Positions 1 through 64,000 are shown, numbered from the stretch's first letter. The stretch: DNA of 64,000 nucleotides from Anaerohalosphaera lusitana (GCF_002007645.1 NZ_CP019791.1:3588593-3652592); one strand, 5' to 3'. Notes: generated from the letters alone by a model not told the origin. A program made the numbers and translations.

Positions 1-98
1 AGGTGGATCGAAGCGGCGATCATGAGGATCAGTCCGAGGGCCGTGGTGAATTTTGCTGTTGAGTGACGTTGTTTTGTGGTGCTGCGAAATTGTGCCAT
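1..98 (-). CDS. N-terminus of a secreted protein (partial)
   Basis: Only the first 32 codons are in the window; the gene continues past position 1. It starts at an ATG at 96-98 preceded by GGAGG four bases upstream, inside the 3' end of the DUF6807 gene, so the two overlap by about 70 bases and are probably translationally coupled. The visible peptide has a basic start (MAQFRSTTKQRHSTAKF) and then a hydrophobic stretch (TTALGLILMIAAS), the pattern of a Sec signal peptide. The mature domain is outside the window, so no function can be given. Confidence 0.65.
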   Translation of the reverse strand, partial: MAQFRSTTKQRHSTAKFTTALGLILMIAASIH

Positions 99-1084
99 AA
101 TGCCTCCGCTGTTTGGGTATCGATTTTGCCGTCGTAAACTATCATTCGGTATTTTAGTGTGTATTCTTTGCCGGGTTCGAGGATCCATTCTTTGTGGCGG
201 ATGGGGCAGAACTCGAAGAACATATCGCCCCTGCCGCCGACTGAGTTTTCGGGCCAGACACGCATGGGTTCGGGGTGCCGGCGGTTGTCGGGGTGGCTGA
301 GGAATAGGATGCCGCTGGTTTGCTGGGGGTCGTCGAAGCTGCCGGTGATGCTGCACCAGCGGGCACGGGTGCCGTCGGCGTCGGTGCGGGTTTTGCCTTT
401 TGAGGTGAGGACGGTGGTGTTGTCTTTTTGCCACTGTTCGGTGGCGCGGAAGCCGAGTCCGCCGCCGTAGCGGTACTGGTCGAGGGTGATGGGTACGTCA
501 AGGACGTTTTTGAGGGTGGAGGTCAGGTCGACGACCCATGCTTTGCGGGCGTGGATGGTTGTGGCTGAGGCGCGGACGGTCCATGTTTCGTCGATGGCGG
601 TGCGGGGTGCGTGTGGGCCCTTGAGCTGGACGTGGTCGTGGCGGACGGTGAAGCCGCAGCGGTTGGGGTCGGAGGTTGTGGATTCGATGCGGTTAAAGCG
701 GACGGTTCCCTGGCCCTTGCCGAGGTTCCAGAAGTCGACTTGCCGGCCGGCGATGCGGGTTTTGGTCCAGGGGTTCCAGATGCCGTAGTGGTGGTAGTGG
801 TCGGGCGGCTGGATGCGGGTGAGGACGCGGCCGGTGGGGGAATAGAGCGGGTGGATGAAGGCGCTGCGGCGATAGAGGGGGTCGACGTGGTCGGGTACGG
901 GGTGCGTAGCGTGGTGGTAGGTGAGGATGTTGCTGCTGTCGTGGGAGAGCGTGATGGTTTCGGCGTTTTTCTGGACGGCGAAGGTGCCGGATGTGCGCGG
1001 TGCGGGGGATGCTGCGGAGGAGGCGGCAGCGATGATGCAAGTCAGCAGAAGGCTCCGGTTTGCCGTGAAACGCTTGATGTTCAT
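29..1084 (-). CDS. DUF6807 (PmoA-like) secreted protein
   Basis: This 351-residue protein belongs to the DUF6807 family, often labelled 'methane oxygenase PmoA' although it is unrelated to methane monooxygenase. Family members are beta-sandwich proteins common in planctomycete and Bacteroidetes carbohydrate loci, usually beside Gfo/Idh oxidoreductases; no reaction is established. Visible landmarks are PPDHYHHYGIWNPWT near residue 95 and a His/Asp-rich core. The start is placed at the ATG at 1084 because GGAG lies just upstream and a signal peptide follows (MNIKRFTANRSLLLTCIIAA); a longer reading would run into the upstream gene. The gap to that gene, which encodes a Gfo/Idh oxidoreductase, is 46 bases, so they are probably cotranscribed. 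Confidence 0.85.
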   Translation of the reverse strand: MNIKRFTANRSLLLTCIIAAASSAASPAPRTSGTFAVQKNAETITLSHDSSNILTYHHATHPVPDHVDPLYRRSAFIHPLYSPTGRVLTRIQPPDHYHHYGIWNPWTKTRIAGRQVDFWNLGKGQGTVRFNRIESTTSDPNRCGFTVRHDHVQLKGPHAPRTAIDETWTVRASATTIHARKAWVVDLTSTLKNVLDVPITLDQYRYGGGLGFRATEQWQKDNTTVLTSKGKTRTDADGTRARWCSITGSFDDPQQTSGILFLSHPDNRRHPEPMRVWPENSVGGRGDMFFEFCPIRHKEWILEPGKEYTLKYRMIVYDGKIDTQTAEALWHNFAAPQNNVTQQQNSPRPSD

Positions 1085-1130
1085 GAGTATTTTCTCCTTC
1101 GGGTCAAATGTGCTAACCATGCCGGCCTGA

Positions 1131-2426
1131 TCAGACGGTCCAGGGTTGGCGGTGTTCGTAGTCGAGCATTGCGTTTGCCTGGTCGTCATTGACGAAACGT
1201 TCGGTTTTGGGGTCCCACTGCAGAGGACGGCCGAGCTTCATTGCGATGTGGTGGATCACGCAGACGGTGTTCGACCTGTGGCCGACCTCTACGGGGGCGA
1301 GGGGGTCCTTGCGGGATCGCATGCAGTCGAGGAAGTTGCCCATGTGGTTGTTGCTGACGGGGAGCTTGACGTCGGTATCGCTCAATTTTTCGCGGAAGAT
1401 GTTCATGTCGTGGGCCTTGAATGAGCCGCGTTCGACCCAGATCCAACCGTCGGTGCCGATGAACTTGACGCCGGGGCTGCCGTTGTGTGAGGTGAGCTTG
1501 ACTCCGTTGGCGTATTCTGCATCGGCGGTGAAGGCGGTGTGAACGTCGAAGAGTCCGCGGTCGGGGTATTCGGCCTGGGCCTTTACCTTGACGGGGCCGG
1601 AGTCCTTGTCGGTGCCCATTGCCCATTGAGCTATGTCGTACATGTGAGCGCCCCAGCCGGTGATCATTCCGTGACAGTACTGGCCTATCTGGAGCCAGCC
1701 GGGGCGGCTGAAACCGTTCTGCGGGTGTACGCGATGGTCGGTGTACGGGACTTTGGGGGCGGGGCCGAGCCACATGTCGTAATCGAGGTTGGCCGGGACG
1801 GGCATGGGTGATGCGTCGGCTGTGCCGTGGTCGGTTGGTATGACGACTTCGATCTTCCGGAGCTTGCCGATGCGTCCGTTGCGGACCAGTTCGCAGGACT
1901 TGCGGAAGTAGACGCTGGATCGCTGCTGGGAGCCGGTCTGGAGTATGACGTTGTTGCTGCGAACAGCTTTGACGAGCTTTCGGCCCTCGGCGATGGTGTA
2001 GGTGAGGGGCTTTTGGAGGTAGATGTCCTTGCCAGCTTTGGCGGCGGCGACGGCGATCAGAGCGTGTGAGTGGTCGGGGGTGGAGATGGTGACGCCGTCG
2101 ATGTCTTTGCGGGCGAGTAATTTTCGATAGTCGGTGTATGCCTGTACTTCGGTGAAATTGCCCTGACCGAGCTGTTTGGTGTAGATGTCTTCTACGGCTT
2201 TTTTGGCGGCGAGGGCCCTGCTGCGGTCGACATCGCAAACTGCGACGATTCGTATGTTTCGCTTTAGGCCGTTATAGAGGCAGCTTTTCATGTCGCCTCG
2301 GCCCATTCGGCCGGTGCCGATGGATGCCATGTTAAGGCGATTGCTGGGGGCGTCGTTGCCGAGCACGCTGGACGAGAGAAAAAACGGAACAGAAACTGCT
2401 GCCTTGCAGAAATCACGTCTTCGCAT
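1131..2426 (-). CDS. Gfo/Idh/MocA oxidoreductase with Tat-type leader
   Basis: This 431-residue protein is an NAD(P)-dependent oxidoreductase of the Gfo/Idh/MocA family, which acts on sugars, inositols or amino sugars. The N-terminus MRRRDFCKAAVSVPFFLSSS resembles a twin-arginine leader, so it may be exported already folded with its cofactor. The Rossmann glycine motif GTGRMGRGD lies near residue 38. The usual EKP motif reads QKP in YLQKPLTYTIAEG. The active-site-like stretch WGAHMYDIAQW is kept. The start has AAGGAT seven bases upstream. The downstream DUF6807 gene is a common partner. The substrate cannot be read from sequence; in this setting a mannose-derived or sulfated sugar is an inference. 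Confidence 0.88.
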   Translation of the reverse strand: MRRRDFCKAAVSVPFFLSSSVLGNDAPSNRLNMASIGTGRMGRGDMKSCLYNGLKRNIRIVAVCDVDRSRALAAKKAVEDIYTKQLGQGNFTEVQAYTDYRKLLARKDIDGVTISTPDHSHALIAVAAAKAGKDIYLQKPLTYTIAEGRKLVKAVRSNNVILQTGSQQRSSVYFRKSCELVRNGRIGKLRKIEVVIPTDHGTADASPMPVPANLDYDMWLGPAPKVPYTDHRVHPQNGFSRPGWLQIGQYCHGMITGWGAHMYDIAQWAMGTDKDSGPVKVKAQAEYPDRGLFDVHTAFTADAEYANGVKLTSHNGSPGVKFIGTDGWIWVERGSFKAHDMNIFREKLSDTDVKLPVSNNHMGNFLDCMRSRKDPLAPVEVGHRSNTVCVIHHIAMKLGRPLQWDPKTERFVNDDQANAMLDYEHRQPWTV

Positions 2427-2765
2427 AGTTATCCTTTGTAACCTCAGTCAAAACTTTAACTTGCGGCATATGTCCCTTATCGCAGGGTTTGGTTCAGAGT
2501 CCTTTCAAAAGTCGGACCTGTCTTTAGCTGGAGCCGCTCTTTATTACATAAGATCAGTGTTTAACTACACTTACATCGAGACTGCAAGCGATGTAAATAA
2601 CACTAGACTGCTGCATGATAATAATATTTCAAGACTAAAGCAATAAAATTAACTGGATAACTCAGCGCTTAACTGTCTTAACGGAACCCGTATTTTCAGG
2701 ATAACGCCGCTGAGTAGTATATTGGTGGGTCCCCTGCTTACCCCATCCCTCGTTCTGGTTTATTT
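2427..2765. other. Intergenic promoter region
   Basis: This 339-base stretch between the ROK kinase terminator and the Gfo/Idh gene has no credible coding sequence; short readings lack ribosome sites and run against the transcript. It is AT-rich next to GC-rich genes. It carries the perfect inverted repeat at 2571-2596 listed separately. It is probably the leader and promoter region of the two-gene Gfo/Idh-DUF6807 unit. I could not fix a convincing -35/-10 pair. Confidence 0.5.
2571..2596. promoter_or_regulatory. Inverted repeat, candidate operator
   Basis: Two perfect 8-base arms, TTACATCG and CGATGTAA, are separated by 10 bases. The repeat sits about 145 bases upstream of the Gfo/Idh start codon in a promoter region, the layout expected of a dimeric repressor site. 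The GntR/LacI-type regulator at 47-48 kb is one possible binder, but nothing in the sequence proves that. A transcribed hairpin is the alternative. Confidence 0.35.
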
Positions 2766-2798
2766 AAAAAAGGACTCACGAGTTAACGCGAGTCCTTT
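2766..2798 (-). terminator. Rho-independent terminator after ROK kinase gene
   Basis: On the minus strand AAAGGACTC pairs with GAGTCCTTT around a 12-base loop and runs into six T residues. It lies 21 bases past the stop codon of the ROK kinase gene and would end the long minus-strand operon. The same stem recurs near 50.0 and 52.9 kb. Confidence 0.8.
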
Positions 2799-2819
2799 AA
2801 TAGCTAGTACAACTGCAAG

Positions 2820-3920
2820 TTACTGGTCCAGTTGGCTTAGGGCGAAGGCGTAGGCGCCGATGGAGATGGCCTGGCTGGTGTCAAGGACGGCTCTGCCGAG
2901 GCCGAGGCGTTTCATGGGGTCGTACTTGATGGTTTTCTGGGTGCCGGGGACCTGGACCTCTTTGATGTCGCCCTGCATGAAGCGCTTTTTGTCTTCGGGG
3001 TCCTCGAGGTCGAACGACTTCTGGACCATGCGAGGGAGTTTGTCGCCAGCGAGACTATCGATAGTTCCGTTCATTTCTTTGAGTACCGAATCGATGAACA
3101 GCGGGTATGCGGCAGAGAGGCCGCCGCCGATGACGATCGGACAGTCGAGCAGGGAGATTGCGTTTGCGAGGGCATCGCCGACGCATTCGCCGAGTTCGGC
3201 AAACGCCTGCAGTGCCGCATCCTTGTTGCCGTCATGCTTGCCGGTGCCGATTTCGTAGATGTCCCTGGGTTCGGGTGCGTCTGCAGGGTCGATACCGGTG
3301 ATGCGGGCGTAGGTGCCTTTTACGGCGCGGATGCTGACGCCCTCTTCGGCGAAGCATTTGGGGTGGCGTTTGCTGCGAGTGATCCAGATCTCGCCCGCGG
3401 TGGAGTTGTCGCCGATGTAGAGCTCTCCGTCGGCGACAATGCCGCCGCCGAAGCCGGTGCCGAGCGTGATGCCGAACAGCTTGTTGAAACGCTTGGGCGA
3501 GCCTGCATCTTCGAGCATTTTGTTAACCTTGGGCAGGAAGCCGGCGATCGCTTCGCCGTATACGAACAGGTCGCCGTCGTTGTTGATGTAGACGGGCATG
3601 TCGAATTTGTCCTCAAGGAACGGGCCGAGTGCGACGCCGTGGTAGACCTTGAGGTTCGGCGGCGCTACTATGATGCCCCTGGGATAGTCAGCGGGGCCCG
3701 GGAAGGCGAAGCTGATGGCTGCCGGTCTGGTGTCGAGCTGGTCGATCACCTGCGAAAAGCCGGCGACCATAGACTCGAGACTTTTGTCGAGATCGTGGGC
3801 GTTGGCGGGCAGGCGGACGGGAGTTGCGATCTCTTTGTTGGCCTGCATGGCTGAGAATACGAAGTTTGTTCCGCCTGCGTCGAGTGTCAGTACAATGCGT
3901 TGATCGTCTGTCTTAGTCAT
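2820..3920 (-). CDS. ROK-family sugar kinase
   Basis: This 366-residue cytoplasmic protein fits the ROK (repressor/ORF/kinase) family of sugar kinases. The ATP-binding motif LDAGGTNFVF is at about residue 13, a phosphate/sugar segment FAFPGPADY follows near 70, the catalytic Asp lies in INNDGD near 113, and GITLGTGFGGGIV is near 150. The usual ROK zinc motif (CxCGxxGCxE) is missing; the equivalent stretch has a single Cys (KRHPKCFAEEG). It carries no DNA-binding domain, so it is a kinase, not a repressor. It is 18 bases downstream of an MFS sugar porter and in line with the GH92 gene, which suggests phosphorylation of imported hexose, perhaps mannose or glucose. AAGGAA precedes the start. Confidence 0.85.
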   Translation of the reverse strand: MTKTDDQRIVLTLDAGGTNFVFSAMQANKEIATPVRLPANAHDLDKSLESMVAGFSQVIDQLDTRPAAISFAFPGPADYPRGIIVAPPNLKVYHGVALGPFLEDKFDMPVYINNDGDLFVYGEAIAGFLPKVNKMLEDAGSPKRFNKLFGITLGTGFGGGIVADGELYIGDNSTAGEIWITRSKRHPKCFAEEGVSIRAVKGTYARITGIDPADAPEPRDIYEIGTGKHDGNKDAALQAFAELGECVGDALANAISLLDCPIVIGGGLSAAYPLFIDSVLKEMNGTIDSLAGDKLPRMVQKSFDLEDPEDKKRFMQGDIKEVQVPGTQKTIKYDPMKRLGLGRAVLDTSQAISIGAYAFALSQLDQ

Positions 3921-3938
3921 AAATTATTCCTTTTTCGC

Positions 3939-5120
3939 TTATGGACTTGGTACGGCTTCTTCGACCATTTCTGCTTGTTTTGGCTTGTCGTTCTGCAATG
4001 ACAGTATCGTCAGGTAGACAAAGCAGACGACTGGGACGATAAAGGCTCTGGGGCCCCAGTCGAGATCGACGAACTTACCCATCAGAAGCGGTATCAGTGC
4101 ACCGCCTGAGATGGCCATGCACATAAGGCCGCTGAGTTCGCTGCCGCGTTCGGGATCCTTCTCGACGGTGATCGAAAAGAGCATGGGCCAGATGTTGGCA
4201 AAGCCGAAGCCCGCGAGAGCAACACCAACGACAGCAATGGAGGAAACGCCCGTGGTCAGGATGATCGCGCCTGCCAGGCCCATTGCAGCGGAGACGCGGA
4301 AGAATGTTCGGGAAGTCATGAAATTGAGAACTGCGCCACCTATGAGACGACCGATGGTGAGCAATAGGAAGAAGAAGCCGGGTCCGAAGCTGGTTGCTTT
4401 GTCAGCGGAGAGGCCCATATTTTCGAGCAGAGGCTTGAGGAACCTTGCCATGCACACCTCGGAGCCTACGTAGAGGAATATGCCGAGTACAGCCAGTGCA
4501 AAGACCGGTTTTTTAAGAAGCGAAAGGCTGGAGCCAATGTTCGGGGGCGTGTCGGGCTGAGTCTCTTTTACTTTGATGCAGGCCACCCAGATGAACGCAC
4601 CTGCCATAAGCAGTGCGAAAAACGGGAAAACACCGCGCCAACCCATAGAGCTGAACAAAGCAATGCCGGCGATAGCGGTCACCAGGTAGGTAGAAGCCGT
4701 GCTGCCGATGCCCTTGAAGCCCTGTGCGAAGCTGAGGTTTCGGCCGTAGTTGCCCTCGGCACTTACGTCGTGCATGATGGGGTTGCCCGCGACCTGCAGG
4801 AACGTGGTACCTACGCCGAGTGCGAAGATGCACGCCAGAAGCAGCGCGAAGTTCGGAACGATGAAACAGGGAACAGCCATTGCGACGACGTTGAGGCCCA
4901 GACCGAGAAGCAGCAGCTTCTTTTTGCCTATGCGGGCAGCAAGCAGTCCGCCGGGGACGCTGAATACCGCGAAAGCGATAAATACGAAAAATGACAGCAG
5001 CGTTGCCATCACGTTGCTAAGTTCATAGTTCTCTTTTACTGCGTCTGACATGGGGCCCATTGCGTCGGCGACACCCATGGCGAAGAACGTCAGAAGTATT
5101 GGCACTGTCTTCATTCGCAT
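3939..5120 (-). CDS. MFS sugar transporter (FucP-like)
   Basis: This 393-residue inner-membrane protein has about 12 hydrophobic segments and the look of the fucose/glucose-galactose permease branch of the major facilitator superfamily, for example the conserved loop ARIGKKKLLLLGL after the second pair of helices. It would import a hexose with protons. The start is set at the ATG at 5120, preceded by GAGG nine bases upstream; an in-frame TTG at 5135 overlaps that ribosome site and is unlikely. It lies 18 bases upstream of the ROK kinase gene, giving an import-and-phosphorylate pair, and 33 bases after the GH92 gene. The actual sugar is not determined. Confidence 0.88.
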   Translation of the reverse strand: MRMKTVPILLTFFAMGVADAMGPMSDAVKENYELSNVMATLLSFFVFIAFAVFSVPGGLLAARIGKKKLLLLGLGLNVVAMAVPCFIVPNFALLLACIFALGVGTTFLQVAGNPIMHDVSAEGNYGRNLSFAQGFKGIGSTASTYLVTAIAGIALFSSMGWRGVFPFFALLMAGAFIWVACIKVKETQPDTPPNIGSSLSLLKKPVFALAVLGIFLYVGSEVCMARFLKPLLENMGLSADKATSFGPGFFFLLLTIGRLIGGAVLNFMTSRTFFRVSAAMGLAGAIILTTGVSSIAVVGVALAGFGFANIWPMLFSITVEKDPERGSELSGLMCMAISGGALIPLLMGKFVDLDWGPRAFIVPVVCFVYLTILSLQNDKPKQAEMVEEAVPSP

Positions 5121-5153
5121 GATAGTTTTCCTCAATAATTAACTTCTAAAATA

Positions 5154-7457
5154 TTATTTGGCAGTTATATGCCCTGCTGTTGCCTGTTTGCTGTTATTAA
5201 ACAAGGGTGAGCTGGAGCGATTCTGAGGCTTTGAAGCGAAGGCGAGGTTTGGCGTGTCGCCCATCTGGAGCACCAGCGTTCCGCCGTTTACGATCATTTC
5301 ATGAGTGATGTATCCTTTGGTGTAGGGTTTGCCGTTGTAAGAAGCTGACTGGATGTAGATATTTTCGGGGCTGTTGTTTTCGGCACGAATGGTGAAGGTT
5401 TCGCCGCCGTCGATCTGGATACGGGCCTCGTCGAGGGCGGGGCTTCCGAGTACGTAGACGCCGGCAGCGGGATGTACGGGGTAGAAGCCGAGGGCGGAGA
5501 AGACATACCATGCAGACATCTGGCCGCAGTCCTCATTGCCGCAGAGACCGTCTGGGCCGTCATGGTACATGGTATCCATGATGCGGCGGACCTTTTCGGC
5601 GGTCTTGTACTGCTGGCCGGCGAAAGCGTAAAGATACGAGATATGGTGGCCGGGCTCGTTGCCGTGTGCGTACTGACCGATCAGGCCTGATATGTCACTG
5701 GAAGCTCCCTCGCTGAGCTCGGAACTTACAGCCCACAGCCGATCCAGCTTTTCTGTGAAAGCCTGGTCGCTGCCGAAGAGGTCTATCAGACCTTCGGGAT
5801 GCTGGGGGACGAGCCAGGTATACTGCCAGGCGTTGCCTTCGCAGTAATCGTCCTTGCGGTGGGTGGAAGCAACCGGATCGAAGGGTTTTCGCCAAGAGCC
5901 GTCGGCCATTTTGCCCCGCATGAACTTAGTGGTCGGATCGAAATATTCGGCGTATGCAAGCGCGCGTTTGCGGAAGTATTGGGCATCCTCGGTCTTGCCG
6001 AGCTTTTCGGCCATTAGTGCTATGCAGGCGTCGTCAATGGCGTATTCGAGTGCCTTTGCGACTGCCTCGTTTTCTTTGTCGCCGGGTATGTATCCCATTT
6101 CCTTGAGGAATTCCACGCCTTCGCGTTCGTGCATTGCGGAAGTTTTGATCGCTTCGAATGCGCGTTCGGGATCAAATCCGTCGAAGCCTTTCATGTAGGC
6201 GTCCACGATGACGGGAACGGCATGGTAGCCGACCATGGTCCAGGTTTCGTTGCCAAGCAAGTGCCAGACGGGCAGAACGCCCTGCTGATCGTAGATGGCC
6301 AGCATGGACTTCACCATGTCGTCTACACGCTGGGGTTCGGTAATCGTCAGCAACGGCTGCTGGGCACGGTATGTGTCCCAGAGTGAAAAGATGCTGTAGT
6401 TTTCGAATCCGGGATCGGCATAAACTTTCTTGTCCGTGCCGCGGTACTGGCCGTTGCTGTCGTTGAACAAGACCGGTGCGATCATCGTGTGGTAGAGTGC
6501 GGTGTAGAACGTGCGTTTAACGCTGTCGCTGCCACTTTCGATGTTAATACAACTAAGCTGCCGGTTCCACTCTTCTCGTCCCTGTTCGACAACCCGCATA
6601 AAATCCCAATGAGGCATTTCGGTGCGGATATTACCAAGAGCGTTTTTAACACTGACCGGAGATATTGCGACCTTGAGCAATACCGGTTCGGAGTCGGCAT
6701 CGAGAGTGAATACGCCCTTTATTTTGTTGCTTTTCGTGGTATTGGTTTTCAGCTTGCGAGCGCCATCATAAACCGTGAAGCTTCGGGGGCCGTTCTGGAA
6801 TTTCATTGCGAAATAGACCCGCTGGTCCTTTGCCCATCCTGTGGAGAAGCGGTATCCGCCGAAGGTGGTATCGTCAATTTGCCTGATATATGTTTTAGTC
6901 GCGTGGTCGGTGTTTCCCTGCTGGAGATCGACGATGACGTGTCCGGTCTTGTCGGCTGGGAAGGTATATTTGTGCATGGCGACCCGTTCGGTGGCTGTGA
7001 GATCCACCTTCACGTCGTAGTCGTCAAGCTTGACGGAGTAGTGCGAGGGCCGAGCGGTTTCGTTGTCGTGGCTGAAGCGGGATGCGTATCCTGAATCGGG
7101 GTCCGCGTCGCTGCCGGGCTGGGTTTTGATCTCGCCGGTAAAGGGCATCATCATGATATCGCCGAGGTCGCCGATGCCGGTTCCGCTGAGGTGCGTGTGA
7201 GAAAAACCGACCAGGACGGAATCGGAATAATGATAGCCGGAGCACCAGTCCCAGCCTTTATTGAAACCATTCGGCCCGGGTTGGATTGCGCCGAACGGGA
7301 CCGTGGCGGCAAGGAATGTGTGGCCGTGTCCTGAAGTACCTATGTACGGATCGACATACTGAACGACATCCTGAGACTTTGCGTGAACGCCGCAACCGGA
7401 TATCATTGCAATGCCCAGGAAAACCAATATTATTGTTGTTGCTTTATTGTGCGTCAT
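5154..7457 (-). CDS. GH92 alpha-mannosidase, lipoprotein
   Basis: This 767-residue protein is a full-length glycoside hydrolase family 92 exo-alpha-mannosidase, a calcium-dependent inverting enzyme that trims terminal mannose. Family signatures are plain: GFSHTHLSGTG near residue 90, the acid-bearing HGNEPGHH near 600 and the base-bearing GNEDCGQMSAWYVF near 640. The N-terminus has a hydrophobic segment ending in the lipobox ISGC, so it should be a lipoprotein outside the cytoplasm. The chosen ATG has GAGAGGA upstream; another ATG three codons earlier is possible. With the GH99-like and GH38 genes nearby it makes alpha-mannan the best guess for the locus substrate. Confidence 0.93.
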   Translation of the reverse strand: MTHNKATTIILVFLGIAMISGCGVHAKSQDVVQYVDPYIGTSGHGHTFLAATVPFGAIQPGPNGFNKGWDWCSGYHYSDSVLVGFSHTHLSGTGIGDLGDIMMMPFTGEIKTQPGSDADPDSGYASRFSHDNETARPSHYSVKLDDYDVKVDLTATERVAMHKYTFPADKTGHVIVDLQQGNTDHATKTYIRQIDDTTFGGYRFSTGWAKDQRVYFAMKFQNGPRSFTVYDGARKLKTNTTKSNKIKGVFTLDADSEPVLLKVAISPVSVKNALGNIRTEMPHWDFMRVVEQGREEWNRQLSCINIESGSDSVKRTFYTALYHTMIAPVLFNDSNGQYRGTDKKVYADPGFENYSIFSLWDTYRAQQPLLTITEPQRVDDMVKSMLAIYDQQGVLPVWHLLGNETWTMVGYHAVPVIVDAYMKGFDGFDPERAFEAIKTSAMHEREGVEFLKEMGYIPGDKENEAVAKALEYAIDDACIALMAEKLGKTEDAQYFRKRALAYAEYFDPTTKFMRGKMADGSWRKPFDPVASTHRKDDYCEGNAWQYTWLVPQHPEGLIDLFGSDQAFTEKLDRLWAVSSELSEGASSDISGLIGQYAHGNEPGHHISYLYAFAGQQYKTAEKVRRIMDTMYHDGPDGLCGNEDCGQMSAWYVFSALGFYPVHPAAGVYVLGSPALDEARIQIDGGETFTIRAENNSPENIYIQSASYNGKPYTKGYITHEMIVNGGTLVLQMGDTPNLAFASKPQNRSSSPLFNNSKQATAGHITAK

Positions 7458-7606
7458 TTTTGTCATTCCTCTCTTTGTGTGCTTTTGGAGTGTTTACTCT
7501 AACCTGTAATTTTCTTGATAAACCGTTCGTTTGCAAGAAATTTAATGTGCCAGCCGCATAATAAATCATTAATAACATGCTAACCGGCACCCATACGTGC
7601 GACATA

Positions 7607-9169
7607 TCAGCTCGATCGACCGATCTTACTTCGATCAAGCCGCAAAACGGCCTGCCGGTAGATCGTTTCAGCGTCGGGCAGTGAGTCTTTTTGCTTCATA
7701 CTATCTTTTTGAATGTTGTCAATGATATCCAGCCACAGCTCGATTCTGTAGGGATGGAGATCATCAGGTAGAAAGCGTCCAAACTTTTCAACAAATTCGT
7801 CGCCGGCCATCAGTTTACGTCTAAGCGTGTCTGCGTTGGTCTGGGTACTCTGCATCCATTTGATATTTTCCGTCATTTCGGTCTCGGTGGGTTCCCTGCC
7901 GAGCATTTCCAGGTATGCAGCGTTTATGACAGCCTTGACTTCAAACTCGCCATATTTGTAGATGCGATAGCCGAGATCGTTGGTGTCGCCATGGTTGCAG
8001 CGGAGCAAGTGTAATAGATGTTTTTGGCAGGGTTGAAACTCTTCCTGCAGTTGGCAGTTTTCTATCCGGTCCGGATCAAAGAGGAATGGCCCCGGTTCGT
8101 CCGGGCGTTTGCGTGCGTTAAGCCCATCGGCCAAGCCGCTGTAGCTTGCGGTGCTTTTATTGCCGTAGACTTTGAAGTCTTCTACACCGTTAACAACGTA
8201 GCCGTAGCCTGCGGCCCCGCCTGCGACTGTGTTGCCGTGGACACTGGCACCTACCAGTATTCTGTCTTTCAAGTGCGGGACCCAGACGCCGGCTCCCATG
8301 GGGATCGCAATATGAATGCGGGAGCCGAATGCATCGATGTAGTTGTTTCGTACTGTCGTGTTTCGATAGCTGAAATGATTCGGGTCATCGAGCGGATACA
8401 GAAAACCGTCAACGAGGTTGATTGCGCCGAGTGATTCGCGAGATACGGATGCAATGACGTTGTTCTCTGCGATCGAACCGGGGGCTCCGTAGAAAACTAT
8501 GCCGACATCTGTGGGATCGATGATCAAGTTGTTACGTACGATCGTGTTCTTCGCGGCACAGGAGATGGCATCGCCCCATGCGAACGGTACTTCGCGTTTT
8601 TCTCTTCCATTCCCTCTCGGTCCGGTTCCTGCGCCGAGAAAAATGTTGCCTTCGACCAGAATGTCCGCGGCACCTTCGTGCACTTTGAGAGTTGACCAGG
8701 TGCGGGTGCTCATGAAAACGTTGTTTCTGACGATTTGTCCCTCGGCTCCATTGCCGCCGAAAAACACAAGCGGCGGCTGTCCACCGCCGCCGGTGACATT
8801 TTCTTTTGCAACGGTTGAGAGCCGGTATCTGTTACCGTCGAGGGAAACATTTTCAAGGACTATGTTGTCTTTGTGGTTGCCGTCAAGAAGAAGCATCAGA
8901 TCGGGAGACTTGATCCGCAGCGTGGCGTAATCAGAAATGGATTCCGCGTCTTTCGTCTTTATCGTTTGTCCGTCAAACTTGTAAACTAAGGTTTCATCAA
9001 TTTCGTAAACAGTGTTTTTTTCAAGGACGAGGTCATTTCCGCTATCAAGAACAGCCTGGAGACCATCACCAGATCGGACAGAATGAGAAACACGAGAGCC
9101 GTCCTGGCATCCGCCATTCAAGCACAGTGCTAAGAACAATACTAAAACAATTGCTGGTTTACTTTTCAT
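7607..9169 (-). CDS. Parallel beta-helix lipoprotein with DUF4214-like tail
   Basis: This protein of about 520 residues has a signal segment ending in NGGC (possible lipobox). A right-handed parallel beta-helix of roughly residues 40-380 follows, shown by repeated short strands with Asn turns such as NIVLENVSLDGN, QIVRNNVF, NTIVRNNLI and SIAENNVI. Beta-helix folds of this kind include polysaccharide lyases and hydrolases, but no catalytic set is recognisable. The last ~130 residues (AAYLEMLGREPTETEM) match the style of DUF4214, a linker-like domain of surface proteins. The start is uncertain: ATGs at 9196, 9184 and 9169 are in frame, and the last best fits the signal peptide. Confidence 0.7.
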   Translation of the reverse strand: MKSKPAIVLVLFLALCLNGGCQDGSRVSHSVRSGDGLQAVLDSGNDLVLEKNTVYEIDETLVYKFDGQTIKTKDAESISDYATLRIKSPDLMLLLDGNHKDNIVLENVSLDGNRYRLSTVAKENVTGGGGQPPLVFFGGNGAEGQIVRNNVFMSTRTWSTLKVHEGAADILVEGNIFLGAGTGPRGNGREKREVPFAWGDAISCAAKNTIVRNNLIIDPTDVGIVFYGAPGSIAENNVIASVSRESLGAINLVDGFLYPLDDPNHFSYRNTTVRNNYIDAFGSRIHIAIPMGAGVWVPHLKDRILVGASVHGNTVAGGAAGYGYVVNGVEDFKVYGNKSTASYSGLADGLNARKRPDEPGPFLFDPDRIENCQLQEEFQPCQKHLLHLLRCNHGDTNDLGYRIYKYGEFEVKAVINAAYLEMLGREPTETEMTENIKWMQSTQTNADTLRRKLMAGDEFVEKFGRFLPDDLHPYRIELWLDIIDNIQKDSMKQKDSLPDAETIYRQAVLRLDRSKIGRSS

Positions 9170-9251
9170 TATATTCCGTTTCATTGCGTCTTTCATTTAT
9201 GTGAACTTTGAGGTCTGAGAACTAATAATTTCATGAAACTCGGCTGATCAG

Positions 9252-10787
9252 TCATGGCCTGATCGGCACTTTACCATTGTTTTTCTGTGGTTGGCCTGGC
9301 GTGCTTCGGCCTCGGTCGATGTAACTTTGCAGCAGGTTGGTCAGGCGGCGGACGATTTCAGGATGCTGGGCGTGCAGATTTTCGTTTTCGTCGATATCGC
9401 TGCTGAGGTCATATAGCTGAACCGGAGGCAGATCTTTTATCTTCGGGCTGCCGGGACGGGGCGGGCTCCAACCGCCGGAGCCGGGGCAGAGTATCAGTTT
9501 CCACTTACCCTGCCGGATCGAGAACGACCCGTTGACGGACTGGTGCACCGTTGCTTCGCGGAGGGGGCCGGTCGCGGTCCGCAAGAGGTTGGGGAGCATG
9601 CTGACGCTGTCTTCGGCGGCGCTGTCGGGGAGATCGATGCCGTTGATGTCTGCGGCGGTTGCCATAAGGTCGGTCAGGCAGGTGGTGTCGCTGCATCTGG
9701 TTTTCGCTTTGACTCGCTTTGGCCAGCGGGCGATGAAGGGCATTCGGTGGCCGCCTTCGTATATGTCCGCTTTGTGTCCGCGGAAGAGGTAGCTTGGGTC
9801 ATGGCCGTATTCGGCTAATTCTTCAAAGTTGACGTGCGGAGCGCAGCCGTTGTCACTGGTGAAGATGAACAGGGTGTTCTCTTTGAGGCCGTTTCGTTTA
9901 AGGGCGCGCATGACCTGTCCGACCGTGTGATCAACCTGGAGAACAAAATCGCCGTATTCGTTGGTGCCGCTTTTGCCCCGGAACTGTTCGGTCGGCAGGA
10001 TTGGGGTGTGCGGCGCGGGCAAGGCGAAATACAAGAAAAACGGTTTGTTCGATTCGCTGCGCTGGTCGATGTATGTGACCGCTTTTTCGGTCAAATCGGG
10101 GAGCACATCCTTGTGGACGAAGTCCGCGCCGGTTGGGCCTTCGCGCATGAGGAGTTTGCCTGTTTTGCCTTCGACGACGCGGTTCGGCGGTGCGGTCACC
10201 TTGTCGTTTTCCACGTAGACGTAGGGAGGGATGTCCAGGGAGGCGGGGAGGCAGAAGCTGTAGTCGAAGCCGTTGGTTGTGGGGCCTTGCTGGATCGGTT
10301 TGGTGAAGTCGATCTGTTCGGGGTTGTCGTCCTTCATCTGCCAGTGCCAGCCCAGGTGCCACTTGCCGATGCAGGCTGAGTGATAGCCGTAAGGCTTGAG
10401 CATGGAGGCGACGGTCATGCGATCTTTCTCGATCACTGGTGGTGAATCGCCCCAGATGCCGCCCTTTTTCAAACGGCTGCGCCAGCAGTATCGTCCGGTG
10501 AGGATGCCGTATCGGGTTGGTGTGCAGACGGCTGCACCGGCGTGGGCATCAGTGAAGATCATTCCTTCGGCGGCGAGCCGGTCCATGTTGGTTGTGTGAA
10601 TCTTTGAATCTTTGTTCATGCAGGAAACGTCGCCGTAGCCCAGATCGTCGGCGAGGATGTAGACTATGTTGGGGCGGTCGCTGGCAGAAGAAGGCTTGTC
10701 GCTCGGGCCGGTCATTCCTGCACAACCGCTGAATGACGCTGCACCGACGGTTAGTGCACAATTTTTCAAAAAGGTACGTCGATTCAT
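9252..10787 (-). CDS. Sulfatase, type I (CTPTR)
   Basis: This 511-residue arylsulfatase-family enzyme removes sulfate esters from a glycan. The catalytic Cys88 sits in CTPTRYGILTG, the C-x-P-x-R signature converted to formylglycine by a maturase that is not encoded in this window. Metal-binding residues are visible in VYILADDLG (residues 42-50) and in FTSDNG near 300. The leader MNRRTFLKNCALTVGAASFSGC combines a twin-arginine-like motif with a lipobox-like end. AAGGAA lies upstream of the ATG. It sits between the beta-helix gene (55 bases) and the pseudopilin gene (85 bases). The sulfated sugar is unknown; mannan or another algal glycan is inferred. Confidence 0.92.
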   Translation of the reverse strand: MNRRTFLKNCALTVGAASFSGCAGMTGPSDKPSSASDRPNIVYILADDLGYGDVSCMNKDSKIHTTNMDRLAAEGMIFTDAHAGAAVCTPTRYGILTGRYCWRSRLKKGGIWGDSPPVIEKDRMTVASMLKPYGYHSACIGKWHLGWHWQMKDDNPEQIDFTKPIQQGPTTNGFDYSFCLPASLDIPPYVYVENDKVTAPPNRVVEGKTGKLLMREGPTGADFVHKDVLPDLTEKAVTYIDQRSESNKPFFLYFALPAPHTPILPTEQFRGKSGTNEYGDFVLQVDHTVGQVMRALKRNGLKENTLFIFTSDNGCAPHVNFEELAEYGHDPSYLFRGHKADIYEGGHRMPFIARWPKRVKAKTRCSDTTCLTDLMATAADINGIDLPDSAAEDSVSMLPNLLRTATGPLREATVHQSVNGSFSIRQGKWKLILCPGSGGWSPPRPGSPKIKDLPPVQLYDLSSDIDENENLHAQHPEIVRRLTNLLQSYIDRGRSTPGQPQKNNGKVPIRP

Positions 10788-10872
10788 TCAAATTCCTTTT
10801 CAAATGTGTTTTTCCTCGTCGAATCCATTCCTGAGAAATGGATTGAGCGACATTAATAATTGTTACTGTGTT

Positions 10873-11718
10873 CTATCTCATCCATGACGGCCAGGGAGCA
10901 TCGTCTTGCGTGTAAGGATTATCGGGGTAATTGCGATCATACTGCTGGTGCCATTTGAAACCCCAGAGTTCTTTGATATCCACCTTTCTCAAGGAGCCGT
11001 CCATAAAGACGATGTTGGTTTTTGTTCCGTGTCGAAGCAGCGTCAAGGCTCGCATTGAACCTCGGCCGTCATTAACACCAAACTCTTCTGAATTTGGTTC
11101 ATCCGTGTGATGCGGCCAGACATCGACGGCGCTGGATTCGACAAAAAAAGGCACTTGTGAACGTTGCTTAACGTTAGTAAGTCTTCGCCAGAATGCTTCA
11201 GTCGGCAGCGGTGCGCCCCATGTGCCTTCGCTTGGGTCCATCAGCCAGGAGTTGGGCGCGTAACTTGACCAGAACCACTCGCCGTAATCGGGGTGATCCT
11301 CGTCAATTATCTTTCTGCCCCAGCATTCGTCGCGATCCTGCGGGAAGTAGCGACCGTCCGCGACCCAATCTGCCGCTGAGTTTATGTCCTGCTTTTTGTC
11401 GGCCTTGGCGCACAGCATGATGTCCGGCTGGTCCTCGTAATAAGGTCGCAGGGGCAAAAACCACCACTGGCCTCGCGGGTCATTTTGGCCGTCATCATCC
11501 CAATCGGCATCGGGGAACGTGTCGTTGTTGTCGTTTGTGTAAAACGACATCGCTATGTTCCATTGCCTCAAATTGGACCCACAGACTACTGCCATGGCAC
11601 TTTCTTTTACTTTTTGCAAGGACGGCATAAGGATAGAGAGCAATAAGGCAATGATGGCGATAACAACGAGCAGCTCTATTAAAGTAAATGCTTTGTTTTT
11701 TCGTTTATATGCCAGCAT
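10873..11718 (-). CDS. Type II pseudopilin-like protein, planctomycete type
   Basis: This 281-residue protein starts with a class III prepilin signal: after NKA comes FTLIELLVVIAIIALLLSILMPSL, so the prepilin peptidase should cut before Phe and methylate it. A long globular domain follows with Cys residues (VCGSNLRQW, MLCAKADKK) and ends near HGTKTNIVFMDGSLRKVD, a variant of the H-x9-DG signature of planctomycete pseudopilins. Such proteins are highly duplicated in planctomycetes and their job is unknown. AGGAGG precedes the ATG by six bases. It lies between two sulfatase genes with no other secretion gene nearby, which suggests a role tied to the glycan locus. Confidence 0.88.
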   Translation of the reverse strand: MLAYKRKNKAFTLIELLVVIAIIALLLSILMPSLQKVKESAMAVVCGSNLRQWNIAMSFYTNDNNDTFPDADWDDDGQNDPRGQWWFLPLRPYYEDQPDIMLCAKADKKQDINSAADWVADGRYFPQDRDECWGRKIIDEDHPDYGEWFWSSYAPNSWLMDPSEGTWGAPLPTEAFWRRLTNVKQRSQVPFFVESSAVDVWPHHTDEPNSEEFGVNDGRGSMRALTLLRHGTKTNIVFMDGSLRKVDIKELWGFKWHQQYDRNYPDNPYTQDDAPWPSWMR

Positions 11719-11932
11719 AGCAAACCTCCTTAAGGCAAAGTCAATGCTTTACAATGTTCATTCATTCCAATGATCAAAGTTAACCTATGGCCGGGCTTTT
11801 GTCAATACAATATTCCCGCTAACTTGCCATATTACGGCCAATATGTATTTACATTTAAAATGACAAAAACTACGACCTGACGAGTTATTGCCGACCTGGT
11901 TGAAACTTATTCAGCTTAATGCCAAGCAGGAT

Positions 11933-13558
11933 CTAGACCAATTTTCTAGCTTTGACCCCTTCATAATGCTTCGAATGGTTTTTTTTGAGCCATTCGAGGA
12001 GAGATTTGCGAAGTTCTTCCGCTTTGTCTGCGTACTGTTGCCGATCGGGGTTCTTGCCGAGAAGGTTGTTCATTTCGTGCGGATCCGAATTCAGGTCATA
12101 CATGGCATTGAGAACTTTTGAGGTTTTGGAATAGGGTATCATCAACTTCCAGCCGTCCTTGACGATCATGTAGTTGGGTGATACGTCGCCTCTGTAGTCC
12201 CATTCGGTGACGACATACTGGCCGTGCTCGGAGTCGGTGCCCTCGATCAGGCCGCGGAGGCTTGTGCCATCGCAGTTTTGATTGCCTGCCTGGAGATAGT
12301 CAAGGATCGTTGGAAACAGGTCGATCAGCGAAACATATCCGTCTACAGTTGTATTGTTTTTGATGGCATTGGGGTAACTGATCATCAGGGGGATGTGGGC
12401 GGACTCTTCGTAGAATACGTTCTTTTCCCGCATGCCGTGGGCACCGAGCATTTCGCCGTGGTCGCTGGTGAAGATGACGAGGGTGTTGTCGGCGATGCCG
12501 TTGCGGTCGAGGGCTTTGAGGATTTCGCCTACCCAGTCGTCGATCTCTTTGACCAGTCCATAGTAATTGGAGATCATGTACTTGATCTTTTCTTTGTCGC
12601 GGTATTCGGAGAGGTGTCTTCTGCCGTTAGCGTTTGCGTAGGGGCTGTTTGACATGTCGTCGTGTATGCTGGCCGGGGGTTCCATGTCCTCTGCGGGGTA
12701 CATGCTGTAGTATGGTTCAGTGGGAAGAATCGGTGAATGCGGGAAATGGAAGGAGCAGGTTATGCTGAATGGCTTGTCCTTGAGCCGTTCAATGGCTTCG
12801 ATGGTCTGTTTGGCCTGGAAAGCGGTCAGTGTGTTTTCTTTGTCCATGAGCAATTCGCCATGCTGATCGGGCTGGACGATGCGCATATCTTTGATTTTCA
12901 GTTGGTCCGGGTTTTTGCCATAGAGCTTATCAATTGGATCAGCCCTGTAGGGCCTGTTGGACATATTATCGCGGAACTGGCCGGGCTTGAGATTGCCTTT
13001 GGGCTCTTTGCCCTTGAGATAATCGAGCCAGACGTATTTCTGGCCGCCGTGATTGAAGATGGAATGTCCTTCTTTGGATTCGCTCAGGGGGTTTTTGTAG
13101 ATATCGGTGTGAGAGGAGAGGCTGTGCCACTTGCCGTAGTATTCGCAATGGTAGCCGCGATCGGTCAGGATCTCATCGAATGTGGGCATCGGCATCAGGC
13201 CTGTTTTCTCGGGGTAATAGGCCAGGCTGTTGGTGCGCATTTTGGTGTTCTCGACTGTACAGCCGGTGAGAACCGAGGAACGAGCTGGGCAGCAGACGGC
13301 ACAGGGTGAATAAGCGTTTTTGAAGTAGGCGCCCTGTTTGGCCAGTCGGTCGAGGTTGGGCGTTTCGAGCACATCGTTACCTGCAATGCTCAGAGCGTCA
13401 TAACGCTGCTGATCGGTCATGATGAAGAGCAGATTGGTTTTTTTGCGGCTGTTTTGTGAGATTTCGGCAGCGCGGGCAAGGCCGGTCAAAGCTGGAACTG
13501 CGGCGGAAGTTGCGGCTGCCTTTAAGAAGTCTCTTCTGTTGGGCATGTAATTTTTCAT
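11933..13558 (-). CDS. Sulfatase, type I (CCPAR), Tat leader
   Basis: This 541-residue sulfatase belongs to the branch with TDQQR as its first metal site (IMTDQQRYDAL, residues 46-56), also seen in choline-sulfatase- and heparan-N-sulfatase-like enzymes. Cys89 in CCPARSSVLTG is the residue converted to formylglycine. FTSDHGEMLG near residue 360 supplies further metal ligands. The leader NRRDFLKAAATSAAVPA is of Tat type. The ATG at 13558 is preferred over one 21 bases upstream because GGAG lies nine bases before it. A 136-base gap separates it from the upstream GH71/99-like gene, so it may have its own promoter. The substrate is not known. Confidence 0.92.
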   Translation of the reverse strand: MKNYMPNRRDFLKAAATSAAVPALTGLARAAEISQNSRKKTNLLFIMTDQQRYDALSIAGNDVLETPNLDRLAKQGAYFKNAYSPCAVCCPARSSVLTGCTVENTKMRTNSLAYYPEKTGLMPMPTFDEILTDRGYHCEYYGKWHSLSSHTDIYKNPLSESKEGHSIFNHGGQKYVWLDYLKGKEPKGNLKPGQFRDNMSNRPYRADPIDKLYGKNPDQLKIKDMRIVQPDQHGELLMDKENTLTAFQAKQTIEAIERLKDKPFSITCSFHFPHSPILPTEPYYSMYPAEDMEPPASIHDDMSNSPYANANGRRHLSEYRDKEKIKYMISNYYGLVKEIDDWVGEILKALDRNGIADNTLVIFTSDHGEMLGAHGMREKNVFYEESAHIPLMISYPNAIKNNTTVDGYVSLIDLFPTILDYLQAGNQNCDGTSLRGLIEGTDSEHGQYVVTEWDYRGDVSPNYMIVKDGWKLMIPYSKTSKVLNAMYDLNSDPHEMNNLLGKNPDRQQYADKAEELRKSLLEWLKKNHSKHYEGVKARKLV

Positions 13559-13694
13559 TGAAACTATCTCCTGGAACATGTCAATGTATTTTGGCAGTAA
13601 CGAAATTTATATTCTCGATTTTTGTAATGGGTTTTGTCATGACGCAAAAAATCAGCGGCCACCATCGTGTGCCATTAGAACGTCCGATTGCATA

Positions 13695-14993
13695 TCATCG
13701 GCGAAGCAGTTTGCCGGCCCTTCCCGCCAGCCGCAGGTAAAAATCACTCGGAAGCCCATCATATGTCAGAAATTTTGATCCGCCGGTTGTGGGAGGATTG
13801 TTCGAGCATTTGAAAATAGCAGTGGCCTCGTCTACCTCATCAAACATTGCAATATACAGCATTTCACAGCCGGCCTTTTTCACGGCAAGGACCTGCGACC
13901 AGAAAAACTTACCTTTGAGGCGGGGAATAGAATCGAGTTCGGCTCCTTTGAGGTTGTGCCAACTGAATCCGGGGAACACGACCGGCATATATCCGACCCC
14001 ATGTTCTTTGGCCCAGACAGCGTCCGGCCGCCAGTATTTTTTCGCATGGCGTTCCACTCCGGGCAAATCGCCGAAACGACCGACGCTCCAGGGGCTCAGC
14101 ACATCGGCCATTAACAGCAGATCGTGAAGTTTGGGGTTCTGCAAGGCGTCATTGTTCTGTTCGCGCCAGCCGGTGGCTATTCCCAGCATAACACTGCATC
14201 CATCGGCCTTGAATTTCTTGACCAGTTGCCTGCATTGCTCAAAGCCTGGTCGGCGCTTGATCTGGTTGTTAAAACCAACGCCCCATATGGCAACCAGCGG
14301 TTTGCCATTATAGTGCTGAAATGCCGGGTCCTCGGTAATGTGCATTTTATCTCGGAGCATACGCCAGTCATCAAACACGCGAGTGATTGCTTCGTCCGGA
14401 ATTCCGGTAAGATCGTACATGATCGTATAGGTACGACCATATCGGTTAGCGCCTTCTCTTGCACTGGAGAGCACCACGTCCTTGTGATATCGCATGGTTT
14501 TGTCATGGAGGCCGTTAGCGAACCGCTGAACGAAAGCGCCGTCGATACCATAATCCTGCATCCATTTGAAATGCCGCAGCACGGTTTTGCGATTATGTGA
14601 ACTGAATGTTTTAGCCGGTGTTCCGTCGGCATGAAAAAAGCCGGTGGTATAGAGCTCATCATCGTCATATTCTGAAACATCCGGCCACAGGTCGACGGCG
14701 ATATTATTCGGCTCAAACGGTTTATTACGGTTTTTGGCCCAATGGGTCCAACCGAGGTTTGCCCCATCTCCTTCGCAGTTAAACCAACCCTGGTAGCCTG
14801 TCATAACTTTGCCTTTCAATGTGCTCGGGTCGGAGCCAGGTACAGATGGGCCGTCATACGGTCTGAGAGGATCGCGGTTTTCTGCACTCACCGCGGCGGA
14901 ACCGGAAGCAGAGCCGTCTTCGCAGTAACCAAAGCCGCAAAGGCAGATGATAAAAAAGCCTATAAAGGTCAATCTGTTTTTATGAGACATCAT
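13695..14993 (-). CDS. GH71/99-like secreted glycosidase
   Basis: This 432-residue protein has an N-terminal signal peptide and a single TIM-barrel-like domain of the glycoside hydrolase 71/99-like group. Typical stretches are GYQGWFNCEGDGANLGW (residues 65-85), DYGIDGAFVQRF, VVFPGFSWHNLKG near 320 and MFDEVDEATAIFK near 380. GH99 cleaves internal alpha-mannosidic bonds and GH71 alpha-1,3-glucan; which applies here is open. The same domain forms the C-terminal half of the secreted protein at 25.5-27.6 kb, so the two are paralogues. The ATG at 14993 with GGAAGA upstream is preferred over one five codons earlier. It lies 52 bases after the GH99-like gene. Confidence 0.82.
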   Translation of the reverse strand: MMSHKNRLTFIGFFIICLCGFGYCEDGSASGSAAVSAENRDPLRPYDGPSVPGSDPSTLKGKVMTGYQGWFNCEGDGANLGWTHWAKNRNKPFEPNNIAVDLWPDVSEYDDDELYTTGFFHADGTPAKTFSSHNRKTVLRHFKWMQDYGIDGAFVQRFANGLHDKTMRYHKDVVLSSAREGANRYGRTYTIMYDLTGIPDEAITRVFDDWRMLRDKMHITEDPAFQHYNGKPLVAIWGVGFNNQIKRRPGFEQCRQLVKKFKADGCSVMLGIATGWREQNNDALQNPKLHDLLLMADVLSPWSVGRFGDLPGVERHAKKYWRPDAVWAKEHGVGYMPVVFPGFSWHNLKGAELDSIPRLKGKFFWSQVLAVKKAGCEMLYIAMFDEVDEATAIFKCSNNPPTTGGSKFLTYDGLPSDFYLRLAGRAGKLLRR

Positions 14994-15060
14994 GATTAAA
15001 TCTTCCATGTATTTTCGAGTAAGATGTTTTTTTGCTGAATGCCTGTTTGCTGCAGTCTGC

Positions 15061-16281
15061 TCAATTTTGCTTTAACTTACCGTTACATGTGCCGTTCAAA
15101 CCCTCAGTAACCATAAAGCTCTTTTCAATCTCCTGGCGTAAGATATCGAGGTACAGATAACCGTAGTCATAATAGGTCTGGCCGCCGGTGTAGTACGTGC
15201 CCGATTCGGAATCGTCCGTTTTGCTGGGGGGTGCAGTTCCGGAGGTTGCCTCGATCTGGGTGTCCTCGTACCACTCGTTGAAACTTGTGACCATGATGAT
15301 GTTGTCGCACGAAGGGTCGGTATTGGGGATTGCGGCCTTGCGTATCATGGCTCTGAAAATGTCTCCAGGCTGGGAATCGGGCGTGTCGGTGAAGTAACGG
15401 GCCCGGCCGGGGTGCCCATCCCGAACAGCAGTGTCATTGTAGCCGGGGGCGATCGCAGGGATGAAGGCTGTTCCCACGCTGTTGGCGGCTTGTTTTGCCT
15501 GTTGGTAATTGTGGGCTAGAAACTGCACGGCTTTTTGCGTGCCGCCCAACTTGCTGATCGATTGGCCGTAGACATCGTAGGCGGTTACGGCGTCGAAGTT
15601 TTTTGCCCATTCGGATTTGTAAACGCTGGTGGAGTCGCCGTAGAATACGTCATCGCCTACGAGGTAGATTTCGGGGAGTTCGCGGCGCATCTGCTCGAGT
15701 GCATCTGCGCCCCTACCGCGGAAATAGACCCGGGAGAGATATACGAACACGACGGGTCTGCCGTTTATCTTCAAATAGTTCGGATTATCGAAGTATTGAT
15801 CCTTGAGATATCGCATGTCGTCCATCCAGTTGCTGTAGTCGGGATTTTTGAAACTCCCGAATCGGCCTGTCGATTCATACAGGATCGCATACTTTAGTTT
15901 CGAAGCTTCCGGGTGGGTCAGGATATGATCCTTGAAGTTGCGGTCCGTGGACTCATCAGGGCCCCACCAGCTAACGGCCCAGAATTCAATGCCGGCCCGG
16001 ACGCTCTGCTCGATATGCTCGGCGATGACACTGGGATTTCGTGAATCATAGAGGCCGGCTTTGGGTATCTGCGGAGTTCTGAGGTGCAGACGCATTGCCT
16101 GTTTCCACTTGTGTTTGGACCTGATGTACCAGGGATAATAATATGTTCCCACGGAGATCTTGGCGGGTGCATCCGCCACGGGCTCAGGTATTTTTTCGGC
16201 CATTAGATTCCAACAAAATAATCCAAAGAATAATATTAATATGACAGTTCGCTCATAAAAACTTCTTTTTGTTTGAATCAT
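15061..16281 (-). CDS. GH99-like endo-alpha-mannosidase/mannanase candidate
   Basis: This 406-residue protein has an N-terminal hydrophobic signal segment and the hallmarks of GH99-like domains: VGTYYYPWY at about residue 45, AVSWWGP near 100 and TSFNEWYEDTQIEAT near 330. GH99 enzymes cut internal alpha-1,2-mannosidic bonds and are found in yeast- and algal-mannan loci. Its ATG at 16281 overlaps the end of the SSS symporter gene by 29 bases, so translation is probably coupled. GGAAAG lies just upstream. With the GH92 and GH38 genes it builds the case for alpha-mannan. It could also be one of the broader 'GH99-like' proteins found with glycosyltransferases, but the signal peptide argues for a secreted hydrolase. 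Confidence 0.82.
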   Translation of the reverse strand: MIQTKRSFYERTVILILFFGLFCWNLMAEKIPEPVADAPAKISVGTYYYPWYIRSKHKWKQAMRLHLRTPQIPKAGLYDSRNPSVIAEHIEQSVRAGIEFWAVSWWGPDESTDRNFKDHILTHPEASKLKYAILYESTGRFGSFKNPDYSNWMDDMRYLKDQYFDNPNYLKINGRPVVFVYLSRVYFRGRGADALEQMRRELPEIYLVGDDVFYGDSTSVYKSEWAKNFDAVTAYDVYGQSISKLGGTQKAVQFLAHNYQQAKQAANSVGTAFIPAIAPGYNDTAVRDGHPGRARYFTDTPDSQPGDIFRAMIRKAAIPNTDPSCDNIIMVTSFNEWYEDTQIEATSGTAPPSKTDDSESGTYYTGGQTYYDYGYLYLDILRQEIEKSFMVTEGLNGTCNGKLKQN

Positions 16282-18313
16282 CGTCTTTCCCTACACCGGT
16301 TTGACCCCATTGGTCGTTATCTTTATTTACTGCAAGCTCAGCATCGTAAGCTTCTGTGTCTTCGTAAAAGTTTTCTCTGGGAAGCTGTCTGTACCAGAAC
16401 AGGTACATGCCGCCCAATGCAAATGCCAAGATGATGCCTGCACCGACAAACTCCTTGAAATTGCCGATAACCAGCAGGACCGGCACGAGCAGGATCAGGT
16501 AATGCCAGGCAAGTACAAAGGGCAATGAAATGATATCGAAGAAATGCTCCCGGCTGACTTTCTTGCGGGTTTGGGGATCCAGTTTTTGCTTGAGATTGGG
16601 CCAGAGGCCAAACGGCTTGGTTTTCATGTAAAAGTTATACAAGATGTTCTGATCCATGGGCCTGGTCGCCAGGGTGCCGATTATAGATCCGGCCAGACTG
16701 AGAGAGCCAGTGAGGACAAATTGCCACAGCTCTGACATATCCGGCCAGAAGATGCGCTGCACGATGGCACTGCCGACCCCCATTGCCATGCCGATGGTAA
16801 AACCCCAGCCGTTGTAACGTTCCCAGTAAAACTTAATTGCGCTGGGTACGAAGAAGCCGGTTCCCAGGGCCATCATAAGCCAACCCCAGATGTCGTTGAT
16901 GTTTTTGACGGTGAAGGCCATGAAGTATCCGATCAAACCAATGGCGACGGTGCCGAGCCAACTGATGCGAATCAGCTCTTTGGTACTTGCATTTGGTCTG
17001 AAGAAGCCCTGGTACAGGTCTCGTGTGATCAGGCCAACGGCCCAGTTGACATTTCCGTCGAACGTGGACATGCAAGCGGAGGTCAGGGCGATGAGCAAGA
17101 GGCCCTTGAGACCGATCGGGATCGCATTCATGATCACAACAGGCAGAATGCGTTCGGGATTGATGGTGCCATGGAAGCTGGTCAACCGGATCTGTTCTGG
17201 CCAGGTGGACCCCAGTAAGTCCCGAAGCTGTGTCACGAGCTGCGGATATTCGGTAGGATGTTTGATGATCTCACTGACTGTGTGTTCCCATTGCTGATGA
17301 GTGACAGTGGTGAAGGTGTTCTTGATCATCATCTCCGCTTCGGCGAGAAGTGCCGTGTCCGGTATGTTCTGGTGTACAAAATATATACCGAGAACCGCAA
17401 ATCCGATCATCATCGGCCAGCGAAAGGCCATCAAGCTTGTCCAGAGAAAAGTCAGGGTGCCGCATTCGCGGTCGTTTCGAGCGCCGAAATACTTTGGCTC
17501 ACCGCCGCCGCCCAATCCATTTATGACGCTCTTGAGAAGATAGAACATTGCCATCAGGGTGAGGAAATTGTAGTTTCCGTATCCTTCGGGCATGTCGACC
17601 TTCCAGTGGGGAACGGAGCTGGTCCATTCCTGCACTCCGGAGATGCTGGTTGCCAGGCCTGGGAAATTGGGATCGAACCAGGTTTTCTGGATTGCCAGAA
17701 CGCTCACAACCAGCACGGCGGCAATGATGATCAGTCCCTGGAACAAGTCAGTGAAGACGACACCGTAGAAACCGGAGGCGGCTGTATATGCACATGCGAT
17801 CAAGATAACAACCAGTGAGCAGGCCTGGGGACTGTAAGGCAGGAAGGTGGAAAAGAATATGCCAACGCCTTTTGCGAGGTAAATAACCATGCCGATTGTG
17901 AAGATCTGCATTGCGATGGCTGTGATGATCCGTGCAGCCTTGCCGTCCGGGCCGTTACCGAAGCGGAATATCATCCACTCGGCTCCGGTGATACATCCGC
18001 TGCGTCGATGCCATTTCCCGGCCCAGATCAGAACGACGGCCATATGGATAGCAAGCCCGCCGCGAAGCTCGATCAGCATGCCCTTGGGGCCGAGCATGTA
18101 AAGGAATGAGATGATAACCGCGGTGCCCGTGATGTCGACAAATTGAGTGAAACCAGCAATGCCGAGCAGCCAACCCGGCAATCTTCGGCCGCCAATGAAA
18201 TAATCCTCTATGCTGTTGGAGGCTTTTTTCTGTAGATAGACTCCGATTCCCATCAAGATGATGAAATAGCCTGCAATCAGAATATAGTCAATCGGCGTTA
18301 AAAGTGTGCTCAA
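16253..18313 (-). CDS. Sodium:solute symporter (SSS family)
   Basis: This inner-membrane protein of about 686 residues has some 14-15 hydrophobic segments. It has the SSS family start (DYILIAGYFIILMGIGVYLQKK, then SIEDYFIGGRRLPGWLLG). It would couple sodium entry to sugar uptake, which suits a marine habitat. A TTG at 18313 is the likely start because GTGAGG lies six bases before it; the alternative GTG at 18346 has no ribosome site. It overlaps the GH99-like gene by 29 bases. Upstream, the gap to the GH38 gene holds a 14-base palindrome and a GTAAT/ATTAC repeat. The transported sugar is probably a mannose-containing mono- or oligosaccharide, by context only. Confidence 0.88.
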   Translation of the reverse strand: MSTLLTPIDYILIAGYFIILMGIGVYLQKKASNSIEDYFIGGRRLPGWLLGIAGFTQFVDITGTAVIISFLYMLGPKGMLIELRGGLAIHMAVVLIWAGKWHRRSGCITGAEWMIFRFGNGPDGKAARIITAIAMQIFTIGMVIYLAKGVGIFFSTFLPYSPQACSLVVILIACAYTAASGFYGVVFTDLFQGLIIIAAVLVVSVLAIQKTWFDPNFPGLATSISGVQEWTSSVPHWKVDMPEGYGNYNFLTLMAMFYLLKSVINGLGGGGEPKYFGARNDRECGTLTFLWTSLMAFRWPMMIGFAVLGIYFVHQNIPDTALLAEAEMMIKNTFTTVTHQQWEHTVSEIIKHPTEYPQLVTQLRDLLGSTWPEQIRLTSFHGTINPERILPVVIMNAIPIGLKGLLLIALTSACMSTFDGNVNWAVGLITRDLYQGFFRPNASTKELIRISWLGTVAIGLIGYFMAFTVKNINDIWGWLMMALGTGFFVPSAIKFYWERYNGWGFTIGMAMGVGSAIVQRIFWPDMSELWQFVLTGSLSLAGSIIGTLATRPMDQNILYNFYMKTKPFGLWPNLKQKLDPQTRKKVSREHFFDIISLPFVLAWHYLILLVPVLLVIGNFKEFVGAGIILAFALGGMYLFWYRQLPRENFYEDTEAYDAELAVNKDNDQWGQTGVGKDDDSNKKKFL

Positions 18314-18352
18314 TATTAACCTCACTTCCGTGTCAATCAGAAACACTGTCGC

Positions 18353-18366
18353 GTCTATATATAGAC
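18353..18366. promoter_or_regulatory. 14-base palindrome upstream of SSS gene
   Basis: GTCTATATATAGAC is its own reverse complement. It lies 40 bases upstream of the symporter start, inside the only sizeable gap in the GH38-symporter stretch, where a promoter could sit. The TATATA core could also serve as a -10 element. A regulator site is a guess from position and symmetry. Confidence 0.3.
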
Positions 18367-18386
18367 ATTTCCCGACAATGCCTCCG

Positions 18387-18401
18387 GTAATGTTTAATTA
18401 C
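18387..18401. promoter_or_regulatory. GTAAT-N5-ATTAC inverted repeat
   Basis: This short perfect inverted repeat lies between the GH38 and SSS genes. The half-sites match the GTAATTAC palindromes near 42.2 and 48.27 kb, in the intergenic regions next to the phosphoesterase gene and the GntR-type regulator. The shared half-site could be a common operator; the repeats are short and chance is possible. Confidence 0.22.
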
Positions 18402-18415
18402 ACATTTACTCGAAG

Positions 18416-21367
18416 TCAGTGTACAAGGAATTCCAGCGTCTTAATCTCCTTGGGCCTTATTTCAAGATTACACCAGCCAGCCTCGTCCAGTGCAAGTTCT
18501 TTTTCGGGTAGTTCTTCCAGGTTCACGGTCCGTGCCCTTGTCCAGGGCTGCTTACCGGTGCCTGGGAGAGCCATTTCGTTCTTGAGTCTTTCAATGGGGC
18601 TTGGTGACGATGGGAAATCAGCCATTCCACCGTTGAGCCGTATTTTAGTCCGGATAGCTGCTGAGGAGGGATTGAACAGACGGACGACCCATCCGCTGCC
18701 TTGCTCGCTTTGTTTGACGGCAGAGACGGCGATACGCTCATCGGAAATCTCAAGGAAGGACTTTTTGAGCGGTTCTGTGCCATTTTCGGTCGGAGCGGTC
18801 TGGCCTATGACCAGCGGCAGGTTGAACTTTTCAGCAGCATTCCAGAGGTCAGCTTTTTCCCAGTCGCCCTGGTGGGGCATGACTGCATAGTGGAACTTAT
18901 GTCTGCCGAGGCACTGCGAGCTCTTGTCGATCTGACTGTAGTCGGTCATTTCCTGGGTGACGCAGATACGCAGCGGGAAACAGCGAAGCAGTGTGAGGCG
19001 CAGTTCGGGCTGAGTCTGATCGGTCGCTTCGTAGGCTTTCATGCCCTCGTTCAAGAGTGCAAGGCCGTGGGTTCCGTCGGAGATATCGATAAATGAGTTC
19101 ATGGGCTGTTCGGCCTGCGGGGTCTCGAGGCAGTTATCCGAGTATGTGATCTTGACGGGGCGTTCGGCTACGTCAAACTGGCTTTGGGCGAAGGTGGTAT
19201 CGGCCGTGATGCCGCTTGGGAAGGCGACCTGGAGGTGGTGATCTTCGACGGTGTTGTCGACTTCGGTCACGATGTCTACCCATGACTGGCCCTTGCGCAG
19301 CGTGATCGTGTTTTCGATATGGACGGTTTTGAAGTGCCTGCTGCGGGCACTATCATCGGCGGTACGGCAGGCAGGCAGCGACCAGTCGATAGCAATTTGA
19401 TAGACGGTTTCGAGGGCGCCTTCGCGAATCAGGGTGATCTGTGCGCTTTCGTTTATTGTCGTAAAGTCCTGCTTAGCTTCAACATCCCGGTGCTGCCAGG
19501 GGTCGCCGACTTCGGCTGTGTCGGTGAAGTATCCCATGCGTTCGAACACTTTTCCGGTTCGCTTGTCGGTAATCGTCATTGTGCCGTTGCCTTGGATGGC
19601 TACGCGGAGGTATTCGTTTTCCATCGTGTTGGTGCCTGTGACCATTGTGGCGGGCCGGGGCTGAACGGTATCCTCTGCGCTGATCGGCCGGACGAAGAAA
19701 GTCGTGTAGCCGGCTGGGGGGATATTCTTCAGCGCGGCCCTGGCGCGGTATTGTGTGGTCAGGAAATTGTTGGCTGTGTCGTTGGGTGACTGAACGACCT
19801 GGAACGATTCGGAGGATCCGAGCACCTGCACATCGGCCTTGCGTCCGTGTACGTCCACGATCTCGAATGAGCCGGACCCGGCTTCACGCGGGATCTCGAG
19901 GTTCAGCGAGACGACTTCGTCTCGCTTGAATGGGGCGGGGTTGTAGACCAGCAAGGCGATGGACTCGTCTTCATGTGCGGCGTAGTCGAGGGTGCCGGCA
20001 ATATCGAGCAGAGCCCGTTCGGAGACGCAGCCGGCGATCTCGCGACACTGGCGGGTGCGGAAAAGCATGTCCTCACTGACAACGGCACGGCTGCAACCGC
20101 CGATGGAATCGTGGCCGTGGTTCTGCAGCAGCCATTCGTATGCGTGGGCGAGGAACTGCTGGGGGTATTCTGCGCCGAGCATGGAAGCGTAAACGGCCAG
20201 CGGTTCGGCGTACCGGATCAGCTCTCGTTCGGTCCTGAAGTTGTCCATCTTGATGTCCATGCGAGCCGAGATCACTCCGCCGAACAGCGGGCTGGTGGCC
20301 TTGGAGTCGGAATAGTATCGCATCTCGCCCTTGCAGACGGGCAGGTCGTCGAGATTGACGTTTTCAAGGACCTGTTTCTGGAACTCTTCGAAGGTGCTGT
20401 GGATCACTTCGGCGTTGCCCTGGAGGGCCTTATTGCAGTCCTCGATCATCCTGACCTCTCGGATGTCGGGGCAGGAAGAATCGTGGCCGCAGGACCAGAA
20501 ACGGTGGGGAGTTGTCCAGTCGCCGTCCTGTTCCTGCATGGCCTGTTTGGCGCGGGCGGGGATCGATGCTGGGTCGTAGCCGAATTTGGGACGAGCGTAC
20601 TGAGCGTCGAATTGGCTGTAAAGGTCGCCGACGAATTTGAAGGGACCGTTGCCGGAGTTCCAGGGAACGACGCGGCTGTCCTCGTCTTGCTGCTGCCAGT
20701 ATGCGGGACGCTGGATGACGTACCAGACATTGTATCGCGGGCGCATGGAGAGACGGGAGCCGACGATACGGGTGCCGTCAGCCCCCTGCCATATGTATTC
20801 TGAGTTGGGGGACTGTTCGGTGTTGACGCCTCTGTAGAATGCCGCGAACTCGATGCCGAATGATTTGTAGATCTGCGGCATCTGGGATATCTGTCCCCAG
20901 CCGAACGGAGAGTAGCCGGTCTTGCTGACATGGCCCATTTCGCCGGCAATCTTGTGGCCGAGCAGGAGGTTGCGGATGAGGGATTCGCCAGCCACGGAGA
21001 ATTCATCCGGCAGGCAGAACCAGGGGCCGACGAGAAGTTTTTTGTCCTTGATGAGCTGTCGGACGGTTTGCTCTTTTTCGGGTCGGATCTCAAGATAGTC
21101 GCGAAGAGGGATAGTCTGGGAGTCGAGGTGGAACGACTTGAACTGCGGCTCCTTTTCGAAGATGTCCAACAGCATGTCCATCATGTACACGAGCATGTGT
21201 CTGGTTCGCTGCATCGAGAACCGCCACTCGCGGTCCCAATGGGTATTTGAAATGAAGTGACACTGCTGAAGAGGCTGCGTCTTGCTTATTTTGTTTATGA
21301 GTCCATGCGAGTATGGCTTTATTTTTTTTCTACCGGCTTGTTTGTTTTTACCACTTATTATTTCCAT
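18416..21367 (-). CDS. GH38 alpha-mannosidase-like protein lacking nucleophile Asp
   Basis: This 983-residue protein covers the full length of glycoside hydrolase family 38. The zinc-binding HWD is at residues 43-45 (NTHWDREW), VGPWFCLPDEF is near 113-123, and the third zinc ligand lies in NHGHDSIGG. At the position of the catalytic Asp, where relatives read PD-x-FG, this protein reads GYSPFGWGQISQMPQIY, with Phe155 aligned to the nucleophile and zinc ligand. No Asp or Glu lies nearby and the reading frame is intact. No signal peptide is seen, so it should act in the cytoplasm on imported oligosaccharides, if active. It starts four bases after the HAD gene. GGGGAT lies upstream of the ATG. 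Confidence 0.87.
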   Translation of the reverse strand: MEIISGKNKQAGRKKIKPYSHGLINKISKTQPLQQCHFISNTHWDREWRFSMQRTRHMLVYMMDMLLDIFEKEPQFKSFHLDSQTIPLRDYLEIRPEKEQTVRQLIKDKKLLVGPWFCLPDEFSVAGESLIRNLLLGHKIAGEMGHVSKTGYSPFGWGQISQMPQIYKSFGIEFAAFYRGVNTEQSPNSEYIWQGADGTRIVGSRLSMRPRYNVWYVIQRPAYWQQQDEDSRVVPWNSGNGPFKFVGDLYSQFDAQYARPKFGYDPASIPARAKQAMQEQDGDWTTPHRFWSCGHDSSCPDIREVRMIEDCNKALQGNAEVIHSTFEEFQKQVLENVNLDDLPVCKGEMRYYSDSKATSPLFGGVISARMDIKMDNFRTERELIRYAEPLAVYASMLGAEYPQQFLAHAYEWLLQNHGHDSIGGCSRAVVSEDMLFRTRQCREIAGCVSERALLDIAGTLDYAAHEDESIALLVYNPAPFKRDEVVSLNLEIPREAGSGSFEIVDVHGRKADVQVLGSSESFQVVQSPNDTANNFLTTQYRARAALKNIPPAGYTTFFVRPISAEDTVQPRPATMVTGTNTMENEYLRVAIQGNGTMTITDKRTGKVFERMGYFTDTAEVGDPWQHRDVEAKQDFTTINESAQITLIREGALETVYQIAIDWSLPACRTADDSARSRHFKTVHIENTITLRKGQSWVDIVTEVDNTVEDHHLQVAFPSGITADTTFAQSQFDVAERPVKITYSDNCLETPQAEQPMNSFIDISDGTHGLALLNEGMKAYEATDQTQPELRLTLLRCFPLRICVTQEMTDYSQIDKSSQCLGRHKFHYAVMPHQGDWEKADLWNAAEKFNLPLVIGQTAPTENGTEPLKKSFLEISDERIAVSAVKQSEQGSGWVVRLFNPSSAAIRTKIRLNGGMADFPSSPSPIERLKNEMALPGTGKQPWTRARTVNLEELPEKELALDEAGWCNLEIRPKEIKTLEFLVH

Positions 21368-21371
21368 TATT

Positions 21372-22409
21372 TTAATCCCCGATGATTTTCAAAATCTGGT
21401 TTAAGTCATTGCAGTGATGATGGCAGAGTCCCAAGGTACCGCTTTGGGCGATATTGCCGCCTGCCAAGCCTACGACAGGGAAGTTTGCAAGGCGTATGGC
21501 ACAAACTCCTGCGCTGCTGTCTTCGATACCTATGACCTGAGTATTATTCTGAGGCTCGATGCCCAGTCCCACGCGCGCGACTTCTGCGTAGAGCCACGGA
21601 TGGGGCTTGGGTGAGAGTTCTCCTAAGGTTCCTACAGAGCCTTTTCTGAGCGGGAAGCCTGCTGTAATGATTGCGTCGTAGAATTCTTTTGGGTCGGGCA
21701 TGTTCAGTGTCTTGAAGGCCGAGACTATCTCCGGCCAGGCCTTTTCGTACAGGCCTGAGGTCACCAGACCAATTTTTATCTTGCGTGATTTCAGTTCGCA
21801 GAGGAAGTTCTTTAGCCCCGGGGTGGGGACGAAGGCGTCTGTTCTGCCGCGACCGTTCATTATCTCGTTCATTTCGCGGTGGGTGTGTTCGAAGTAATAG
21901 TCGCGTGCCTGTTCGATCGTTTTGTCGGGGCAATACTTGTCAATACAGTATTGGAGGTGCTCGGAGACGCTGTGGCCCGAAACGAAGGGCAGGTCCTCGT
22001 CACTGAGCTCGAATTCGGGTTTGTCGAGGAGCGAAGCTGTGGTCATTTGAATGATCCAAATCCAGAAGCCTTCGCTTCGAACGCTTGTACCATCAAGGTC
22101 CATAAGCACCGCTCTGGTCGGCTTCTTTATTTCGACAGGCTGAATGGGGTAGTAGGCCGGGTAGCCCAACGCAGAATTTACGTAGGCGAGGACATGAGAA
22201 TCAAAAAATATGAATTCCACTTTTCCGTCGCCGGTTTGGCAGATGTAGTTTACGCCACCGATGCCCGTATGAAATTTTGCATCGCTGGTCGAGGCGAGGG
22301 GCGCAAAGTCTTCGTTCTTTGCATTAGGGCCTAAGCAACGAATGTATTCTTCGCTGTTTAGAGATGCAAATGTTGTCATGTTTGAATGTTTATCTGACAG
22401 GCTTTTCAT
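21372..22409 (-). CDS. HAD hydrolase, beta-phosphoglucomutase-like, with N-terminal extension
   Basis: This protein of about 345 residues belongs to the haloacid dehalogenase superfamily, subgroup of sugar-phosphate phosphatases and beta-phosphoglucomutases. Motif I is MDLDGTSVR near residue 98, motif II VTSG, motif III Lys in SPKPHPWLY, and motif IV GIEDSSAGVCA. It probably handles a sugar phosphate in the cytoplasm. The ~95 residues before motif I are unusual, since motif I normally lies within the first 20 residues. The start is uncertain: ATGs at 22409 and 22379 are in frame, neither with a clear ribosome site, but conserved-looking sequence extends back past both. It lies 33-51 bases after the large metallophosphoesterase gene and four bases before the GH38 gene. 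Confidence 0.82.
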   Translation of the reverse strand: MKSLSDKHSNMTTFASLNSEEYIRCLGPNAKNEDFAPLASTSDAKFHTGIGGVNYICQTGDGKVEFIFFDSHVLAYVNSALGYPAYYPIQPVEIKKPTRAVLMDLDGTSVRSEGFWIWIIQMTTASLLDKPEFELSDEDLPFVSGHSVSEHLQYCIDKYCPDKTIEQARDYYFEHTHREMNEIMNGRGRTDAFVPTPGLKNFLCELKSRKIKIGLVTSGLYEKAWPEIVSAFKTLNMPDPKEFYDAIITAGFPLRKGSVGTLGELSPKPHPWLYAEVARVGLGIEPQNNTQVIGIEDSSAGVCAIRLANFPVVGLAGGNIAQSGTLGLCHHHCNDLNQILKIIGD

Positions 22410-22460
22410 TTTAGTCGGCGATTGCAATTTGTTTGATAATTTCGACTTGCCATCTTTTTT

Positions 22461-25409
22461 CTACAACCATTCGTTTGAGAGGACCGCGAAATCCAGCAGG
22501 TCCACCCGGCCGTCCTTGGGCTGGGCGATATCGGCCGGTGAATCTTCCGTCAGCCAATCCTGAGCCAGGGAGGATACGTCCTGCAGGTCGACATCGTTGT
22601 CGCAATCCAGATCGGCCGGTCCAAGGCAGACAAGCAATTCCATTTCCGCAAGCTGAACAGCGATCGCGGTTGTAACGTCTGCGACTTCGGCGATCTCCAG
22701 TCGATAGATGTTATATGAGTCGGGGGTGTCAATTGAGAAACGGCGTCTCTGGAAGCGGCTGGTGAAGGTTTCGTCCGTTCTTGAATCCAGGATTTGCCAC
22801 TGCAGGCCGCCGTCGTTGGAGCCAAGCAGGTTCCAGTCGCTGGGGTCGCGATCGGGGTGATCATTTGCGGAGGTGAGTGCGTAATCGGTCGCGGCTACGG
22901 TTGTGCCGTCGGCATACCGCCACTGGACCCAGCTATTGGTCGGTGAGAAGTCCAGCCACTTAGTTTGGGGGTCGCCGTCGAAGGCTTTGTCTGCGGTTTC
23001 GCCGTTGTCTGGATGTTCTCCTTTGGCCGAGGCGCCGATGGGAACTTGCGCGGGCGCTATGTCCAGGGTGGTCGTGGTGCTTGCGTTGAGATCGATATTT
23101 ACATCCACGATGCGGTATTGATCACCGTCAAACTGCTGGTCGATCGTGCCGGCGGAAACGCCGTAAGTCGTGCCTTTGGGCATGACAAAGCGTACGCGTG
23201 CGCCGTTGATGGGGAAGCTGAACCGGTTTACAAACTCGGCGGAGTTGGTCGAGGCTGATCCGTCGTTGGGCTTGGTGTAGTTGAGTTCGAGATTTGACAC
23301 CCATGTTGAGGGTGTATCCTGGTTTCCGCTGTAAAGTACGCTTGTAACAGAGTTTGTTCCTGAGGGTGTAGTGAATGTTCCGGCAGTGTTATTGACTTCG
23401 AACAAGTTGAATTCGAAGTGATCCCTGATCGAACGTGCTATGTATGCCACTTCAGGACTGCCGTCATCGAACGGATATGGGTTGCTCGTTCCCACATGGT
23501 GTTTGTCACCAGCGAGTACGAGGTCCAGAGGACTATGATCGTCAACGAACTCATGCATCTTGTCGTAGCAGTGACCAGCGGTTAAGAAGAAGTTGCCGCC
23601 TGAGCCTTGGCCGTTGAGCCAGGCGACGGCCTGGTCGATCTGGTACTGGTGGTTCTTTGCGCTGCTTGTTGAAACGGCCCAAGCATTGTTGAGGGGCATG
23701 AACCGGCCGTTGCCGTATTTGAAGCAGGAACTTTGCAGGCCCCAGTAATCGTTGAAGAAGTCAGCGTTCTCCTGCTCAGTTGCCTGCGGCCAGTCATTTG
23801 CGATCAGTGCATCGTGGTCACCAGGAACCAGGAAGGTCGCAGCGGAGGCGTCGGCCATTCCCTTGGTTCCGAGGGCATCGTTGCCCAGGAAATAGTAAAC
23901 CTCTCTTTCCGGATGGTTTCGGACGTTGTACATGTTGTCGCCGGTCTCGATGATGATCTGGGCATCAATGATGTTTGCGATGTCGATCATAGCCGATTTG
24001 CGGGCCAGCAGAACGTCGGTGTCGTGGTTGTACTGGTAGAGGTGTCCGTCGGACATGTGCATTATGTAGTAGCTGTCTTTGTAGTCCGTTACCACCTTGA
24101 CGGCGCCGTAAGAGGCGACGCTGCCTAATGATGTTCTCAGTACAAGGTCGTAGCGATCTGCCGGGGCGTTGGGTGGAACGGTGACTGTGATGCGGGTGTC
24201 ATATCTGTTGCCGGACATCTGGTCGTAGACCCAGTTGCCGGTGACGGTGCTGTGGGATGGGTTAACAGTGTGGTACGGGCCCTGCAGTTCTACGGTGTTG
24301 ACGATCTGTCCGGGGTCGGCGTCGAACCAGACGTCGAAAGCCTGGCCCGCTTTTGCGATGGCGGTAGTGGATCGCCAGGGGTAAACGATCTTACCGGCTG
24401 AACCGGTGGTTTGCGTTTTGAAGCTCCACGTGACGCCTTTCCATGGGCTGTCGGGGTGATCGGGGTTGATCTCGTCGACTCGCCAGTAGTAGGTCGTGTT
24501 CAGGTCGAGTGTGCCGGGGTCGAAGGTCGTTTCGGTCCGGCTGGCCTGGAACTCGGTTTGGTCGGGTGTGGGGTCGGTGCCGAAATAGACGTTGTGTGAG
24601 ACTGCGTTGGCGCCGGCTGTCCAGGTGAGGTCAGTTATGGTGCTGACGCCGACTGCGCCGTTGCCGGGGGAGGGGTTGGCGGCTTTTTCGGGTGTGTTGG
24701 CAACGATCGTCGTTTTGCCGGGGGTGGTGATGTTGTAGTCGACGGACAGGGTGCCCAGGCCGTCGAAGCCGGTGAGCCGGCCGTCGGATATGTAGCTGTT
24801 GACGGTTGTGAGCGCGTCGCCATCGATCAACAGCTTGCCGGTGTCGGCTATGTCCATTGTACCGCCGGCTGAAATGGTGAGCGAGCTGCATGTTATGGTG
24901 CCGCCATTTAGCTGGACTCGGCCGGTGCCGCCGTTGGTGGCGAGGCCCAGGGTGCCGGTGACGATGAGCGTGCCTGCGGTCATGTTTATGCGGCCGGTGC
25001 CTTCTCTTCCAGCGGTGAGGCTAGAGCGACACGTGATGGTGCCTCCGCTGATGTTGAATACGCCTTCGTTGCTGGATCCGTAACCCAGAATGAACCAACT
25101 GTCGGTCGTGAGGGAGCCGCCGGTTATTGTGATACTGTCGGAGGAACTGGACCAGTCGCCGACGACGAGTTCTTTGGTCAAAGCAGTCGTGCCTGAGTCG
25201 ATGACGGGGCCATCGCCGCCCTGCCGAATCGCTACCTTGTCGGTCGAATCGGGGACGCGATTTGTACCGGTGCTGTCCTGCCAGTTTGCGGAGTTGCGCC
25301 AGAGTCGGTCAGTGCCTGAATTGGTCCAGTCCACATCCGCAAAGGCGGTGCCGATAAGAAGGGACAGTGACACTATAGCTGTTGCAAATATTTGTATTTG
25401 CTTATTCAT
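22461..25409 (-). CDS. Secreted multidomain metallophosphoesterase with dockerin-like end
   Basis: This protein of about 982 residues starts with a signal peptide (MNKQIQIFATAIVSLSLLIG) and the shared beta-solenoid module (residues 25-235, GG-rich repeats such as NISGGTITC). A fibronectin-III-like domain (240-335) follows. Then comes a calcineurin-like metallophosphoesterase whose ligands are visible in MSDGHLY, ETGDN, VPGDHD, TAGHC and AGDKHH (445-640). Next is an F5/8C-like segment (790-905, KAFDGDPQTKW). Last are two EF-hand-like dockerin repeats, DLDCDNDVDLQDVSSLAQDW and a second one ending in SNEWL. It is therefore an extracellular phosphoesterase of unknown substrate. The start is chosen for the signal peptide; the ribosome site is weak. 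Confidence 0.82.
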   Translation of the reverse strand: MNKQIQIFATAIVSLSLLIGTAFADVDWTNSGTDRLWRNSANWQDSTGTNRVPDSTDKVAIRQGGDGPVIDSGTTALTKELVVGDWSSSSDSITITGGSLTTDSWFILGYGSSNEGVFNISGGTITCRSSLTAGREGTGRINMTAGTLIVTGTLGLATNGGTGRVQLNGGTITCSSLTISAGGTMDIADTGKLLIDGDALTTVNSYISDGRLTGFDGLGTLSVDYNITTPGKTTIVANTPEKAANPSPGNGAVGVSTITDLTWTAGANAVSHNVYFGTDPTPDQTEFQASRTETTFDPGTLDLNTTYYWRVDEINPDHPDSPWKGVTWSFKTQTTGSAGKIVYPWRSTTAIAKAGQAFDVWFDADPGQIVNTVELQGPYHTVNPSHSTVTGNWVYDQMSGNRYDTRITVTVPPNAPADRYDLVLRTSLGSVASYGAVKVVTDYKDSYYIMHMSDGHLYQYNHDTDVLLARKSAMIDIANIIDAQIIIETGDNMYNVRNHPEREVYYFLGNDALGTKGMADASAATFLVPGDHDALIANDWPQATEQENADFFNDYWGLQSSCFKYGNGRFMPLNNAWAVSTSSAKNHQYQIDQAVAWLNGQGSGGNFFLTAGHCYDKMHEFVDDHSPLDLVLAGDKHHVGTSNPYPFDDGSPEVAYIARSIRDHFEFNLFEVNNTAGTFTTPSGTNSVTSVLYSGNQDTPSTWVSNLELNYTKPNDGSASTNSAEFVNRFSFPINGARVRFVMPKGTTYGVSAGTIDQQFDGDQYRIVDVNIDLNASTTTTLDIAPAQVPIGASAKGEHPDNGETADKAFDGDPQTKWLDFSPTNSWVQWRYADGTTVAATDYALTSANDHPDRDPSDWNLLGSNDGGLQWQILDSRTDETFTSRFQRRRFSIDTPDSYNIYRLEIAEVADVTTAIAVQLAEMELLVCLGPADLDCDNDVDLQDVSSLAQDWLTEDSPADIAQPKDGRVDLLDFAVLSNEWL

Positions 25410-25485
25410 TGTCGGTTGCTCTGTCATTTTCAAGCTAGAAAAACGTTTTTTAAATTTACATCAGTTATTGATACACCGGATATTA

Positions 25486-27591
25486 TCACCGCGACGGCAA
25501 TGTTTCGGATAGCGGTATTTCTCCTCGGAGCATTCTTGTGCCCTGGCCCACGAGCCAGAGGTAATGGTCGCTTGGCAATGAAGCGTCGCTGAAGTCGTAG
25601 GGCGCATATTGAGCATTGCCGGTGGGCAAGAAGGGGTTGGAGTACACACTGTAGGGTTGTTCTTCAACCGGCGGATTGTTGGTAACCTTGAAGATCGCGG
25701 TTCCCTCATCGACCTCGTCGAACATGGCCTGGTAGATCATGGTCGCGCCGGCGTCGTTGATGGCTTTGTAGTATTGACGCCACAGGAAACGTCCGCCGAG
25801 GCGAGGGATATGATCCCATTTTTCGCCTTTGAGATTCTGCCAACTGAAGCCGGGGAAGACGACGGGCAGGTAATCCTTGCCGTTGGTATTGCACCAGGAC
25901 TGGTCCGGGACGGTATAGTTGGAGGTGAAGTTATTGAGTTCGCCTTGATATATGCTTCCGTATCGGCCGACCGCCCAGGGGCTGATGATATCGGCAAGAT
26001 CGACGATCTGCCCAAACCACGCGTCAGTGTTCTTACGGTAGCGCCATTCATTGTCGACACCGATCATGACGGTACAGCCGCCGTAGACGGGATCATTCTT
26101 GAGGAAGTTTATGATGTCGTAGGTGTCCTGTCCTTCGTAGGAACGGTTAAAGCCCAGTCCCCAGACGGCGACTACGGGTTTTCCGTTGTGGTGGAGGTAG
26201 GCCGAGTCCGCGGGGTCCTGTGTTAGGCGGTACGTGTCAACGAGGTGCTTCCAGTCGTCGATGACTTTCTGTTTCAACTGCGGGCCGGTCAGTGAGCTGC
26301 TGAGGTCGTACATCATCGCCCAGGCGCGTTTATGGAGATTGGCGCCCTTTCGGCAGTGGAGCATGACCTGGTCGCGGTGATTGCGGGCAGTCGAACCGGG
26401 GGTCGTTTCACTTACAAACCGCTGGAGAAAGACACCGTCGATGCCGTATTCGTCCATCCACGAGAAATGTCTGAGCACGGTTTTTTCGTTGAAGGAGCTG
26501 AAAACGGAGGCGGTGCTGCCGTCTGCGTACTTGAAACCGGTCGCAAACTTTTCATCCGGGTCGAGCTCGCTCATGTCGGGCCACCAGTCCACGGTGCAGT
26601 AGCCGGGTTCGAATCGATTGCTGGTGCCCCAGTGGACCCATCCGCGGTTGGCACCATCGCCCGGAGCGTTGAACCAGCCTTGATAGCCGCACATGATCTT
26701 GCCTGTGAGTGTTCGGCTGTATTCGTTGTGGTGCCAGTTTTTGGCCAGTATTGAAAAATCATTCATATCAACATTACCATCATTTGTAAAGTCTGCATCG
26801 GGATCAGGGTTTGGGTCGAGCCATTGGGCCAGGAACAACATCATGTCCGTCTCATTTACGTAACCATCGCCGTCAACATCGCCGTTTCCCATTTGTTGAG
26901 GCTCTGCCCAGACGGTCGTTTTGTAAGGATTTGTCATATGGTAATCATAGTGTACCGTGCCGGTTCCGTCGTAGGCGGTGATCTGGGAAGCGTTTATGTA
27001 ATCGCCAATCGCTGATGAAACATTTCCATCGACGACCAGAGTACCGGCTGTAATATCAACATACCCACCGGCGGTAATATTGAGCGAGCCGCAGGTGATG
27101 GTGCCGCCGTCCAACTGGATGCGGCCTGTTCCGCCGTTGGTGGCGAGACCCAGGGTGCCGGCTACGGTAATGACGCCGTCGGTCATGTTTATACGGCCGA
27201 CGCCATCTCTTCCAACCGAAAGTTTCTGGCGACAGGTGGTGGTGCCGCCATTTACATTGAATGTGCCCTCATTGTTGGAACCATAAGCTAAAATGAACCA
27301 ACTGTCGACTGTCAGAGAACCGGCCTTTATTTCTACAGAGTCAGATGGGCTGGACCAGTCGCCGACGACTAGTTCCTTCGTGAAGGCGTCGGTGCCCGAA
27401 TAGATTACGGGGCCGTCATCAGCAAAATTACCTCTCACTGCTGTCTTAGCGGTACTTGCAGGCAGTCCGTTGTTCCAATTCGCCGGATTGCCCCAGGCTC
27501 GGTCAACGCCGTCGTTGGTCCAGTCCGTATCGCCTAAAACGCAGGGGGTACAAAAAGCCAGATACATTAAAACTATTAATAATCGTTTCAT
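25486..27591 (-). CDS. Beta-solenoid module + dockerin-like + GH71/99-like enzyme
   Basis: This 701-residue secreted protein joins three parts. After a signal peptide (MKRLLIVLMYLAFCTPCVLG) comes the shared module (residues 20-225), close in sequence to the one in the neighbouring phosphoesterase: both have TKELVVGDWSS and LGLATNGGTGR. Next is a paired EF-hand dockerin-like segment (GDVDGDGYVNETDMMLFLAQW and NDGNVDMNDFSILAKNW, about 234-287). The rest is a GH71/99-like domain (GYQGWFNAPGDGANRGW, MFDEVDEGTAIFK) paralogous to the stand-alone enzyme at 13.7-15.0 kb. The dockerin-like segment is internal, not terminal. AGGA lies seven bases before the third of three consecutive ATGs, which is taken as the start. 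Confidence 0.83.
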   Translation of the reverse strand: MKRLLIVLMYLAFCTPCVLGDTDWTNDGVDRAWGNPANWNNGLPASTAKTAVRGNFADDGPVIYSGTDAFTKELVVGDWSSPSDSVEIKAGSLTVDSWFILAYGSNNEGTFNVNGGTTTCRQKLSVGRDGVGRINMTDGVITVAGTLGLATNGGTGRIQLDGGTITCGSLNITAGGYVDITAGTLVVDGNVSSAIGDYINASQITAYDGTGTVHYDYHMTNPYKTTVWAEPQQMGNGDVDGDGYVNETDMMLFLAQWLDPNPDPDADFTNDGNVDMNDFSILAKNWHHNEYSRTLTGKIMCGYQGWFNAPGDGANRGWVHWGTSNRFEPGYCTVDWWPDMSELDPDEKFATGFKYADGSTASVFSSFNEKTVLRHFSWMDEYGIDGVFLQRFVSETTPGSTARNHRDQVMLHCRKGANLHKRAWAMMYDLSSSLTGPQLKQKVIDDWKHLVDTYRLTQDPADSAYLHHNGKPVVAVWGLGFNRSYEGQDTYDIINFLKNDPVYGGCTVMIGVDNEWRYRKNTDAWFGQIVDLADIISPWAVGRYGSIYQGELNNFTSNYTVPDQSWCNTNGKDYLPVVFPGFSWQNLKGEKWDHIPRLGGRFLWRQYYKAINDAGATMIYQAMFDEVDEGTAIFKVTNNPPVEEQPYSVYSNPFLPTGNAQYAPYDFSDASLPSDHYLWLVGQGTRMLRGEIPLSETLPSR

Positions 27592-27652
27592 CATCATTTC
27601 CTAAATAACGCAAGAGTCAATCACCGCTATTGGTCCGCGGTGCACAAAACTG

Positions 27653-30600
27653 TCAATATCCCGGCGACGGTGAGGCTGCCTCCCAGTTTGAATGATCACG
27701 GCCATAAGTGTCGAAATTTTGACGATGGAGCGAGTGCCCGCCGCCATCGGCACTGGTCGGCCATGGTGGGGCATCGTCATAGTCTATCTTTTCGATCGGC
27801 ATCCAGTAGCGTGCCTTGCCGTATTCCTGGTCACCTGGGATCTGTATCTCGATTTCCTCGCCGCCATTGTCCAATTTGCCGTCGTAAGGGCCGTACACGG
27901 GGCAGAGTGCGGAACTGTAATTGGCCGGATTTCTGGCCACAATTATGTAACTGTATGGCGGAATGGTCACGCCGGCGGGGAACTCATAGCCGGTGCCCTC
28001 CAATCGCCAGGGGATATCTTCTGTGAAAAAGACGCCCGGTGAGGTTTCGGTCTTAGCTTCGGTCTCGAGCGTGACCGCGGAACCCGAGCGGTTGTACAGC
28101 TCAACAAACTCATAGTCGGCTCCGGAAGGCGGTTTGTAATAAATCTCGGTGATAACAACTTCCGGAATGAGAGGGCCGTCATTAGCAGCACCCGGTGTCA
28201 GTGAACTCTGGCGAACAAAATCATACCCGCCGGACAGTTCGGCCTTCTGGTAACGGCCGAACGTGACGCCCGTTTCAGAGGCATCAAACGTCTGCTGGGT
28301 CTGATACAGGCCGGTGACTTCTCCGCCCTGCCCGGAATAGAGGTACACCGTCTCTCCTCCTTCGCTGAGACCAAAGGGCAAATTGCTTCCAGTCCCGGTT
28401 GGGTCGCCGAAAGACGAATGTTCTTCGAATACCATGTAGTCGCCTGAAGCAATCACGGTATTATCTGGTATCTGGTATTTTCGTATTGTGTTTGGATCAG
28501 AATCGTCATCAGTCAGGAACCAGCCGCCGATATTAATTTCCTGTTCAGTTGTGTTATATAGTTCGATCCAGTCGGCATCAGCACCATGAGAGTGGGCGAG
28601 TAATTCGTTAAAAATGATGCTATCTGCTGCTATGACGGCATGCGGGGCCGTTCCAGGGGAGCCGCCAGTGTAAAGACTTGATCGCCATCCTGCTTTGGTA
28701 TCCCACAGATTGGGATCAGTTGCGGCCGGATCGACCATCGTGAGTGAATATCCTATGCCGTCAGTCAATTCATACCAACTGTCATTGTAGTCAAAATCAT
28801 GGATCTCAGCGCCGATCGCATCCCGAAGGACAATCTCTTCACCTGCGTTGTCCAGAGCACCGACATACTGGCCGGCGACGGGCAGGTCAGAGCCGTACCG
28901 AGCCTCAAAGTCCGCCCGGTTCTCGACAATAAGGACATATTCGCCGGCAGCGAGCGTATAGTCGCCGAAGACAAAGTCAACCCCATCGGTAAAGTGAACT
29001 AAGTTCAGATTGATCGCATCGTCCCCGACATTTTGCAGTTCGATAAATTCGGTATTCGTATCGGACGGATGATACATGATCTCGGAAATCCGCAGGCTTT
29101 CAAGGACCGGTCCAACGGCGTAGGTTTCCCTGTTCAGCGCGCTCCATTCTCCGTCGGTTCTCACACGAGCTTTTACACAGGTACTCTTTTCAAGCGTAAC
29201 CGGCGAACCTGTTGCGGCGACCTCGAGAACGAGTTGGGCGGAAATTAAAAAGTCCGAGCTGCCAAGGCCCCGGTTAAAACCGCGAATTGCTAAAATGTTG
29301 TCTCCGGCCTGAAGATGGCTGAGATGTTCGGAGCAATCAAAATCGATCTGCGTAACCGCAGAGGAATCACCGTGCAGGCCGGTCGCGCCATCATCCCAAC
29401 TCGGCGATATGGGAGCGTTGGCGGATGCAATTTCCGCGCCATTCAAGTAAGCCCTGAATCCATCGTCATATCGCATACGCAGTGTCATTGAAAGAGCATT
29501 TGCAACCTGATCAGCCACCGCTGTGAATGGTATCCTGATGTAACAGGTCTGCCTGACATCGCTCATCAACGTTTCAACATCGTAGGTAATGTAATCTTTA
29601 TACGTCGTCCTCTCATCATAGCCCACTCCGCCGACGGTAACGCCGGTTGTTGGCGTTCCGTGTGTCCAGGCGGAGTCGTCATAGGGTTCTGCTCCGCCGG
29701 TCCAGTTCATTCCGATGTCGTTACCGGGTACCAGAACTGCCTTGGGCGCATCTTCTGAAACGAGTGTTTCAACGGTTGAATCATCGGGTTCGATGTAAAG
29801 CTGGGCGTCGGGATTGACGGCGCCGCCCTTGAGACGCGGGTCCTCACCGTTCAGGGTATAGTAAATATTTCCTGAAGCCCCAGCGGGCGTACGGGGATAA
29901 ATCGAGCCGCCCGGACTGAGATAACCACCTGATGGACTTAGAATTGGAGGGACAGCCCCAAACTGAGACGCAATATACCCATCCAGCCAGTCGAAGCGGC
30001 TGGTGATCCAGTCCTTAAAGAGTGCGATTTCCGTATCGAAGGAATTTGGGTAGTATTTCCTAGGCCGTGACCTCGCCTCGCTTATCATGGCAGCCGTTTG
30101 ATCAATGTAGGCCATGGTTTCATCGGTACTTAAGACTTTTTCGCGATGTTCGAACCAGCGATCGGCAACCATGAGTCTGTATTCAGGATCTTCCTGCATT
30201 TTCTGATGCCACTTACCAAAAATCGAGCCGTTCGTTTTCCATACGTAGGTTGGCTGATCATAGGTACCTGAATTATTATGGAAGCCTCGGTCGTAATCCC
30301 ACGGCGGGCCCGAATGTATCTTTCCGGTGCGGTCCTTGTGAGTGTAGTAGCTACCCCAGAAGGCGTCCGAATCACTGCAGATCTGTTCGAGCAGCCCGTG
30401 ATCGATCCAGGAAACCACATCGATGTAGTCCGCGTACACGGCGTGGGGACCCGGGTAGAAGGTGCTGGAGGTATTCTGCCAGAGCACTGAACTGGTTTCA
30501 TTAAGAAAGCCAGCGATCCAGTTGATCTGAGGTTGTGTGATTTCCGGAAACTCGGGTTCGTCTACGATCGGTTTACCCGCCCCGGTGACCTGGATGCCGT

Positions 30601-32926
30601 ATGGCGAGGCTTCGAGGTAATCAGGGTCCACGAGTCCGTCCGGGCCATCCGCCAGAAGCACGCTGCCGTCATCATATTTGTCGGATTTAACGATATATCC
30701 GCCTGATACCTTCGGTTCCAGATTGTGGGAGGCATCCAGCCGGGCGATATCCACCCGGTTCTGATCACGTTTGATCTTTTCCCGAAGTATGAACAGTCCC
30801 TGGTAATCGGCTGACGAGACGGCGCCGCCATCGGTGTTCAAATAGAGTTCAACATATCGCTGACGCGGGGCGTAGTGGCCCATGTCTCGGAACCATTTGA
30901 AGGCCATCTCGTTCTTCATCATTGTGTAGTCAATCACGTCCCAGGAGAGTATCCAGTCCGATTCATCCGGCATGCCCAGGAGCGAAACTTTTTTATCCTC
31001 GCGATATTCATCCTGAATCTCAATCGCGTAGTGCCCTGAATTATAGGTGCTTTCTCCGCGTCTGCGAATCATGGCCCAGCCTTCGAAGTCTTCAGGTCCG
31101 GTGATCTCTGCGCGTCCGGTGGCTTCATCGACATCGATGATTACGGTTCGGCAGTCAATATACGGTTTGTTTACCCGATCGGAGGGGATAGATACTCCGA
31201 GCGTGTCAACCACAACGATCGGCAGGTTGGTATTCGAGGGGGACACGGCCGGATCAACGAAGATATAGGTGTCGATCCGTGTTTTGGAAGGCTGGAATCC
31301 CGGCTTAAATGCCCTGGCCAGAACGGTGGTTGTTTGGTTTACGGTTATCGGTGCGGTATAATCCCAACCGTTCGTAAGTGTTGGCAGGGTTCCATCGGTC
31401 GTATAACGGATGATGGCGCTGGGAGTATCGCAGGTCATGGACACGCTAACCGGGCTCATATAGCAGCCGCCCTTGATGTTAACTTCCGGCTTTTCGACAA
31501 AAGCCTCAAAGGTATTTTTGGCATTGTCGGCGCCCGGTGTAGGTGCTGAAAAATAACGGACCTCACCGTAGTAATAGCCGTATGAGATGTCGGCCTCCTG
31601 GGCCGGGTAGCCGCGCTCGCCTTTACCCATATCGAAATGGTTGTATTCATGGACCGGAGTCACTCCGTCGTTGTCGATCAGTCCCAGGTACTCGCCATCT
31701 TTGGACAGCTTGAAATTTGTATGGAGAAATCCGGCAGGATCCACATAGGGATAATTGCCGGGATTCTCGGGCTGTGTTTTGCCGGAAGCAAAAACGATCA
31801 GGTATTCGCCCGGCTGAATAACAGTCGACGCAGGAAACTGCCACTTGGTCTTCAGGCCCGCGTCATCAGTAAGATACCATCCACTGATGTCGAGTGTTAT
31901 TTCGGAATTATTGTGCAGCTCGATCCAATCGGAAGACTCACCATTTCCGTCCAGAAGCTCGCCGTTTTCCAGCGGGGATTTGCTTTCGTTATCGGCCAGA
32001 AACTCATTGATCAGGATCGGCGGGCTCTCTTCTCCCCAGCCCTGGGACATGTAAACGAGATCTTGCAGATCGACCGTCTCATCGAGGTTGAGATCCGCAC
32101 AGTTGATGTCAATTGTGGCGGTCGCCGCAAGGTTCCAGACTTCCTGCATGCTCAGAACGCGGTTATAAATCCGCACATCGTCAATGAGTCCCTCAAAAAG
32201 TTTTTCGGTTGAATAGTACTTTCCAATTTTCATGGCGGTCACCGCCCAGGTATTGACTGACTGGCTAAGTACATCCCTGACCGGTTCAAGTTTGCCATCC
32301 ACGTAAAGGGAAATATCATCGGTTGTGGAGCCGTCCGATACTACGGTTACATGGTGCCAGAGATCATCAGTCAAGACGGTCGTCCCCACGACATGACCCC
32401 CGCCCACATCGACACGAAGCACGCCTGTTTCATCAATCCATACCAGCCACAAGGCGGTGTCGACACTGGATCCCCAGGCCATGATACCTCCCCCGGCCCG
32501 GCTTGTCTTTATCCATGCTGTACATGTTCGAGGCACAGTCCCTGTAAGACCCATGAACTCAGTCGGATCGGTTTGCACGAAGTCATCGACCCCGTCAAAC
32601 TCCAGGGCTCCGGCTAACCGGCCGCCATGTGGATTCCAACTGGCACCGTTGACCGCCCCCTGATAGCCTGACGATGACGAGTCGGCGGCGTTTGATCCGA
32701 TGCTTTCGTCCAGTTTCCAATGCAGGGTGAGACCGGTTTCGTTTTCACATGAGGTGGGGTTGAGCCATTGCGAGGCCATGAGTGCCAGATCGCCAATGCC
32801 AACCCGACAGTCACCATCGAGGTCGCCGGTGATGAAACAGCTATGCGCGAAGCCGCCAAGCAGCAGAACTGCAGTGACAAGGCACCACGCTTTGGCAACG
32901 AAATAAAGATTAGATCTGGATTTCAT
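27653..32926 (-). CDS. Giant secreted CotH-kinase/LamG/lamin-tail protein
   Basis: This 1757-residue protein has a signal peptide and a long chain of domains: a dockerin-like repeat (GDLDGDCRVGIGDLALMASQW, about 30-58), a LamG/concanavalin-like domain (62-265), a second half-dockerin (DLNLDETVDLQDLVYMSQGW), a lamin-tail domain (ILINEFLADNE, from 300), a chitobiase-C-like domain (IIRYTTDGTLPT, near 510), a CotH-like kinase domain (about 640-990, GLFILREKIKRDQNRVDIARL), another chitobiase-C-like domain (IYYTLNGEDP), and three further lamin-tail domains (LRISEIMYHPSD, IIFNELLAHSHG, VVITEIYYKPPSG). CotH proteins phosphorylate spore-coat proteins in Bacillus; the role in planctomycetes is unknown. 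Start ATG at 32926 has AAGG six bases upstream. Confidence 0.85.
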   Translation of the reverse strand: MKSRSNLYFVAKAWCLVTAVLLLGGFAHSCFITGDLDGDCRVGIGDLALMASQWLNPTSCENETGLTLHWKLDESIGSNAADSSSSGYQGAVNGASWNPHGGRLAGALEFDGVDDFVQTDPTEFMGLTGTVPRTCTAWIKTSRAGGGIMAWGSSVDTALWLVWIDETGVLRVDVGGGHVVGTTVLTDDLWHHVTVVSDGSTTDDISLYVDGKLEPVRDVLSQSVNTWAVTAMKIGKYYSTEKLFEGLIDDVRIYNRVLSMQEVWNLAATATIDINCADLNLDETVDLQDLVYMSQGWGEESPPILINEFLADNESKSPLENGELLDGNGESSDWIELHNNSEITLDISGWYLTDDAGLKTKWQFPASTVIQPGEYLIVFASGKTQPENPGNYPYVDPAGFLHTNFKLSKDGEYLGLIDNDGVTPVHEYNHFDMGKGERGYPAQEADISYGYYYGEVRYFSAPTPGADNAKNTFEAFVEKPEVNIKGGCYMSPVSVSMTCDTPSAIIRYTTDGTLPTLTNGWDYTAPITVNQTTTVLARAFKPGFQPSKTRIDTYIFVDPAVSPSNTNLPIVVVDTLGVSIPSDRVNKPYIDCRTVIIDVDEATGRAEITGPEDFEGWAMIRRRGESTYNSGHYAIEIQDEYREDKKVSLLGMPDESDWILSWDVIDYTMMKNEMAFKWFRDMGHYAPRQRYVELYLNTDGGAVSSADYQGLFILREKIKRDQNRVDIARLDASHNLEPKVSGGYIVKSDKYDDGSVLLADGPDGLVDPDYLEASPYGIQVTGAGKPIVDEPEFPEITQPQINWIAGFLNETSSVLWQNTSSTFYPGPHAVYADYIDVVSWIDHGLLEQICSDSDAFWGSYYTHKDRTGKIHSGPPWDYDRGFHNNSGTYDQPTYVWKTNGSIFGKWHQKMQEDPEYRLMVADRWFEHREKVLSTDETMAYIDQTAAMISEARSRPRKYYPNSFDTEIALFKDWITSRFDWLDGYIASQFGAVPPILSPSGGYLSPGGSIYPRTPAGASGNIYYTLNGEDPRLKGGAVNPDAQLYIEPDDSTVETLVSEDAPKAVLVPGNDIGMNWTGGAEPYDDSAWTHGTPTTGVTVGGVGYDERTTYKDYITYDVETLMSDVRQTCYIRIPFTAVADQVANALSMTLRMRYDDGFRAYLNGAEIASANAPISPSWDDGATGLHGDSSAVTQIDFDCSEHLSHLQAGDNILAIRGFNRGLGSSDFLISAQLVLEVAATGSPVTLEKSTCVKARVRTDGEWSALNRETYAVGPVLESLRISEIMYHPSDTNTEFIELQNVGDDAINLNLVHFTDGVDFVFGDYTLAAGEYVLIVENRADFEARYGSDLPVAGQYVGALDNAGEEIVLRDAIGAEIHDFDYNDSWYELTDGIGYSLTMVDPAATDPNLWDTKAGWRSSLYTGGSPGTAPHAVIAADSIIFNELLAHSHGADADWIELYNTTEQEINIGGWFLTDDDSDPNTIRKYQIPDNTVIASGDYMVFEEHSSFGDPTGTGSNLPFGLSEGGETVYLYSGQGGEVTGLYQTQQTFDASETGVTFGRYQKAELSGGYDFVRQSSLTPGAANDGPLIPEVVITEIYYKPPSGADYEFVELYNRSGSAVTLETEAKTETSPGVFFTEDIPWRLEGTGYEFPAGVTIPPYSYIIVARNPANYSSALCPVYGPYDGKLDNGGEEIEIQIPGDQEYGKARYWMPIEKIDYDDAPPWPTSADGGGHSLHRQNFDTYGRDHSNWEAASPSPGY

Positions 32927-33028
32927 AATTAACCTTCGCAAGGCTGTTTCAAATAACTGGCAGTAATAGTTAAATTAGCAAAAGCTCCTTTTCGAGACTC
33001 TCCGGTCGGACAACGCAGCAGCGGATGC

Positions 33029-36000
33029 TTACTGCACCCTTAGATTGCCGATGCTGGTCACATTGGATGTGTTGGCCGGCATCTGTGATGGGTCGGTATT
33101 GATTACGTTTCCGATGAATGCGGCAGATGCGGAACCGTCGATCGTCAGGAACGGTCGGCCTGAACCGAGGTAATCTCTGAGGTCGCCGCCGAGACTTTCC
33201 AGTTGGGCGGTGTTGTGTACTGCGAACGCACCGGCTTCACCATCGCGTGCCAGGTGGAAGAGCTGCAGCCGTACGTCGCCGCCGTTGATGACCGCGCTGT
33301 ACTGGTGGCTGCCCCAACCGGAGCAACTGAACATTCTGAAAGTATCAATCAGCGAAGCGCCTGTTTCGAGATAGCGTCCGGAGGTGCTGTTTACGGTTAC
33401 GATCTGAGAATTGATCATGTCAAGTCCGCCGCTTCCGATGTCGTCGATCTGCATGGCGTTGGTGCACTGGTCGACGCCCATTCCCATGCAGTAGCCGGAC
33501 GGGCCGTTACCGTTCTCATTGACAAGATGGACGCCTTTGGCACCGCCGAAGACGAAGTTTTCATGCAGGACCTGGCCGGTCATATGGCCGAACAGATATG
33601 GGGTTGCATCCCGCCACTGAATCTTATGGATATCATCCGCTGTGCCGTATGGGATGCTTTCGTAGTAGGATCCCTGGTGCGTGAAGGCGGATGGGTTCAG
33701 TTGACAGTTGTGGATCTGGCCGTCCGTCGAACCATTGCCGACGTGGATTCCGATCTTCAATGCGGTGGACATGATGTAATCGATATAGTGTCGGTCGCAT
33801 CGGTAGGTCGCCAGGTCGAGAAGCTGGTAGGGAATCGTGGCGGCGATGTTGATCACGTAGACATCCGAGCCAAGGCCCCGTATGAGGAAGGGGTATGGTG
33901 CCATGCCGTAGTTGGTGGTATCGTTTTCATCGTAGATCTGCTCGGGGTAATGGAAGTTCAGGCCACGGATGCCAGCGCCAGATTCGAGCTGGATGAACGG
34001 CGTGCCATTGGCGTTGTTGCGGCCGGCGTAGACGTTCAGCAAGCTACCCTTCTGGCTGGTGCCGTGGGGGCAGTCATAGACGCCTCTCAGTTCAACGCCG
34101 GAGGGGACGACCAAGGTGCCTTCGAGGCGGTATGTGCCGCCGGGCACGAAGACGATTCCGCCGCCGTTCGCATCGGCCGCTGTGAGGGCAGACTGGAAAG
34201 CGGCAGTGTTATCGGTGACGCCATCAGCGACAGCGTTGTAAGGTGGGTCCGTCACGACGAACAGGTCAGCTTTTGCGGGTTGATAAACAGTAGCGGGTTT
34301 GCGGTAGTCGTAAGCAGGCAGCGGATCAACCGCGAGAGGCGTATGGTCGATGTGGACCGGATAGGCTGTGTTGTCGGCGATATGGGCGCCGCCGATGAAT
34401 GTATTGCCAAGGATGGAAGCTCCGCGAACGTTGCCGGCAAGTTCGATATCGTTTGAGGCTGTATCGGCGAAGCTGGAGTTGATCACGGACAGGTAACCGC
34501 CGTTTATGTCGAGGGGGCCCTGCTGGATGTCACAGGACATTATCATCACCTTTGCGGATCCATCGCTGAGGATCGCGTCGCCGGAGGCGCTGATGGTGCA
34601 GGTGTGGAACATGTCCGTCTCGCTTGAGGTCGATGCCAGGTAGACACCGGTCTGTGCGTCCTGGATATTGAAGCGGGTGAACTGGTAACCTGCGTATGCG
34701 CTGGCCTCGATGTGGACGCCGGTCTTGCAGTCGATCAGGTCGAAAGCGTAAGATTGGCCGTTCGGGACCTTGCCGTCGTTGCGGGACGGGCGAAGTGCGA
34801 AACCGATGCTGTAACCTTCGACCGTGACGTAGCAGGAATACGACCAGTCGATGCGGCGAACGATCACGCCTGTGCCATTGTTGTAGATCCATGATTCGTG
34901 CTGGCCCGCGGTCGGTGCGTTGGGAAGGCCCGATCCGGCCCAGTAATCAGGCGAGAAATGGACGGTTTCCATCCTGCCGATATCCGCGAGGCAGTCAAAT
35001 TCGATACCCGTCTTGAGGGGTGTGCCATAGACGTTGCGTACGAAGGGTCTTGCGGTGGTGCCTTCACGGAAGGTGGTAAATGCAAAGTACGAGTTTACGA
35101 AAGTGACGTTTTCGACGGTGTTGCCTCCGCCGTGTATGGTGGGCGGATATGGCTGAATGTTATCGGGCGTCTGTTCGGGATACCAGATCGTGATGCCGTT
35201 GATGCCCGAGCTGCCGCTCAGTTCGATGAATGGTGCGGCGTTTTGGTCGCCACGTCCTGCGTAGGCCTGCAGAACTGTGCCTACGACGGGGCTGCCGGGC
35301 TGGGGCTGCTGCCAGTCACCGCGAAGCATGACGCGTCCGGGAATCGTCAGGTTGCCGCTGACCTTGTAGTTGCCGGCCGGTAAGAAGAGTGTGCCGCCGC
35401 CTATGTTATCGATGAAGATCAGTGCGTCCTGAATTTCATCGGTCACATCTGTCACGCCGTCGGCCACGATGCCAAAGTTTTCGGCCCGATATGGCGTCAC
35501 GATGATGTCTTCGGTCATGTATATTGTGTCAGCGACGTGCCAGTTTGTCGCAACGCCGGTTTGCCAGTTGGCAGCGATCGATGCGAAATCATGGAAATCG
35601 ACAAGGCACCATTCATCGAAATTGGCGGGGCTGTCGCAGTCGGCAGTGAGCCAGTCGTCGGCAAGGTCGGCCAGGTCGAGCATGTTGACTCCGCCGTCCC
35701 TGTTGACATCGCCGTCGACGCCTTCGATGGCGCGGATGGTCGTTTTGCCGGGGTTTGTAATGTTGTAGTCATAAATGATCCGGCCGGTGCCGCCGAAGGC
35801 TGTAATTCTGCCGGCCTTGACGTGCTCATCTACTACGCCTGTCTGACTTCTGCCGCCTATGACGACCTGGCCGTGTTCGATGTCCATGTGTGAACTGCCC
35901 TTGACGGCATCCAGGCCTGCCCATTGATTGAGATTGAGTACACCGTCTTTGATATTCGCGTAGCCGGTACCGCCGCTCCAGCCGAGGGAAAAACTGCCTT

Positions 36001-37420
36001 TCACATTAACCGTTCCACCTTGCAGATCAAGCGTTCCGACGCCGCCTGAATTTTGCCCGACCCACAGGTGACCGCCAAAGTTGACTTGCCCTCCGGCTTC
36101 TACTATCATTTTTGCCTTGCGATTGTATCCGATGCCAGACCAGCCGGAAGCAGTGTTGAGGCTTCCGCCGTCTTTTACACGAATCACACCAGCATCGGCG
36201 GCGCCATTGTCGCCCTGAACAAGCTGGTTGAAATAATGCACATCGGTGACAACAGCCTCGGCGGTGCCTGATCTGTTGAAGACGCATTTAAAATTGCCTT
36301 CGGGACTTCCGGAAATATAGGGCGACCAGTTTGACGCTGTGCCCCAGTCGGCGGAGGCTGCGTAAGTGTCCCAGACGATGCTTGTTGTGGTTGATGACCA
36401 GGTGGAAACGCTTTGCGGATCGGAGGCAGTGCCCTCGGTTCCGTAGCTGTCGCGCATTGTTACCGTGTAAGTATAGGTCGTATCGGCGGATAAGCCTGTA
36501 TTGGTATAGGTGTTGGAAGTAATCCAGCCGCTGTCCGCGCCGCCGGGATTGCCGGTTGTTTCGTCGAAATAATATTCGACCGGGCCGTCGTCGTCACTGC
36601 CGATCGTGGCTGTCATTGTGATCGTATCCGGGCCAGTTGAAACTGGCTTGAGATCGAACGTGGCGGGGTTGGGTGTTGGCGCACCGCTGTCACTTGGAAC
36701 GGCCGTGATGGTGGTTTTGCCGGGAATGGTGCCGTATTCTGCGGCTATCTGGCCGTCACCGCCAAAAGCGGTTATTTTTCCGGCGGAAGCGTAAGCGTTG
36801 GCCTCATCCACGACGTCGCCGTTTATCGTCACTGTTCCGTTGGAGATATCGAGGACAGAATCTCCATTGATCGAACTGGTTGCGTCCCAGCGGTCGAGGT
36901 TTAACGTGCCGGCATTAACATTGACATAACCAGTGCCGCTGGACCAGCCCAGTCCGATCTGTCCAGCAACGTTGACCGTGCCGCCGTTGATGTCCAAGGT
37001 TCCGACTGAAGGTGCATTGAGTCCGACCCAGAGGTGACTACCGAAGTTTATGGTACCGCCAGTTTCGACGATCGTATGTGCGGTGTTATTGTATCCGACG
37101 GCCGACCAATTCGCACCCGTGGTGATGCTTCCGCCGTCAGTGACGCGGATGACTCCGCCTGGGCCGTTGTCGCCCTGAACGAACAGGATGCAGGTTTGGG
37201 AATCGGTGACGAGGCATTCGGCGGCATCGGTTCGGTTGAACTGTGCCTTGCCGTCAGTTACGTCGGAAGGCAGGCCGTTGGTCCAGTTTGCTGCAACGCC
37301 CCAGTCGCCTGTATCCGGAGGAGTTATACCGTTGGAAGCCGGATCCCACACCGTGGAGGCGGTGGACAGGGTTCCGATCGACAGCATAAGCATCAGTGTA
37401 AAAATCAAACATCTATGCAT
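33029..37420 (-). CDS. Secreted double beta-helix (pectate-lyase-3/GH55-like) with two solenoid modules
   Basis: This 1463-residue protein has a signal peptide, a first copy of the shared module (22-240), a fibronectin-III-like spacer (250-340), a second module copy (345-555), a dockerin-like pair (DVNRDGGVNMLDLADLADDW, 560-620), and two tandem right-handed beta-helices. Each helix opens with the pectate-lyase-3 signature: FGIVADGVTDVTDEIQDAL near 640 and YNAVADGVTDNTAAFQSAL near 1060. Tandem helices of this type occur in GH55 beta-1,3-glucanases, so a lyase or hydrolase role is plausible, but catalytic residues could not be assigned. CGGAGAG precedes the ATG. A terminator separates it from the PEP-CTERM gene upstream, so it has its own promoter and probably heads the long operon. 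Confidence 0.82.
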   Translation of the reverse strand: MHRCLIFTLMLMLSIGTLSTASTVWDPASNGITPPDTGDWGVAANWTNGLPSDVTDGKAQFNRTDAAECLVTDSQTCILFVQGDNGPGGVIRVTDGGSITTGANWSAVGYNNTAHTIVETGGTINFGSHLWVGLNAPSVGTLDINGGTVNVAGQIGLGWSSGTGYVNVNAGTLNLDRWDATSSINGDSVLDISNGTVTINGDVVDEANAYASAGKITAFGGDGQIAAEYGTIPGKTTITAVPSDSGAPTPNPATFDLKPVSTGPDTITMTATIGSDDDGPVEYYFDETTGNPGGADSGWITSNTYTNTGLSADTTYTYTVTMRDSYGTEGTASDPQSVSTWSSTTTSIVWDTYAASADWGTASNWSPYISGSPEGNFKCVFNRSGTAEAVVTDVHYFNQLVQGDNGAADAGVIRVKDGGSLNTASGWSGIGYNRKAKMIVEAGGQVNFGGHLWVGQNSGGVGTLDLQGGTVNVKGSFSLGWSGGTGYANIKDGVLNLNQWAGLDAVKGSSHMDIEHGQVVIGGRSQTGVVDEHVKAGRITAFGGTGRIIYDYNITNPGKTTIRAIEGVDGDVNRDGGVNMLDLADLADDWLTADCDSPANFDEWCLVDFHDFASIAANWQTGVATNWHVADTIYMTEDIIVTPYRAENFGIVADGVTDVTDEIQDALIFIDNIGGGTLFLPAGNYKVSGNLTIPGRVMLRGDWQQPQPGSPVVGTVLQAYAGRGDQNAAPFIELSGSSGINGITIWYPEQTPDNIQPYPPTIHGGGNTVENVTFVNSYFAFTTFREGTTARPFVRNVYGTPLKTGIEFDCLADIGRMETVHFSPDYWAGSGLPNAPTAGQHESWIYNNGTGVIVRRIDWSYSCYVTVEGYSIGFALRPSRNDGKVPNGQSYAFDLIDCKTGVHIEASAYAGYQFTRFNIQDAQTGVYLASTSSETDMFHTCTISASGDAILSDGSAKVMIMSCDIQQGPLDINGGYLSVINSSFADTASNDIELAGNVRGASILGNTFIGGAHIADNTAYPVHIDHTPLAVDPLPAYDYRKPATVYQPAKADLFVVTDPPYNAVADGVTDNTAAFQSALTAADANGGGIVFVPGGTYRLEGTLVVPSGVELRGVYDCPHGTSQKGSLLNVYAGRNNANGTPFIQLESGAGIRGLNFHYPEQIYDENDTTNYGMAPYPFLIRGLGSDVYVINIAATIPYQLLDLATYRCDRHYIDYIMSTALKIGIHVGNGSTDGQIHNCQLNPSAFTHQGSYYESIPYGTADDIHKIQWRDATPYLFGHMTGQVLHENFVFGGAKGVHLVNENGNGPSGYCMGMGVDQCTNAMQIDDIGSGGLDMINSQIVTVNSTSGRYLETGASLIDTFRMFSCSGWGSHQYSAVINGGDVRLQLFHLARDGEAGAFAVHNTAQLESLGGDLRDYLGSGRPFLTIDGSASAAFIGNVINTDPSQMPANTSNVTSIGNLRVQ

Positions 37421-37641
37421 TGCGTACTCTCCGGAAAACGTTAGTTTTTAAATATTGTAAGCAGTGCCAAAGGAAGTATCGGCATAACAGGCACAGCGGT
37501 TCATGATCATTGCTCTTAGCCTCGGCAAGACTAAAGCAGACTTCAGATACTTATCATCCCACCTACCCCCATTACAGTTCCTAAAAGCACCCTTAAAATC
37601 TTTCTTAATTGTACAAAAATGCTCAGTCTAAAGGCAAATCT
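37421..37641. other. Leader/promoter region of the double beta-helix gene
   Basis: These 221 bases between the PEP-CTERM terminator and the 1463-codon gene hold no gene. They should contain the promoter for the long leftward unit. No clear -35/-10 pair was fixed. Confidence 0.4.
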
Positions 37642-37672
37642 AAAAAGGGCTGCGGGATCAAACCCGCAACCC
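37642..37672 (-). terminator. Rho-independent terminator after PEP-CTERM gene
   Basis: On the minus strand GGGTTGCGGG pairs with CCCGCAGCCC (one mismatch) around the loop TTTGAT and is followed by TTTTT. It lies 22 bases past the PEP-CTERM stop codon. Confidence 0.85.
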
Positions 37673-37694
37673 GGAGATGACAATTCAGAAGGTC

Positions 37695-38495
37695 TTAGTC
37701 ACGCTTTCTTTTCAGCATTGCCAGTGCTCCCAGACCCAGCAGGGACAGTGTAGCGGGTTCGGGAACCACCGTAACAGTTGTCAGGTTAGTAGCTTCATCG
37801 TATGTTGCTTCCACGTTTCCGATAATGCCATCACCTGCGATCAAACCATTAGCAGCGTAGTCATTAATGGTGCCGATGCGGTCATTGAGAAGAGTGACCT
37901 TGCCAGTTCCGTTAATGTTCAGCAGCGAGCCGTGCTTTATAGAGCTGGATCCATCGCCATGAATATTGGCCAGAGCCAGAAGGCCGCCGTCATAAACGTT
38001 GACAAATCCCTGACTAGTCGATCCGCCCCATCCGAGACCGAGCATACTTCCGACGGTGACGGTTCCGAAGATGTCAACGGTTCCGACTGCACCATCATTC
38101 AAACCGATCCAGGCATGCTGACCGAAGTTAAAGGTTCCGCCGGCTTCCACGATCAGTTGTGCAGTGTCATTGTATCCAACTGCCGACCAGTTATCGCTGA
38201 CAGTTGTAATGGTTCCTCCGTTGAGGACCCGGAGTACACCGCCAGGATTATTGTCGCCCTGAACAACCTGGAAGCCCGAGTATGAGCCAGCTACCTGGGC
38301 CTCGGCAGCACCGGGGACATTGAATACAGCCTTGGCTTCGGTATCACCTGGAAGACCGCCAGTCCAGTTAGCGGCATCGCCCCATAAGCCGGTATCCGGC
38401 GGGGTAATACCATTGCCTGCCGGATTCCATACAGTCGCAGCACTTGAGACTGCAGCTAATGCCATTACGCATGTCAATACAATAAACTTTTTCAT
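37695..38495 (-). CDS. PEP-CTERM protein, single beta-solenoid module
   Basis: This 266-residue protein is one copy of the shared beta-solenoid module after a signal peptide (MKKFIVLTCVMALAAVSSA), followed by a classic PEP-CTERM tail: VPEPATLSLLGLGALAMLKRKRD, that is VPEP, a hydrophobic helix and a basic end. PEP-CTERM tails are processed by an exosortase, which is not in the window. Module landmarks are ITPPDTGLWGDAANWTGGLPGD, VVQGDNNPGGVLRV and NWSAVGYNDTAQLIVEAGG. The start ATG at 38495 has GGAGGG ten bases upstream; the reading upstream of it has no ribosome site. It is probably a surface or matrix protein. It is followed by a strong terminator, as expected for a highly expressed gene. 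Confidence 0.88.
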   Translation of the reverse strand: MKKFIVLTCVMALAAVSSAATVWNPAGNGITPPDTGLWGDAANWTGGLPGDTEAKAVFNVPGAAEAQVAGSYSGFQVVQGDNNPGGVLRVLNGGTITTVSDNWSAVGYNDTAQLIVEAGGTFNFGQHAWIGLNDGAVGTVDIFGTVTVGSMLGLGWGGSTSQGFVNVYDGGLLALANIHGDGSSSIKHGSLLNINGTGKVTLLNDRIGTINDYAANGLIAGDGIIGNVEATYDEATNLTTVTVVPEPATLSLLGLGALAMLKRKRD

Positions 38496-38604
38496 CTTTC
38501 TTTCCCTCCAAACAAATGAAATACTTTGCGGCAACGAATCCTGCTCCAACACAGAACAACGAACCCTGCCGCAATTCTTACAAACAAAATCTTATTCAAA
38601 CATA

Positions 38605-38631
38605 GGTACCCGGGTTCAAGACCCGGGCACC
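38605..38631 (-). terminator. Strong hairpin between solenoid genes
   Basis: GGTACCCGGGT and ACCCGGGCACC pair with one mismatch around a five-base loop. It lies 24 bases past the stop of the 512-residue solenoid protein. The T-run after it is poor, so it may be a partial terminator or an mRNA-stabilising hairpin before the PEP-CTERM gene. Confidence 0.5.
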
Positions 38632-38654
38632 CGTTTCAATTCATATTAGCTGAC

Positions 38655-40193
38655 TTACTCTTCTTGCGGGATCGGTGTGGGTCCATCTAAAGCAAAGTCA
38701 GCGAGCCATCCACTGGCCAGAGCAGCAAAGTCAGCGAGGTCAATCTTACAGTCTGTGACAATGTCACCTACGTACTGCTCGTCCAGGTTGATAACAGCAG
38801 TAGCAGCCTGGCATGGGCTTTCCGCACAATCGTGGGTAACACTTGCAGAATCAGTATCGTTGAATCCGTCATCAACTGTAACGGTGACTGTAAACGGTCC
38901 TGAATGGTAATCAACCTTCACAGTAGGTTCGGCTACAGTGTTGCTTGGTTCAAAGATCGCATTTGGATCATCCGATGTCCACAGATAGGTTACTTCCGAC
39001 GGCGTGTCATCAACTAATTCAATCTGCAGGTCTATCGGCTCATTGATCCAGGTTGCTGTCGGTGGTGTAGTAATGGCTACTGTAGGCGGTACATTAGGAG
39101 TTACGATAAATGGTGTAACTTCGCCTTCGACTATCTCTGCAGCAGTGTTCGGATCGTTGTAATCAACCACTGACGGATCGCCGTAGACATACGAATTCAC
39201 CTGCCAATAGTAAGTTGTCGGTTCGGTAACACTTGAGACATCGACTGTAGCTGAAGTATCATTCAGACCCTGAGTGACGATCTGAGAGTTGGCTGTCATA
39301 TCCGGACTAGTTCCGAAACGGACATCCACCCATACATCTATTGCAGGTGCGACCGGATCAAGGTTTGTCCATGTAAGTTCGAGCGCACTGTCGGGCGCGA
39401 CTTCGGTGTAAACCGGGTTGCGGTTCAGCGGATCCGGGGCAGTTATGGTTGTGACATTGTTTTCATAAACAACCACGGGTGTCGAAAGGCCGCCAAAGCC
39501 GATGATCCTGTCAGCAGCAATATACTCTGACGCCCAGTACGTTTGATCACCATCATCAAAGATTTCAAACGTACCGAATTTGATGTCCATTACCGAACCG
39601 TCATGAACGCCCTTGCCGTCACTCCAGTGGTCAATGCTAAGAAGACCCGCATTGAGATTCACCGTGGCTATACCGCCTTCGGGATTAGGGTATCCTCCCA
39701 AGCTGAAGTCTCCACCGTTGGTAACGGTTCCGCCATTGATCTCGATGACAGCCTCAGCGCCGGCTTTCATGCCCCACCAGAAGTGACCGGCATGGTTGTA
39801 AACGCCGCCGTTTTCAACGACCAGCTTGGCGGGATGGTTATATCCAACGGCCATCCAGTTGCCTTCGGTGGTGAGGACTCCACCATCCATAATGCGAACA
39901 AGGTTTTCTTCGGGAACGGTTGCACTTCCGCCGTCGCCCATGACCAGGTCCTTAAGAGTCTGGGCATCGGTCACGCGAGCTTCCACGGCGGCGGGAACAT
40001 TAAATACGGCCTTATCATCCAGGCCCGAACCCTCGGTACCCGGCAAGCCGGCTGTCCAGTTGTCAGCGTCGCCCCAGTTGGCATAACCGTCGGCAATGTC
40101 AGTCGCGTCAACAGCATTCCACACCGTAGTAGCAGGCGACATGCCGGCCATCAGCAAGATTACTGCCAAACACAGTATCCGTTTTAATCTCAT
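38655..40193 (-). CDS. Secreted solenoid-module protein with Ig-like domains and C-terminal EF-hand
   Basis: This 512-residue protein carries a signal peptide (MRLKRILCLAVILLMAGMSPA), the shared module (about 22-240: NWTAGLPG, VEARVTDAQTLKDLVMGDGG, WMAVGYNHPAKLVVENGG), a fibronectin/Ig-like domain (250-345, TYYWQVNSY), a second Ig- or PKD-like domain (350-450, TVAITTPPTATWINEP) and a single dockerin-like half-repeat near the end (DCKIDLADFAALASGWLAD). No catalytic domain is visible, so a structural or carbohydrate-holding role is likely. GGAGGT precedes the ATG. It follows the similar 510-residue gene by 44 bases in the same operon and looks like its tandem duplicate. Confidence 0.82.
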   Translation of the reverse strand: MRLKRILCLAVILLMAGMSPATTVWNAVDATDIADGYANWGDADNWTAGLPGTEGSGLDDKAVFNVPAAVEARVTDAQTLKDLVMGDGGSATVPEENLVRIMDGGVLTTEGNWMAVGYNHPAKLVVENGGVYNHAGHFWWGMKAGAEAVIEINGGTVTNGGDFSLGGYPNPEGGIATVNLNAGLLSIDHWSDGKGVHDGSVMDIKFGTFEIFDDGDQTYWASEYIAADRIIGFGGLSTPVVVYENNVTTITAPDPLNRNPVYTEVAPDSALELTWTNLDPVAPAIDVWVDVRFGTSPDMTANSQIVTQGLNDTSATVDVSSVTEPTTYYWQVNSYVYGDPSVVDYNDPNTAAEIVEGEVTPFIVTPNVPPTVAITTPPTATWINEPIDLQIELVDDTPSEVTYLWTSDDPNAIFEPSNTVAEPTVKVDYHSGPFTVTVTVDDGFNDTDSASVTHDCAESPCQAATAVINLDEQYVGDIVTDCKIDLADFAALASGWLADFALDGPTPIPQEE

Positions 40194-40237
40194 CTTTATT
40201 ACCTCCAGAAAGAGTCTTAATTCTTTTATTTCACTAA

Positions 40238-41770
40238 TTAGTTTTGCGGAATGACCGTTGGCTCAGTGAGTTCATAATCGGTCAGCCAATCAGCACAGAT
40301 AGCAGCAAGATCGTTGAGGTCGACCACACAGAACGGCTCGGCGACATCCATCGGATAATCAGCAGCGACACCGATAACTTCTGCAGCCGCACAAGCATCT
40401 TCGGCAACATGCAGGATGATGCTGTCAGAATTGGCTTCCTCGATCCCATTGAGCTCGTCCCATACAGTACAGGTCAGAGTTACCTCGCCAGCCGCAGCAG
40501 CGGCGGTTACGACAGGATCCTCTACGGTATTGTCGAGTGAGAAGCTAACACTCGCATCGCTGGCGGTCCATTCAATGTATTGCGTTGAACCACCGGTGTC
40601 TGTGATCGTGGCGTCCAACTGAACGGGTTCGCCAACCCAGGTTACCGTGTCAGGCGTTTCGATAACGACTGTGGGCGGGGCGTCATCGGTGACCTCAAAT
40701 TCGAACAGCTCGCCTTCGATCATGTTTTCTTCGTTGATCTTGTCAGCGCCATAGATATATGAGTCAACCTGCCAATAGTACTTCGTGGGCGGTGTACCGA
40801 TAACCTCAACCGGCACTTGTACAGTTGTAGTATTCTGTCCTGCGGTAACCTTTTGCGAGTAGACCTGGTTGTCGAGTTTATTCGGATCGGTGCCGAACCA
40901 GACGTCGACATATACATCATCGCCAGGCGTGTTGGGGTCAAGATTCGTCCAATTCAAATCCAACATAGTGGTGGTGTTTTCATCGATCAGAAGCGATTCA
41001 CCATAAGCCGGCGAGGGCTGCATCGGGCTGGTCGCAGTAACCAGTGTCAAGCCGTCAACTCTTTCAACATTCAGCGTGCCGAGGCCGCCAAAACCTACGA
41101 TGGTTCCTGCATCGATACGGCTCCAGAGTTTGCTGGGCGGGGTTGCATAGTTGTTTTCGATCGCGAGCGTGCCGAACTTGATGTCGCAGACAGAAGTCTC
41201 GCTGTCGAAATCATCCGGATAGTAACGCATCCTCAGAGTACCATTGTTAATGGTTATAAGTCCGGTACCGCCGCCCCTGCCAAGGTCCATAGCGTCGTCA
41301 ACGTCGACAAATCCACCATCGAGGATAAGTTCTCCAACAGCTCCGGCGTTCATTCCAAACCAAAGGTGAGAGTCCAAAAGCACCTGGCCGCCTTCTTCAA
41401 CGATCATTGTACCGCCAGCATTGTAAGCGATAGCACACCAGGAACCGCCTGTCTTGGTAATGACTCCGCCATCCATTACGCGAAGGATGCCGGCATCTCC
41501 GCCGTCACCAATAACCAGATTGCTCGAAAACGTCAGAGTATCTGTCGTAACCTGACATTCCACAGCAGCACCGGCGTCGTTGAAGACGGGTTTTTGATCA
41601 ATGTCGCCCGGCAGTCCGTTGGACCAGTTTTCCGCAACATCCCAGTTAGCTGTGCCGTTCACAATGGCATCGGGGTCCGGATTGCTCTCCGGGTCCCACA
41701 CCGTATTCGCGGCGGCAAACCCTCCCATCAACAAGATGGCCGCTAAACACATAACAACTTCTCTTCTCAT
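40238..41770 (-). CDS. Secreted solenoid-module protein, paralogue of the next gene
   Basis: This 510-residue protein has the same plan as its downstream neighbour: signal peptide (MCLAAILLMGGFAAA), shared module (NWSNGLPGD, SNLVIGDGGDAGILRVMDGG, AYNAGGTMIVEEGG), a fibronectin/Ig-like domain (KYYWQVDSYIYGA), a further Ig-like domain (VVIETPDTVTWVGEP) and one dockerin-like half-repeat (PFCVVDLNDLAAICADWLTD). Both proteins end in a similar short tail (PTPIPQEE versus PTVIPQN), which supports recent duplication. The start ATG at 41770 has GGAGG eight bases upstream; two earlier in-frame starts overlap that site. It is the first large gene of the leftward unit after the divergent intergenic region. 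Confidence 0.82.
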   Translation of the reverse strand: MRREVVMCLAAILLMGGFAAANTVWDPESNPDPDAIVNGTANWDVAENWSNGLPGDIDQKPVFNDAGAAVECQVTTDTLTFSSNLVIGDGGDAGILRVMDGGVITKTGGSWCAIAYNAGGTMIVEEGGQVLLDSHLWFGMNAGAVGELILDGGFVDVDDAMDLGRGGGTGLITINNGTLRMRYYPDDFDSETSVCDIKFGTLAIENNYATPPSKLWSRIDAGTIVGFGGLGTLNVERVDGLTLVTATSPMQPSPAYGESLLIDENTTTMLDLNWTNLDPNTPGDDVYVDVWFGTDPNKLDNQVYSQKVTAGQNTTTVQVPVEVIGTPPTKYYWQVDSYIYGADKINEENMIEGELFEFEVTDDAPPTVVIETPDTVTWVGEPVQLDATITDTGGSTQYIEWTASDASVSFSLDNTVEDPVVTAAAAAGEVTLTCTVWDELNGIEEANSDSIILHVAEDACAAAEVIGVAADYPMDVAEPFCVVDLNDLAAICADWLTDYELTEPTVIPQN

Positions 41771-41821
41771 TTTCATAACCTCCAAAACAAGTGATATTAG
41801 CTATATCTACACAATACGCTC

Positions 41822-42046
41822 TTAGTGAACCATGAAACAGTTGCCAAAGCTAGCCACGTTGAGGGCAAGCGCATCCTGGGTGCAATTAGGATGCTGGGGA
41901 TTCGCTTGCAGATGCTGGGGGGCAAAATTGCCGGGAAGAACAGTCGGATTCAAGCCTGGTGCCTGTGTCGGGGTGGAGGGTAAGGAATTGGAAGACAGTG
42001 CCTTAGCATAAATTTTGTAAGGCACCTGGTCGATTGAATTACCCAT
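41822..42046 (-). CDS. Possible small protein gene, unknown
   Basis: An ATG opens a 74-codon reading frame that ends 51 bases before the solenoid gene start. The predicted peptide (MGNSIDQVPYKIYAKALSSN at its start, ALNVASFGNCFMVH at its end) is Pro- and Asn-rich and has no signal peptide or known motif. It lies between a possible promoter at 42134-42162 and the solenoid gene. No good ribosome site is seen (GTGAAG only), so it may be untranslated leader. Confidence 0.25.
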   Translation of the reverse strand: MGNSIDQVPYKIYAKALSSNSLPSTPTQAPGLNPTVLPGNFAPQHLQANPQHPNCTQDALALNVASFGNCFMVH

Positions 42047-42133
42047 TAACTTCACCACTTTCGCTCCAATTGATGAAACAAGAAATCGGCACACCTGATT
42101 CGTTGAGCACACTGGCTGTCTTCATCTTTTAGC

Positions 42134-42162
42134 ATGGTAACTGCTTCGGCAATAAATGTCAA
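42134..42162 (-). promoter_or_regulatory. Possible promoter for the leftward solenoid genes
   Basis: On the minus strand TTGACA (42157-42162) is followed after 17 bases by TACCAT (42134-42139), a perfect -35 and a four-of-six -10. It would give a leader of about 350 bases before the 510-residue protein. Confidence 0.35.
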
Positions 42163-42199
42163 CGAAATAATCAAAACTCTTTTTGAAATGACTATTATT

Positions 42200-42209
42200 T
42201 GTAATTACA
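42200..42209. promoter_or_regulatory. TGTAATTACA palindrome
   Basis: This is a perfect 10-base palindrome in the divergent region. GTAATTACAT also occurs at 48270-48279, next to the regulator's own promoter. It is a candidate operator by position and symmetry only. Confidence 0.25.
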
Positions 42210-42480
42210 TTTGACTGGAACCCAAACATCGCCGCCGCTTCGCAAACCACATAAAGCCTTTAACCACATGAAGATAGGAGAATATGAGTTATTGAATTGC
42301 TAATTGTTCGGCGATGCTACAAACGCTGTTTACAGAGTTACAATTATCCGTGAGTGAGCTATGTCATGCTCCGTTTTTCTTTTTGATCACCTTCTGCTTT
42401 AAGCAATGATACCCATTTTTCTATCCTGGTTCGACTATTCTTCACAGCTTCATGGCCAGGGCCAAAACACATGTTTTTAC

Positions 42481-42509
42481 TTGACATTTTCACTTAAATA
42501 CAATTATAT
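42481..42509 (+). promoter_or_regulatory. Possible promoter for phosphoesterase-sulfatase genes
   Basis: TTGACA at 42481-42486, a 17-base spacer and TTATAT at 42504-42509 lie about 100 bases before the phosphoesterase start. The -35 is perfect but the -10 matches only in part. Confidence 0.35.
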
Positions 42510-42611
42510 GACATTACATTTGAACAACAAACTATTCATGCCCGAGGCTGCTGGGTTAAGCACATCACGGATTCCGGAATTCCATGAAGTAATCCAATTC
42601 ATAGAGGTCAC

Positions 42612-43502
42612 ATGAGATATTGGTCACTATACTTGATTCGTCGGCAGAATTTCTACTTATTCTTTTTGTTGTGTCTTACGTTTTTTTCGGGCTGCTGCCT
42701 TAGACCAGATTCAACTTCTCCGGGTGATCAATTCGATTCACGGCAGAAGGAGAGTATTCGGTTTATCGTTGCTGCGGACCCGCAACTGTTTCGCGGCGAC
42801 AAAAGTGATCTGGTCGAAGCGATTCAATTGATCAATCGGCTGGAGCCGGATTTTGTGGTAATGTGCGGCGATCTCGTTGAAACGCCAAGCAACATGGAGC
42901 AGATCCGGGCATATAAAGATGCGGTCACTGAGCTTTCCGGCGACATACCTTTGTATAATCTGCCGGGGAACCATGACCTGGGACGCCCTGTCGGGAGCAA
43001 CAACATATCTACTTATCAGCAGCATTTTGGTGAGCTGTGGTTTGATTTCGAATACGGTGACGGGCTTTTCATCGGACTTTGTTCGGACATTCTGGCTGAT
43101 GCGGATGCGCCGATGCATGGGGAGCATAAGAAATGGCTTTGGGATATATTGGACAGCCCGGAGGCGAAGAAAGCGGAAAATATTTTCGTCTTCATGCATC
43201 ACCCGCTGTACTTAAACTCGCCGGATGAGCCCGGGGCCTATTCCAACATGCCAGTCGGGATTCGGAAGGAGCTGTTGGAGTTTTTTGTACAAAACGGTGT
43301 TCAGGCGGTATTTTCCGGCCATTTTCATGACAACAGGATCAATAGTTACCAGGGCGTGGACCTGATCACGACGAACTCGATTACCGCTCCGCTGGGTAAG
43401 ATCCCTGCAGGTTTCCGCGTGGTGGAAGTAAGGCAAGAACGTTATGAGCAGACATACTATACTACCGAGGAACTTAAGAAGGAAATTGAAACATTGCGAT
43501 AA
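42612..43502 (+). CDS. Metallophosphoesterase lipoprotein
   Basis: This 296-residue calcineurin-like phosphoesterase shows its two-metal motifs in order: AADPQLF near residue 55, GDLVE near 83, PGNHD near 119, HHPLY near 197 and GHFHDN near 236. The N-terminus has a hydrophobic segment ending FFSGCC, a lipobox, so it should be a lipoprotein outside the cytoplasm. GAGG lies six bases before the ATG. It stands first in a rightward group with two sulfatases and may remove phosphate from glycans or cell-surface material. It is a different, simpler protein than the phosphoesterase domain at 22.5-25.4 kb. Confidence 0.87.
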   Translation: MRYWSLYLIRRQNFYLFFLLCLTFFSGCCLRPDSTSPGDQFDSRQKESIRFIVAADPQLFRGDKSDLVEAIQLINRLEPDFVVMCGDLVETPSNMEQIRAYKDAVTELSGDIPLYNLPGNHDLGRPVGSNNISTYQQHFGELWFDFEYGDGLFIGLCSDILADADAPMHGEHKKWLWDILDSPEAKKAENIFVFMHHPLYLNSPDEPGAYSNMPVGIRKELLEFFVQNGVQAVFSGHFHDNRINSYQGVDLITTNSITAPLGKIPAGFRVVEVRQERYEQTYYTTEELKKEIETLR

Positions 43503-43539
43503 CAAAGATACCTTAAGGTTGAGAGAAAGGGTGTAATTC

Positions 43540-43674
43540 CGGGCGGCGCCGGTGATGTCGATCGAGCATGAGGATTGCGATGTGATGCTTTGTAAGATGT
43601 TCGTCGATGCCGCTGTGATCAATCCGATCGCATTGCGTTTATGGAGCAATCTGCTGGGCGGTAGTGAGGAATGA
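43540..43674 (+). pseudogene. Possible relic of a sugar-phosphate isomerase/epimerase C-terminus
   Basis: An open frame of 44 codons in the gap before the sulfatase gene reads VMSIEHEDCDVMLCKMFVDA and onward to a stop at 43672. SIEHED is characteristic of the last barrel strand of xylose-isomerase-like TIM-barrel sugar isomerases/epimerases. The frame has a stop just upstream and no start with a ribosome site, so this would be a remnant of a deleted gene. The match is short and could be chance. Confidence 0.3.
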
Positions 43675-43709
43675 AGTGAAATGTATTTTGTTTTCGAGAA
43701 GGCGAAACC

Positions 43710-45317
43710 ATGAATCGAAGAGATTTTTTGAAACACGTCGGACTGGTATCTTTGTGCATAAGCGGACGACTGTCTGCAGCGAGTGAAAGCAAGCCGCCCA
43801 ATATCCTGTTCATCTTTTCTGATGACCATTCGCTGCAAACACTGGGCGCCTATGGGTCACGAATGCAGGCGTTTATCAAAAAGCACAAGATCACGCCTAA
43901 TATTGACAGGATCGCCGCGGAGGGTGTGCTTTTCGAAAACAGCTTTGTGGGAAATTCCATTTGCGGGCCTAGCCGGGCCTCTCTTTTGACGGGCAAGCAC
44001 AGCCATCTCAACGGCTTCAAGAAGAACGGTGACCGATTCGACCCCGAACAATGGACCGCAGTCAAGGCGCTTCAGCGGGCGAATTATCAAACCGCGGTTA
44101 TGGGTAAATGGCATTTGGGTACGATGCCGAGAGGATTTGATGACTACCAGGTACTGCCGGGACAGGGAACATATTATAACCCTAATTTTATTACCAAAGG
44201 ATCTGCGGAACCGGTTCGGAAGCAGGGTTACTGTTCAGATATCATTGGGGACATGACGATTGACTGGCTGAATCGGAAACGAGACGAATCCAAGCCTTTC
44301 TTTTTGTGCAGTTGGCACAAGGCCCCGCATCGGACATGGCTGCCGCACCCCAAGCATTTCCGCCTGCTCGATGGCGTAGATGTGCCGGAACCCGAAAACC
44401 TGTTTGACGATTACGAAGGCCGAACATCTGCAGCCAGTCAGCAGGAGATGACCGTCCGTGATCATCTGAATATTTCCGCGGACCTCAAAGTCACTCCTCC
44501 AGTTGCAACCACACCGGTCCAGACAATTCGGGAAAAGGCTCCTGAAACGAAATCAATGGACCCTGCAACATTCGAGGAATTCAGGCGAATGACGCAGGAA
44601 CAGAAAAAAGCCTGGGACGCATACTATGTGCCGCGAAACGAGGAATTCAAATCTAAGGACCTAAAAGGCAAGGAGCTGACACGCTGGAAATACCAGGCGT
44701 ATCTGAAGGATTACATCAAGTGCATCAAGGCCATGGACGAAAACGTCGGCCGGGTTCTGGAGTATCTGAATACGAGCGGGCTCGACAAAAATACGATAGT
44801 GATCTATGGTTCGGACCAGGGATTTTATAATGGCGAGCACGGCTGGTATGACAAGCGTTGGATGTATGAGGAATCGTTGCGAACCCCGCTTATTGTCAAG
44901 TGGCCGAATGTCGCGAAACCAGGCTCTCGCTGCAAGGAAATGGTGCAGAATATCGATTACGCGCCGACCCTTCTTGAGGCCGCCGGAGTGGAGATACCTG
45001 AAGCCGTGCAGGGCAGATCGCTGGTCCCCCTGCTGAGGGGCGAGAAGCCGGATGATTGGCGGGAGAGTATTCTGTATACTTATTACGGGAATGATATACA
45101 TGCGGTGAAAAGTCACTGGGGCGTGCGGACGGAACGCTATAAATTGATCGAATTCTATCGAACGGGAGAATGGGAATTCTATGATATGAAGAAGGATCCG
45201 CTGGAGATGAAAAGTGAATACGACAACCCTGAATACCAGACTGTTGTCCAGGACATGAAAAACGAATTCGAAAAGCTGAAAGCGCAGTATCAGCTCGAAG
45301 AGCCACAAGCTGGCTAA
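43710..45317 (+). CDS. Sulfatase, type I (CGPSR), Tat leader
   Basis: This 535-residue sulfatase has Cys85 in CGPSRASLLTGKHSH as the formylglycine site, LFIFSDDH (residues 33-40) as first metal site, GKWHLG near 134 and IYGSDQGFYNGEHG near 370. The leader MNRRDFLKHVGLVSLCISGR is of Tat type. An insert of about 60 residues (220-285, QEMTVRDHLNISADLK) with a downstream Lys/Glu-rich stretch is typical of planctomycete and Bacteroidetes sulfatases annotated as 'mucin-desulfating'. The sugar target is unknown. AAGG lies eight bases before the ATG. The next sulfatase gene follows after 16 bases, so they form one transcript. Confidence 0.92.
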   Translation: MNRRDFLKHVGLVSLCISGRLSAASESKPPNILFIFSDDHSLQTLGAYGSRMQAFIKKHKITPNIDRIAAEGVLFENSFVGNSICGPSRASLLTGKHSHLNGFKKNGDRFDPEQWTAVKALQRANYQTAVMGKWHLGTMPRGFDDYQVLPGQGTYYNPNFITKGSAEPVRKQGYCSDIIGDMTIDWLNRKRDESKPFFLCSWHKAPHRTWLPHPKHFRLLDGVDVPEPENLFDDYEGRTSAASQQEMTVRDHLNISADLKVTPPVATTPVQTIREKAPETKSMDPATFEEFRRMTQEQKKAWDAYYVPRNEEFKSKDLKGKELTRWKYQAYLKDYIKCIKAMDENVGRVLEYLNTSGLDKNTIVIYGSDQGFYNGEHGWYDKRWMYEESLRTPLIVKWPNVAKPGSRCKEMVQNIDYAPTLLEAAGVEIPEAVQGRSLVPLLRGEKPDDWRESILYTYYGNDIHAVKSHWGVRTERYKLIEFYRTGEWEFYDMKKDPLEMKSEYDNPEYQTVVQDMKNEFEKLKAQYQLEEPQAG

Positions 45318-45333
45318 AAACAGGAGTAACGAT

Positions 45334-46956
45334 ATGAAACGTGCTAATACCTCAGAATCTGCAAGAACGGGACGTCTTACAAGACGCGATTTCATGAAAA
45401 CCGCGGCTGTAACAGGTCTGGCGATGACCGGCACAGCTCGCTTTACAAAGGCCGCGTCCAAAAGCGATATGCCTAATATTGTGCTGTTGTTCTCCGACCA
45501 GCATCAGGCGGACTGTCTTGGATTTCAGGATCACCCGGATGTGCTCACGCCGAATCTGGACAAGCTGGCAAAACGCGGGACAGTTTTCAACCGAGCGTAT
45601 TGTCAGGACGGCGTGTGCGTGCCATCCCGCATGGCATTGATGACGGGCATTTATCCACGCAGATTGGGGTGTTTGCATAATCCGGATGTGTCAAGCGTGA
45701 TGGATGAAGTTGTGTCTTTGCCTTCGATGCTTAAGAAGAACGGTTATTACACCGCAGCCTTCGGTAAACGGCATTTGAAGGGTGCTGCGGACAAGGGTTG
45801 GGATTATCATCGCGGTCACAGCAAAGACGAAACCCCCGGCAACAGTTATTGGGAATGGATCGAAGAACAGGGATACCTGGACGAGTTTTTACATGACTGG
45901 GCCGCTGAGTTTAATGGGAAGTATCCTATAGCGGATCTGGCAACGAGGATTTCCAGGCTGCCGGAAGATAAGACGATGGAGGCCTTTACCGCGAAGGAAA
46001 CTATCAAGCTCATTCGCGAACAGAAGGATCGCGATGAACCGTTTTTCTGCTGGGCCTCGTTCTACCGTCCGCATCAGCCGTACAATGCGCAAAAACGGTT
46101 TCTGGATGAGTATGATTATTCCAGGTGGGGAAAAGGCACTGCTGAGGGAGACGCGATACAAAAGCCGCCGACACTGGATCAAGAGCCAGATGCTCTGCCC
46201 CCTGCTTTGGAGGATTGGCACGAAGGCAAGAACAGGGTGTGGCGACTTGATAAAGCAGCCGAGGATGAACAGCTTTACAGGTTTTACATCGCATCCTACT
46301 ACGCACTTGTCACGGAGATCGATCATCATGTCGGGGCGATCATGGACGCACTCGAGGAAGAGGGGCTGCTCGAAAACACGATCGTCATTTATACCTCGGA
46401 CCACGGGGATTTTGCAGGCAGGCACGGCATGGTGGAAAAATGTGCGATCGGGCATAACTTCTATGAGGAAACGCTGAGAGTACCGTTGATCGTTTCTTAT
46501 CCAAAAAACGTTAAGCGGCAGCAGGTGGATGATCTTGTGGAAATGTTTGATCTGTATCCGACGATCCTGGAGCTTGCGGGTATCGACCTGCCTGAGACGA
46601 AGCACGGCATCGATGCTACTTCGCTTGGGGCAACGCTGACTGGGGGGCAATCTGAAAAACGCGACTACATAGTTTCGGAAAACTGGTCGCAGGCAACGGT
46701 AATCACTGAAGATCATAAACTCGGGATATGGCTCGATCCGACAGAATATGCGAAGAGCTGGGATTTCAGATCGTTTGGTGATATGCTGGTCGACCGAGGA
46801 GACGATCCGCATGAAATGCACAACCAGATCGAGAATCCGAAATATGCCCAAATCAGCAAGCAGCTCCGGAAATATTACGCAGATTTCACCAGCAGAATCC
46901 CTGCTACAGGAAAGAGCGAAATCGTACGCAGGGCCAAACCCAAGGTCGCGAACTGA
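45334..46956 (+). CDS. Sulfatase, type I (CVPSR), Tat leader
   Basis: This 540-residue sulfatase has Cys95 in CVPSRMALMTG as the formylglycine site and LLFSDQHQAD (51-60) as first metal site, the D-Q type also found in the 11.9-13.6 kb enzyme. YTSDHGDFAGRHG near 355 adds further ligands. The leader TRRDFMKTAAVTGLAMTGTA is of Tat type. AGGAG lies seven bases before the ATG. It is cotranscribed with the preceding sulfatase and converges on the regulator gene 69 bases downstream. Different metal-site styles among the four sulfatases suggest they act on different positions of the sulfated sugar. Confidence 0.92.
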   Translation: MKRANTSESARTGRLTRRDFMKTAAVTGLAMTGTARFTKAASKSDMPNIVLLFSDQHQADCLGFQDHPDVLTPNLDKLAKRGTVFNRAYCQDGVCVPSRMALMTGIYPRRLGCLHNPDVSSVMDEVVSLPSMLKKNGYYTAAFGKRHLKGAADKGWDYHRGHSKDETPGNSYWEWIEEQGYLDEFLHDWAAEFNGKYPIADLATRISRLPEDKTMEAFTAKETIKLIREQKDRDEPFFCWASFYRPHQPYNAQKRFLDEYDYSRWGKGTAEGDAIQKPPTLDQEPDALPPALEDWHEGKNRVWRLDKAAEDEQLYRFYIASYYALVTEIDHHVGAIMDALEEEGLLENTIVIYTSDHGDFAGRHGMVEKCAIGHNFYEETLRVPLIVSYPKNVKRQQVDDLVEMFDLYPTILELAGIDLPETKHGIDATSLGATLTGGQSEKRDYIVSENWSQATVITEDHKLGIWLDPTEYAKSWDFRSFGDMLVDRGDDPHEMHNQIENPKYAQISKQLRKYYADFTSRIPATGKSEIVRRAKPKVAN

Positions 46957-47025
46957 CAGCTAAGTGGAAATTCCAACTAATGCCAGGTGCGCATCTTTGC
47001 ATCGGCTTGCGTGAGGGTTATTTGT

Positions 47026-48192
47026 TTAAGATTTCAGTTTGCTGCCGCAAGAGTCCCTGACAACTAACTCGGTTTTGACTAAGATATCACGTGCTGCCAT
47101 TTCCGGGTTCTCGATCCTGCTTAGCATTGTCCTGATCGATTCCAGGGCCAGTGCCTGGATCGGCTGCCTGATAGTGGTCAGCGGAACCTGCTGGTTCTGG
47201 CTGGTCGGAAGATCGTCAAATCCAACGACTCGTACATCCTCCGGGATCCTTACGCCGTTCTGTAAAAAGAAATTGATGACGTCACTGGCGGTATCATCGT
47301 TGACGCAAATAAATGCGTCCACCTGCTTTTCCCTGACCAGCCGTATCAATTCATGGCCGGAATCTTCGGATGCAGACTTGCGTAAAAGCTTACTTTCAAG
47401 CAAATGAACGCGATTACTGTCAAACTCCATGCCATTTTCTTCAAGAGCAATGCGGTACCCTCTGATCCTGTCGTTAATAGCGGTGGTGTGGATCGAAGAA
47501 GAAATGAAATCGATTTTTTTGCATCCCGATTCGATCAGATGGTGGGTCAAAACGAGAGATGCCTGCTCATTGTTGATCCCGACGATATCAAGATCACTGC
47601 GATGATAGCTATCGGTAATATCACGGTCCAGCAAAACAACAGCGATACCGGCATCACGGAAAATGGCGGCAATTTCTTTGTTAATAGCATCCGAGTTTTC
47701 AATCAATTCGAGCGGGGTGAAGAATACACCGCTAACGCGGGAATCAACCAATCGCCTGCATACACTTCTGGCCCGCTCAACCGGATCGACAAGGCCTTCG
47801 GGAATATCATTTAACAGAAGCGAATAATTGAACTGACTCGCTACGCGAAGGATTTCAGGAATCATAATTCCGAAAATAGTGGTCGACTGATCAGGACGGT
47901 GATTTTCGGACCAAAGCTGCCAATGAACCAGAAGCCCCAGTGTCTTTTTCTCAGTCTTCTGGATCTGGCGAACAAATGTACCTTGTCCCTGCCGTCGAAC
48001 TATAAGTCCTTCATGCTGCAACTCGTGCATGGCCCTTGCGATGGTGGGACGGGAAGCCTTGAAACGTTTCGCCAGTTCCTTTTCTGTAGGTAGACTTTGT
48101 CCGGGCCTGTATACACCCTTTATGATGTCCTGACAGAGGACGTCATAAATGTACTGATGCTTTATTTTTTTCTCTGCTCTCTGCTTAGCCAA
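47026..48192 (-). CDS. GntR-type regulator with LacI-like sugar-binding domain
   Basis: This 388-residue DNA-binding protein has an N-terminal GntR winged helix (about residues 12-75: GQSLPTEKELAKRFKASRPTIARAM) and a C-terminal periplasmic-binding-protein-like domain (85-380: LLVHWQLW, VSGVFFTPLE, GCKKIDFI, VVGFDDLP) that would bind a sugar effector, the layout of AraR. It is the only sugar regulator in the window and so the prime candidate for control of the glycan genes on both sides. The start is a TTG with AGAGAGG seven bases upstream. A strong promoter lies 45-72 bases further up. Probable control of its own gene is not proven. Confidence 0.9.
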   Translation of the reverse strand: MAKQRAEKKIKHQYIYDVLCQDIIKGVYRPGQSLPTEKELAKRFKASRPTIARAMHELQHEGLIVRRQGQGTFVRQIQKTEKKTLGLLVHWQLWSENHRPDQSTTIFGIMIPEILRVASQFNYSLLLNDIPEGLVDPVERARSVCRRLVDSRVSGVFFTPLELIENSDAINKEIAAIFRDAGIAVVLLDRDITDSYHRSDLDIVGINNEQASLVLTHHLIESGCKKIDFISSSIHTTAINDRIRGYRIALEENGMEFDSNRVHLLESKLLRKSASEDSGHELIRLVREKQVDAFICVNDDTASDVINFFLQNGVRIPEDVRVVGFDDLPTSQNQQVPLTTIRQPIQALALESIRTMLSRIENPEMAARDILVKTELVVRDSCGSKLKS

Positions 48193-48236
48193 CTACATAC
48201 CTCTCTTTATACATGAATTCAGTATTAAACAGTCGA

Positions 48237-48264
48237 ATTATACGTCATGGTATAGCAAAGTCAA
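48237..48264 (-). promoter_or_regulatory. Sigma-70 promoter of the GntR/LacI-type regulator
   Basis: On the minus strand TTGACT (48259-48264) and a perfect TATAAT (48237-48242) are 16 bases apart. Transcription would start near 48230, about 38 bases before the TTG start. Confidence 0.7.
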
Positions 48265-48482
48265 CAAAAGTAATTACATATTTTCAATTGCTTTCGCAAC
48301 CCTTTCTCATACCTGCAATTAAGTCGAAAAGCCGGTTAATACGCTTGGATCAGGTTAGAGACATGGCTTTGCGTTCAAATAATGGGAGATGTTTGCGGGG
48401 TTTCACAGAACAAAAACACTGTGATTGCCTATATTGTTGTTAAATGAGTATTTCGTTCTCGTTGCCGACAAAAATAAAGCTG

Positions 48483-48510
48483 TTTACAAATGCTCATAAT
48501 TTGCTAAAAT
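48483..48510 (+). promoter_or_regulatory. Sigma-70 promoter of greA
   Basis: TTTACA (48483-48488) and TAAAAT (48505-48510) are 16 bases apart. The expected start near 48517 leaves a leader of about 38 bases. Confidence 0.55.
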
Positions 48511-48554
48511 CTGTGCTTTGAGAAGTTGATGTTTTTATGGATGAAGGAACTCCC

Positions 48555-49037
48555 ATGCAAGATATGATGCCAATATCGTTTACTGGCCGTGAGAAGCTTT
48601 TTGAGGACTTGGAAAAACTGGAGAAGGACGCCGTCGAAACGCGTCAGCGAGTAGCTGAAGCTCGCGAGGAGGGTGATCTCAAGGAAAACGGCGCCTATAT
48701 TTACGGTCGTCAGAACCTGGGCTTTATCGAAGGACGGATGGGGGAGATCCGGGCGAAGATCAATCATTCTCAGCCGAGGGACTGTACAGAGGTATCTTGC
48801 GAGAAGGCTGGGTTCGGGACGGTGGTTACCGTACGGAATCTCGATACCGACCAGAAGATAATCTGGCAGTTGCTGGGGCCGTATGATGCGGATCTGACCG
48901 AAGACAGCATATCGATCCTATCGCCGGTAGGGGAAGCTTTGGTGGGTCTCAAAGTCGGGGACAAGGTCTCCGTTGAGGTGCCCCGCGGGGAACTGCAATT
49001 TGAAATGCTCGATATCGGCAAGTCGGAATTCAAGTAG
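48555..49037 (+). CDS. greA: Transcription elongation factor GreA
   Basis: This protein of about 160 residues is a GreA-type factor that enters the secondary channel of RNA polymerase and stimulates transcript cleavage to free stalled complexes. The coiled-coil tip carries the catalytic acidic pair in EEGDLKENGAY (about residues 38-48), followed by the FKBP-like C-terminal domain (SPVGEALVGLKVGDKVSVEVP). The ATG at 48555 has AAGGA upstream; an ATG at 48537 has no ribosome site. It is a core gene with its own promoter, unrelated to the glycan locus. Confidence 0.92.
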   Translation: MQDMMPISFTGREKLFEDLEKLEKDAVETRQRVAEAREEGDLKENGAYIYGRQNLGFIEGRMGEIRAKINHSQPRDCTEVSCEKAGFGTVVTVRNLDTDQKIIWQLLGPYDADLTEDSISILSPVGEALVGLKVGDKVSVEVPRGELQFEMLDIGKSEFK

Positions 49038-49244
49038 GATCGTTATTTGGAGATAACTAGCGTGTCTGATTTCGGCAACGCCCAAATTTTTTCAACCATG
49101 TCGGTTTTGTGACTCTCCAGAAAAATATATCTTTCCTTTGACAAGTGCCTTTCGGTTGACAAGGTACAGCTTAGGGTACAACCTGGTAAAGCATGAAGCT
49201 CACGCTTTCGTGGTCAGCGGATGGTTATGGTTCTAATTGAGAGT

Positions 49245-49838
49245 TTAGGCATGCTCGTCAGAGCTGTTGGTTTGTCGCGACAAAGAATACCCGCGAAAAC
49301 AATAGCGTAAGCCTAAGCCACATAAATCAAAAATCAGAAGTGCTAAAATAAAAATAGCCGTAAAGCTACAAAGCGAGTCAAACTTAGATGTAAGAAGGAC
49401 ACATTCGTTCAATTGTATTTTGGAAGCAACTAAGAAGAAAACTATGCCTGCCAGGACTGCCCGCGCAATCACATACGGAATAATCCAAATTGAAAAGCGG
49501 TTCCATTTAGTCGGCAGCAGATTGACACCAAAAGCTCCGGCAAAAATACACATGAAAAACAACAATATGGGGCCCATTAATGATGACAGCATAGAAGCCA
49601 GTACAAGTGCAGCAAAAAGAATGATAACCTTGTAAGTAGGTCTGTAACAAAATGCGGAGGCAGCAGCTACAAGCGACAAGCAGAAAAACACTACTGCCCC
49701 ACCGCTTGCTGACAATGTGTTTGAGTACGCAATATAAGTTAGGGGAACCAGAGGAAGAGTCAACGAAGCCGCTGTTGCGAACAATTTCAGAACTAAAACG
49801 CCACAGTTTTTGTGACTATTCTTTAGGCCTTTGGACAT
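49245..49838 (-). CDS. Hypothetical membrane protein
   Basis: I do not recognise this 197-residue protein. It has five or six hydrophobic segments (for example VLVLKLFATAASLTLPLVPL, VIILFAALVLASML, ILLFFMCIFAGAFGVNLL, IIPYVIARAVLAGIVFFLVA, FTAIFILALLIFDLCGLGL) and a polar C-terminus. GAAGG lies six bases before the ATG at 49838. It is more AT-rich than the genes around it and stands next to the transposon and tRNA-relic region, so recent arrival is plausible. Confidence 0.6.
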   Translation of the reverse strand: MSKGLKNSHKNCGVLVLKLFATAASLTLPLVPLTYIAYSNTLSASGGAVVFFCLSLVAAASAFCYRPTYKVIILFAALVLASMLSSLMGPILLFFMCIFAGAFGVNLLPTKWNRFSIWIIPYVIARAVLAGIVFFLVASKIQLNECVLLTSKFDSLCSFTAIFILALLIFDLCGLGLRYCFRGYSLSRQTNSSDEHA

Positions 49839-49997
49839 TAACAACCTTCATTTCATACGCTGGGTATTTAAACGGCAAAAATTCCTTGCACTACCCTCCG
49901 CCAAAACACTGAAAAAAGTTTTCACCTTGATTCGGTACGACCAACGCCAAAACACCGTACTGAAATAAAAGTACAACATAAAGCAAAAAAGCCCATT

Positions 49998-50030
49998 AAA
50001 AAAGGACTCGCAAGTCAATGCAAGTCCTTT
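49998..50030 (-). terminator. Terminator copy beside tRNA-fMet relic
   Basis: On the minus strand AAAGGACT pairs with AGTCCTTT and runs into TTTTTT. It is closely similar to the terminators at 2766 and 52901. Similarity to the 52.9 kb copy continues past the hairpin into CAAGcAAATAGCG, the tRNA 3' flank. Confidence 0.75.
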
Positions 50031-50043
50031 AATTACAAGCAAA

Positions 50044-50060
50044 TAGCGTGCGAGCTACCG
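50044..50060 (-). pseudogene. Degraded tRNA-fMet fragment
   Basis: On the minus strand GGTAGCTCG (D-arm of the intact tRNA-fMet at 52948-53021) is followed almost at once by CGCTA (its 3' end) and then the same flank and terminator. This is what an internally deleted tRNA gene copy would look like. The match is short. Confidence 0.35.
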
Positions 50061-50206
50061 TGTTCGGAAAAGCTCGGACCCAAAAATAGAGACACTGTCC
50101 GCAAAAATTAAAATAAATGGTTGTGGCTTGACCCCGAAAAACTGTACCGTTGCTGATTAGAGAGTATCCGTTATAATTTGTTAGTTTTTATGGAAAGGAT
50201 GCTCTT

Positions 50207-50485
50207 ATGAAACGCAAGAATCACAGTCCCGAACAGATTGTCAAGATGCTCCGCCAGGCGGATGCTGTAATCGGCTCCGGCGGTACGGTCCAGCAGGCCT
50301 GCCGTGAGCTGGGCATCAGCGAGGCGACCTACTACAACTGGCGCAAGCAATACGGCCGCATGAAGCTCGACCAGGTCAAGCAGCTCAAGGCCCTGCAAAA
50401 AGAGAACGCCCAGCTCAAAAAGCTCGTTGCCGACCAGGCACTGGACAACGCCATACTCAAAGAGGCGCTTTCGGGAAATTACTGA
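50207..50485 (+). CDS. IS3-family transposase OrfA
   Basis: This 92-residue protein is the helix-turn-helix subunit of an IS3-family transposase. The HTH lies at about 10-50 (PEQIVKMLRQADAVI, QQACRELGISEATYYNWRKQ), followed by a leucine-zipper-like coiled coil (MKLDQVKQLKALQKENAQLK). It overlaps the orfB frame, and OrfA-OrfB fusion by a -1 frameshift is typical of the family. C-AAA-AAG, which contains a slippery A-AAG, occurs near its end. GGAAAGGA precedes the ATG. Confidence 0.9.
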   Translation: MKRKNHSPEQIVKMLRQADAVIGSGGTVQQACRELGISEATYYNWRKQYGRMKLDQVKQLKALQKENAQLKKLVADQALDNAILKEALSGNY

Positions 50486-51390
50486 GCCCGGCCCGGAGAC
50501 GCAAAGCGGCCAGGCATGTTCAAAAGAGTCTGGCCGTATCCGAGCGTCGGGCATGCAAGGTGATAGGTCAGCCGCGAGCCAGCCAGCGGTATAAACCTCA
50601 GCAGCAGCCAACGAACACGGCACTGACCAGCAAGATAATCGAGCTGGCAAAGGAACACCAAAGCTACGGCTACAGGTTTATAACGGCCAAGCTTCGTCAG
50701 CATGGCTGGCGTGTAAATCATAAACGAGTTCAACGAATATGGCGAAAGGAAGCATTACAGGTGCCTCACAGACGCAAAGGACGAAAAACGAAAGGCAACA
50801 GCGACAACAGCTGCAGCGTGCAAAAAGCCGACTACAAGGACCATGTCTGGACGTATGATTTCGTCAGCGACCAGAGCGAGGACGGTCGCAGTCTGAAGTT
50901 TCTCACGGTGCTCGATGAGTTCACGCGTGAGTCGCTTACGATAGAAGTAGGCAGGTCGATCAAGTCGGGCGATGTGGTTGAAACGCTGGAATACCTGTTT
51001 GCGGTCCGAGGCGTGCCTGGGTTTATACGTAGCGACAACGGGCCGGAATTTGTGGCTAGTGCGATCAAGAAGAAGCTCGGCAAAAAGAACGTCGAAACGC
51101 TTTATATCGAGAAGGGTCAGCCGTGGGAAAATGGCTTCATCGAATCGTTCAACGGCAAGTTCAGAGATGAGGTGCTCAATCGTGAGCTGTTTTATTCGGT
51201 TAAGGAAGCGAAAGTGATTGTCGAACAGTGGCGGATGGAATATAATAACCATCGGCCGCACAGCGGGCTGGACTACGCGACCCCGGCCGAGTTCGCCGCC
51301 ACGTGCATTGCTTCCGCTTCGCCTACGGCTCAGCTACAGCAATATACGACAGATGAGAAGGACAACTCTCTAACAGTAGCTGGTACATAA
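50482..51390 (+). CDS. IS3-family transposase OrfB (DDE integrase)
   Basis: OrfB is the catalytic subunit with an rve integrase core. The DDE triad lies in WTYDFVSD, IRSDNGPEF and FIESFNGKFRDE. The frame is -1 relative to orfA and open from 50308. Family-conserved sequence (LLSPARRRKAARH, SLAVSERRACKVIG) begins right at the orfA stop, well before the first standard start (GTG at 50560). Translation by frameshifting or from an unusual codon near 50482 is therefore likely. The frame is intact, so the element may still be active. Confidence 0.85.
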   Translation: MSPARRRKAARHVQKSLAVSERRACKVIGQPRASQRYKPQQQPTNTALTSKIIELAKEHQSYGYRFITAKLRQHGWRVNHKRVQRIWRKEALQVPHRRKGRKTKGNSDNSCSVQKADYKDHVWTYDFVSDQSEDGRSLKFLTVLDEFTRESLTIEVGRSIKSGDVVETLEYLFAVRGVPGFIRSDNGPEFVASAIKKKLGKKNVETLYIEKGQPWENGFIESFNGKFRDEVLNRELFYSVKEAKVIVEQWRMEYNNHRPHSGLDYATPAEFAATCIASASPTAQLQQYTTDEKDNSLTVAGT

Positions 51391-51607
51391 TTCGGGGGCA
51401 GGTCAGTTGCAATACGCCCGGCTCGGGTTATGAGGTGAAGCTATCTGGGACTTCTACACCCTTTGGCGACAATAGTAAAGACCCGTGTCGATGTCGAACC
51501 GCCGGTGGGTGAACATGTAGGGATTAGCCCAGGTAAAAGAAACGCTTGTGTGCTTGCAATGTTCTCCGTTAAACTGCGTCCCTTTTGAGGACATATACGA
51601 GAACGTT

Positions 51608-52687
51608 ATGAAAGAGAAACTCTGGCTGGGTGTGGTTGCCTGCCTGGCATACTGCATCGATAAAGAGCTTTACCACGCGATCGATTATCTCAAAGAGCAG
51701 GTGCGGGTTCTTGTCGAGCAGCAGGAAAAGCAGAACAAGCGAATCCTGCTGACTAATCGGCAGCGAATGAGAATCGCGGCAAAAGCCAAACGCCTCAGCC
51801 GTAAAATGCTGGACCAAACAACCGTTCTGTTCTCCCCGGATACGGTTATGGGCTGGTACCGAAATCTTATCGCTGATAAATACGATGGGAGCAAACACCG
51901 GGGCAAAGTCGGGAGGCCGCAGGTTGATGATGAGATCATTGCTTTGGTGCTAGAGCTGAAAAAGCAGAATCGTCGCTGGGGTTATCAGAAAATAACGGAT
52001 CAGATTGTTTACCTCGGCTATCGCATCAGCAAGTCCTGCGTCAGGAACATACTTGTTGAAAACGGCTTCGATCCGGAACCTGATCTGACCGTCAGATCAA
52101 CTTGGCACGAATTCATCCAAAGCCACTGGGAAGTGCTGGCTGCCTGCGATTTCTTTACGGTGGAGTTGCTGGTGAAAAATCGCCTTGTTCGCTGCACGGT
52201 GTTTTTCGTAATCGAAATCGCCTCCCGCAAGGTATTTTTCGCACCAGTCAAACCCCAGCCGGATGGCGATTTTATGAAACAAATGGCCCGCACCCTTACC
52301 AACTGTGAAGACGGATTCCTAAAAGGCAAAACGTACCTGATCCACGACAGAGATCCCCTGTATCGAACAGACGGATTCCACGCCCTGCTCAAAAGCTCCG
52401 GCATAGAGCCAATTAGATTACCGGCACACAGCCCCGACCTGAACGTCTACGCGGAAAGGTTCGTCAGATCAGTGAAATCGGAATGCCTCGATTATCTGAT
52501 TCTGTCGTCCGTCGAACAGCTCGAGTACGTTCTTGATGAGTATAGCAACTATTATCACCACGAACGCATTCACCAATCACTGGGCAGGATCATCGAACCA
52601 AAGCACCAGCTTGACGAAACGGCTGATATCCGGTGCATTGAACGACTCGGCGGACTGCTGAAGTCATACCACCGCCTGGCGGCGTAG
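51608..52687 (+). CDS. Integrase-core transposase
   Basis: This protein of about 359 residues has an N-terminal helical and HTH part (RMRIAAKAKRLSRKML, RRWGYQKITDQIVYLGYRIS) and an rve-type DDE core: ACDFFTVELL, LIHDRDPLYRTDGF and DLNVYAERFVRSVKSECLD. It belongs to the integrase-core transposases common in planctomycetes (IS481-like). No clear terminal repeats could be drawn around it; the 140 bases to the IS3 right end and the 210 bases downstream show only short matches. The start at 51608 is chosen for the natural N-terminus; an upstream in-frame ATG at 51548 adds 20 residues. Confidence 0.8.
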   Translation: MKEKLWLGVVACLAYCIDKELYHAIDYLKEQVRVLVEQQEKQNKRILLTNRQRMRIAAKAKRLSRKMLDQTTVLFSPDTVMGWYRNLIADKYDGSKHRGKVGRPQVDDEIIALVLELKKQNRRWGYQKITDQIVYLGYRISKSCVRNILVENGFDPEPDLTVRSTWHEFIQSHWEVLAACDFFTVELLVKNRLVRCTVFFVIEIASRKVFFAPVKPQPDGDFMKQMARTLTNCEDGFLKGKTYLIHDRDPLYRTDGFHALLKSSGIEPIRLPAHSPDLNVYAERFVRSVKSECLDYLILSSVEQLEYVLDEYSNYYHHERIHQSLGRIIEPKHQLDETADIRCIERLGGLLKSYHRLAA

Positions 52688-52900
52688 CTGCTAAGCGTGT
52701 CGCAAGCAATCAAATTGCACTACCTTCTACACAACCCGTGCGCCCACACTGGCAATATTTGCCACATCCATCAGCTCATAACAGACTAGGCGCCCTGCCA
52801 ATGCTGTCAACTATTGACGTAATTTCCATTCTTAACTTACGAAAGAGCAAGAATTTAACCACCGATGATTATTTGCACCGCACGGGGCCAAAATAGGCAC

Positions 52901-52934
52901 AAAAAAAGGACTCACGAATTAACGCAAGTCCTTT
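52901..52934 (-). terminator. Terminator of tRNA-fMet gene
   Basis: On the minus strand AAAGGACT pairs with AGTCCTTT and runs into seven T residues, 14 bases after the tRNA 3' end. It shares its stem with the terminators near 2.8 and 50.0 kb. Confidence 0.85.
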
Positions 52935-52947
52935 AGTTTCAAGTAAA

Positions 52948-53021
<74 letters not shown>

Positions 53022-53045
53022 ATCAATTTTTGTCTCAGGTCGCTT

Positions 53046-53074
53046 CTTATAGCACAATCGTTGTGAAGTAGCAA
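53046..53074 (-). promoter_or_regulatory. Promoter of tRNA-fMet
   Basis: On the minus strand TTGCTA (53069-53074), a 17-base spacer and TATAAG (53046-53051) lie 25 bases before the tRNA, directly after the HIT gene stop. Confidence 0.5.
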
Positions 53075-53093
53075 CCATATATATCGTGAATTG

Positions 53094-53504
53094 TCAAAGA
53101 TTTTTGCGAATCGTATCGGCGACCTTTTCGGCCTTGCCCGGTTCGTATTCGCCCGCGGGCCAGCCATCGAACAGGCCGTCGCCCTGGTTACGCGGTATTA
53201 TGTGGAAATGCACATGATCAACCGCCTGTCCTGCCGCCCTGCCGGTGTTGCAAAGTACGTTGTAGCCGTCGCATTCGGTTGCGGCGGCGACTGCTTTTGC
53301 GAGTTTGTTGGCTGCAGCGATCACTTTGGCGAGTGTGTCCGGCGGGCACTGATCAAAACGTTCAAAGTGGTCCTTCGGGATCACGAGTGAGTGCCCTTCG
53401 CTGAGCGGGCCTATGTCAAGAAAGGCCAGAACCTGCTCATCTTCGTAGAGCTTATTGCTGGGTATTTCGCCTTTGACGATTTTGCAAAAGATGCAATCGG
53501 GCAT
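53094..53504 (-). CDS. HIT-family nucleotide hydrolase
   Basis: This 136-residue protein belongs to the histidine triad family, which cleaves nucleoside phosphoramidates and related nucleotides. The triad is in VDHVHFHIIPR near residue 100; the N-terminus (MPDCIFCKIVKGEIPSNKLYED) has the usual Cys pair. The ATG at 53504 is preferred over a TTG two codons earlier. It lies 22 bases after the L17 gene at the end of the alpha operon and so is probably cotranscribed with it. Confidence 0.88.
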   Translation of the reverse strand: MPDCIFCKIVKGEIPSNKLYEDEQVLAFLDIGPLSEGHSLVIPKDHFERFDQCPPDTLAKVIAAANKLAKAVAAATECDGYNVLCNTGRAAGQAVDHVHFHIIPRNQGDGLFDGWPAGEYEPGKAEKVADTIRKNL

Positions 53505-53526
53505 ACGCAATCAGTGAACGCTTTAA

Positions 53527-53967
53527 CTACTCTTCGCTTTTCTCGGTTTCCTTTTTCGAGCCGGCTTCTTCACCAACGAGCTGAAGCAGAACGAGCTGGC
53601 CGTTGTCACCGAGCCTGCGTTTTGACAGCTTGATGATACGGGTGTAGCCGCCAGGCCTGTCGAGGTAACGAGGCCCGATCTCGGTGAAGAGCTTGCCGAT
53701 GACGGTTCCGACCTTCTGGTTTTCGCCGTCCTGCTCTTCATAGATGTCACGATTGTTGAGTAGTGCAATCGCCTGTCTGCGTGCGGGCAGTGTGCCCTTC
53801 TTTGCCAGTGTGATCAGTTTTTCAGCGAATCCGCGTACTTCCTTCGCTTTTTCGAGCGTAGTCGAAATCGTCTCGTGCTCGAACAGCGAGGCAACCATGT
53901 TTCGGCGCATCGCCAAACGGTGCGAGCTTGTACGACTGAGTTTTCTACCTGCTACTCTGTGACGCAT
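53527..53967 (-). CDS. rplQ: 50S ribosomal protein L17
   Basis: This 146-residue protein is L17 of the large subunit. The N-terminus [20 protein letters not shown] and the segment [17 protein letters not shown] are typical. A C-terminal tail rich in Lys and Glu ([13 protein letters not shown]) extends past the usual ~120 residues. It is the last ribosomal gene of the alpha operon, 95 bases after rpoA. Confidence 0.95.
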
Positions 53968-54062
53968 ATTACCTAATCCTTCTTATAGTCCGTCTATCCA
54001 GATATCTTTATTGTATACTGTTACAACCGCCCATTCGGATATTTGAGCGGCACTTCATGCTT

Positions 54063-55061
54063 CTATACATCGGTCATGCCGAGGGTCAGGCCCATGTCGG
54101 CAAGTTTTCTGCGTATTTCGCGGAGGCTGGTCTTGCCGAAGCTTCGTATCTTGAGCAGATCGGCTTCGGTCATTTTTGCCAGTTCGCGTACAGTGCGAAT
54201 ATTCATCGATTCAAGACAGTTGTTTGAACGCACTGTCAGGTCGAGCTCTTCAATAGGTGTATTGAGCTTTTCTTCGAGCTCGGCATCGACTGCTTCTTCT
54301 TCAGCCTCTTTCTGCACAACTTCTTCTTCGATGGTTTCAGGGCCTATTTCAGAATAGTGCACGAATGGATTGATGCATTTTCTGAGTATTTTTCCAGCTT
54401 CGACGAGTGCCATGTCCGGCCTTACTGTTCCGTCGGTCCAAATCTCGAGGATGAGCTTGTCGTAGTTTGTCTTCTGCCCTACGCGAGTATCCTCGGTCTT
54501 GTATCTGACCCTGGTTACCGGCGAGTAGATAGCGTCTACAACGATCAGCCCCGTATCCTGTTCGAAGCGATCTTCTTCGGCGATGCGTTCGGCGGCAGGA
54601 GAATAGCCCCGGCCGCTTTCGATTTCCATTTCCATCTCGAAATCGATGTCCTTGGTCAGGGTCGCGATGACCAGGTCCTTGTTGATGATCTCAACGGAGG
54701 GATCCGTCTCGATCATGCCGGCGGTAACTTCGCCAGCTTTGCTGCTTTTTACAACAACGGTTCTGGGCTGATCGGTATCCATGTGGACGATGATCTGCTT
54801 AACGTTGAGGATGATCTTTGTAATGTCTTCCAGAACGCCGTCCATACTGGTGAATTCGTGATCAACGCCCTTGATCTTTATAGATGTAACCGCACTGCCT
54901 TCAAGCGAGGAGAGCAGAACGCGTCTGAGACTGTTACCTACAGTCGTACCGAAGCCGCGTTCGAAGGGCTCGACGTAAAAACGTCCATAGCGATCTGTCG
55001 AAATTTCAGTGTCTCGTTCGAAACGCGTTGGCAGTTCTAATCCGCGCCAGGTAATTCTCAT
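54063..55061 (-). CDS. rpoA: RNA polymerase alpha subunit
   Basis: This 332-residue protein is the alpha subunit that nucleates RNA polymerase assembly. The N-terminal dimerisation domain has FGTTVGNSLRRVLLSSLEG near residue 40. An acidic linker (VVQKEAEEEAVDAELEEKL) leads to the C-terminal helix-hairpin-helix domain (LTVRSNNCLESMNIRTVREL and KIRSFGKTSLREI), which contacts UP elements and activators. Gene order S4-rpoA-L17 is the standard alpha operon. Confidence 0.97.
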   Translation of the reverse strand: MRITWRGLELPTRFERDTEISTDRYGRFYVEPFERGFGTTVGNSLRRVLLSSLEGSAVTSIKIKGVDHEFTSMDGVLEDITKIILNVKQIIVHMDTDQPRTVVVKSSKAGEVTAGMIETDPSVEIINKDLVIATLTKDIDFEMEMEIESGRGYSPAAERIAEEDRFEQDTGLIVVDAIYSPVTRVRYKTEDTRVGQKTNYDKLILEIWTDGTVRPDMALVEAGKILRKCINPFVHYSEIGPETIEEEVVQKEAEEEAVDAELEEKLNTPIEELDLTVRSNNCLESMNIRTVRELAKMTEADLLKIRSFGKTSLREIRRKLADMGLTLGMTDV

Positions 55062-55161
55062 GAGTGGCCTCCAAATATCGCAACAAAGGTCCCCGCATTA
55101 CACCCGGGGCCGCCGGGGTGCCTGCTTTCTGGTTTTTGCTGCTACAGTTTAATGTTCCTTA

Positions 55162-55794
55162 CTACCTTGAACAGAATTCAACAACGAGCTGCTCTTCAAC
55201 TACGAGCTGGATATCGTCGCGTGTGGGCATCGATACCATAGTAGCTTCTGGTTTGTCGGCGTTGAGCTGGAGCCATTGCTGTGTCGTATAATTCGGGTTT
55301 GTCGCAAGCTGGTCCTTAATGGTCTTGCGGCTGCGATCGGAGTTTTTGACCGTGATCTTGTCGCCGACGGTTACTGCAAAGTCGGGGATATTGACCCTGC
55401 GGCCGTTCACATAGATGTGGCCGTGAGATACGATCTGACGGGCAGCCTTGCGTGAAGGAGCAAAATTGAGCTTATAAACGACATTGTCCAGACGGCATTC
55501 GAGAAGCTGGAGCAGGTTTACGCCCGTGTTGCCCTTGAGACGTTCAGCTTCGCGGAAGTACCGCATGAACTGTTTGTCCTGCATGCCATAGTATCTCTTG
55601 AGCTTCTGTTTTTCGCGTAGACGCACACCATAGTCGCTTCCTCTGCCACGACGCCAGCCGTGCATGCCCGGAGCCATATGACGCTCGCGACGCTCTACCG
55701 CGCACTTGCCTGTTTCGCAGCGTGCGCCCTTGAGCATCAGTTTCATCCCTTCGCGACGACAATGTTTACAAGATGAACCAAGATAACGTCCCAT
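55162..55794 (-). CDS. rpsD: 30S ribosomal protein S4, zinc-binding form
   Basis: This 210-residue S4 binds 16S rRNA early in 30S assembly. Four Cys at 9, 12, 26 and 31 (CKHC, then CETGKC) make it the zinc-containing form. The S4 RNA-binding domain is seen in LECRLDNVVYKLNFAPSRKA and HGHIYVNGRRVNIPD. The 100-base gap before rpoA could hold a regulatory site but no clear structure was seen. Confidence 0.96.
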   Translation of the reverse strand: MGRYLGSSCKHCRREGMKLMLKGARCETGKCAVERRERHMAPGMHGWRRGRGSDYGVRLREKQKLKRYYGMQDKQFMRYFREAERLKGNTGVNLLQLLECRLDNVVYKLNFAPSRKAARQIVSHGHIYVNGRRVNIPDFAVTVGDKITVKNSDRSRKTIKDQLATNPNYTTQQWLQLNADKPEATMVSMPTRDDIQLVVEEQLVVEFCSR

Positions 55795-55850
55795 ATACCA
55801 TCAACTTCCAAATAAAGTGTTTCAGTGTATCTTTTTGTCTATGTAACTAA

Positions 55851-56231
55851 CTATACTCTTCTGCGTTTGCGTGGACGACAGCCATTGTGAGGAATCGGAG
55901 TGATGTCCTCTATGGCGGCGATCCTGAGGCCAGCCTGCTGCAGAGCGGAGATCGCAGATTCTCTTCCGCTACCCGGGCCGTTGACTTTGATCTCGACTTC
56001 GCGGACACCGTTACGCATTGCTGTCTTTGCAGCGTTTTCGGCAGCACGCTGAGCGGCAAAAGGAGTGCTCTTACGAGAACCCTTGAAGCCGACCTGTCCG
56101 CCGGAACACTGGCAAATTGCAGCGCCGTCCATATCTGTGATCGTTACCAGCGTATTGTTGAACGTAGCTTTGATATTAACAATACCCTTGGCGATATTTT
56201 TTCTTACTTTTCGTTTAGTACTCTTGGCCAT
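55851..56231 (-). CDS. rpsK: 30S ribosomal protein S11
   Basis: This 126-residue S11 sits on the 30S platform. Typical segments are [20 protein letters not shown] and the C-terminal [13 protein letters not shown]. It lies between S13 and S4, as in most bacteria. Confidence 0.97.
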
Positions 56232-56278
56232 CCCAATACCTATCTATCGAAATTCATCAAGTGATCACTACTTGGCAA

Positions 56279-56662
56279 TTAACGCATTTCCTTAACGCTT
56301 CGCTTGCCCGCAACGGTCTTCTTCTTACCCTTACGGGTTCTGGCGTTACTCTGGGTCATCTGGCCTCGAACGGGCAGACCTCTCTGGTGCCGGACACCGC
56401 GGTAGCAGCGGATATCCCTGAGGCGACCAATGTTCTGGGCCACACGCCTGCGAAGCTGACCTTCGACGACGTGGTTGTTCTGGATGATCTGCGCAATACG
56501 GCTGACTTCATCTTCGGTCAGCTTGTTCGCTCGCATTTCGCGGTCAACCTTTGCTTCTTTAATGATCACGTCCGCTATATGCTTGCCTACGCCGTGGATA
56601 TAAGTCAGAGCAACCCACAACGGCTTGTCATTAGGAACATCAACACCTACTATACGCGGCAT
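56279..56662 (-). CDS. rpsM: 30S ribosomal protein S13
   Basis: This 127-residue S13 of the 30S head begins MPRIVGVDVPNDKPLWVALT and ends in the basic GKKKTVAGKRSVKEM tail. The RGVRHQRGLPVRGQ segment is invariant in the family. It follows L36 by 58 bases. Confidence 0.97.
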   Translation of the reverse strand: MPRIVGVDVPNDKPLWVALTYIHGVGKHIADVIIKEAKVDREMRANKLTEDEVSRIAQIIQNNHVVEGQLRRRVAQNIGRLRDIRCYRGVRHQRGLPVRGQMTQSNARTRKGKKKTVAGKRSVKEMR

Positions 56663-56720
56663 AACTACTCCTGTATACTTTCAAAAAGGTTAAAGTCTTT
56701 CTCCCTCTCGGCCATGGTAC

Positions 56721-56837
56721 TTAGCCTTGACGCTGCTTATGTCGTGGATCCGCAGAGCAGATAACCCGTACGACGCCCTTGCGTCTGACGATCTTGCAGT
56801 TCTCACAAATACGTTTTACCGAACTACGTACTTTCAT
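56721..56837 (-). CDS. rpmJ: 50S ribosomal protein L36
   Basis: This 38-residue protein reads [20 protein letters not shown] and ends [13 protein letters not shown]. Cys11, Cys14, Cys27 and His33 are the zinc ligands, so it is the zinc form. It lies between infA and rpsM, its usual place. Confidence 0.95.
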
Positions 56838-56865
56838 AATACCACACCATTCAAATATTTATAAG

Positions 56866-57081
56866 CTATTTTCTCAGTACTATTCGCCCACGCGTAAGAT
56901 CGTATGGGCTCATTTCTACGGTTACCTGATCACCTGGCAGAATACGGATAAAATGCATTCTCATTTTGCCGGAGACGTGCGCCAGTATCTGGTGACCGTT
57001 TTCCAGCTCTACTTTGAACACCGCGTTGGGCAGGGCCTCAACTACAGTGGCGTCCAATTTGATCGCATCCTTCTTCGCCAT
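56866..57081 (-). CDS. infA: Translation initiation factor IF-1
   Basis: This 71-residue single OB-fold protein binds the A-site of the 30S subunit during initiation. Typical stretches are [34 protein letters not shown] and [10 protein letters not shown]. It lies 28 bases after map and 28 before rpmJ. Confidence 0.97.
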
Positions 57082-57108
57082 AAAATTAAGCTACCGTTTT
57101 AACAACTT

Positions 57109-57888
57109 TTACCTGGCAGTCAAGACTTCACAACCGCCTTTTACTACTGCTATCGTGTGCTCGAAGTGAGCGGAGGGCTTGCGATCTCTTGTCACAACCG
57201 TCCAGCCGTCCTTGAGCACCTTTACTGACTTTTTGCCCATGTTGACCATGGGTTCTACTGCCAGTATCATCCCTTCTTTTAGCATTATGTCATTGCGAAG
57301 CAGTTCTTTGTTCACGAAGTTCTGGAGCTTCGGTTCCTCGTGCATCTCGGTTCCGATGCCGTGTCCGACGAATTCTTCGACAACGGAAAAACCAGCGTCT
57401 AAGGCACATTTTTCCATTGCTCCGGCGACTTCGCTCCACTTGACGCCCGGCTTGCATGTCTCGACCGCAATGTCGAGCAACCGCTGGGTTACGTCCATGA
57501 GCCGCTGTTTTTCGGGAGAGATATTCCCTACAGCCATGGTCATGGCCGAATCACCGCAGTAGCCGTTCAGCTTAACGCCGAAATCGACACTGAGTATATC
57601 GCCGTCACTGAGCTTGATGTCATGAGACGGAATACCGTGAACGACCTGTTCGTTAATCGATGCACAGATCGCACCTGGGAACGGCTGGCTCGCGTAGGGA
57701 CTTTCGACACCCTTGAAGAGTGTTGCGGCCCCTGCTTCGGCTGCGACAGCCGTGGCCATATCGTCAAGTTCGCCGGTACTTATGCCCGGCTCAACTGCTT
57801 GCTGCAATTTCGAAAGAGCTTTTGCTACTATTGCCCCTGCATTACGGAGCAAATCTATTTCTCTGCGACTCCTGAGTGTTATCGCCAT
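57109..57888 (-). CDS. map: Methionine aminopeptidase, type I
   Basis: This 259-residue enzyme removes the initiator Met from new proteins. The five metal ligands are visible: two Asp in DFGVKLNGYCGDSAM, His in GHGIGTEMHEEP, Glu in LAVEPMV and Glu in SAHFEHTIAV. It follows adk by 14 bases within the spc operon. Confidence 0.96.
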   Translation of the reverse strand: MAITLRSRREIDLLRNAGAIVAKALSKLQQAVEPGISTGELDDMATAVAAEAGAATLFKGVESPYASQPFPGAICASINEQVVHGIPSHDIKLSDGDILSVDFGVKLNGYCGDSAMTMAVGNISPEKQRLMDVTQRLLDIAVETCKPGVKWSEVAGAMEKCALDAGFSVVEEFVGHGIGTEMHEEPKLQNFVNKELLRNDIMLKEGMILAVEPMVNMGKKSVKVLKDGWTVVTRDRKPSAHFEHTIAVVKGGCEVLTAR

Positions 57889-57902
57889 GAATCCTGACCA
57901 GT

Positions 57903-58553
57903 CTAGCCGTTGACCTTATCGAGTTCCTTGAACACTGACTCAGTTACGCCGTCAACAGACTGGTTGGCATCAATACTGATAATCTCAGTGCCGACCTTTT
58001 CGTAATATCCTACCACGGCAGCGGTCTGCTCGTGATAAATTTTCAATCTGTTCGCAACTACTTCCGGCTTGTCATCGTCTCTCTGGACGAGTTCGCCGCA
58101 ACCATTGTCACATTGTCCCTCTACCTTGGGCTTGAGGTTTTCAATGTGATATACAGCACCGCACTCAGGACAGCTTCGACGGCCGGTCATGCGGCCCGCA
58201 ACTACCTCGTCCGGTACTTCCAGGTTCACTACAGCGTCGAGCTTTTCGTCCGCCGCCTGCAGAGCCTTGTCGAGCTCCTCGGCCTGAACGACAGTACGCG
58301 GGAAACCGTCAAGGACGTAACCCTTGGGTGCCTTCTTCATCGCACCGATCATCATGTCGACGATCAGTTGATCGGGCACCAGGCCGCCTGAATCCATGTA
58401 GCTTTGAGCCTTTTTGCCGAGCTCGCTGCCTGCTGCTCTTTCCGCACGGAGTATGTCGCCGCTTGACAGATGCTCGAGTCCGTATCTGTCTACGATCCTT
58501 TTACATTGAGTGCCTTTGCCTGCACCCGGAGGGCCTAGTAGAATTATTCTCAC
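57903..58553 (-). CDS. adk: Adenylate kinase
   Basis: This 216-residue enzyme interconverts AMP, ATP and ADP. The P-loop GPPGAGKGTQ is at residues 7-16, and DGFPRTVVQAEEL marks the NMP-binding region. The long LID domain has a zinc site (CPECG and CDNGCG). It starts with GTG that overlaps the secY stop by four bases (GTGA), so the two are translationally coupled. Confidence 0.96.
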   Translation of the reverse strand: MRIILLGPPGAGKGTQCKRIVDRYGLEHLSSGDILRAERAAGSELGKKAQSYMDSGGLVPDQLIVDMMIGAMKKAPKGYVLDGFPRTVVQAEELDKALQAADEKLDAVVNLEVPDEVVAGRMTGRRSCPECGAVYHIENLKPKVEGQCDNGCGELVQRDDDKPEVVANRLKIYHEQTAAVVGYYEKVGTEIISIDANQSVDGVTESVFKELDKVNG

Positions 58554-59893
58554 CGGAACGCTCCCTTAATTCTTCCTGCGTCGCTGAAACCTTCGTAGTT
58601 ATGCATTATCAAGCTTGATTCGATCTTCTGTACCAGATCAAGCGAGACGCTTACCGTAATAAGAAGCCCTGTACCACCGAGGAACATTGCCACGGTGTAT
58701 GGGATACCCATCAGTCCGGCACAAACGGTCGGAACAACAGCGATGAACGCAAGGAACGCTGCACCGAAGTATGTTATCCTGACCATTACCGTTTCAAGGT
58801 ATTCGGCTGTCCTGTGACCCGGGCGAAGACCTGGGATGAAGCTCCCACTGTCACGCAGCCTCTTTGCCATGTCCTTGGGCTGGAACTGAACAGTTGTCCA
58901 GAAATACGCGAAAGCGAAAATCAACAGCACGTACACAACATTATATGTATAAGCCGTCGGGCTGAACGCCTCGTTTATACGAGCCATCGCCGCGCCCCAG
59001 CCTTCGATCTTACCAAGCTGCTGGAACAGCACCGGCGGGAACATCATCAAACTTGACGCGAAGATGATGGGCATAACGCCGCCGTGATTCACACGCAGGG
59101 GCAGATAGTGCCTCTGTCCGCCGTACATTCTTCGGCCTCGCATCTGCTTAGCCTGCTGGATCGGTATGCGACGCTGTCCCTGAGTGATCAGGATCGCACC
59201 TGCGACCACGAATATGAAGGCACCGATCACGAATATAATGTCGTGCGGTCCGTTCATACCTTCCGGAGCATTCAGACTCATCGTCGTGTTTTCCGCGAAG
59301 GTCATGATCGCACCGGGCATTCTGGCAACAATACCGCCCATGATGAGCAGGCTGATGCCGTTACCGATGCCGTATTCATCTATCTGTTCGCCAAGCCACA
59401 TAAGGAACAAGGTACCGGCTGTCATGCCGACCACTCCCATGAACATTGCCTGTTTTGCAACACCTGGGTATGTATAGTCCTTATATAACTGCATGATCAT
59501 AAATGCCTGTACTATACATAACGGCACTGTCAGGTACCGCGTGTATTCCTGAATCTTCTTATAGCCCGCAGGCCCCTCCTGTCGGAGTTTTCTCAGTGCG
59601 GGGAGTACCTCGCCGAGCAGCATCAGAATAATAGATGCTGAAATGTACGGCATAATACCCAAGCCGAACAGGCTGGTTCTGTCGAGCCGGCCACCGGAGA
59701 ACATCTGAAGATATTCGGTGACACGACCGAGCGGTGATTCAGCATCGCGACTGATGTCAGAGATCGCGCTGGTATCAAAGCCCGGCACGGGGATATGGTA
59801 GCCCAGCCGATAGATGCACAGCAGTGCAATCGTAAAGAGAATCTTATTTCTCAGATCTGGTATTTTAAATACATTTATGGCACTACGTAGCAT
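58550..59893 (-). CDS. secY: Protein translocase subunit SecY
   Basis: This 447-residue protein forms the protein-conducting channel of the Sec translocon with ten membrane helices. Typical stretches are YRLGYHIPVPGFD near residue 33, GIMPYISASIILMLL near 82 and DSGSFIPGLRPGHRTAEYL near 365. It follows L15 by 14 bases and overlaps adk by four. Confidence 0.97.
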   Translation of the reverse strand: MLRSAINVFKIPDLRNKILFTIALLCIYRLGYHIPVPGFDTSAISDISRDAESPLGRVTEYLQMFSGGRLDRTSLFGLGIMPYISASIILMLLGEVLPALRKLRQEGPAGYKKIQEYTRYLTVPLCIVQAFMIMQLYKDYTYPGVAKQAMFMGVVGMTAGTLFLMWLGEQIDEYGIGNGISLLIMGGIVARMPGAIMTFAENTTMSLNAPEGMNGPHDIIFVIGAFIFVVAGAILITQGQRRIPIQQAKQMRGRRMYGGQRHYLPLRVNHGGVMPIIFASSLMMFPPVLFQQLGKIEGWGAAMARINEAFSPTAYTYNVVYVLLIFAFAYFWTTVQFQPKDMAKRLRDSGSFIPGLRPGHRTAEYLETVMVRITYFGAAFLAFIAVVPTVCAGLMGIPYTVAMFLGGTGLLITVSVSLDLVQKIESSLIMHNYEGFSDAGRIKGAFR

Positions 59894-59907
59894 CGGGCTC
59901 CCTCTTC

Positions 59908-60357
59908 TTAAGCAACCACCTTAACGCTTCCACCACAGCCTGATATCTTCGCCTCAGCACTTCTGCTGAACTTCTGCGCTGTGACACTGAGTTTCTTTGT
60001 CAGCTCACCGTCGCCGAGGATCTTGACCTTGCTCTTGACGCTTCGCACCAGGCCGGCCTTTGCCATTTCTGCAACGCTGACAGTCGTACCCTCATCGAAG
60101 ACTCGCTCAAGTTCGGAGATGTTAACGACCTCGTACTTGCGGGCGAAATTTGCGTTATTGAAGCCGCGTTTGGGCAGCTTACGGAACAGGGGCATGCTTC
60201 CGCCTTCATAGAGCAGTGCAACACTGCCGCCAGAGCGAGAGCCGCACCCCTTGTGTCCGCGACCACTGGTCTTGCCGTGGCCTGAACCTCTGCCTCTTCC
60301 AATACGCTTACGTTTTTTATCTGAACCGGCTACTGCCGTGATTTCATTGCTCAACAT
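59908..60357 (-). CDS. rplO: 50S ribosomal protein L15
   Basis: This 149-residue protein has the glycine-rich N-terminal tail of L15 (GRGRGSGHGKTSGRGHKGCG) and the segment GGSMPLFRKLPKRGFNN. Only 24 bases separate it from S5, so the L30 gene usually found here is missing. Confidence 0.96.
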   Translation of the reverse strand: MLSNEITAVAGSDKKRKRIGRGRGSGHGKTSGRGHKGCGSRSGGSVALLYEGGSMPLFRKLPKRGFNNANFARKYEVVNISELERVFDEGTTVSVAEMAKAGLVRSVKSKVKILGDGELTKKLSVTAQKFSRSAEAKISGCGGSVKVVA

Positions 60358-60381
60358 CTTGGATCACCACCTTTTTAGACT

Positions 60382-60903
60382 TCAGCTTTTTACAGCTTCA
60401 GCTTCGATCTCAACACCGCGAAGAGACTCGATCGTCTCTTTGTCGCGCAATTTCAGCAAACCGTCCATCACTGCTTTGACAACGTTCTTAGCCGATGTGC
60501 TGCCGTAAATCTTGGTCAGGACGTTATGAACGCCTGCGTATTCCAGTACCGCACGAGGTGTAGAACCGGCGATAACACCAGTACCCGCACTTGCCGGAAC
60601 CATAACAACCTTCGTCGCCCTGCTCTTGCCCACGACCTTATGGGGCAGTGTGCCATCAATGAGCGAGATTTTGTGAAGGTCCTTTTTCGCGTTCTTGATC
60701 GCCTTTTCGACGGACTGGGGTACTTCGTTGGCCTTGCCGTAACCGATACCTACGGTACCGTTACGGTCACCAACGACCACCAGTGCGGCAAAACTAAACC
60801 GGCGACCACCTTTAACAACCTTTGCACAACGGAAGATCTTTACCACTGTATCTTCCAGCGGCTGGTCACTTTGTGCTCCATATTTAAGTGCTTCTTCAGC
60901 CAA
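60382..60903 (-). CDS. rpsE: 30S ribosomal protein S5
   Basis: This 173-residue S5 takes part in decoding fidelity. FRCAKVVKGGRRFSFAALVVVGD and GIGYGKANEVPQSVEKA mark the double-stranded RNA-binding-like N-terminal domain; GTGVIAGSTPRAVLEYAGV the C-terminal one. Confidence 0.97.
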   Translation of the reverse strand: MAEEALKYGAQSDQPLEDTVVKIFRCAKVVKGGRRFSFAALVVVGDRNGTVGIGYGKANEVPQSVEKAIKNAKKDLHKISLIDGTLPHKVVGKSRATKVVMVPASAGTGVIAGSTPRAVLEYAGVHNVLTKIYGSTSAKNVVKAVMDGLLKLRDKETIESLRGVEIEAEAVKS

Positions 60904-60956
60904 CGTTCGTCTCCATTAAATCCAACGATCCTGGGGACCGCAGTTAGGGTTATCCT

Positions 60957-61322
60957 CTAAAACACTAGTCCGCCCTTGCGAGCACCGTCTGCCAGAGCTT
61001 TTACTCTGCCCTGATAACGGTAGCCGTTACGGTCGAAACGGACGGCTTTAATGCCAACGCCGATAGCTTCTTTAGCGATGGCTTCGCCAACAGTTTCAGC
61101 AGCCTTTTTGTTGCTGCCGTTTTCGATCTGATCACTGAGCCCCTTGGCCATTGTGCTCGACGATGCCAGTGTAACACCAGCGATGTCATCGATCACCTGC
61201 ACATAGATGTGCCGACCGGAACGGAATACTGTCATCCGCGGGCGATCAGGCGTGCCGTAAACTTTCTTACGTACGCGTTTCTTTCGCCTGATCCTTGCTT
61301 GTCTGAACTTCTGAATACCCAT
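60957..61322 (-). CDS. rplR: 50S ribosomal protein L18
   Basis: This 121-residue L18 binds 5S rRNA. Typical stretches are RPRMTVFRSGRHIYVQVIDD and IKAVRFDRNGYRYQGRVKAL. The C-terminus (ADGARKGGLVF) is the family standard. Confidence 0.97.
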   Translation of the reverse strand: MGIQKFRQARIRRKKRVRKKVYGTPDRPRMTVFRSGRHIYVQVIDDIAGVTLASSSTMAKGLSDQIENGSNKKAAETVGEAIAKEAIGVGIKAVRFDRNGYRYQGRVKALADGARKGGLVF

Positions 61323-61387
61323 AGAACTATGTTCCCAATTATCTCAAGCCGTATCGATTTATATAAACAGCTTAGTATCCTTAACAA

Positions 61388-61966
61388 TCAACCGCCTGAA
61401 GCGAAGGACTTACCAGCCTTGCGCCTGACGTATTCGTCTGAGAAACGTATGCCCTTGCCCTTGTATGGCTCGGGGGGTCTTACCTTGCGTACATTTGCAG
61501 CAAACTGGCCGAGCTCGTGCTTGTTGTAGCCTGACAGAGTGAATACTGCCGGTACATCGTTACCACGAGTGGCGGGGGTCTTGATCTCGACGCTTACGCT
61601 CTTAGGCATTTTCAGTTCTACCGGGTGGCAGAATCCGACCTGAAGAACGAGCTTTCCGCCCTGCTCTTTGATGTTATAACCAGTTCCGTAGATCTCCATC
61701 TTACGGGCAAAGCCCTCTGTGGTACCAACAACCATGTTGTTGACCAGAGCACGCATGGTGCCATAGTTGGCACGATACTGTTTATTGGCTTCGTTTGTGT
61801 TGCTTACGATAACCTGTTTTGCGTCTTCGTCGACTTTGAGGTCTATACCAGGCAGACGATTCTGTTCCAGATTCCCCTTCGGGCCTGTAACCTTGACCTT
61901 GTCCTTGCCTATTTCGACCTTGACGCCTGCAGGGATAGCAATCGGTTTTTTTCCTATGCGACTCAT
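61388..61966 (-). CDS. rplF: 50S ribosomal protein L6
   Basis: This 192-residue L6 begins MSRIGKKPIAIPAGVKVEIG and has the paired L6 folds (VTGPKGNLEQN, GTGYNIKEQGGKLVLQVGF). It is somewhat longer than the usual ~178 residues because of a short C-terminal tail. Its ATG directly follows the S8 stop codon (TAAATG), without any gap. Confidence 0.97.
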   Translation of the reverse strand: MSRIGKKPIAIPAGVKVEIGKDKVKVTGPKGNLEQNRLPGIDLKVDEDAKQVIVSNTNEANKQYRANYGTMRALVNNMVVGTTEGFARKMEIYGTGYNIKEQGGKLVLQVGFCHPVELKMPKSVSVEIKTPATRGNDVPAVFTLSGYNKHELGQFAANVRKVRPPEPYKGKGIRFSDEYVRRKAGKSFASGG

Positions 61967-62365
61967 TTAGCTCACCGTACAAATAACTTCGCCGCCGACA
62001 TTGTCTTTGCGGCAGTTCTTGTCACTCATTATACCTTTACTGGTCGAAATTATCGAAACGCCCAGTCCGCCAAGTACTTCCGGAAGCTCATCGGCTCCCC
62101 TGTAAATGCGACAACCTGGCTTAGAAACCCGCTGCAGCTCAGTAATGACCGGATCACCGGCCAGTGTGTATCTGAGCTTTATGCGAATCAGGCCCTGTTT
62201 GCCGTCATCGATAACATCGTAATCTTCAATGTAACCCTCGTCCTTAAGTACTTCTGCAACGCCCTGGCAGCTCTTTGACGACCGAATCATAACTTGTGAC
62301 ATTTCGGCCCGTCCGCCGTTGCGTATCCGGGTTAACATATCAGCTATCGGATCCTGAAGACTCAT
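61967..62365 (-). CDS. rpsH: 30S ribosomal protein S8
   Basis: This 132-residue S8 binds the centre of 16S rRNA. It begins MSLQDPIADMLTRIRNGGRA and ends with the conserved GLGVSIISTSKGIMSDKNCR and a short tail. S8 represses the spc operon in E. coli; the target site there lies near L5, and no equivalent was traced here. Confidence 0.97.
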   Translation of the reverse strand: MSLQDPIADMLTRIRNGGRAEMSQVMIRSSKSCQGVAEVLKDEGYIEDYDVIDDGKQGLIRIKLRYTLAGDPVITELQRVSKPGCRIYRGADELPEVLGGLGVSIISTSKGIMSDKNCRKDNVGGEVICTVS

Positions 62366-62422
62366 TGTTTATAGCTCCAACCGCTTAAATCTAACGTTGA
62401 ATCGTTTATATTAAAAACCCGC

Positions 62423-62608
62423 TTACCAGCTGGCCTTTCTAACGCCGGGGATCTTGCCTTCGTTTGCCATCTTGCGGAAGCAAATGCGGCAGATCTTAAA
62501 CTTACGATAAACTGCTCTTGCCCTTCCGCAGAGCTGACAACGGGTGTAACCTCTGCTTCTGTACTTAGGCTTGCTGCGAGCTTTGTTTTCAAGTGCCGTC
62601 GTCGACAT
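62423..62608 (-). CDS. rpsN: 30S ribosomal protein S14, zinc type
   Basis: This 61-residue S14 is the short zinc-binding form, with Cys at 24, 27, 40 and 43 (CQLC and CRIC) and the end [21 protein letters not shown] lies seven bases before the ATG at 62608. Confidence 0.96.
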
Positions 62609-62661
62609 CAAACAACTCCATATATCAAATACAATGCTTCTTGCTTATTTACAATTAATGT

Positions 62662-63207
62662 CTACTTGCGTTCCCTGAAAGGCATTCCGAAGAGCTTGAG
62701 CAGGTCATAGCTTTCTTCATCAGAATCTGCCGTGGTCACGAAAGTAATATTGACGCCCTGGGGCGTATCGATATTAGCTGCATCGATCTCAGGAAACACG
62801 CTCTGCTCGACGAAACCCATAGAGAAGTTACCGCGACCGTCGAAACCCTTGGGGTTAAGACCACGGAAGTCCTTTACCCGCGGGATCGTAAGGTTGATCA
62901 GACGATCCATGAACTCATACATTCTTGCCTTGCGAAGCGTGACCTTGAGACCAATGGGCATGCCTTCACGCAGCTTAAAGTTTGAAACACTCTTGCGAGC
63001 CTTGCAGACCATAGGCTTCTGGCCGGCGATAGCGGTCATGTCCTTGATGCCGTTATCCAGATACTTCTTTTCATGGACTGCCATGCCGATACCCATCGAC
63101 AGAACGACCTTTTCGATCCTGGGTACTGCCATCGGGCTCTTGTAGCTGTACTTTTCCTGGAGCCCAGGTCTTACTTTTGATTTGTATAAGTCTTTGTAAC
63201 GCGACAT
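62662..63207 (-). CDS. rplE: 50S ribosomal protein L5
   Basis: This 181-residue L5 forms the central protuberance with 5S rRNA. Conserved parts are VPRIEKVVLSMGIGMAVHEK, GQKPMVCKARKSVSNFKLRE and PRVKDFRGLNPKGFDGRGN. It is followed by S14 after 53 bases. Confidence 0.97.
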   Translation of the reverse strand: MSRYKDLYKSKVRPGLQEKYSYKSPMAVPRIEKVVLSMGIGMAVHEKKYLDNGIKDMTAIAGQKPMVCKARKSVSNFKLREGMPIGLKVTLRKARMYEFMDRLINLTIPRVKDFRGLNPKGFDGRGNFSMGFVEQSVFPEIDAANIDTPQGVNITFVTTADSDEESYDLLKLFGMPFRERK

Positions 63208-63319
63208 ATTTTTCCTCTGACTTTCGCTTAACGCCTTGCGACAGAATTCAGCTTTCGCTCACCATGCTGCAAGTCGGTGTTGTTTCTCCGTCGTTTTCGG
63301 GACGCCTGACTATCAGTTT

Positions 63320-63661
63320 CTATTTCTTTGATTTACTTTTACCTACAGCGCCGATCTCGTTGCCGGCAACTGAAACACGCTTCTTCTCACCTTTACTGCC
63401 GACCTCGAATCGAACTCTTGTTCCCTTGTTCGTTTTGGGATCAACGGGCAGCACATTACTGATGTGGATCGGCTGCTCAACCCGTATGCGGCCACCCTGC
63501 GGGTGTCTCTGCGAGGGTCGAACATGCTTGTATGCCAGATTATGTCCTTCTACAATTACGCGGTCCTTTTCGGGGATGACCTTGAGGACTTTACCAACCT
63601 GACCTTTATGTTCACCAGCGATGATCTCTACCGAATCGCCTTTTCTTATATGCCTTGCCAT
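63320..63661 (-). CDS. rplX: 50S ribosomal protein L24
   Basis: This 113-residue L24 has a KOW motif at the start (RKGDSVEIIAGEHKGQVGKV) and the conserved NLAYKHVRPSQRHPQGGRI. A basic Lys-rich end (GKSKSKK) closes it. A 112-base gap to L5 has no other gene. Confidence 0.96.
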   Translation of the reverse strand: MARHIRKGDSVEIIAGEHKGQVGKVLKVIPEKDRVIVEGHNLAYKHVRPSQRHPQGGRIRVEQPIHISNVLPVDPKTNKGTRVRFEVGSKGEKKRVSVAGNEIGAVGKSKSKK

Positions 63662-63703
63662 AATCGCTTCTCGTCTTTATTGCGAATAATATTGCTAAAA
63701 TTG

Positions 63704-64000
63704 TTATACAACTTCGCTAGCCAGCGAGATGATCTTCATATAGTTCTTCTCGCGAAGCTCCCTAGCAACAGCACCGAAAATACGTGTGCCGATGGGGTTG
63801 CCTTCCGGATCGATCATAACTGCTGCGTTACTGTCGAAACGTACATAGCTGCCGTCCTTGCGGCGAACCGGGTACTTGGTCCTGATTATAACGCAACGGT
63901 GAATCTTTTTCGTGTCCAACTGACAGTTGGGCAGATTCCTCTTGATCGCTACACTGACAACGTCGCCAACGCTTGCTGTGGGACGAACGTACTTACCCTT
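63704..64000 (-). CDS. rplN: 50S ribosomal protein L14 (partial)
   Basis: The C-terminal 98 codons of L14 are in the window; the start lies past position 64000. Sequence such as [20 protein letters not shown] near the window edge, [39 protein letters not shown] and SLASEV is diagnostic. It would be led by S17 and L29 in the usual order. Confidence 0.96.

Follow-up and report, generated by a model that had tools for sequence, protein, structure and literature searches.

The window, by which we mean the whole stretch of 64,000 nucleotides analysed here, carries on its minus strand a row of genes in the order HAD, GH38-like, SSF, GH99-like, GH99-like, sulfatase, pilin-like, sulfatase, with a GH92 gene further on. 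The GH38-like gene (18416–21367) encodes 983 aa in an unbroken frame and is assigned, on the basis of Pfam and alignment, as a nucleophile-less GH38-like protein. Located 4 bp upstream of it, the HAD gene (21372–22427) encodes a HAD-IA phosphohydrolase/phosphomutase-like (beta-phosphoglucomutase-like) partner. On the other side lies an SSF sodium:solute symporter (16253–18346), whose gene is overlapped by that of a GH99-like protein of the endo-alpha-mannosidase family (15061–16281); a second GH99-like protein (13695–15008) is a weak match under the Pfam cut-off. The same cluster, again on the minus strand, holds one sulfatase at 11933–13579, another at 9252–10787 and a GH92 alpha-mannosidase (5154–7466). 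This gene set suggests use of alpha-mannan, and the original prediction of a mannan locus is plausible for the window, where the GH92 and GH99-like genes and the sulfatases speak for it, but the setting is not constant across the clade of related proteins described below. Two giant secreted-type proteins are also encoded on the minus strand of the window, namely a CotH kinase with lamin-tail and lectin domains (27653–32941, 1762 aa) and a pectate-lyase-like protein (33029–37420, 1463 aa).

The nucleophile position of the GH38-like protein

Within the 983-aa protein, the GH38 N, C and C2 domains score above their Pfam cut-offs (94.8, 82.7 and 38.9 bits) and the middle domain falls slightly below (28.9 vs 31.1 bits). 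The nearest named family is MngB (NF007331), which is matched with 434 bits against an equivalog cut-off of 1138 bits, and most of the protein can be aligned to solved GH38 structures. No obvious signal peptide was found by eye. With bacterial GH38 alpha-mannosidases and MngB (SpGH38 2WYH, 3LVT) the protein shares the domain order, the HWDREW and NHxHDSI zinc motifs, the general acid Asp and the overall alignment. It differs from them in belonging to a clade that has lost the Asp serving as nucleophile and fourth zinc ligand, that carries Arg in place of a conserved Tyr, a further Arg at position 49 and an invariant Gln159, and that is accompanied by a HAD partner.

Residue roles were taken from the solved S. 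pyogenes GH38 (SpGH38, 2WYH; PMC2815779) and transferred by alignment. The predicted zinc ligands are His43 (21239–21241), Asp45 (21233–21235) and His419 (20111–20113), equivalent to SpGH38 H13, D15 and H351, with Asp420 following as the equivalent of D352, and Asp296 (20480–20482), at the position of D232, is the predicted general acid (acid/base). The nucleophile and fourth zinc ligand of SpGH38, D125, is replaced by Phe155 (codon 20903–20905, minus strand) at a site that aligns without gaps (GYSPFGWGQISQMPQ / GYFPDTFGNMGQTPQ), and F127 is replaced by W157. The original prediction had placed Phe155 at exactly this position, with all other GH38 hallmarks retained, and the SpGH38 alignment confirms both the replacement and the three remaining predicted zinc ligands and adds the general acid to the list. 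Its argument that misalignment is unlikely and the frame unbroken is borne out as well, since the site is ungapped, the 983-aa frame is open and 35 homologues also lack the Asp. Misalignment or a frameshift was therefore rejected, as the whole clade agrees at an ungapped site. A conserved Asp or Glu relocated to the zinc site, which the original prediction had named as the observation that would speak against it, was looked for among clade-specific positions; the only acidic one is D761, which lies in the beta domain with no sign of being in the site, so that a moved nucleophile was rejected too. Judged by these alignments, Phe155 in place of the nucleophile Asp is real and not a single lesion. 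An AF2 model of the protein from 15 sequences reached a pLDDT of 54, with about 25–40 across much of the N-terminal domain, and was too poor to be used; the active-site positions given here rest on alignment.

Clade membership and active-site conservation

Homologues were collected from 148 related genomes, 392 genomes of the phylum and 348 genomes of a second phylum (Bacillota), which was reached via a match in an Oscillospiraceae MAG, and by an additional contig scan. This yielded 35 non-redundant long homologues with the Asp and 35 without it, the latter carrying Phe (30), Thr (4) or Ser (1) instead and showing 28–80% identity. In a tree of 72 rows, from which the trait columns were omitted, 34 Asp-less rows are split off by one branch with an SH-aLRT of 99, requiring one change, where the tree stems from a quick LG+G4 search and has long branches at the outgroup join. 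The clade is nested among Asp-type bacterial GH38 proteins, adjoining an Asp-type planctomycetal group, and shows the signature [FTS]-[SG]-[WFY]-G-Q instead of D-x-F-G, with Gln159 being invariant. The alignment and tree that the original prediction had proposed as a check thus do place the variant in a clade, and loss of the nucleophile is, on this phylogenetic evidence, of single origin inside Asp-bearing bacterial GH38. Members were also found beyond Planctomycetota, in the Oscillospiraceae MAG (L044), whose genome lacks the HAD, and on a Zixibacteriota chromosome (L050, CP070824), where masked sequence interrupts the gene; either case may reflect transfer or a binning error. No relatives turned up on viral contigs.

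Throughout the clade, D296, H419 and D420 are kept in all 35 members, and H43 and D45 in 33 of the 34 rows with residues at these positions, the exceptions being members with disrupted or missing N-termini (L058, L060). The retention of the acid and the zinc ligands despite loss of the nucleophile argues that the cleavage machinery minus its nucleophile is under selection. Around the vacated position, the residues that had served the carboxylate are changed in a consistent way. In SpGH38, Y192 is hydrogen-bonded to the nucleophile D125, while R149 favours its ionisation (PMC2815779). At the Y192 position, 34 of 35 Asp-type proteins have Tyr and all 35 clade members have Arg (in L033 shifted by one residue); in the window protein this is Arg211 (20735–20737), which we propose as a phosphate-binding residue. 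Position 49, directly after the HWDREW motif, is Tyr in 31/34 Asp-type proteins and Arg in 30/34 clade members, among them Arg49 (21221–21223) in the HWDREWR of the window protein. The R149 position is occupied by Arg179 (20831–20833) and is basic (R, K or H) throughout the clade, and Arg205 (20753–20755) is found in 32/35. Loss of a carboxylate together with a cation replacing its hydrogen-bond donor is what would be expected if an anion lay on the beta side of C1. The conservation at positions 211, 49 and 179 suggests a cationic pocket where the carboxylate was, a feature that an anionic nucleophile would require. As a side observation, one Asp-type GH38 (L061) has an Arg near the nucleophile-contacting Tyr position and is a possible intermediate.

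The HAD partner and the gene neighbourhood

The HAD of the window retains the catalytic residues D110, D112, T223–S224, K274 and E302–D303, and all HAD catalytic residues are likewise kept among the 14 members of its family, which are 45–78% identical to the window copy. With beta-phosphoglucomutase (TIGR01990; YcjU; 4GIB) it shares the HAD-IA fold and the catalytic Asp-x-Asp, Lys and Glu-Asp. The only significant PDB sequence matches of the family are the beta-phosphoglucomutases 4GIB and 3NAS, and a model of the HAD shows the HAD-IA fold with beta-phosphoglucomutases among the best Foldseek matches; in VIA-align, phosphatases and beta-phosphoglucomutases rank equally. The differences are an identity to YcjU of about 25%, TIGR01990 scores of about 21–39 bits (31.6 for the window HAD) against a cut-off of 189.4, the absence of an equivalent of the distal-phosphate Arg49 of beta-phosphoglucomutase, which aligns with Val154, and an N-terminal extension of about 100 aa. 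Being far below the cut-off and without this Arg, the window HAD is possibly a phosphatase, although activity is retained in R49 variants of beta-phosphoglucomutase (PMC9171722). The extension is kept in most members, has no Pfam match and is not covered by the fold matches, which lie in the HAD part.

The distribution of the HAD follows that of the clade closely. Among the 148 relatives it occurs in 26 genomes, 25 of which hold an Asp-less GH38, and among the 392 genomes of the phylum in 8, all of them within the 10 that carry the clade, with Fisher values of 1e-21 and 3e-15 that ignore shared ancestry. In the 26th genome (G145), the contig stops about 250 bases beyond the HAD, and it does so on the flank at which a GH38 gene would be expected. 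Among 40 loci retrieved for the clade, 14 carry the HAD within about 8 kb, in contrast to none of the 20 loci with an Asp-type GH38. It accompanies T-type, FSFG-type and WGQ-type branches alike, including the deepest of the clade, and the link between HAD and clade therefore looks old. One genome (G041) holds five Asp-less GH38s and one HAD; several such proteins per single HAD would be expected for one shared product. Asp-less GH38s without the HAD occur in G012 (99% complete), G031, G035, G040, G147, G260 and G530, so that the HAD is not obligatory; G079 lacks it too, but its GH38, matched in the C-terminal part only, is a candidate Asp-less member. Substitution by beta-phosphoglucomutase copies in HAD-less genomes was considered as well and proved uninformative, beta-phosphoglucomutase-like HADs being found everywhere. 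In Bacillota, the HAD was found in none of 348 genomes, a group offering no positive control.

The loci of relatives share the HAD, the SSF symporter, which adjoins the GH38-like gene in many of them too, and often sulfatases (7/55 and 6/71 neighbours), and show no fixed mannanase set, so that the substrate may differ among members; the neighbourhood surveys of clade loci do not fix it. The same SSF subfamily also stands beside Asp-type GH38s (L193, L194) and is thus not phosphorylase-specific. Several further families recur. Near distant nucleophile-less GH38s, the most frequent Pfam family is that of the URO-D/MtaA-like proteins (9/71 neighbours; L119, L128, L129, L132, L134, L135), and a GxGYxYP putative glycoside hydrolase adjoins the HAD and the GH38-like gene in the T-type branch (L132, L133, L136). 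Type IV pilin-like (N_methyl) proteins are found in the window (10873–11718) and beside other clade loci (L146, L147, L148, L150, L152). The window also encodes Gfo/Idh/MocA oxidoreductases, which turn up close to a few clade members as well.

Proposed reaction, alternatives and known systems

For a protein that keeps its acid and its sugar-binding metal, has lost its nucleophile, has gained cationic residues next to the vacated position and co-occurs with a beta-phosphoglucomutase-like HAD, the best account is an inverting phosphorylase, and the sequence has the general acid without a catalytic nucleophile that such an enzyme calls for. We therefore consider a cytoplasmic, GH38-derived, Zn-dependent inverting glycoside phosphorylase the best explanation of the window protein, with a probability of roughly 0.4. 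The SSF symporter would import a small alpha-glycoside, here perhaps an alpha-mannoside freed by the set of GH92, GH99-like proteins and sulfatases. Zinc on His43, Asp45 and His419 would grip O2 and O3 of the −1 sugar, as in GH38, and Asp296 would protonate the leaving group. Arg211, together with Arg49, Arg205, Arg179 and perhaps the zinc, would hold inorganic phosphate for an attack on C1 from the face formerly occupied by the Asp. The product, a beta-hexose 1-phosphate formed with inversion, would be turned into hexose 6-phosphate or else dephosphorylated by the beta-phosphoglucomutase-like HAD. Phosphate as the nucleophile, inversion, the HAD reaction, the sugar and the subcellular location are what we infer from these observations. 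A point against the proposal is that Phe is bulky for a phosphate pocket. Extended to the whole clade, an equally tentative reading is that its members are Zn-dependent inverting phosphorylases in which phosphate, held by the invariant Arg and perhaps the catalytic Zn, replaces the covalent Asp, and which, if the −1 sugar is mannose, would be alpha-mannoside phosphorylases that form beta-mannose 1-phosphate and work with a HAD mutase of their own.

Inversion is also conceivable with water as the nucleophile. Metal-bound water is thought to attack in the Ca-dependent GH92 and GH47 alpha-mannosidases, inverting enzymes that place a metal at the −1 sugar and use no covalent nucleophile; the clade would resemble them in these two features and differs in its unrelated fold and in its predicted use of Zn instead of Ca. 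In the clade too, water or hydroxide bound to Zn on the beta side of C1 could attack directly, given that the zinc ligands and general acid are kept and that the zinc of apo SpGH38 carries a water (PMC2815779), with the HAD serving another step. This we hold to be rather unlikely, since it explains neither the invariant Arg211 and the Arg49 that replace Tyr nor the tie of a phosphohydrolase-type HAD to exactly the Asp-less clade. These Args could alternatively bind an anionic group of a phosphorylated, sulfated or uronic glycoside, with catalysis by Zn-water or another residue and the HAD stripping phosphate from the product. The recurrence of sulfatases near the clade would fit such a hydrolase, as would the identity of the nearest named relative, the mannosylglycerate hydrolase MngB, which is matched far under its cut-off. 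We consider it more doubtful still, because Arg211 occupies the position of the nucleophile's Tyr neighbour, on the side from which C1 is attacked and not that of O6 or the leaving group, and because neither a PTS nor a fixed kinase partner was found; SSF symporters do not phosphorylate their cargo.

A retaining hydrolase assisted by its substrate would likewise need no enzyme nucleophile, if a Zn-activated O2 attacked C1 to give a 1,2-anhydro sugar, a route proposed for GH99. GH99-like genes lie in the same operon, but such neighbours are uninformative on the mechanism of the GH38-like protein, and this scheme, too, leaves the Arg replacements and the HAD linkage unexplained. Even though the zinc of SpGH38 binds those groups of swainsonine that mimic mannose hydroxyls (PMC2815779), we regard it as improbable. 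The absent nucleophile could simply mean a catalytically dead protein, such as a lectin, a sensor or a regulatory subunit of the locus, and nucleophile-to-Ala variants of GH38 enzymes have served to trap substrate complexes (PMC2815779). However, the clade retains the general acid and zinc ligands even though its members have diverged to about 30% identity, and an invariant Arg at the position contacting the nucleophile is not what decay would produce, leaving little probability for a dead protein and making a plain pseudoenzyme unlikely. Of the three readings offered by the original prediction, the pseudoenzyme and the binding protein are thus disfavoured by conservation and by the dedicated HAD partner, and the subfamily with another mechanism is supported by a monophyletic, long-lived clade with the acid, three zinc ligands and specific active-site replacements. 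Least probable is a lyase or 3-keto-type elimination enzyme, in which Zn would polarise a 3-keto or uronate group and no nucleophile would be required; the Gfo/Idh/MocA oxidoreductases noted above would suit it, but they make up only 3/71 neighbours of distant members and belong to a family abundant in these bacteria.

For the phosphorylase reading, the closest known counterpart is the combination of an inverting GH65 alpha-glycoside phosphorylase with beta-phosphoglucomutase, for which E. coli ycjT-ycjU is the textbook precedent. Both systems combine an importer, a nucleophile-free enzyme for the cleavage of alpha-glycosides (a putative one in the clade) and a HAD, but the GH65 fold is unrelated and has no Zn, and its partner is a true beta-phosphoglucomutase, whereas that of the clade is beta-phosphoglucomutase-like only. 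In a related genome (G039), a GH65 phosphorylase stands in one row (L188:6664–11653) with a true beta-phosphoglucomutase and a symporter of the same SSF subfamily, and an Asp-type GH38 comes next. In another locus (L191:2854–5754), a GH65 phosphorylase is fused to beta-phosphoglucomutase in one frame of 967 aa.

In the open-access literature, to which our search was confined, we found no description of a nucleophile-less GH38, of an alpha-mannoside phosphorylase or of such an enzyme pair. By descent, the clade is a branch of GH38; by chemistry, as predicted from its residues, it fails the defining test of the family, the Asp nucleophile being absent, and a new phosphorylase family may have originated here. 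Databases name its proteins alpha-mannosidases even though the residue of the defining chemistry is missing. If the proposed reaction is true, a metal-dependent hydrolase would have turned into a phosphorylase, the nucleophile having been lost once, long ago, and its absence maintained together with a new Arg and a phospho-sugar enzyme. GH38 would gain a phosphorylase branch, and beta-mannose 1-phosphate and alpha-mannoside synthesis might become accessible by an enzymatic route. The emergence of phosphorylases from hydrolases would thereby become a directly testable question.
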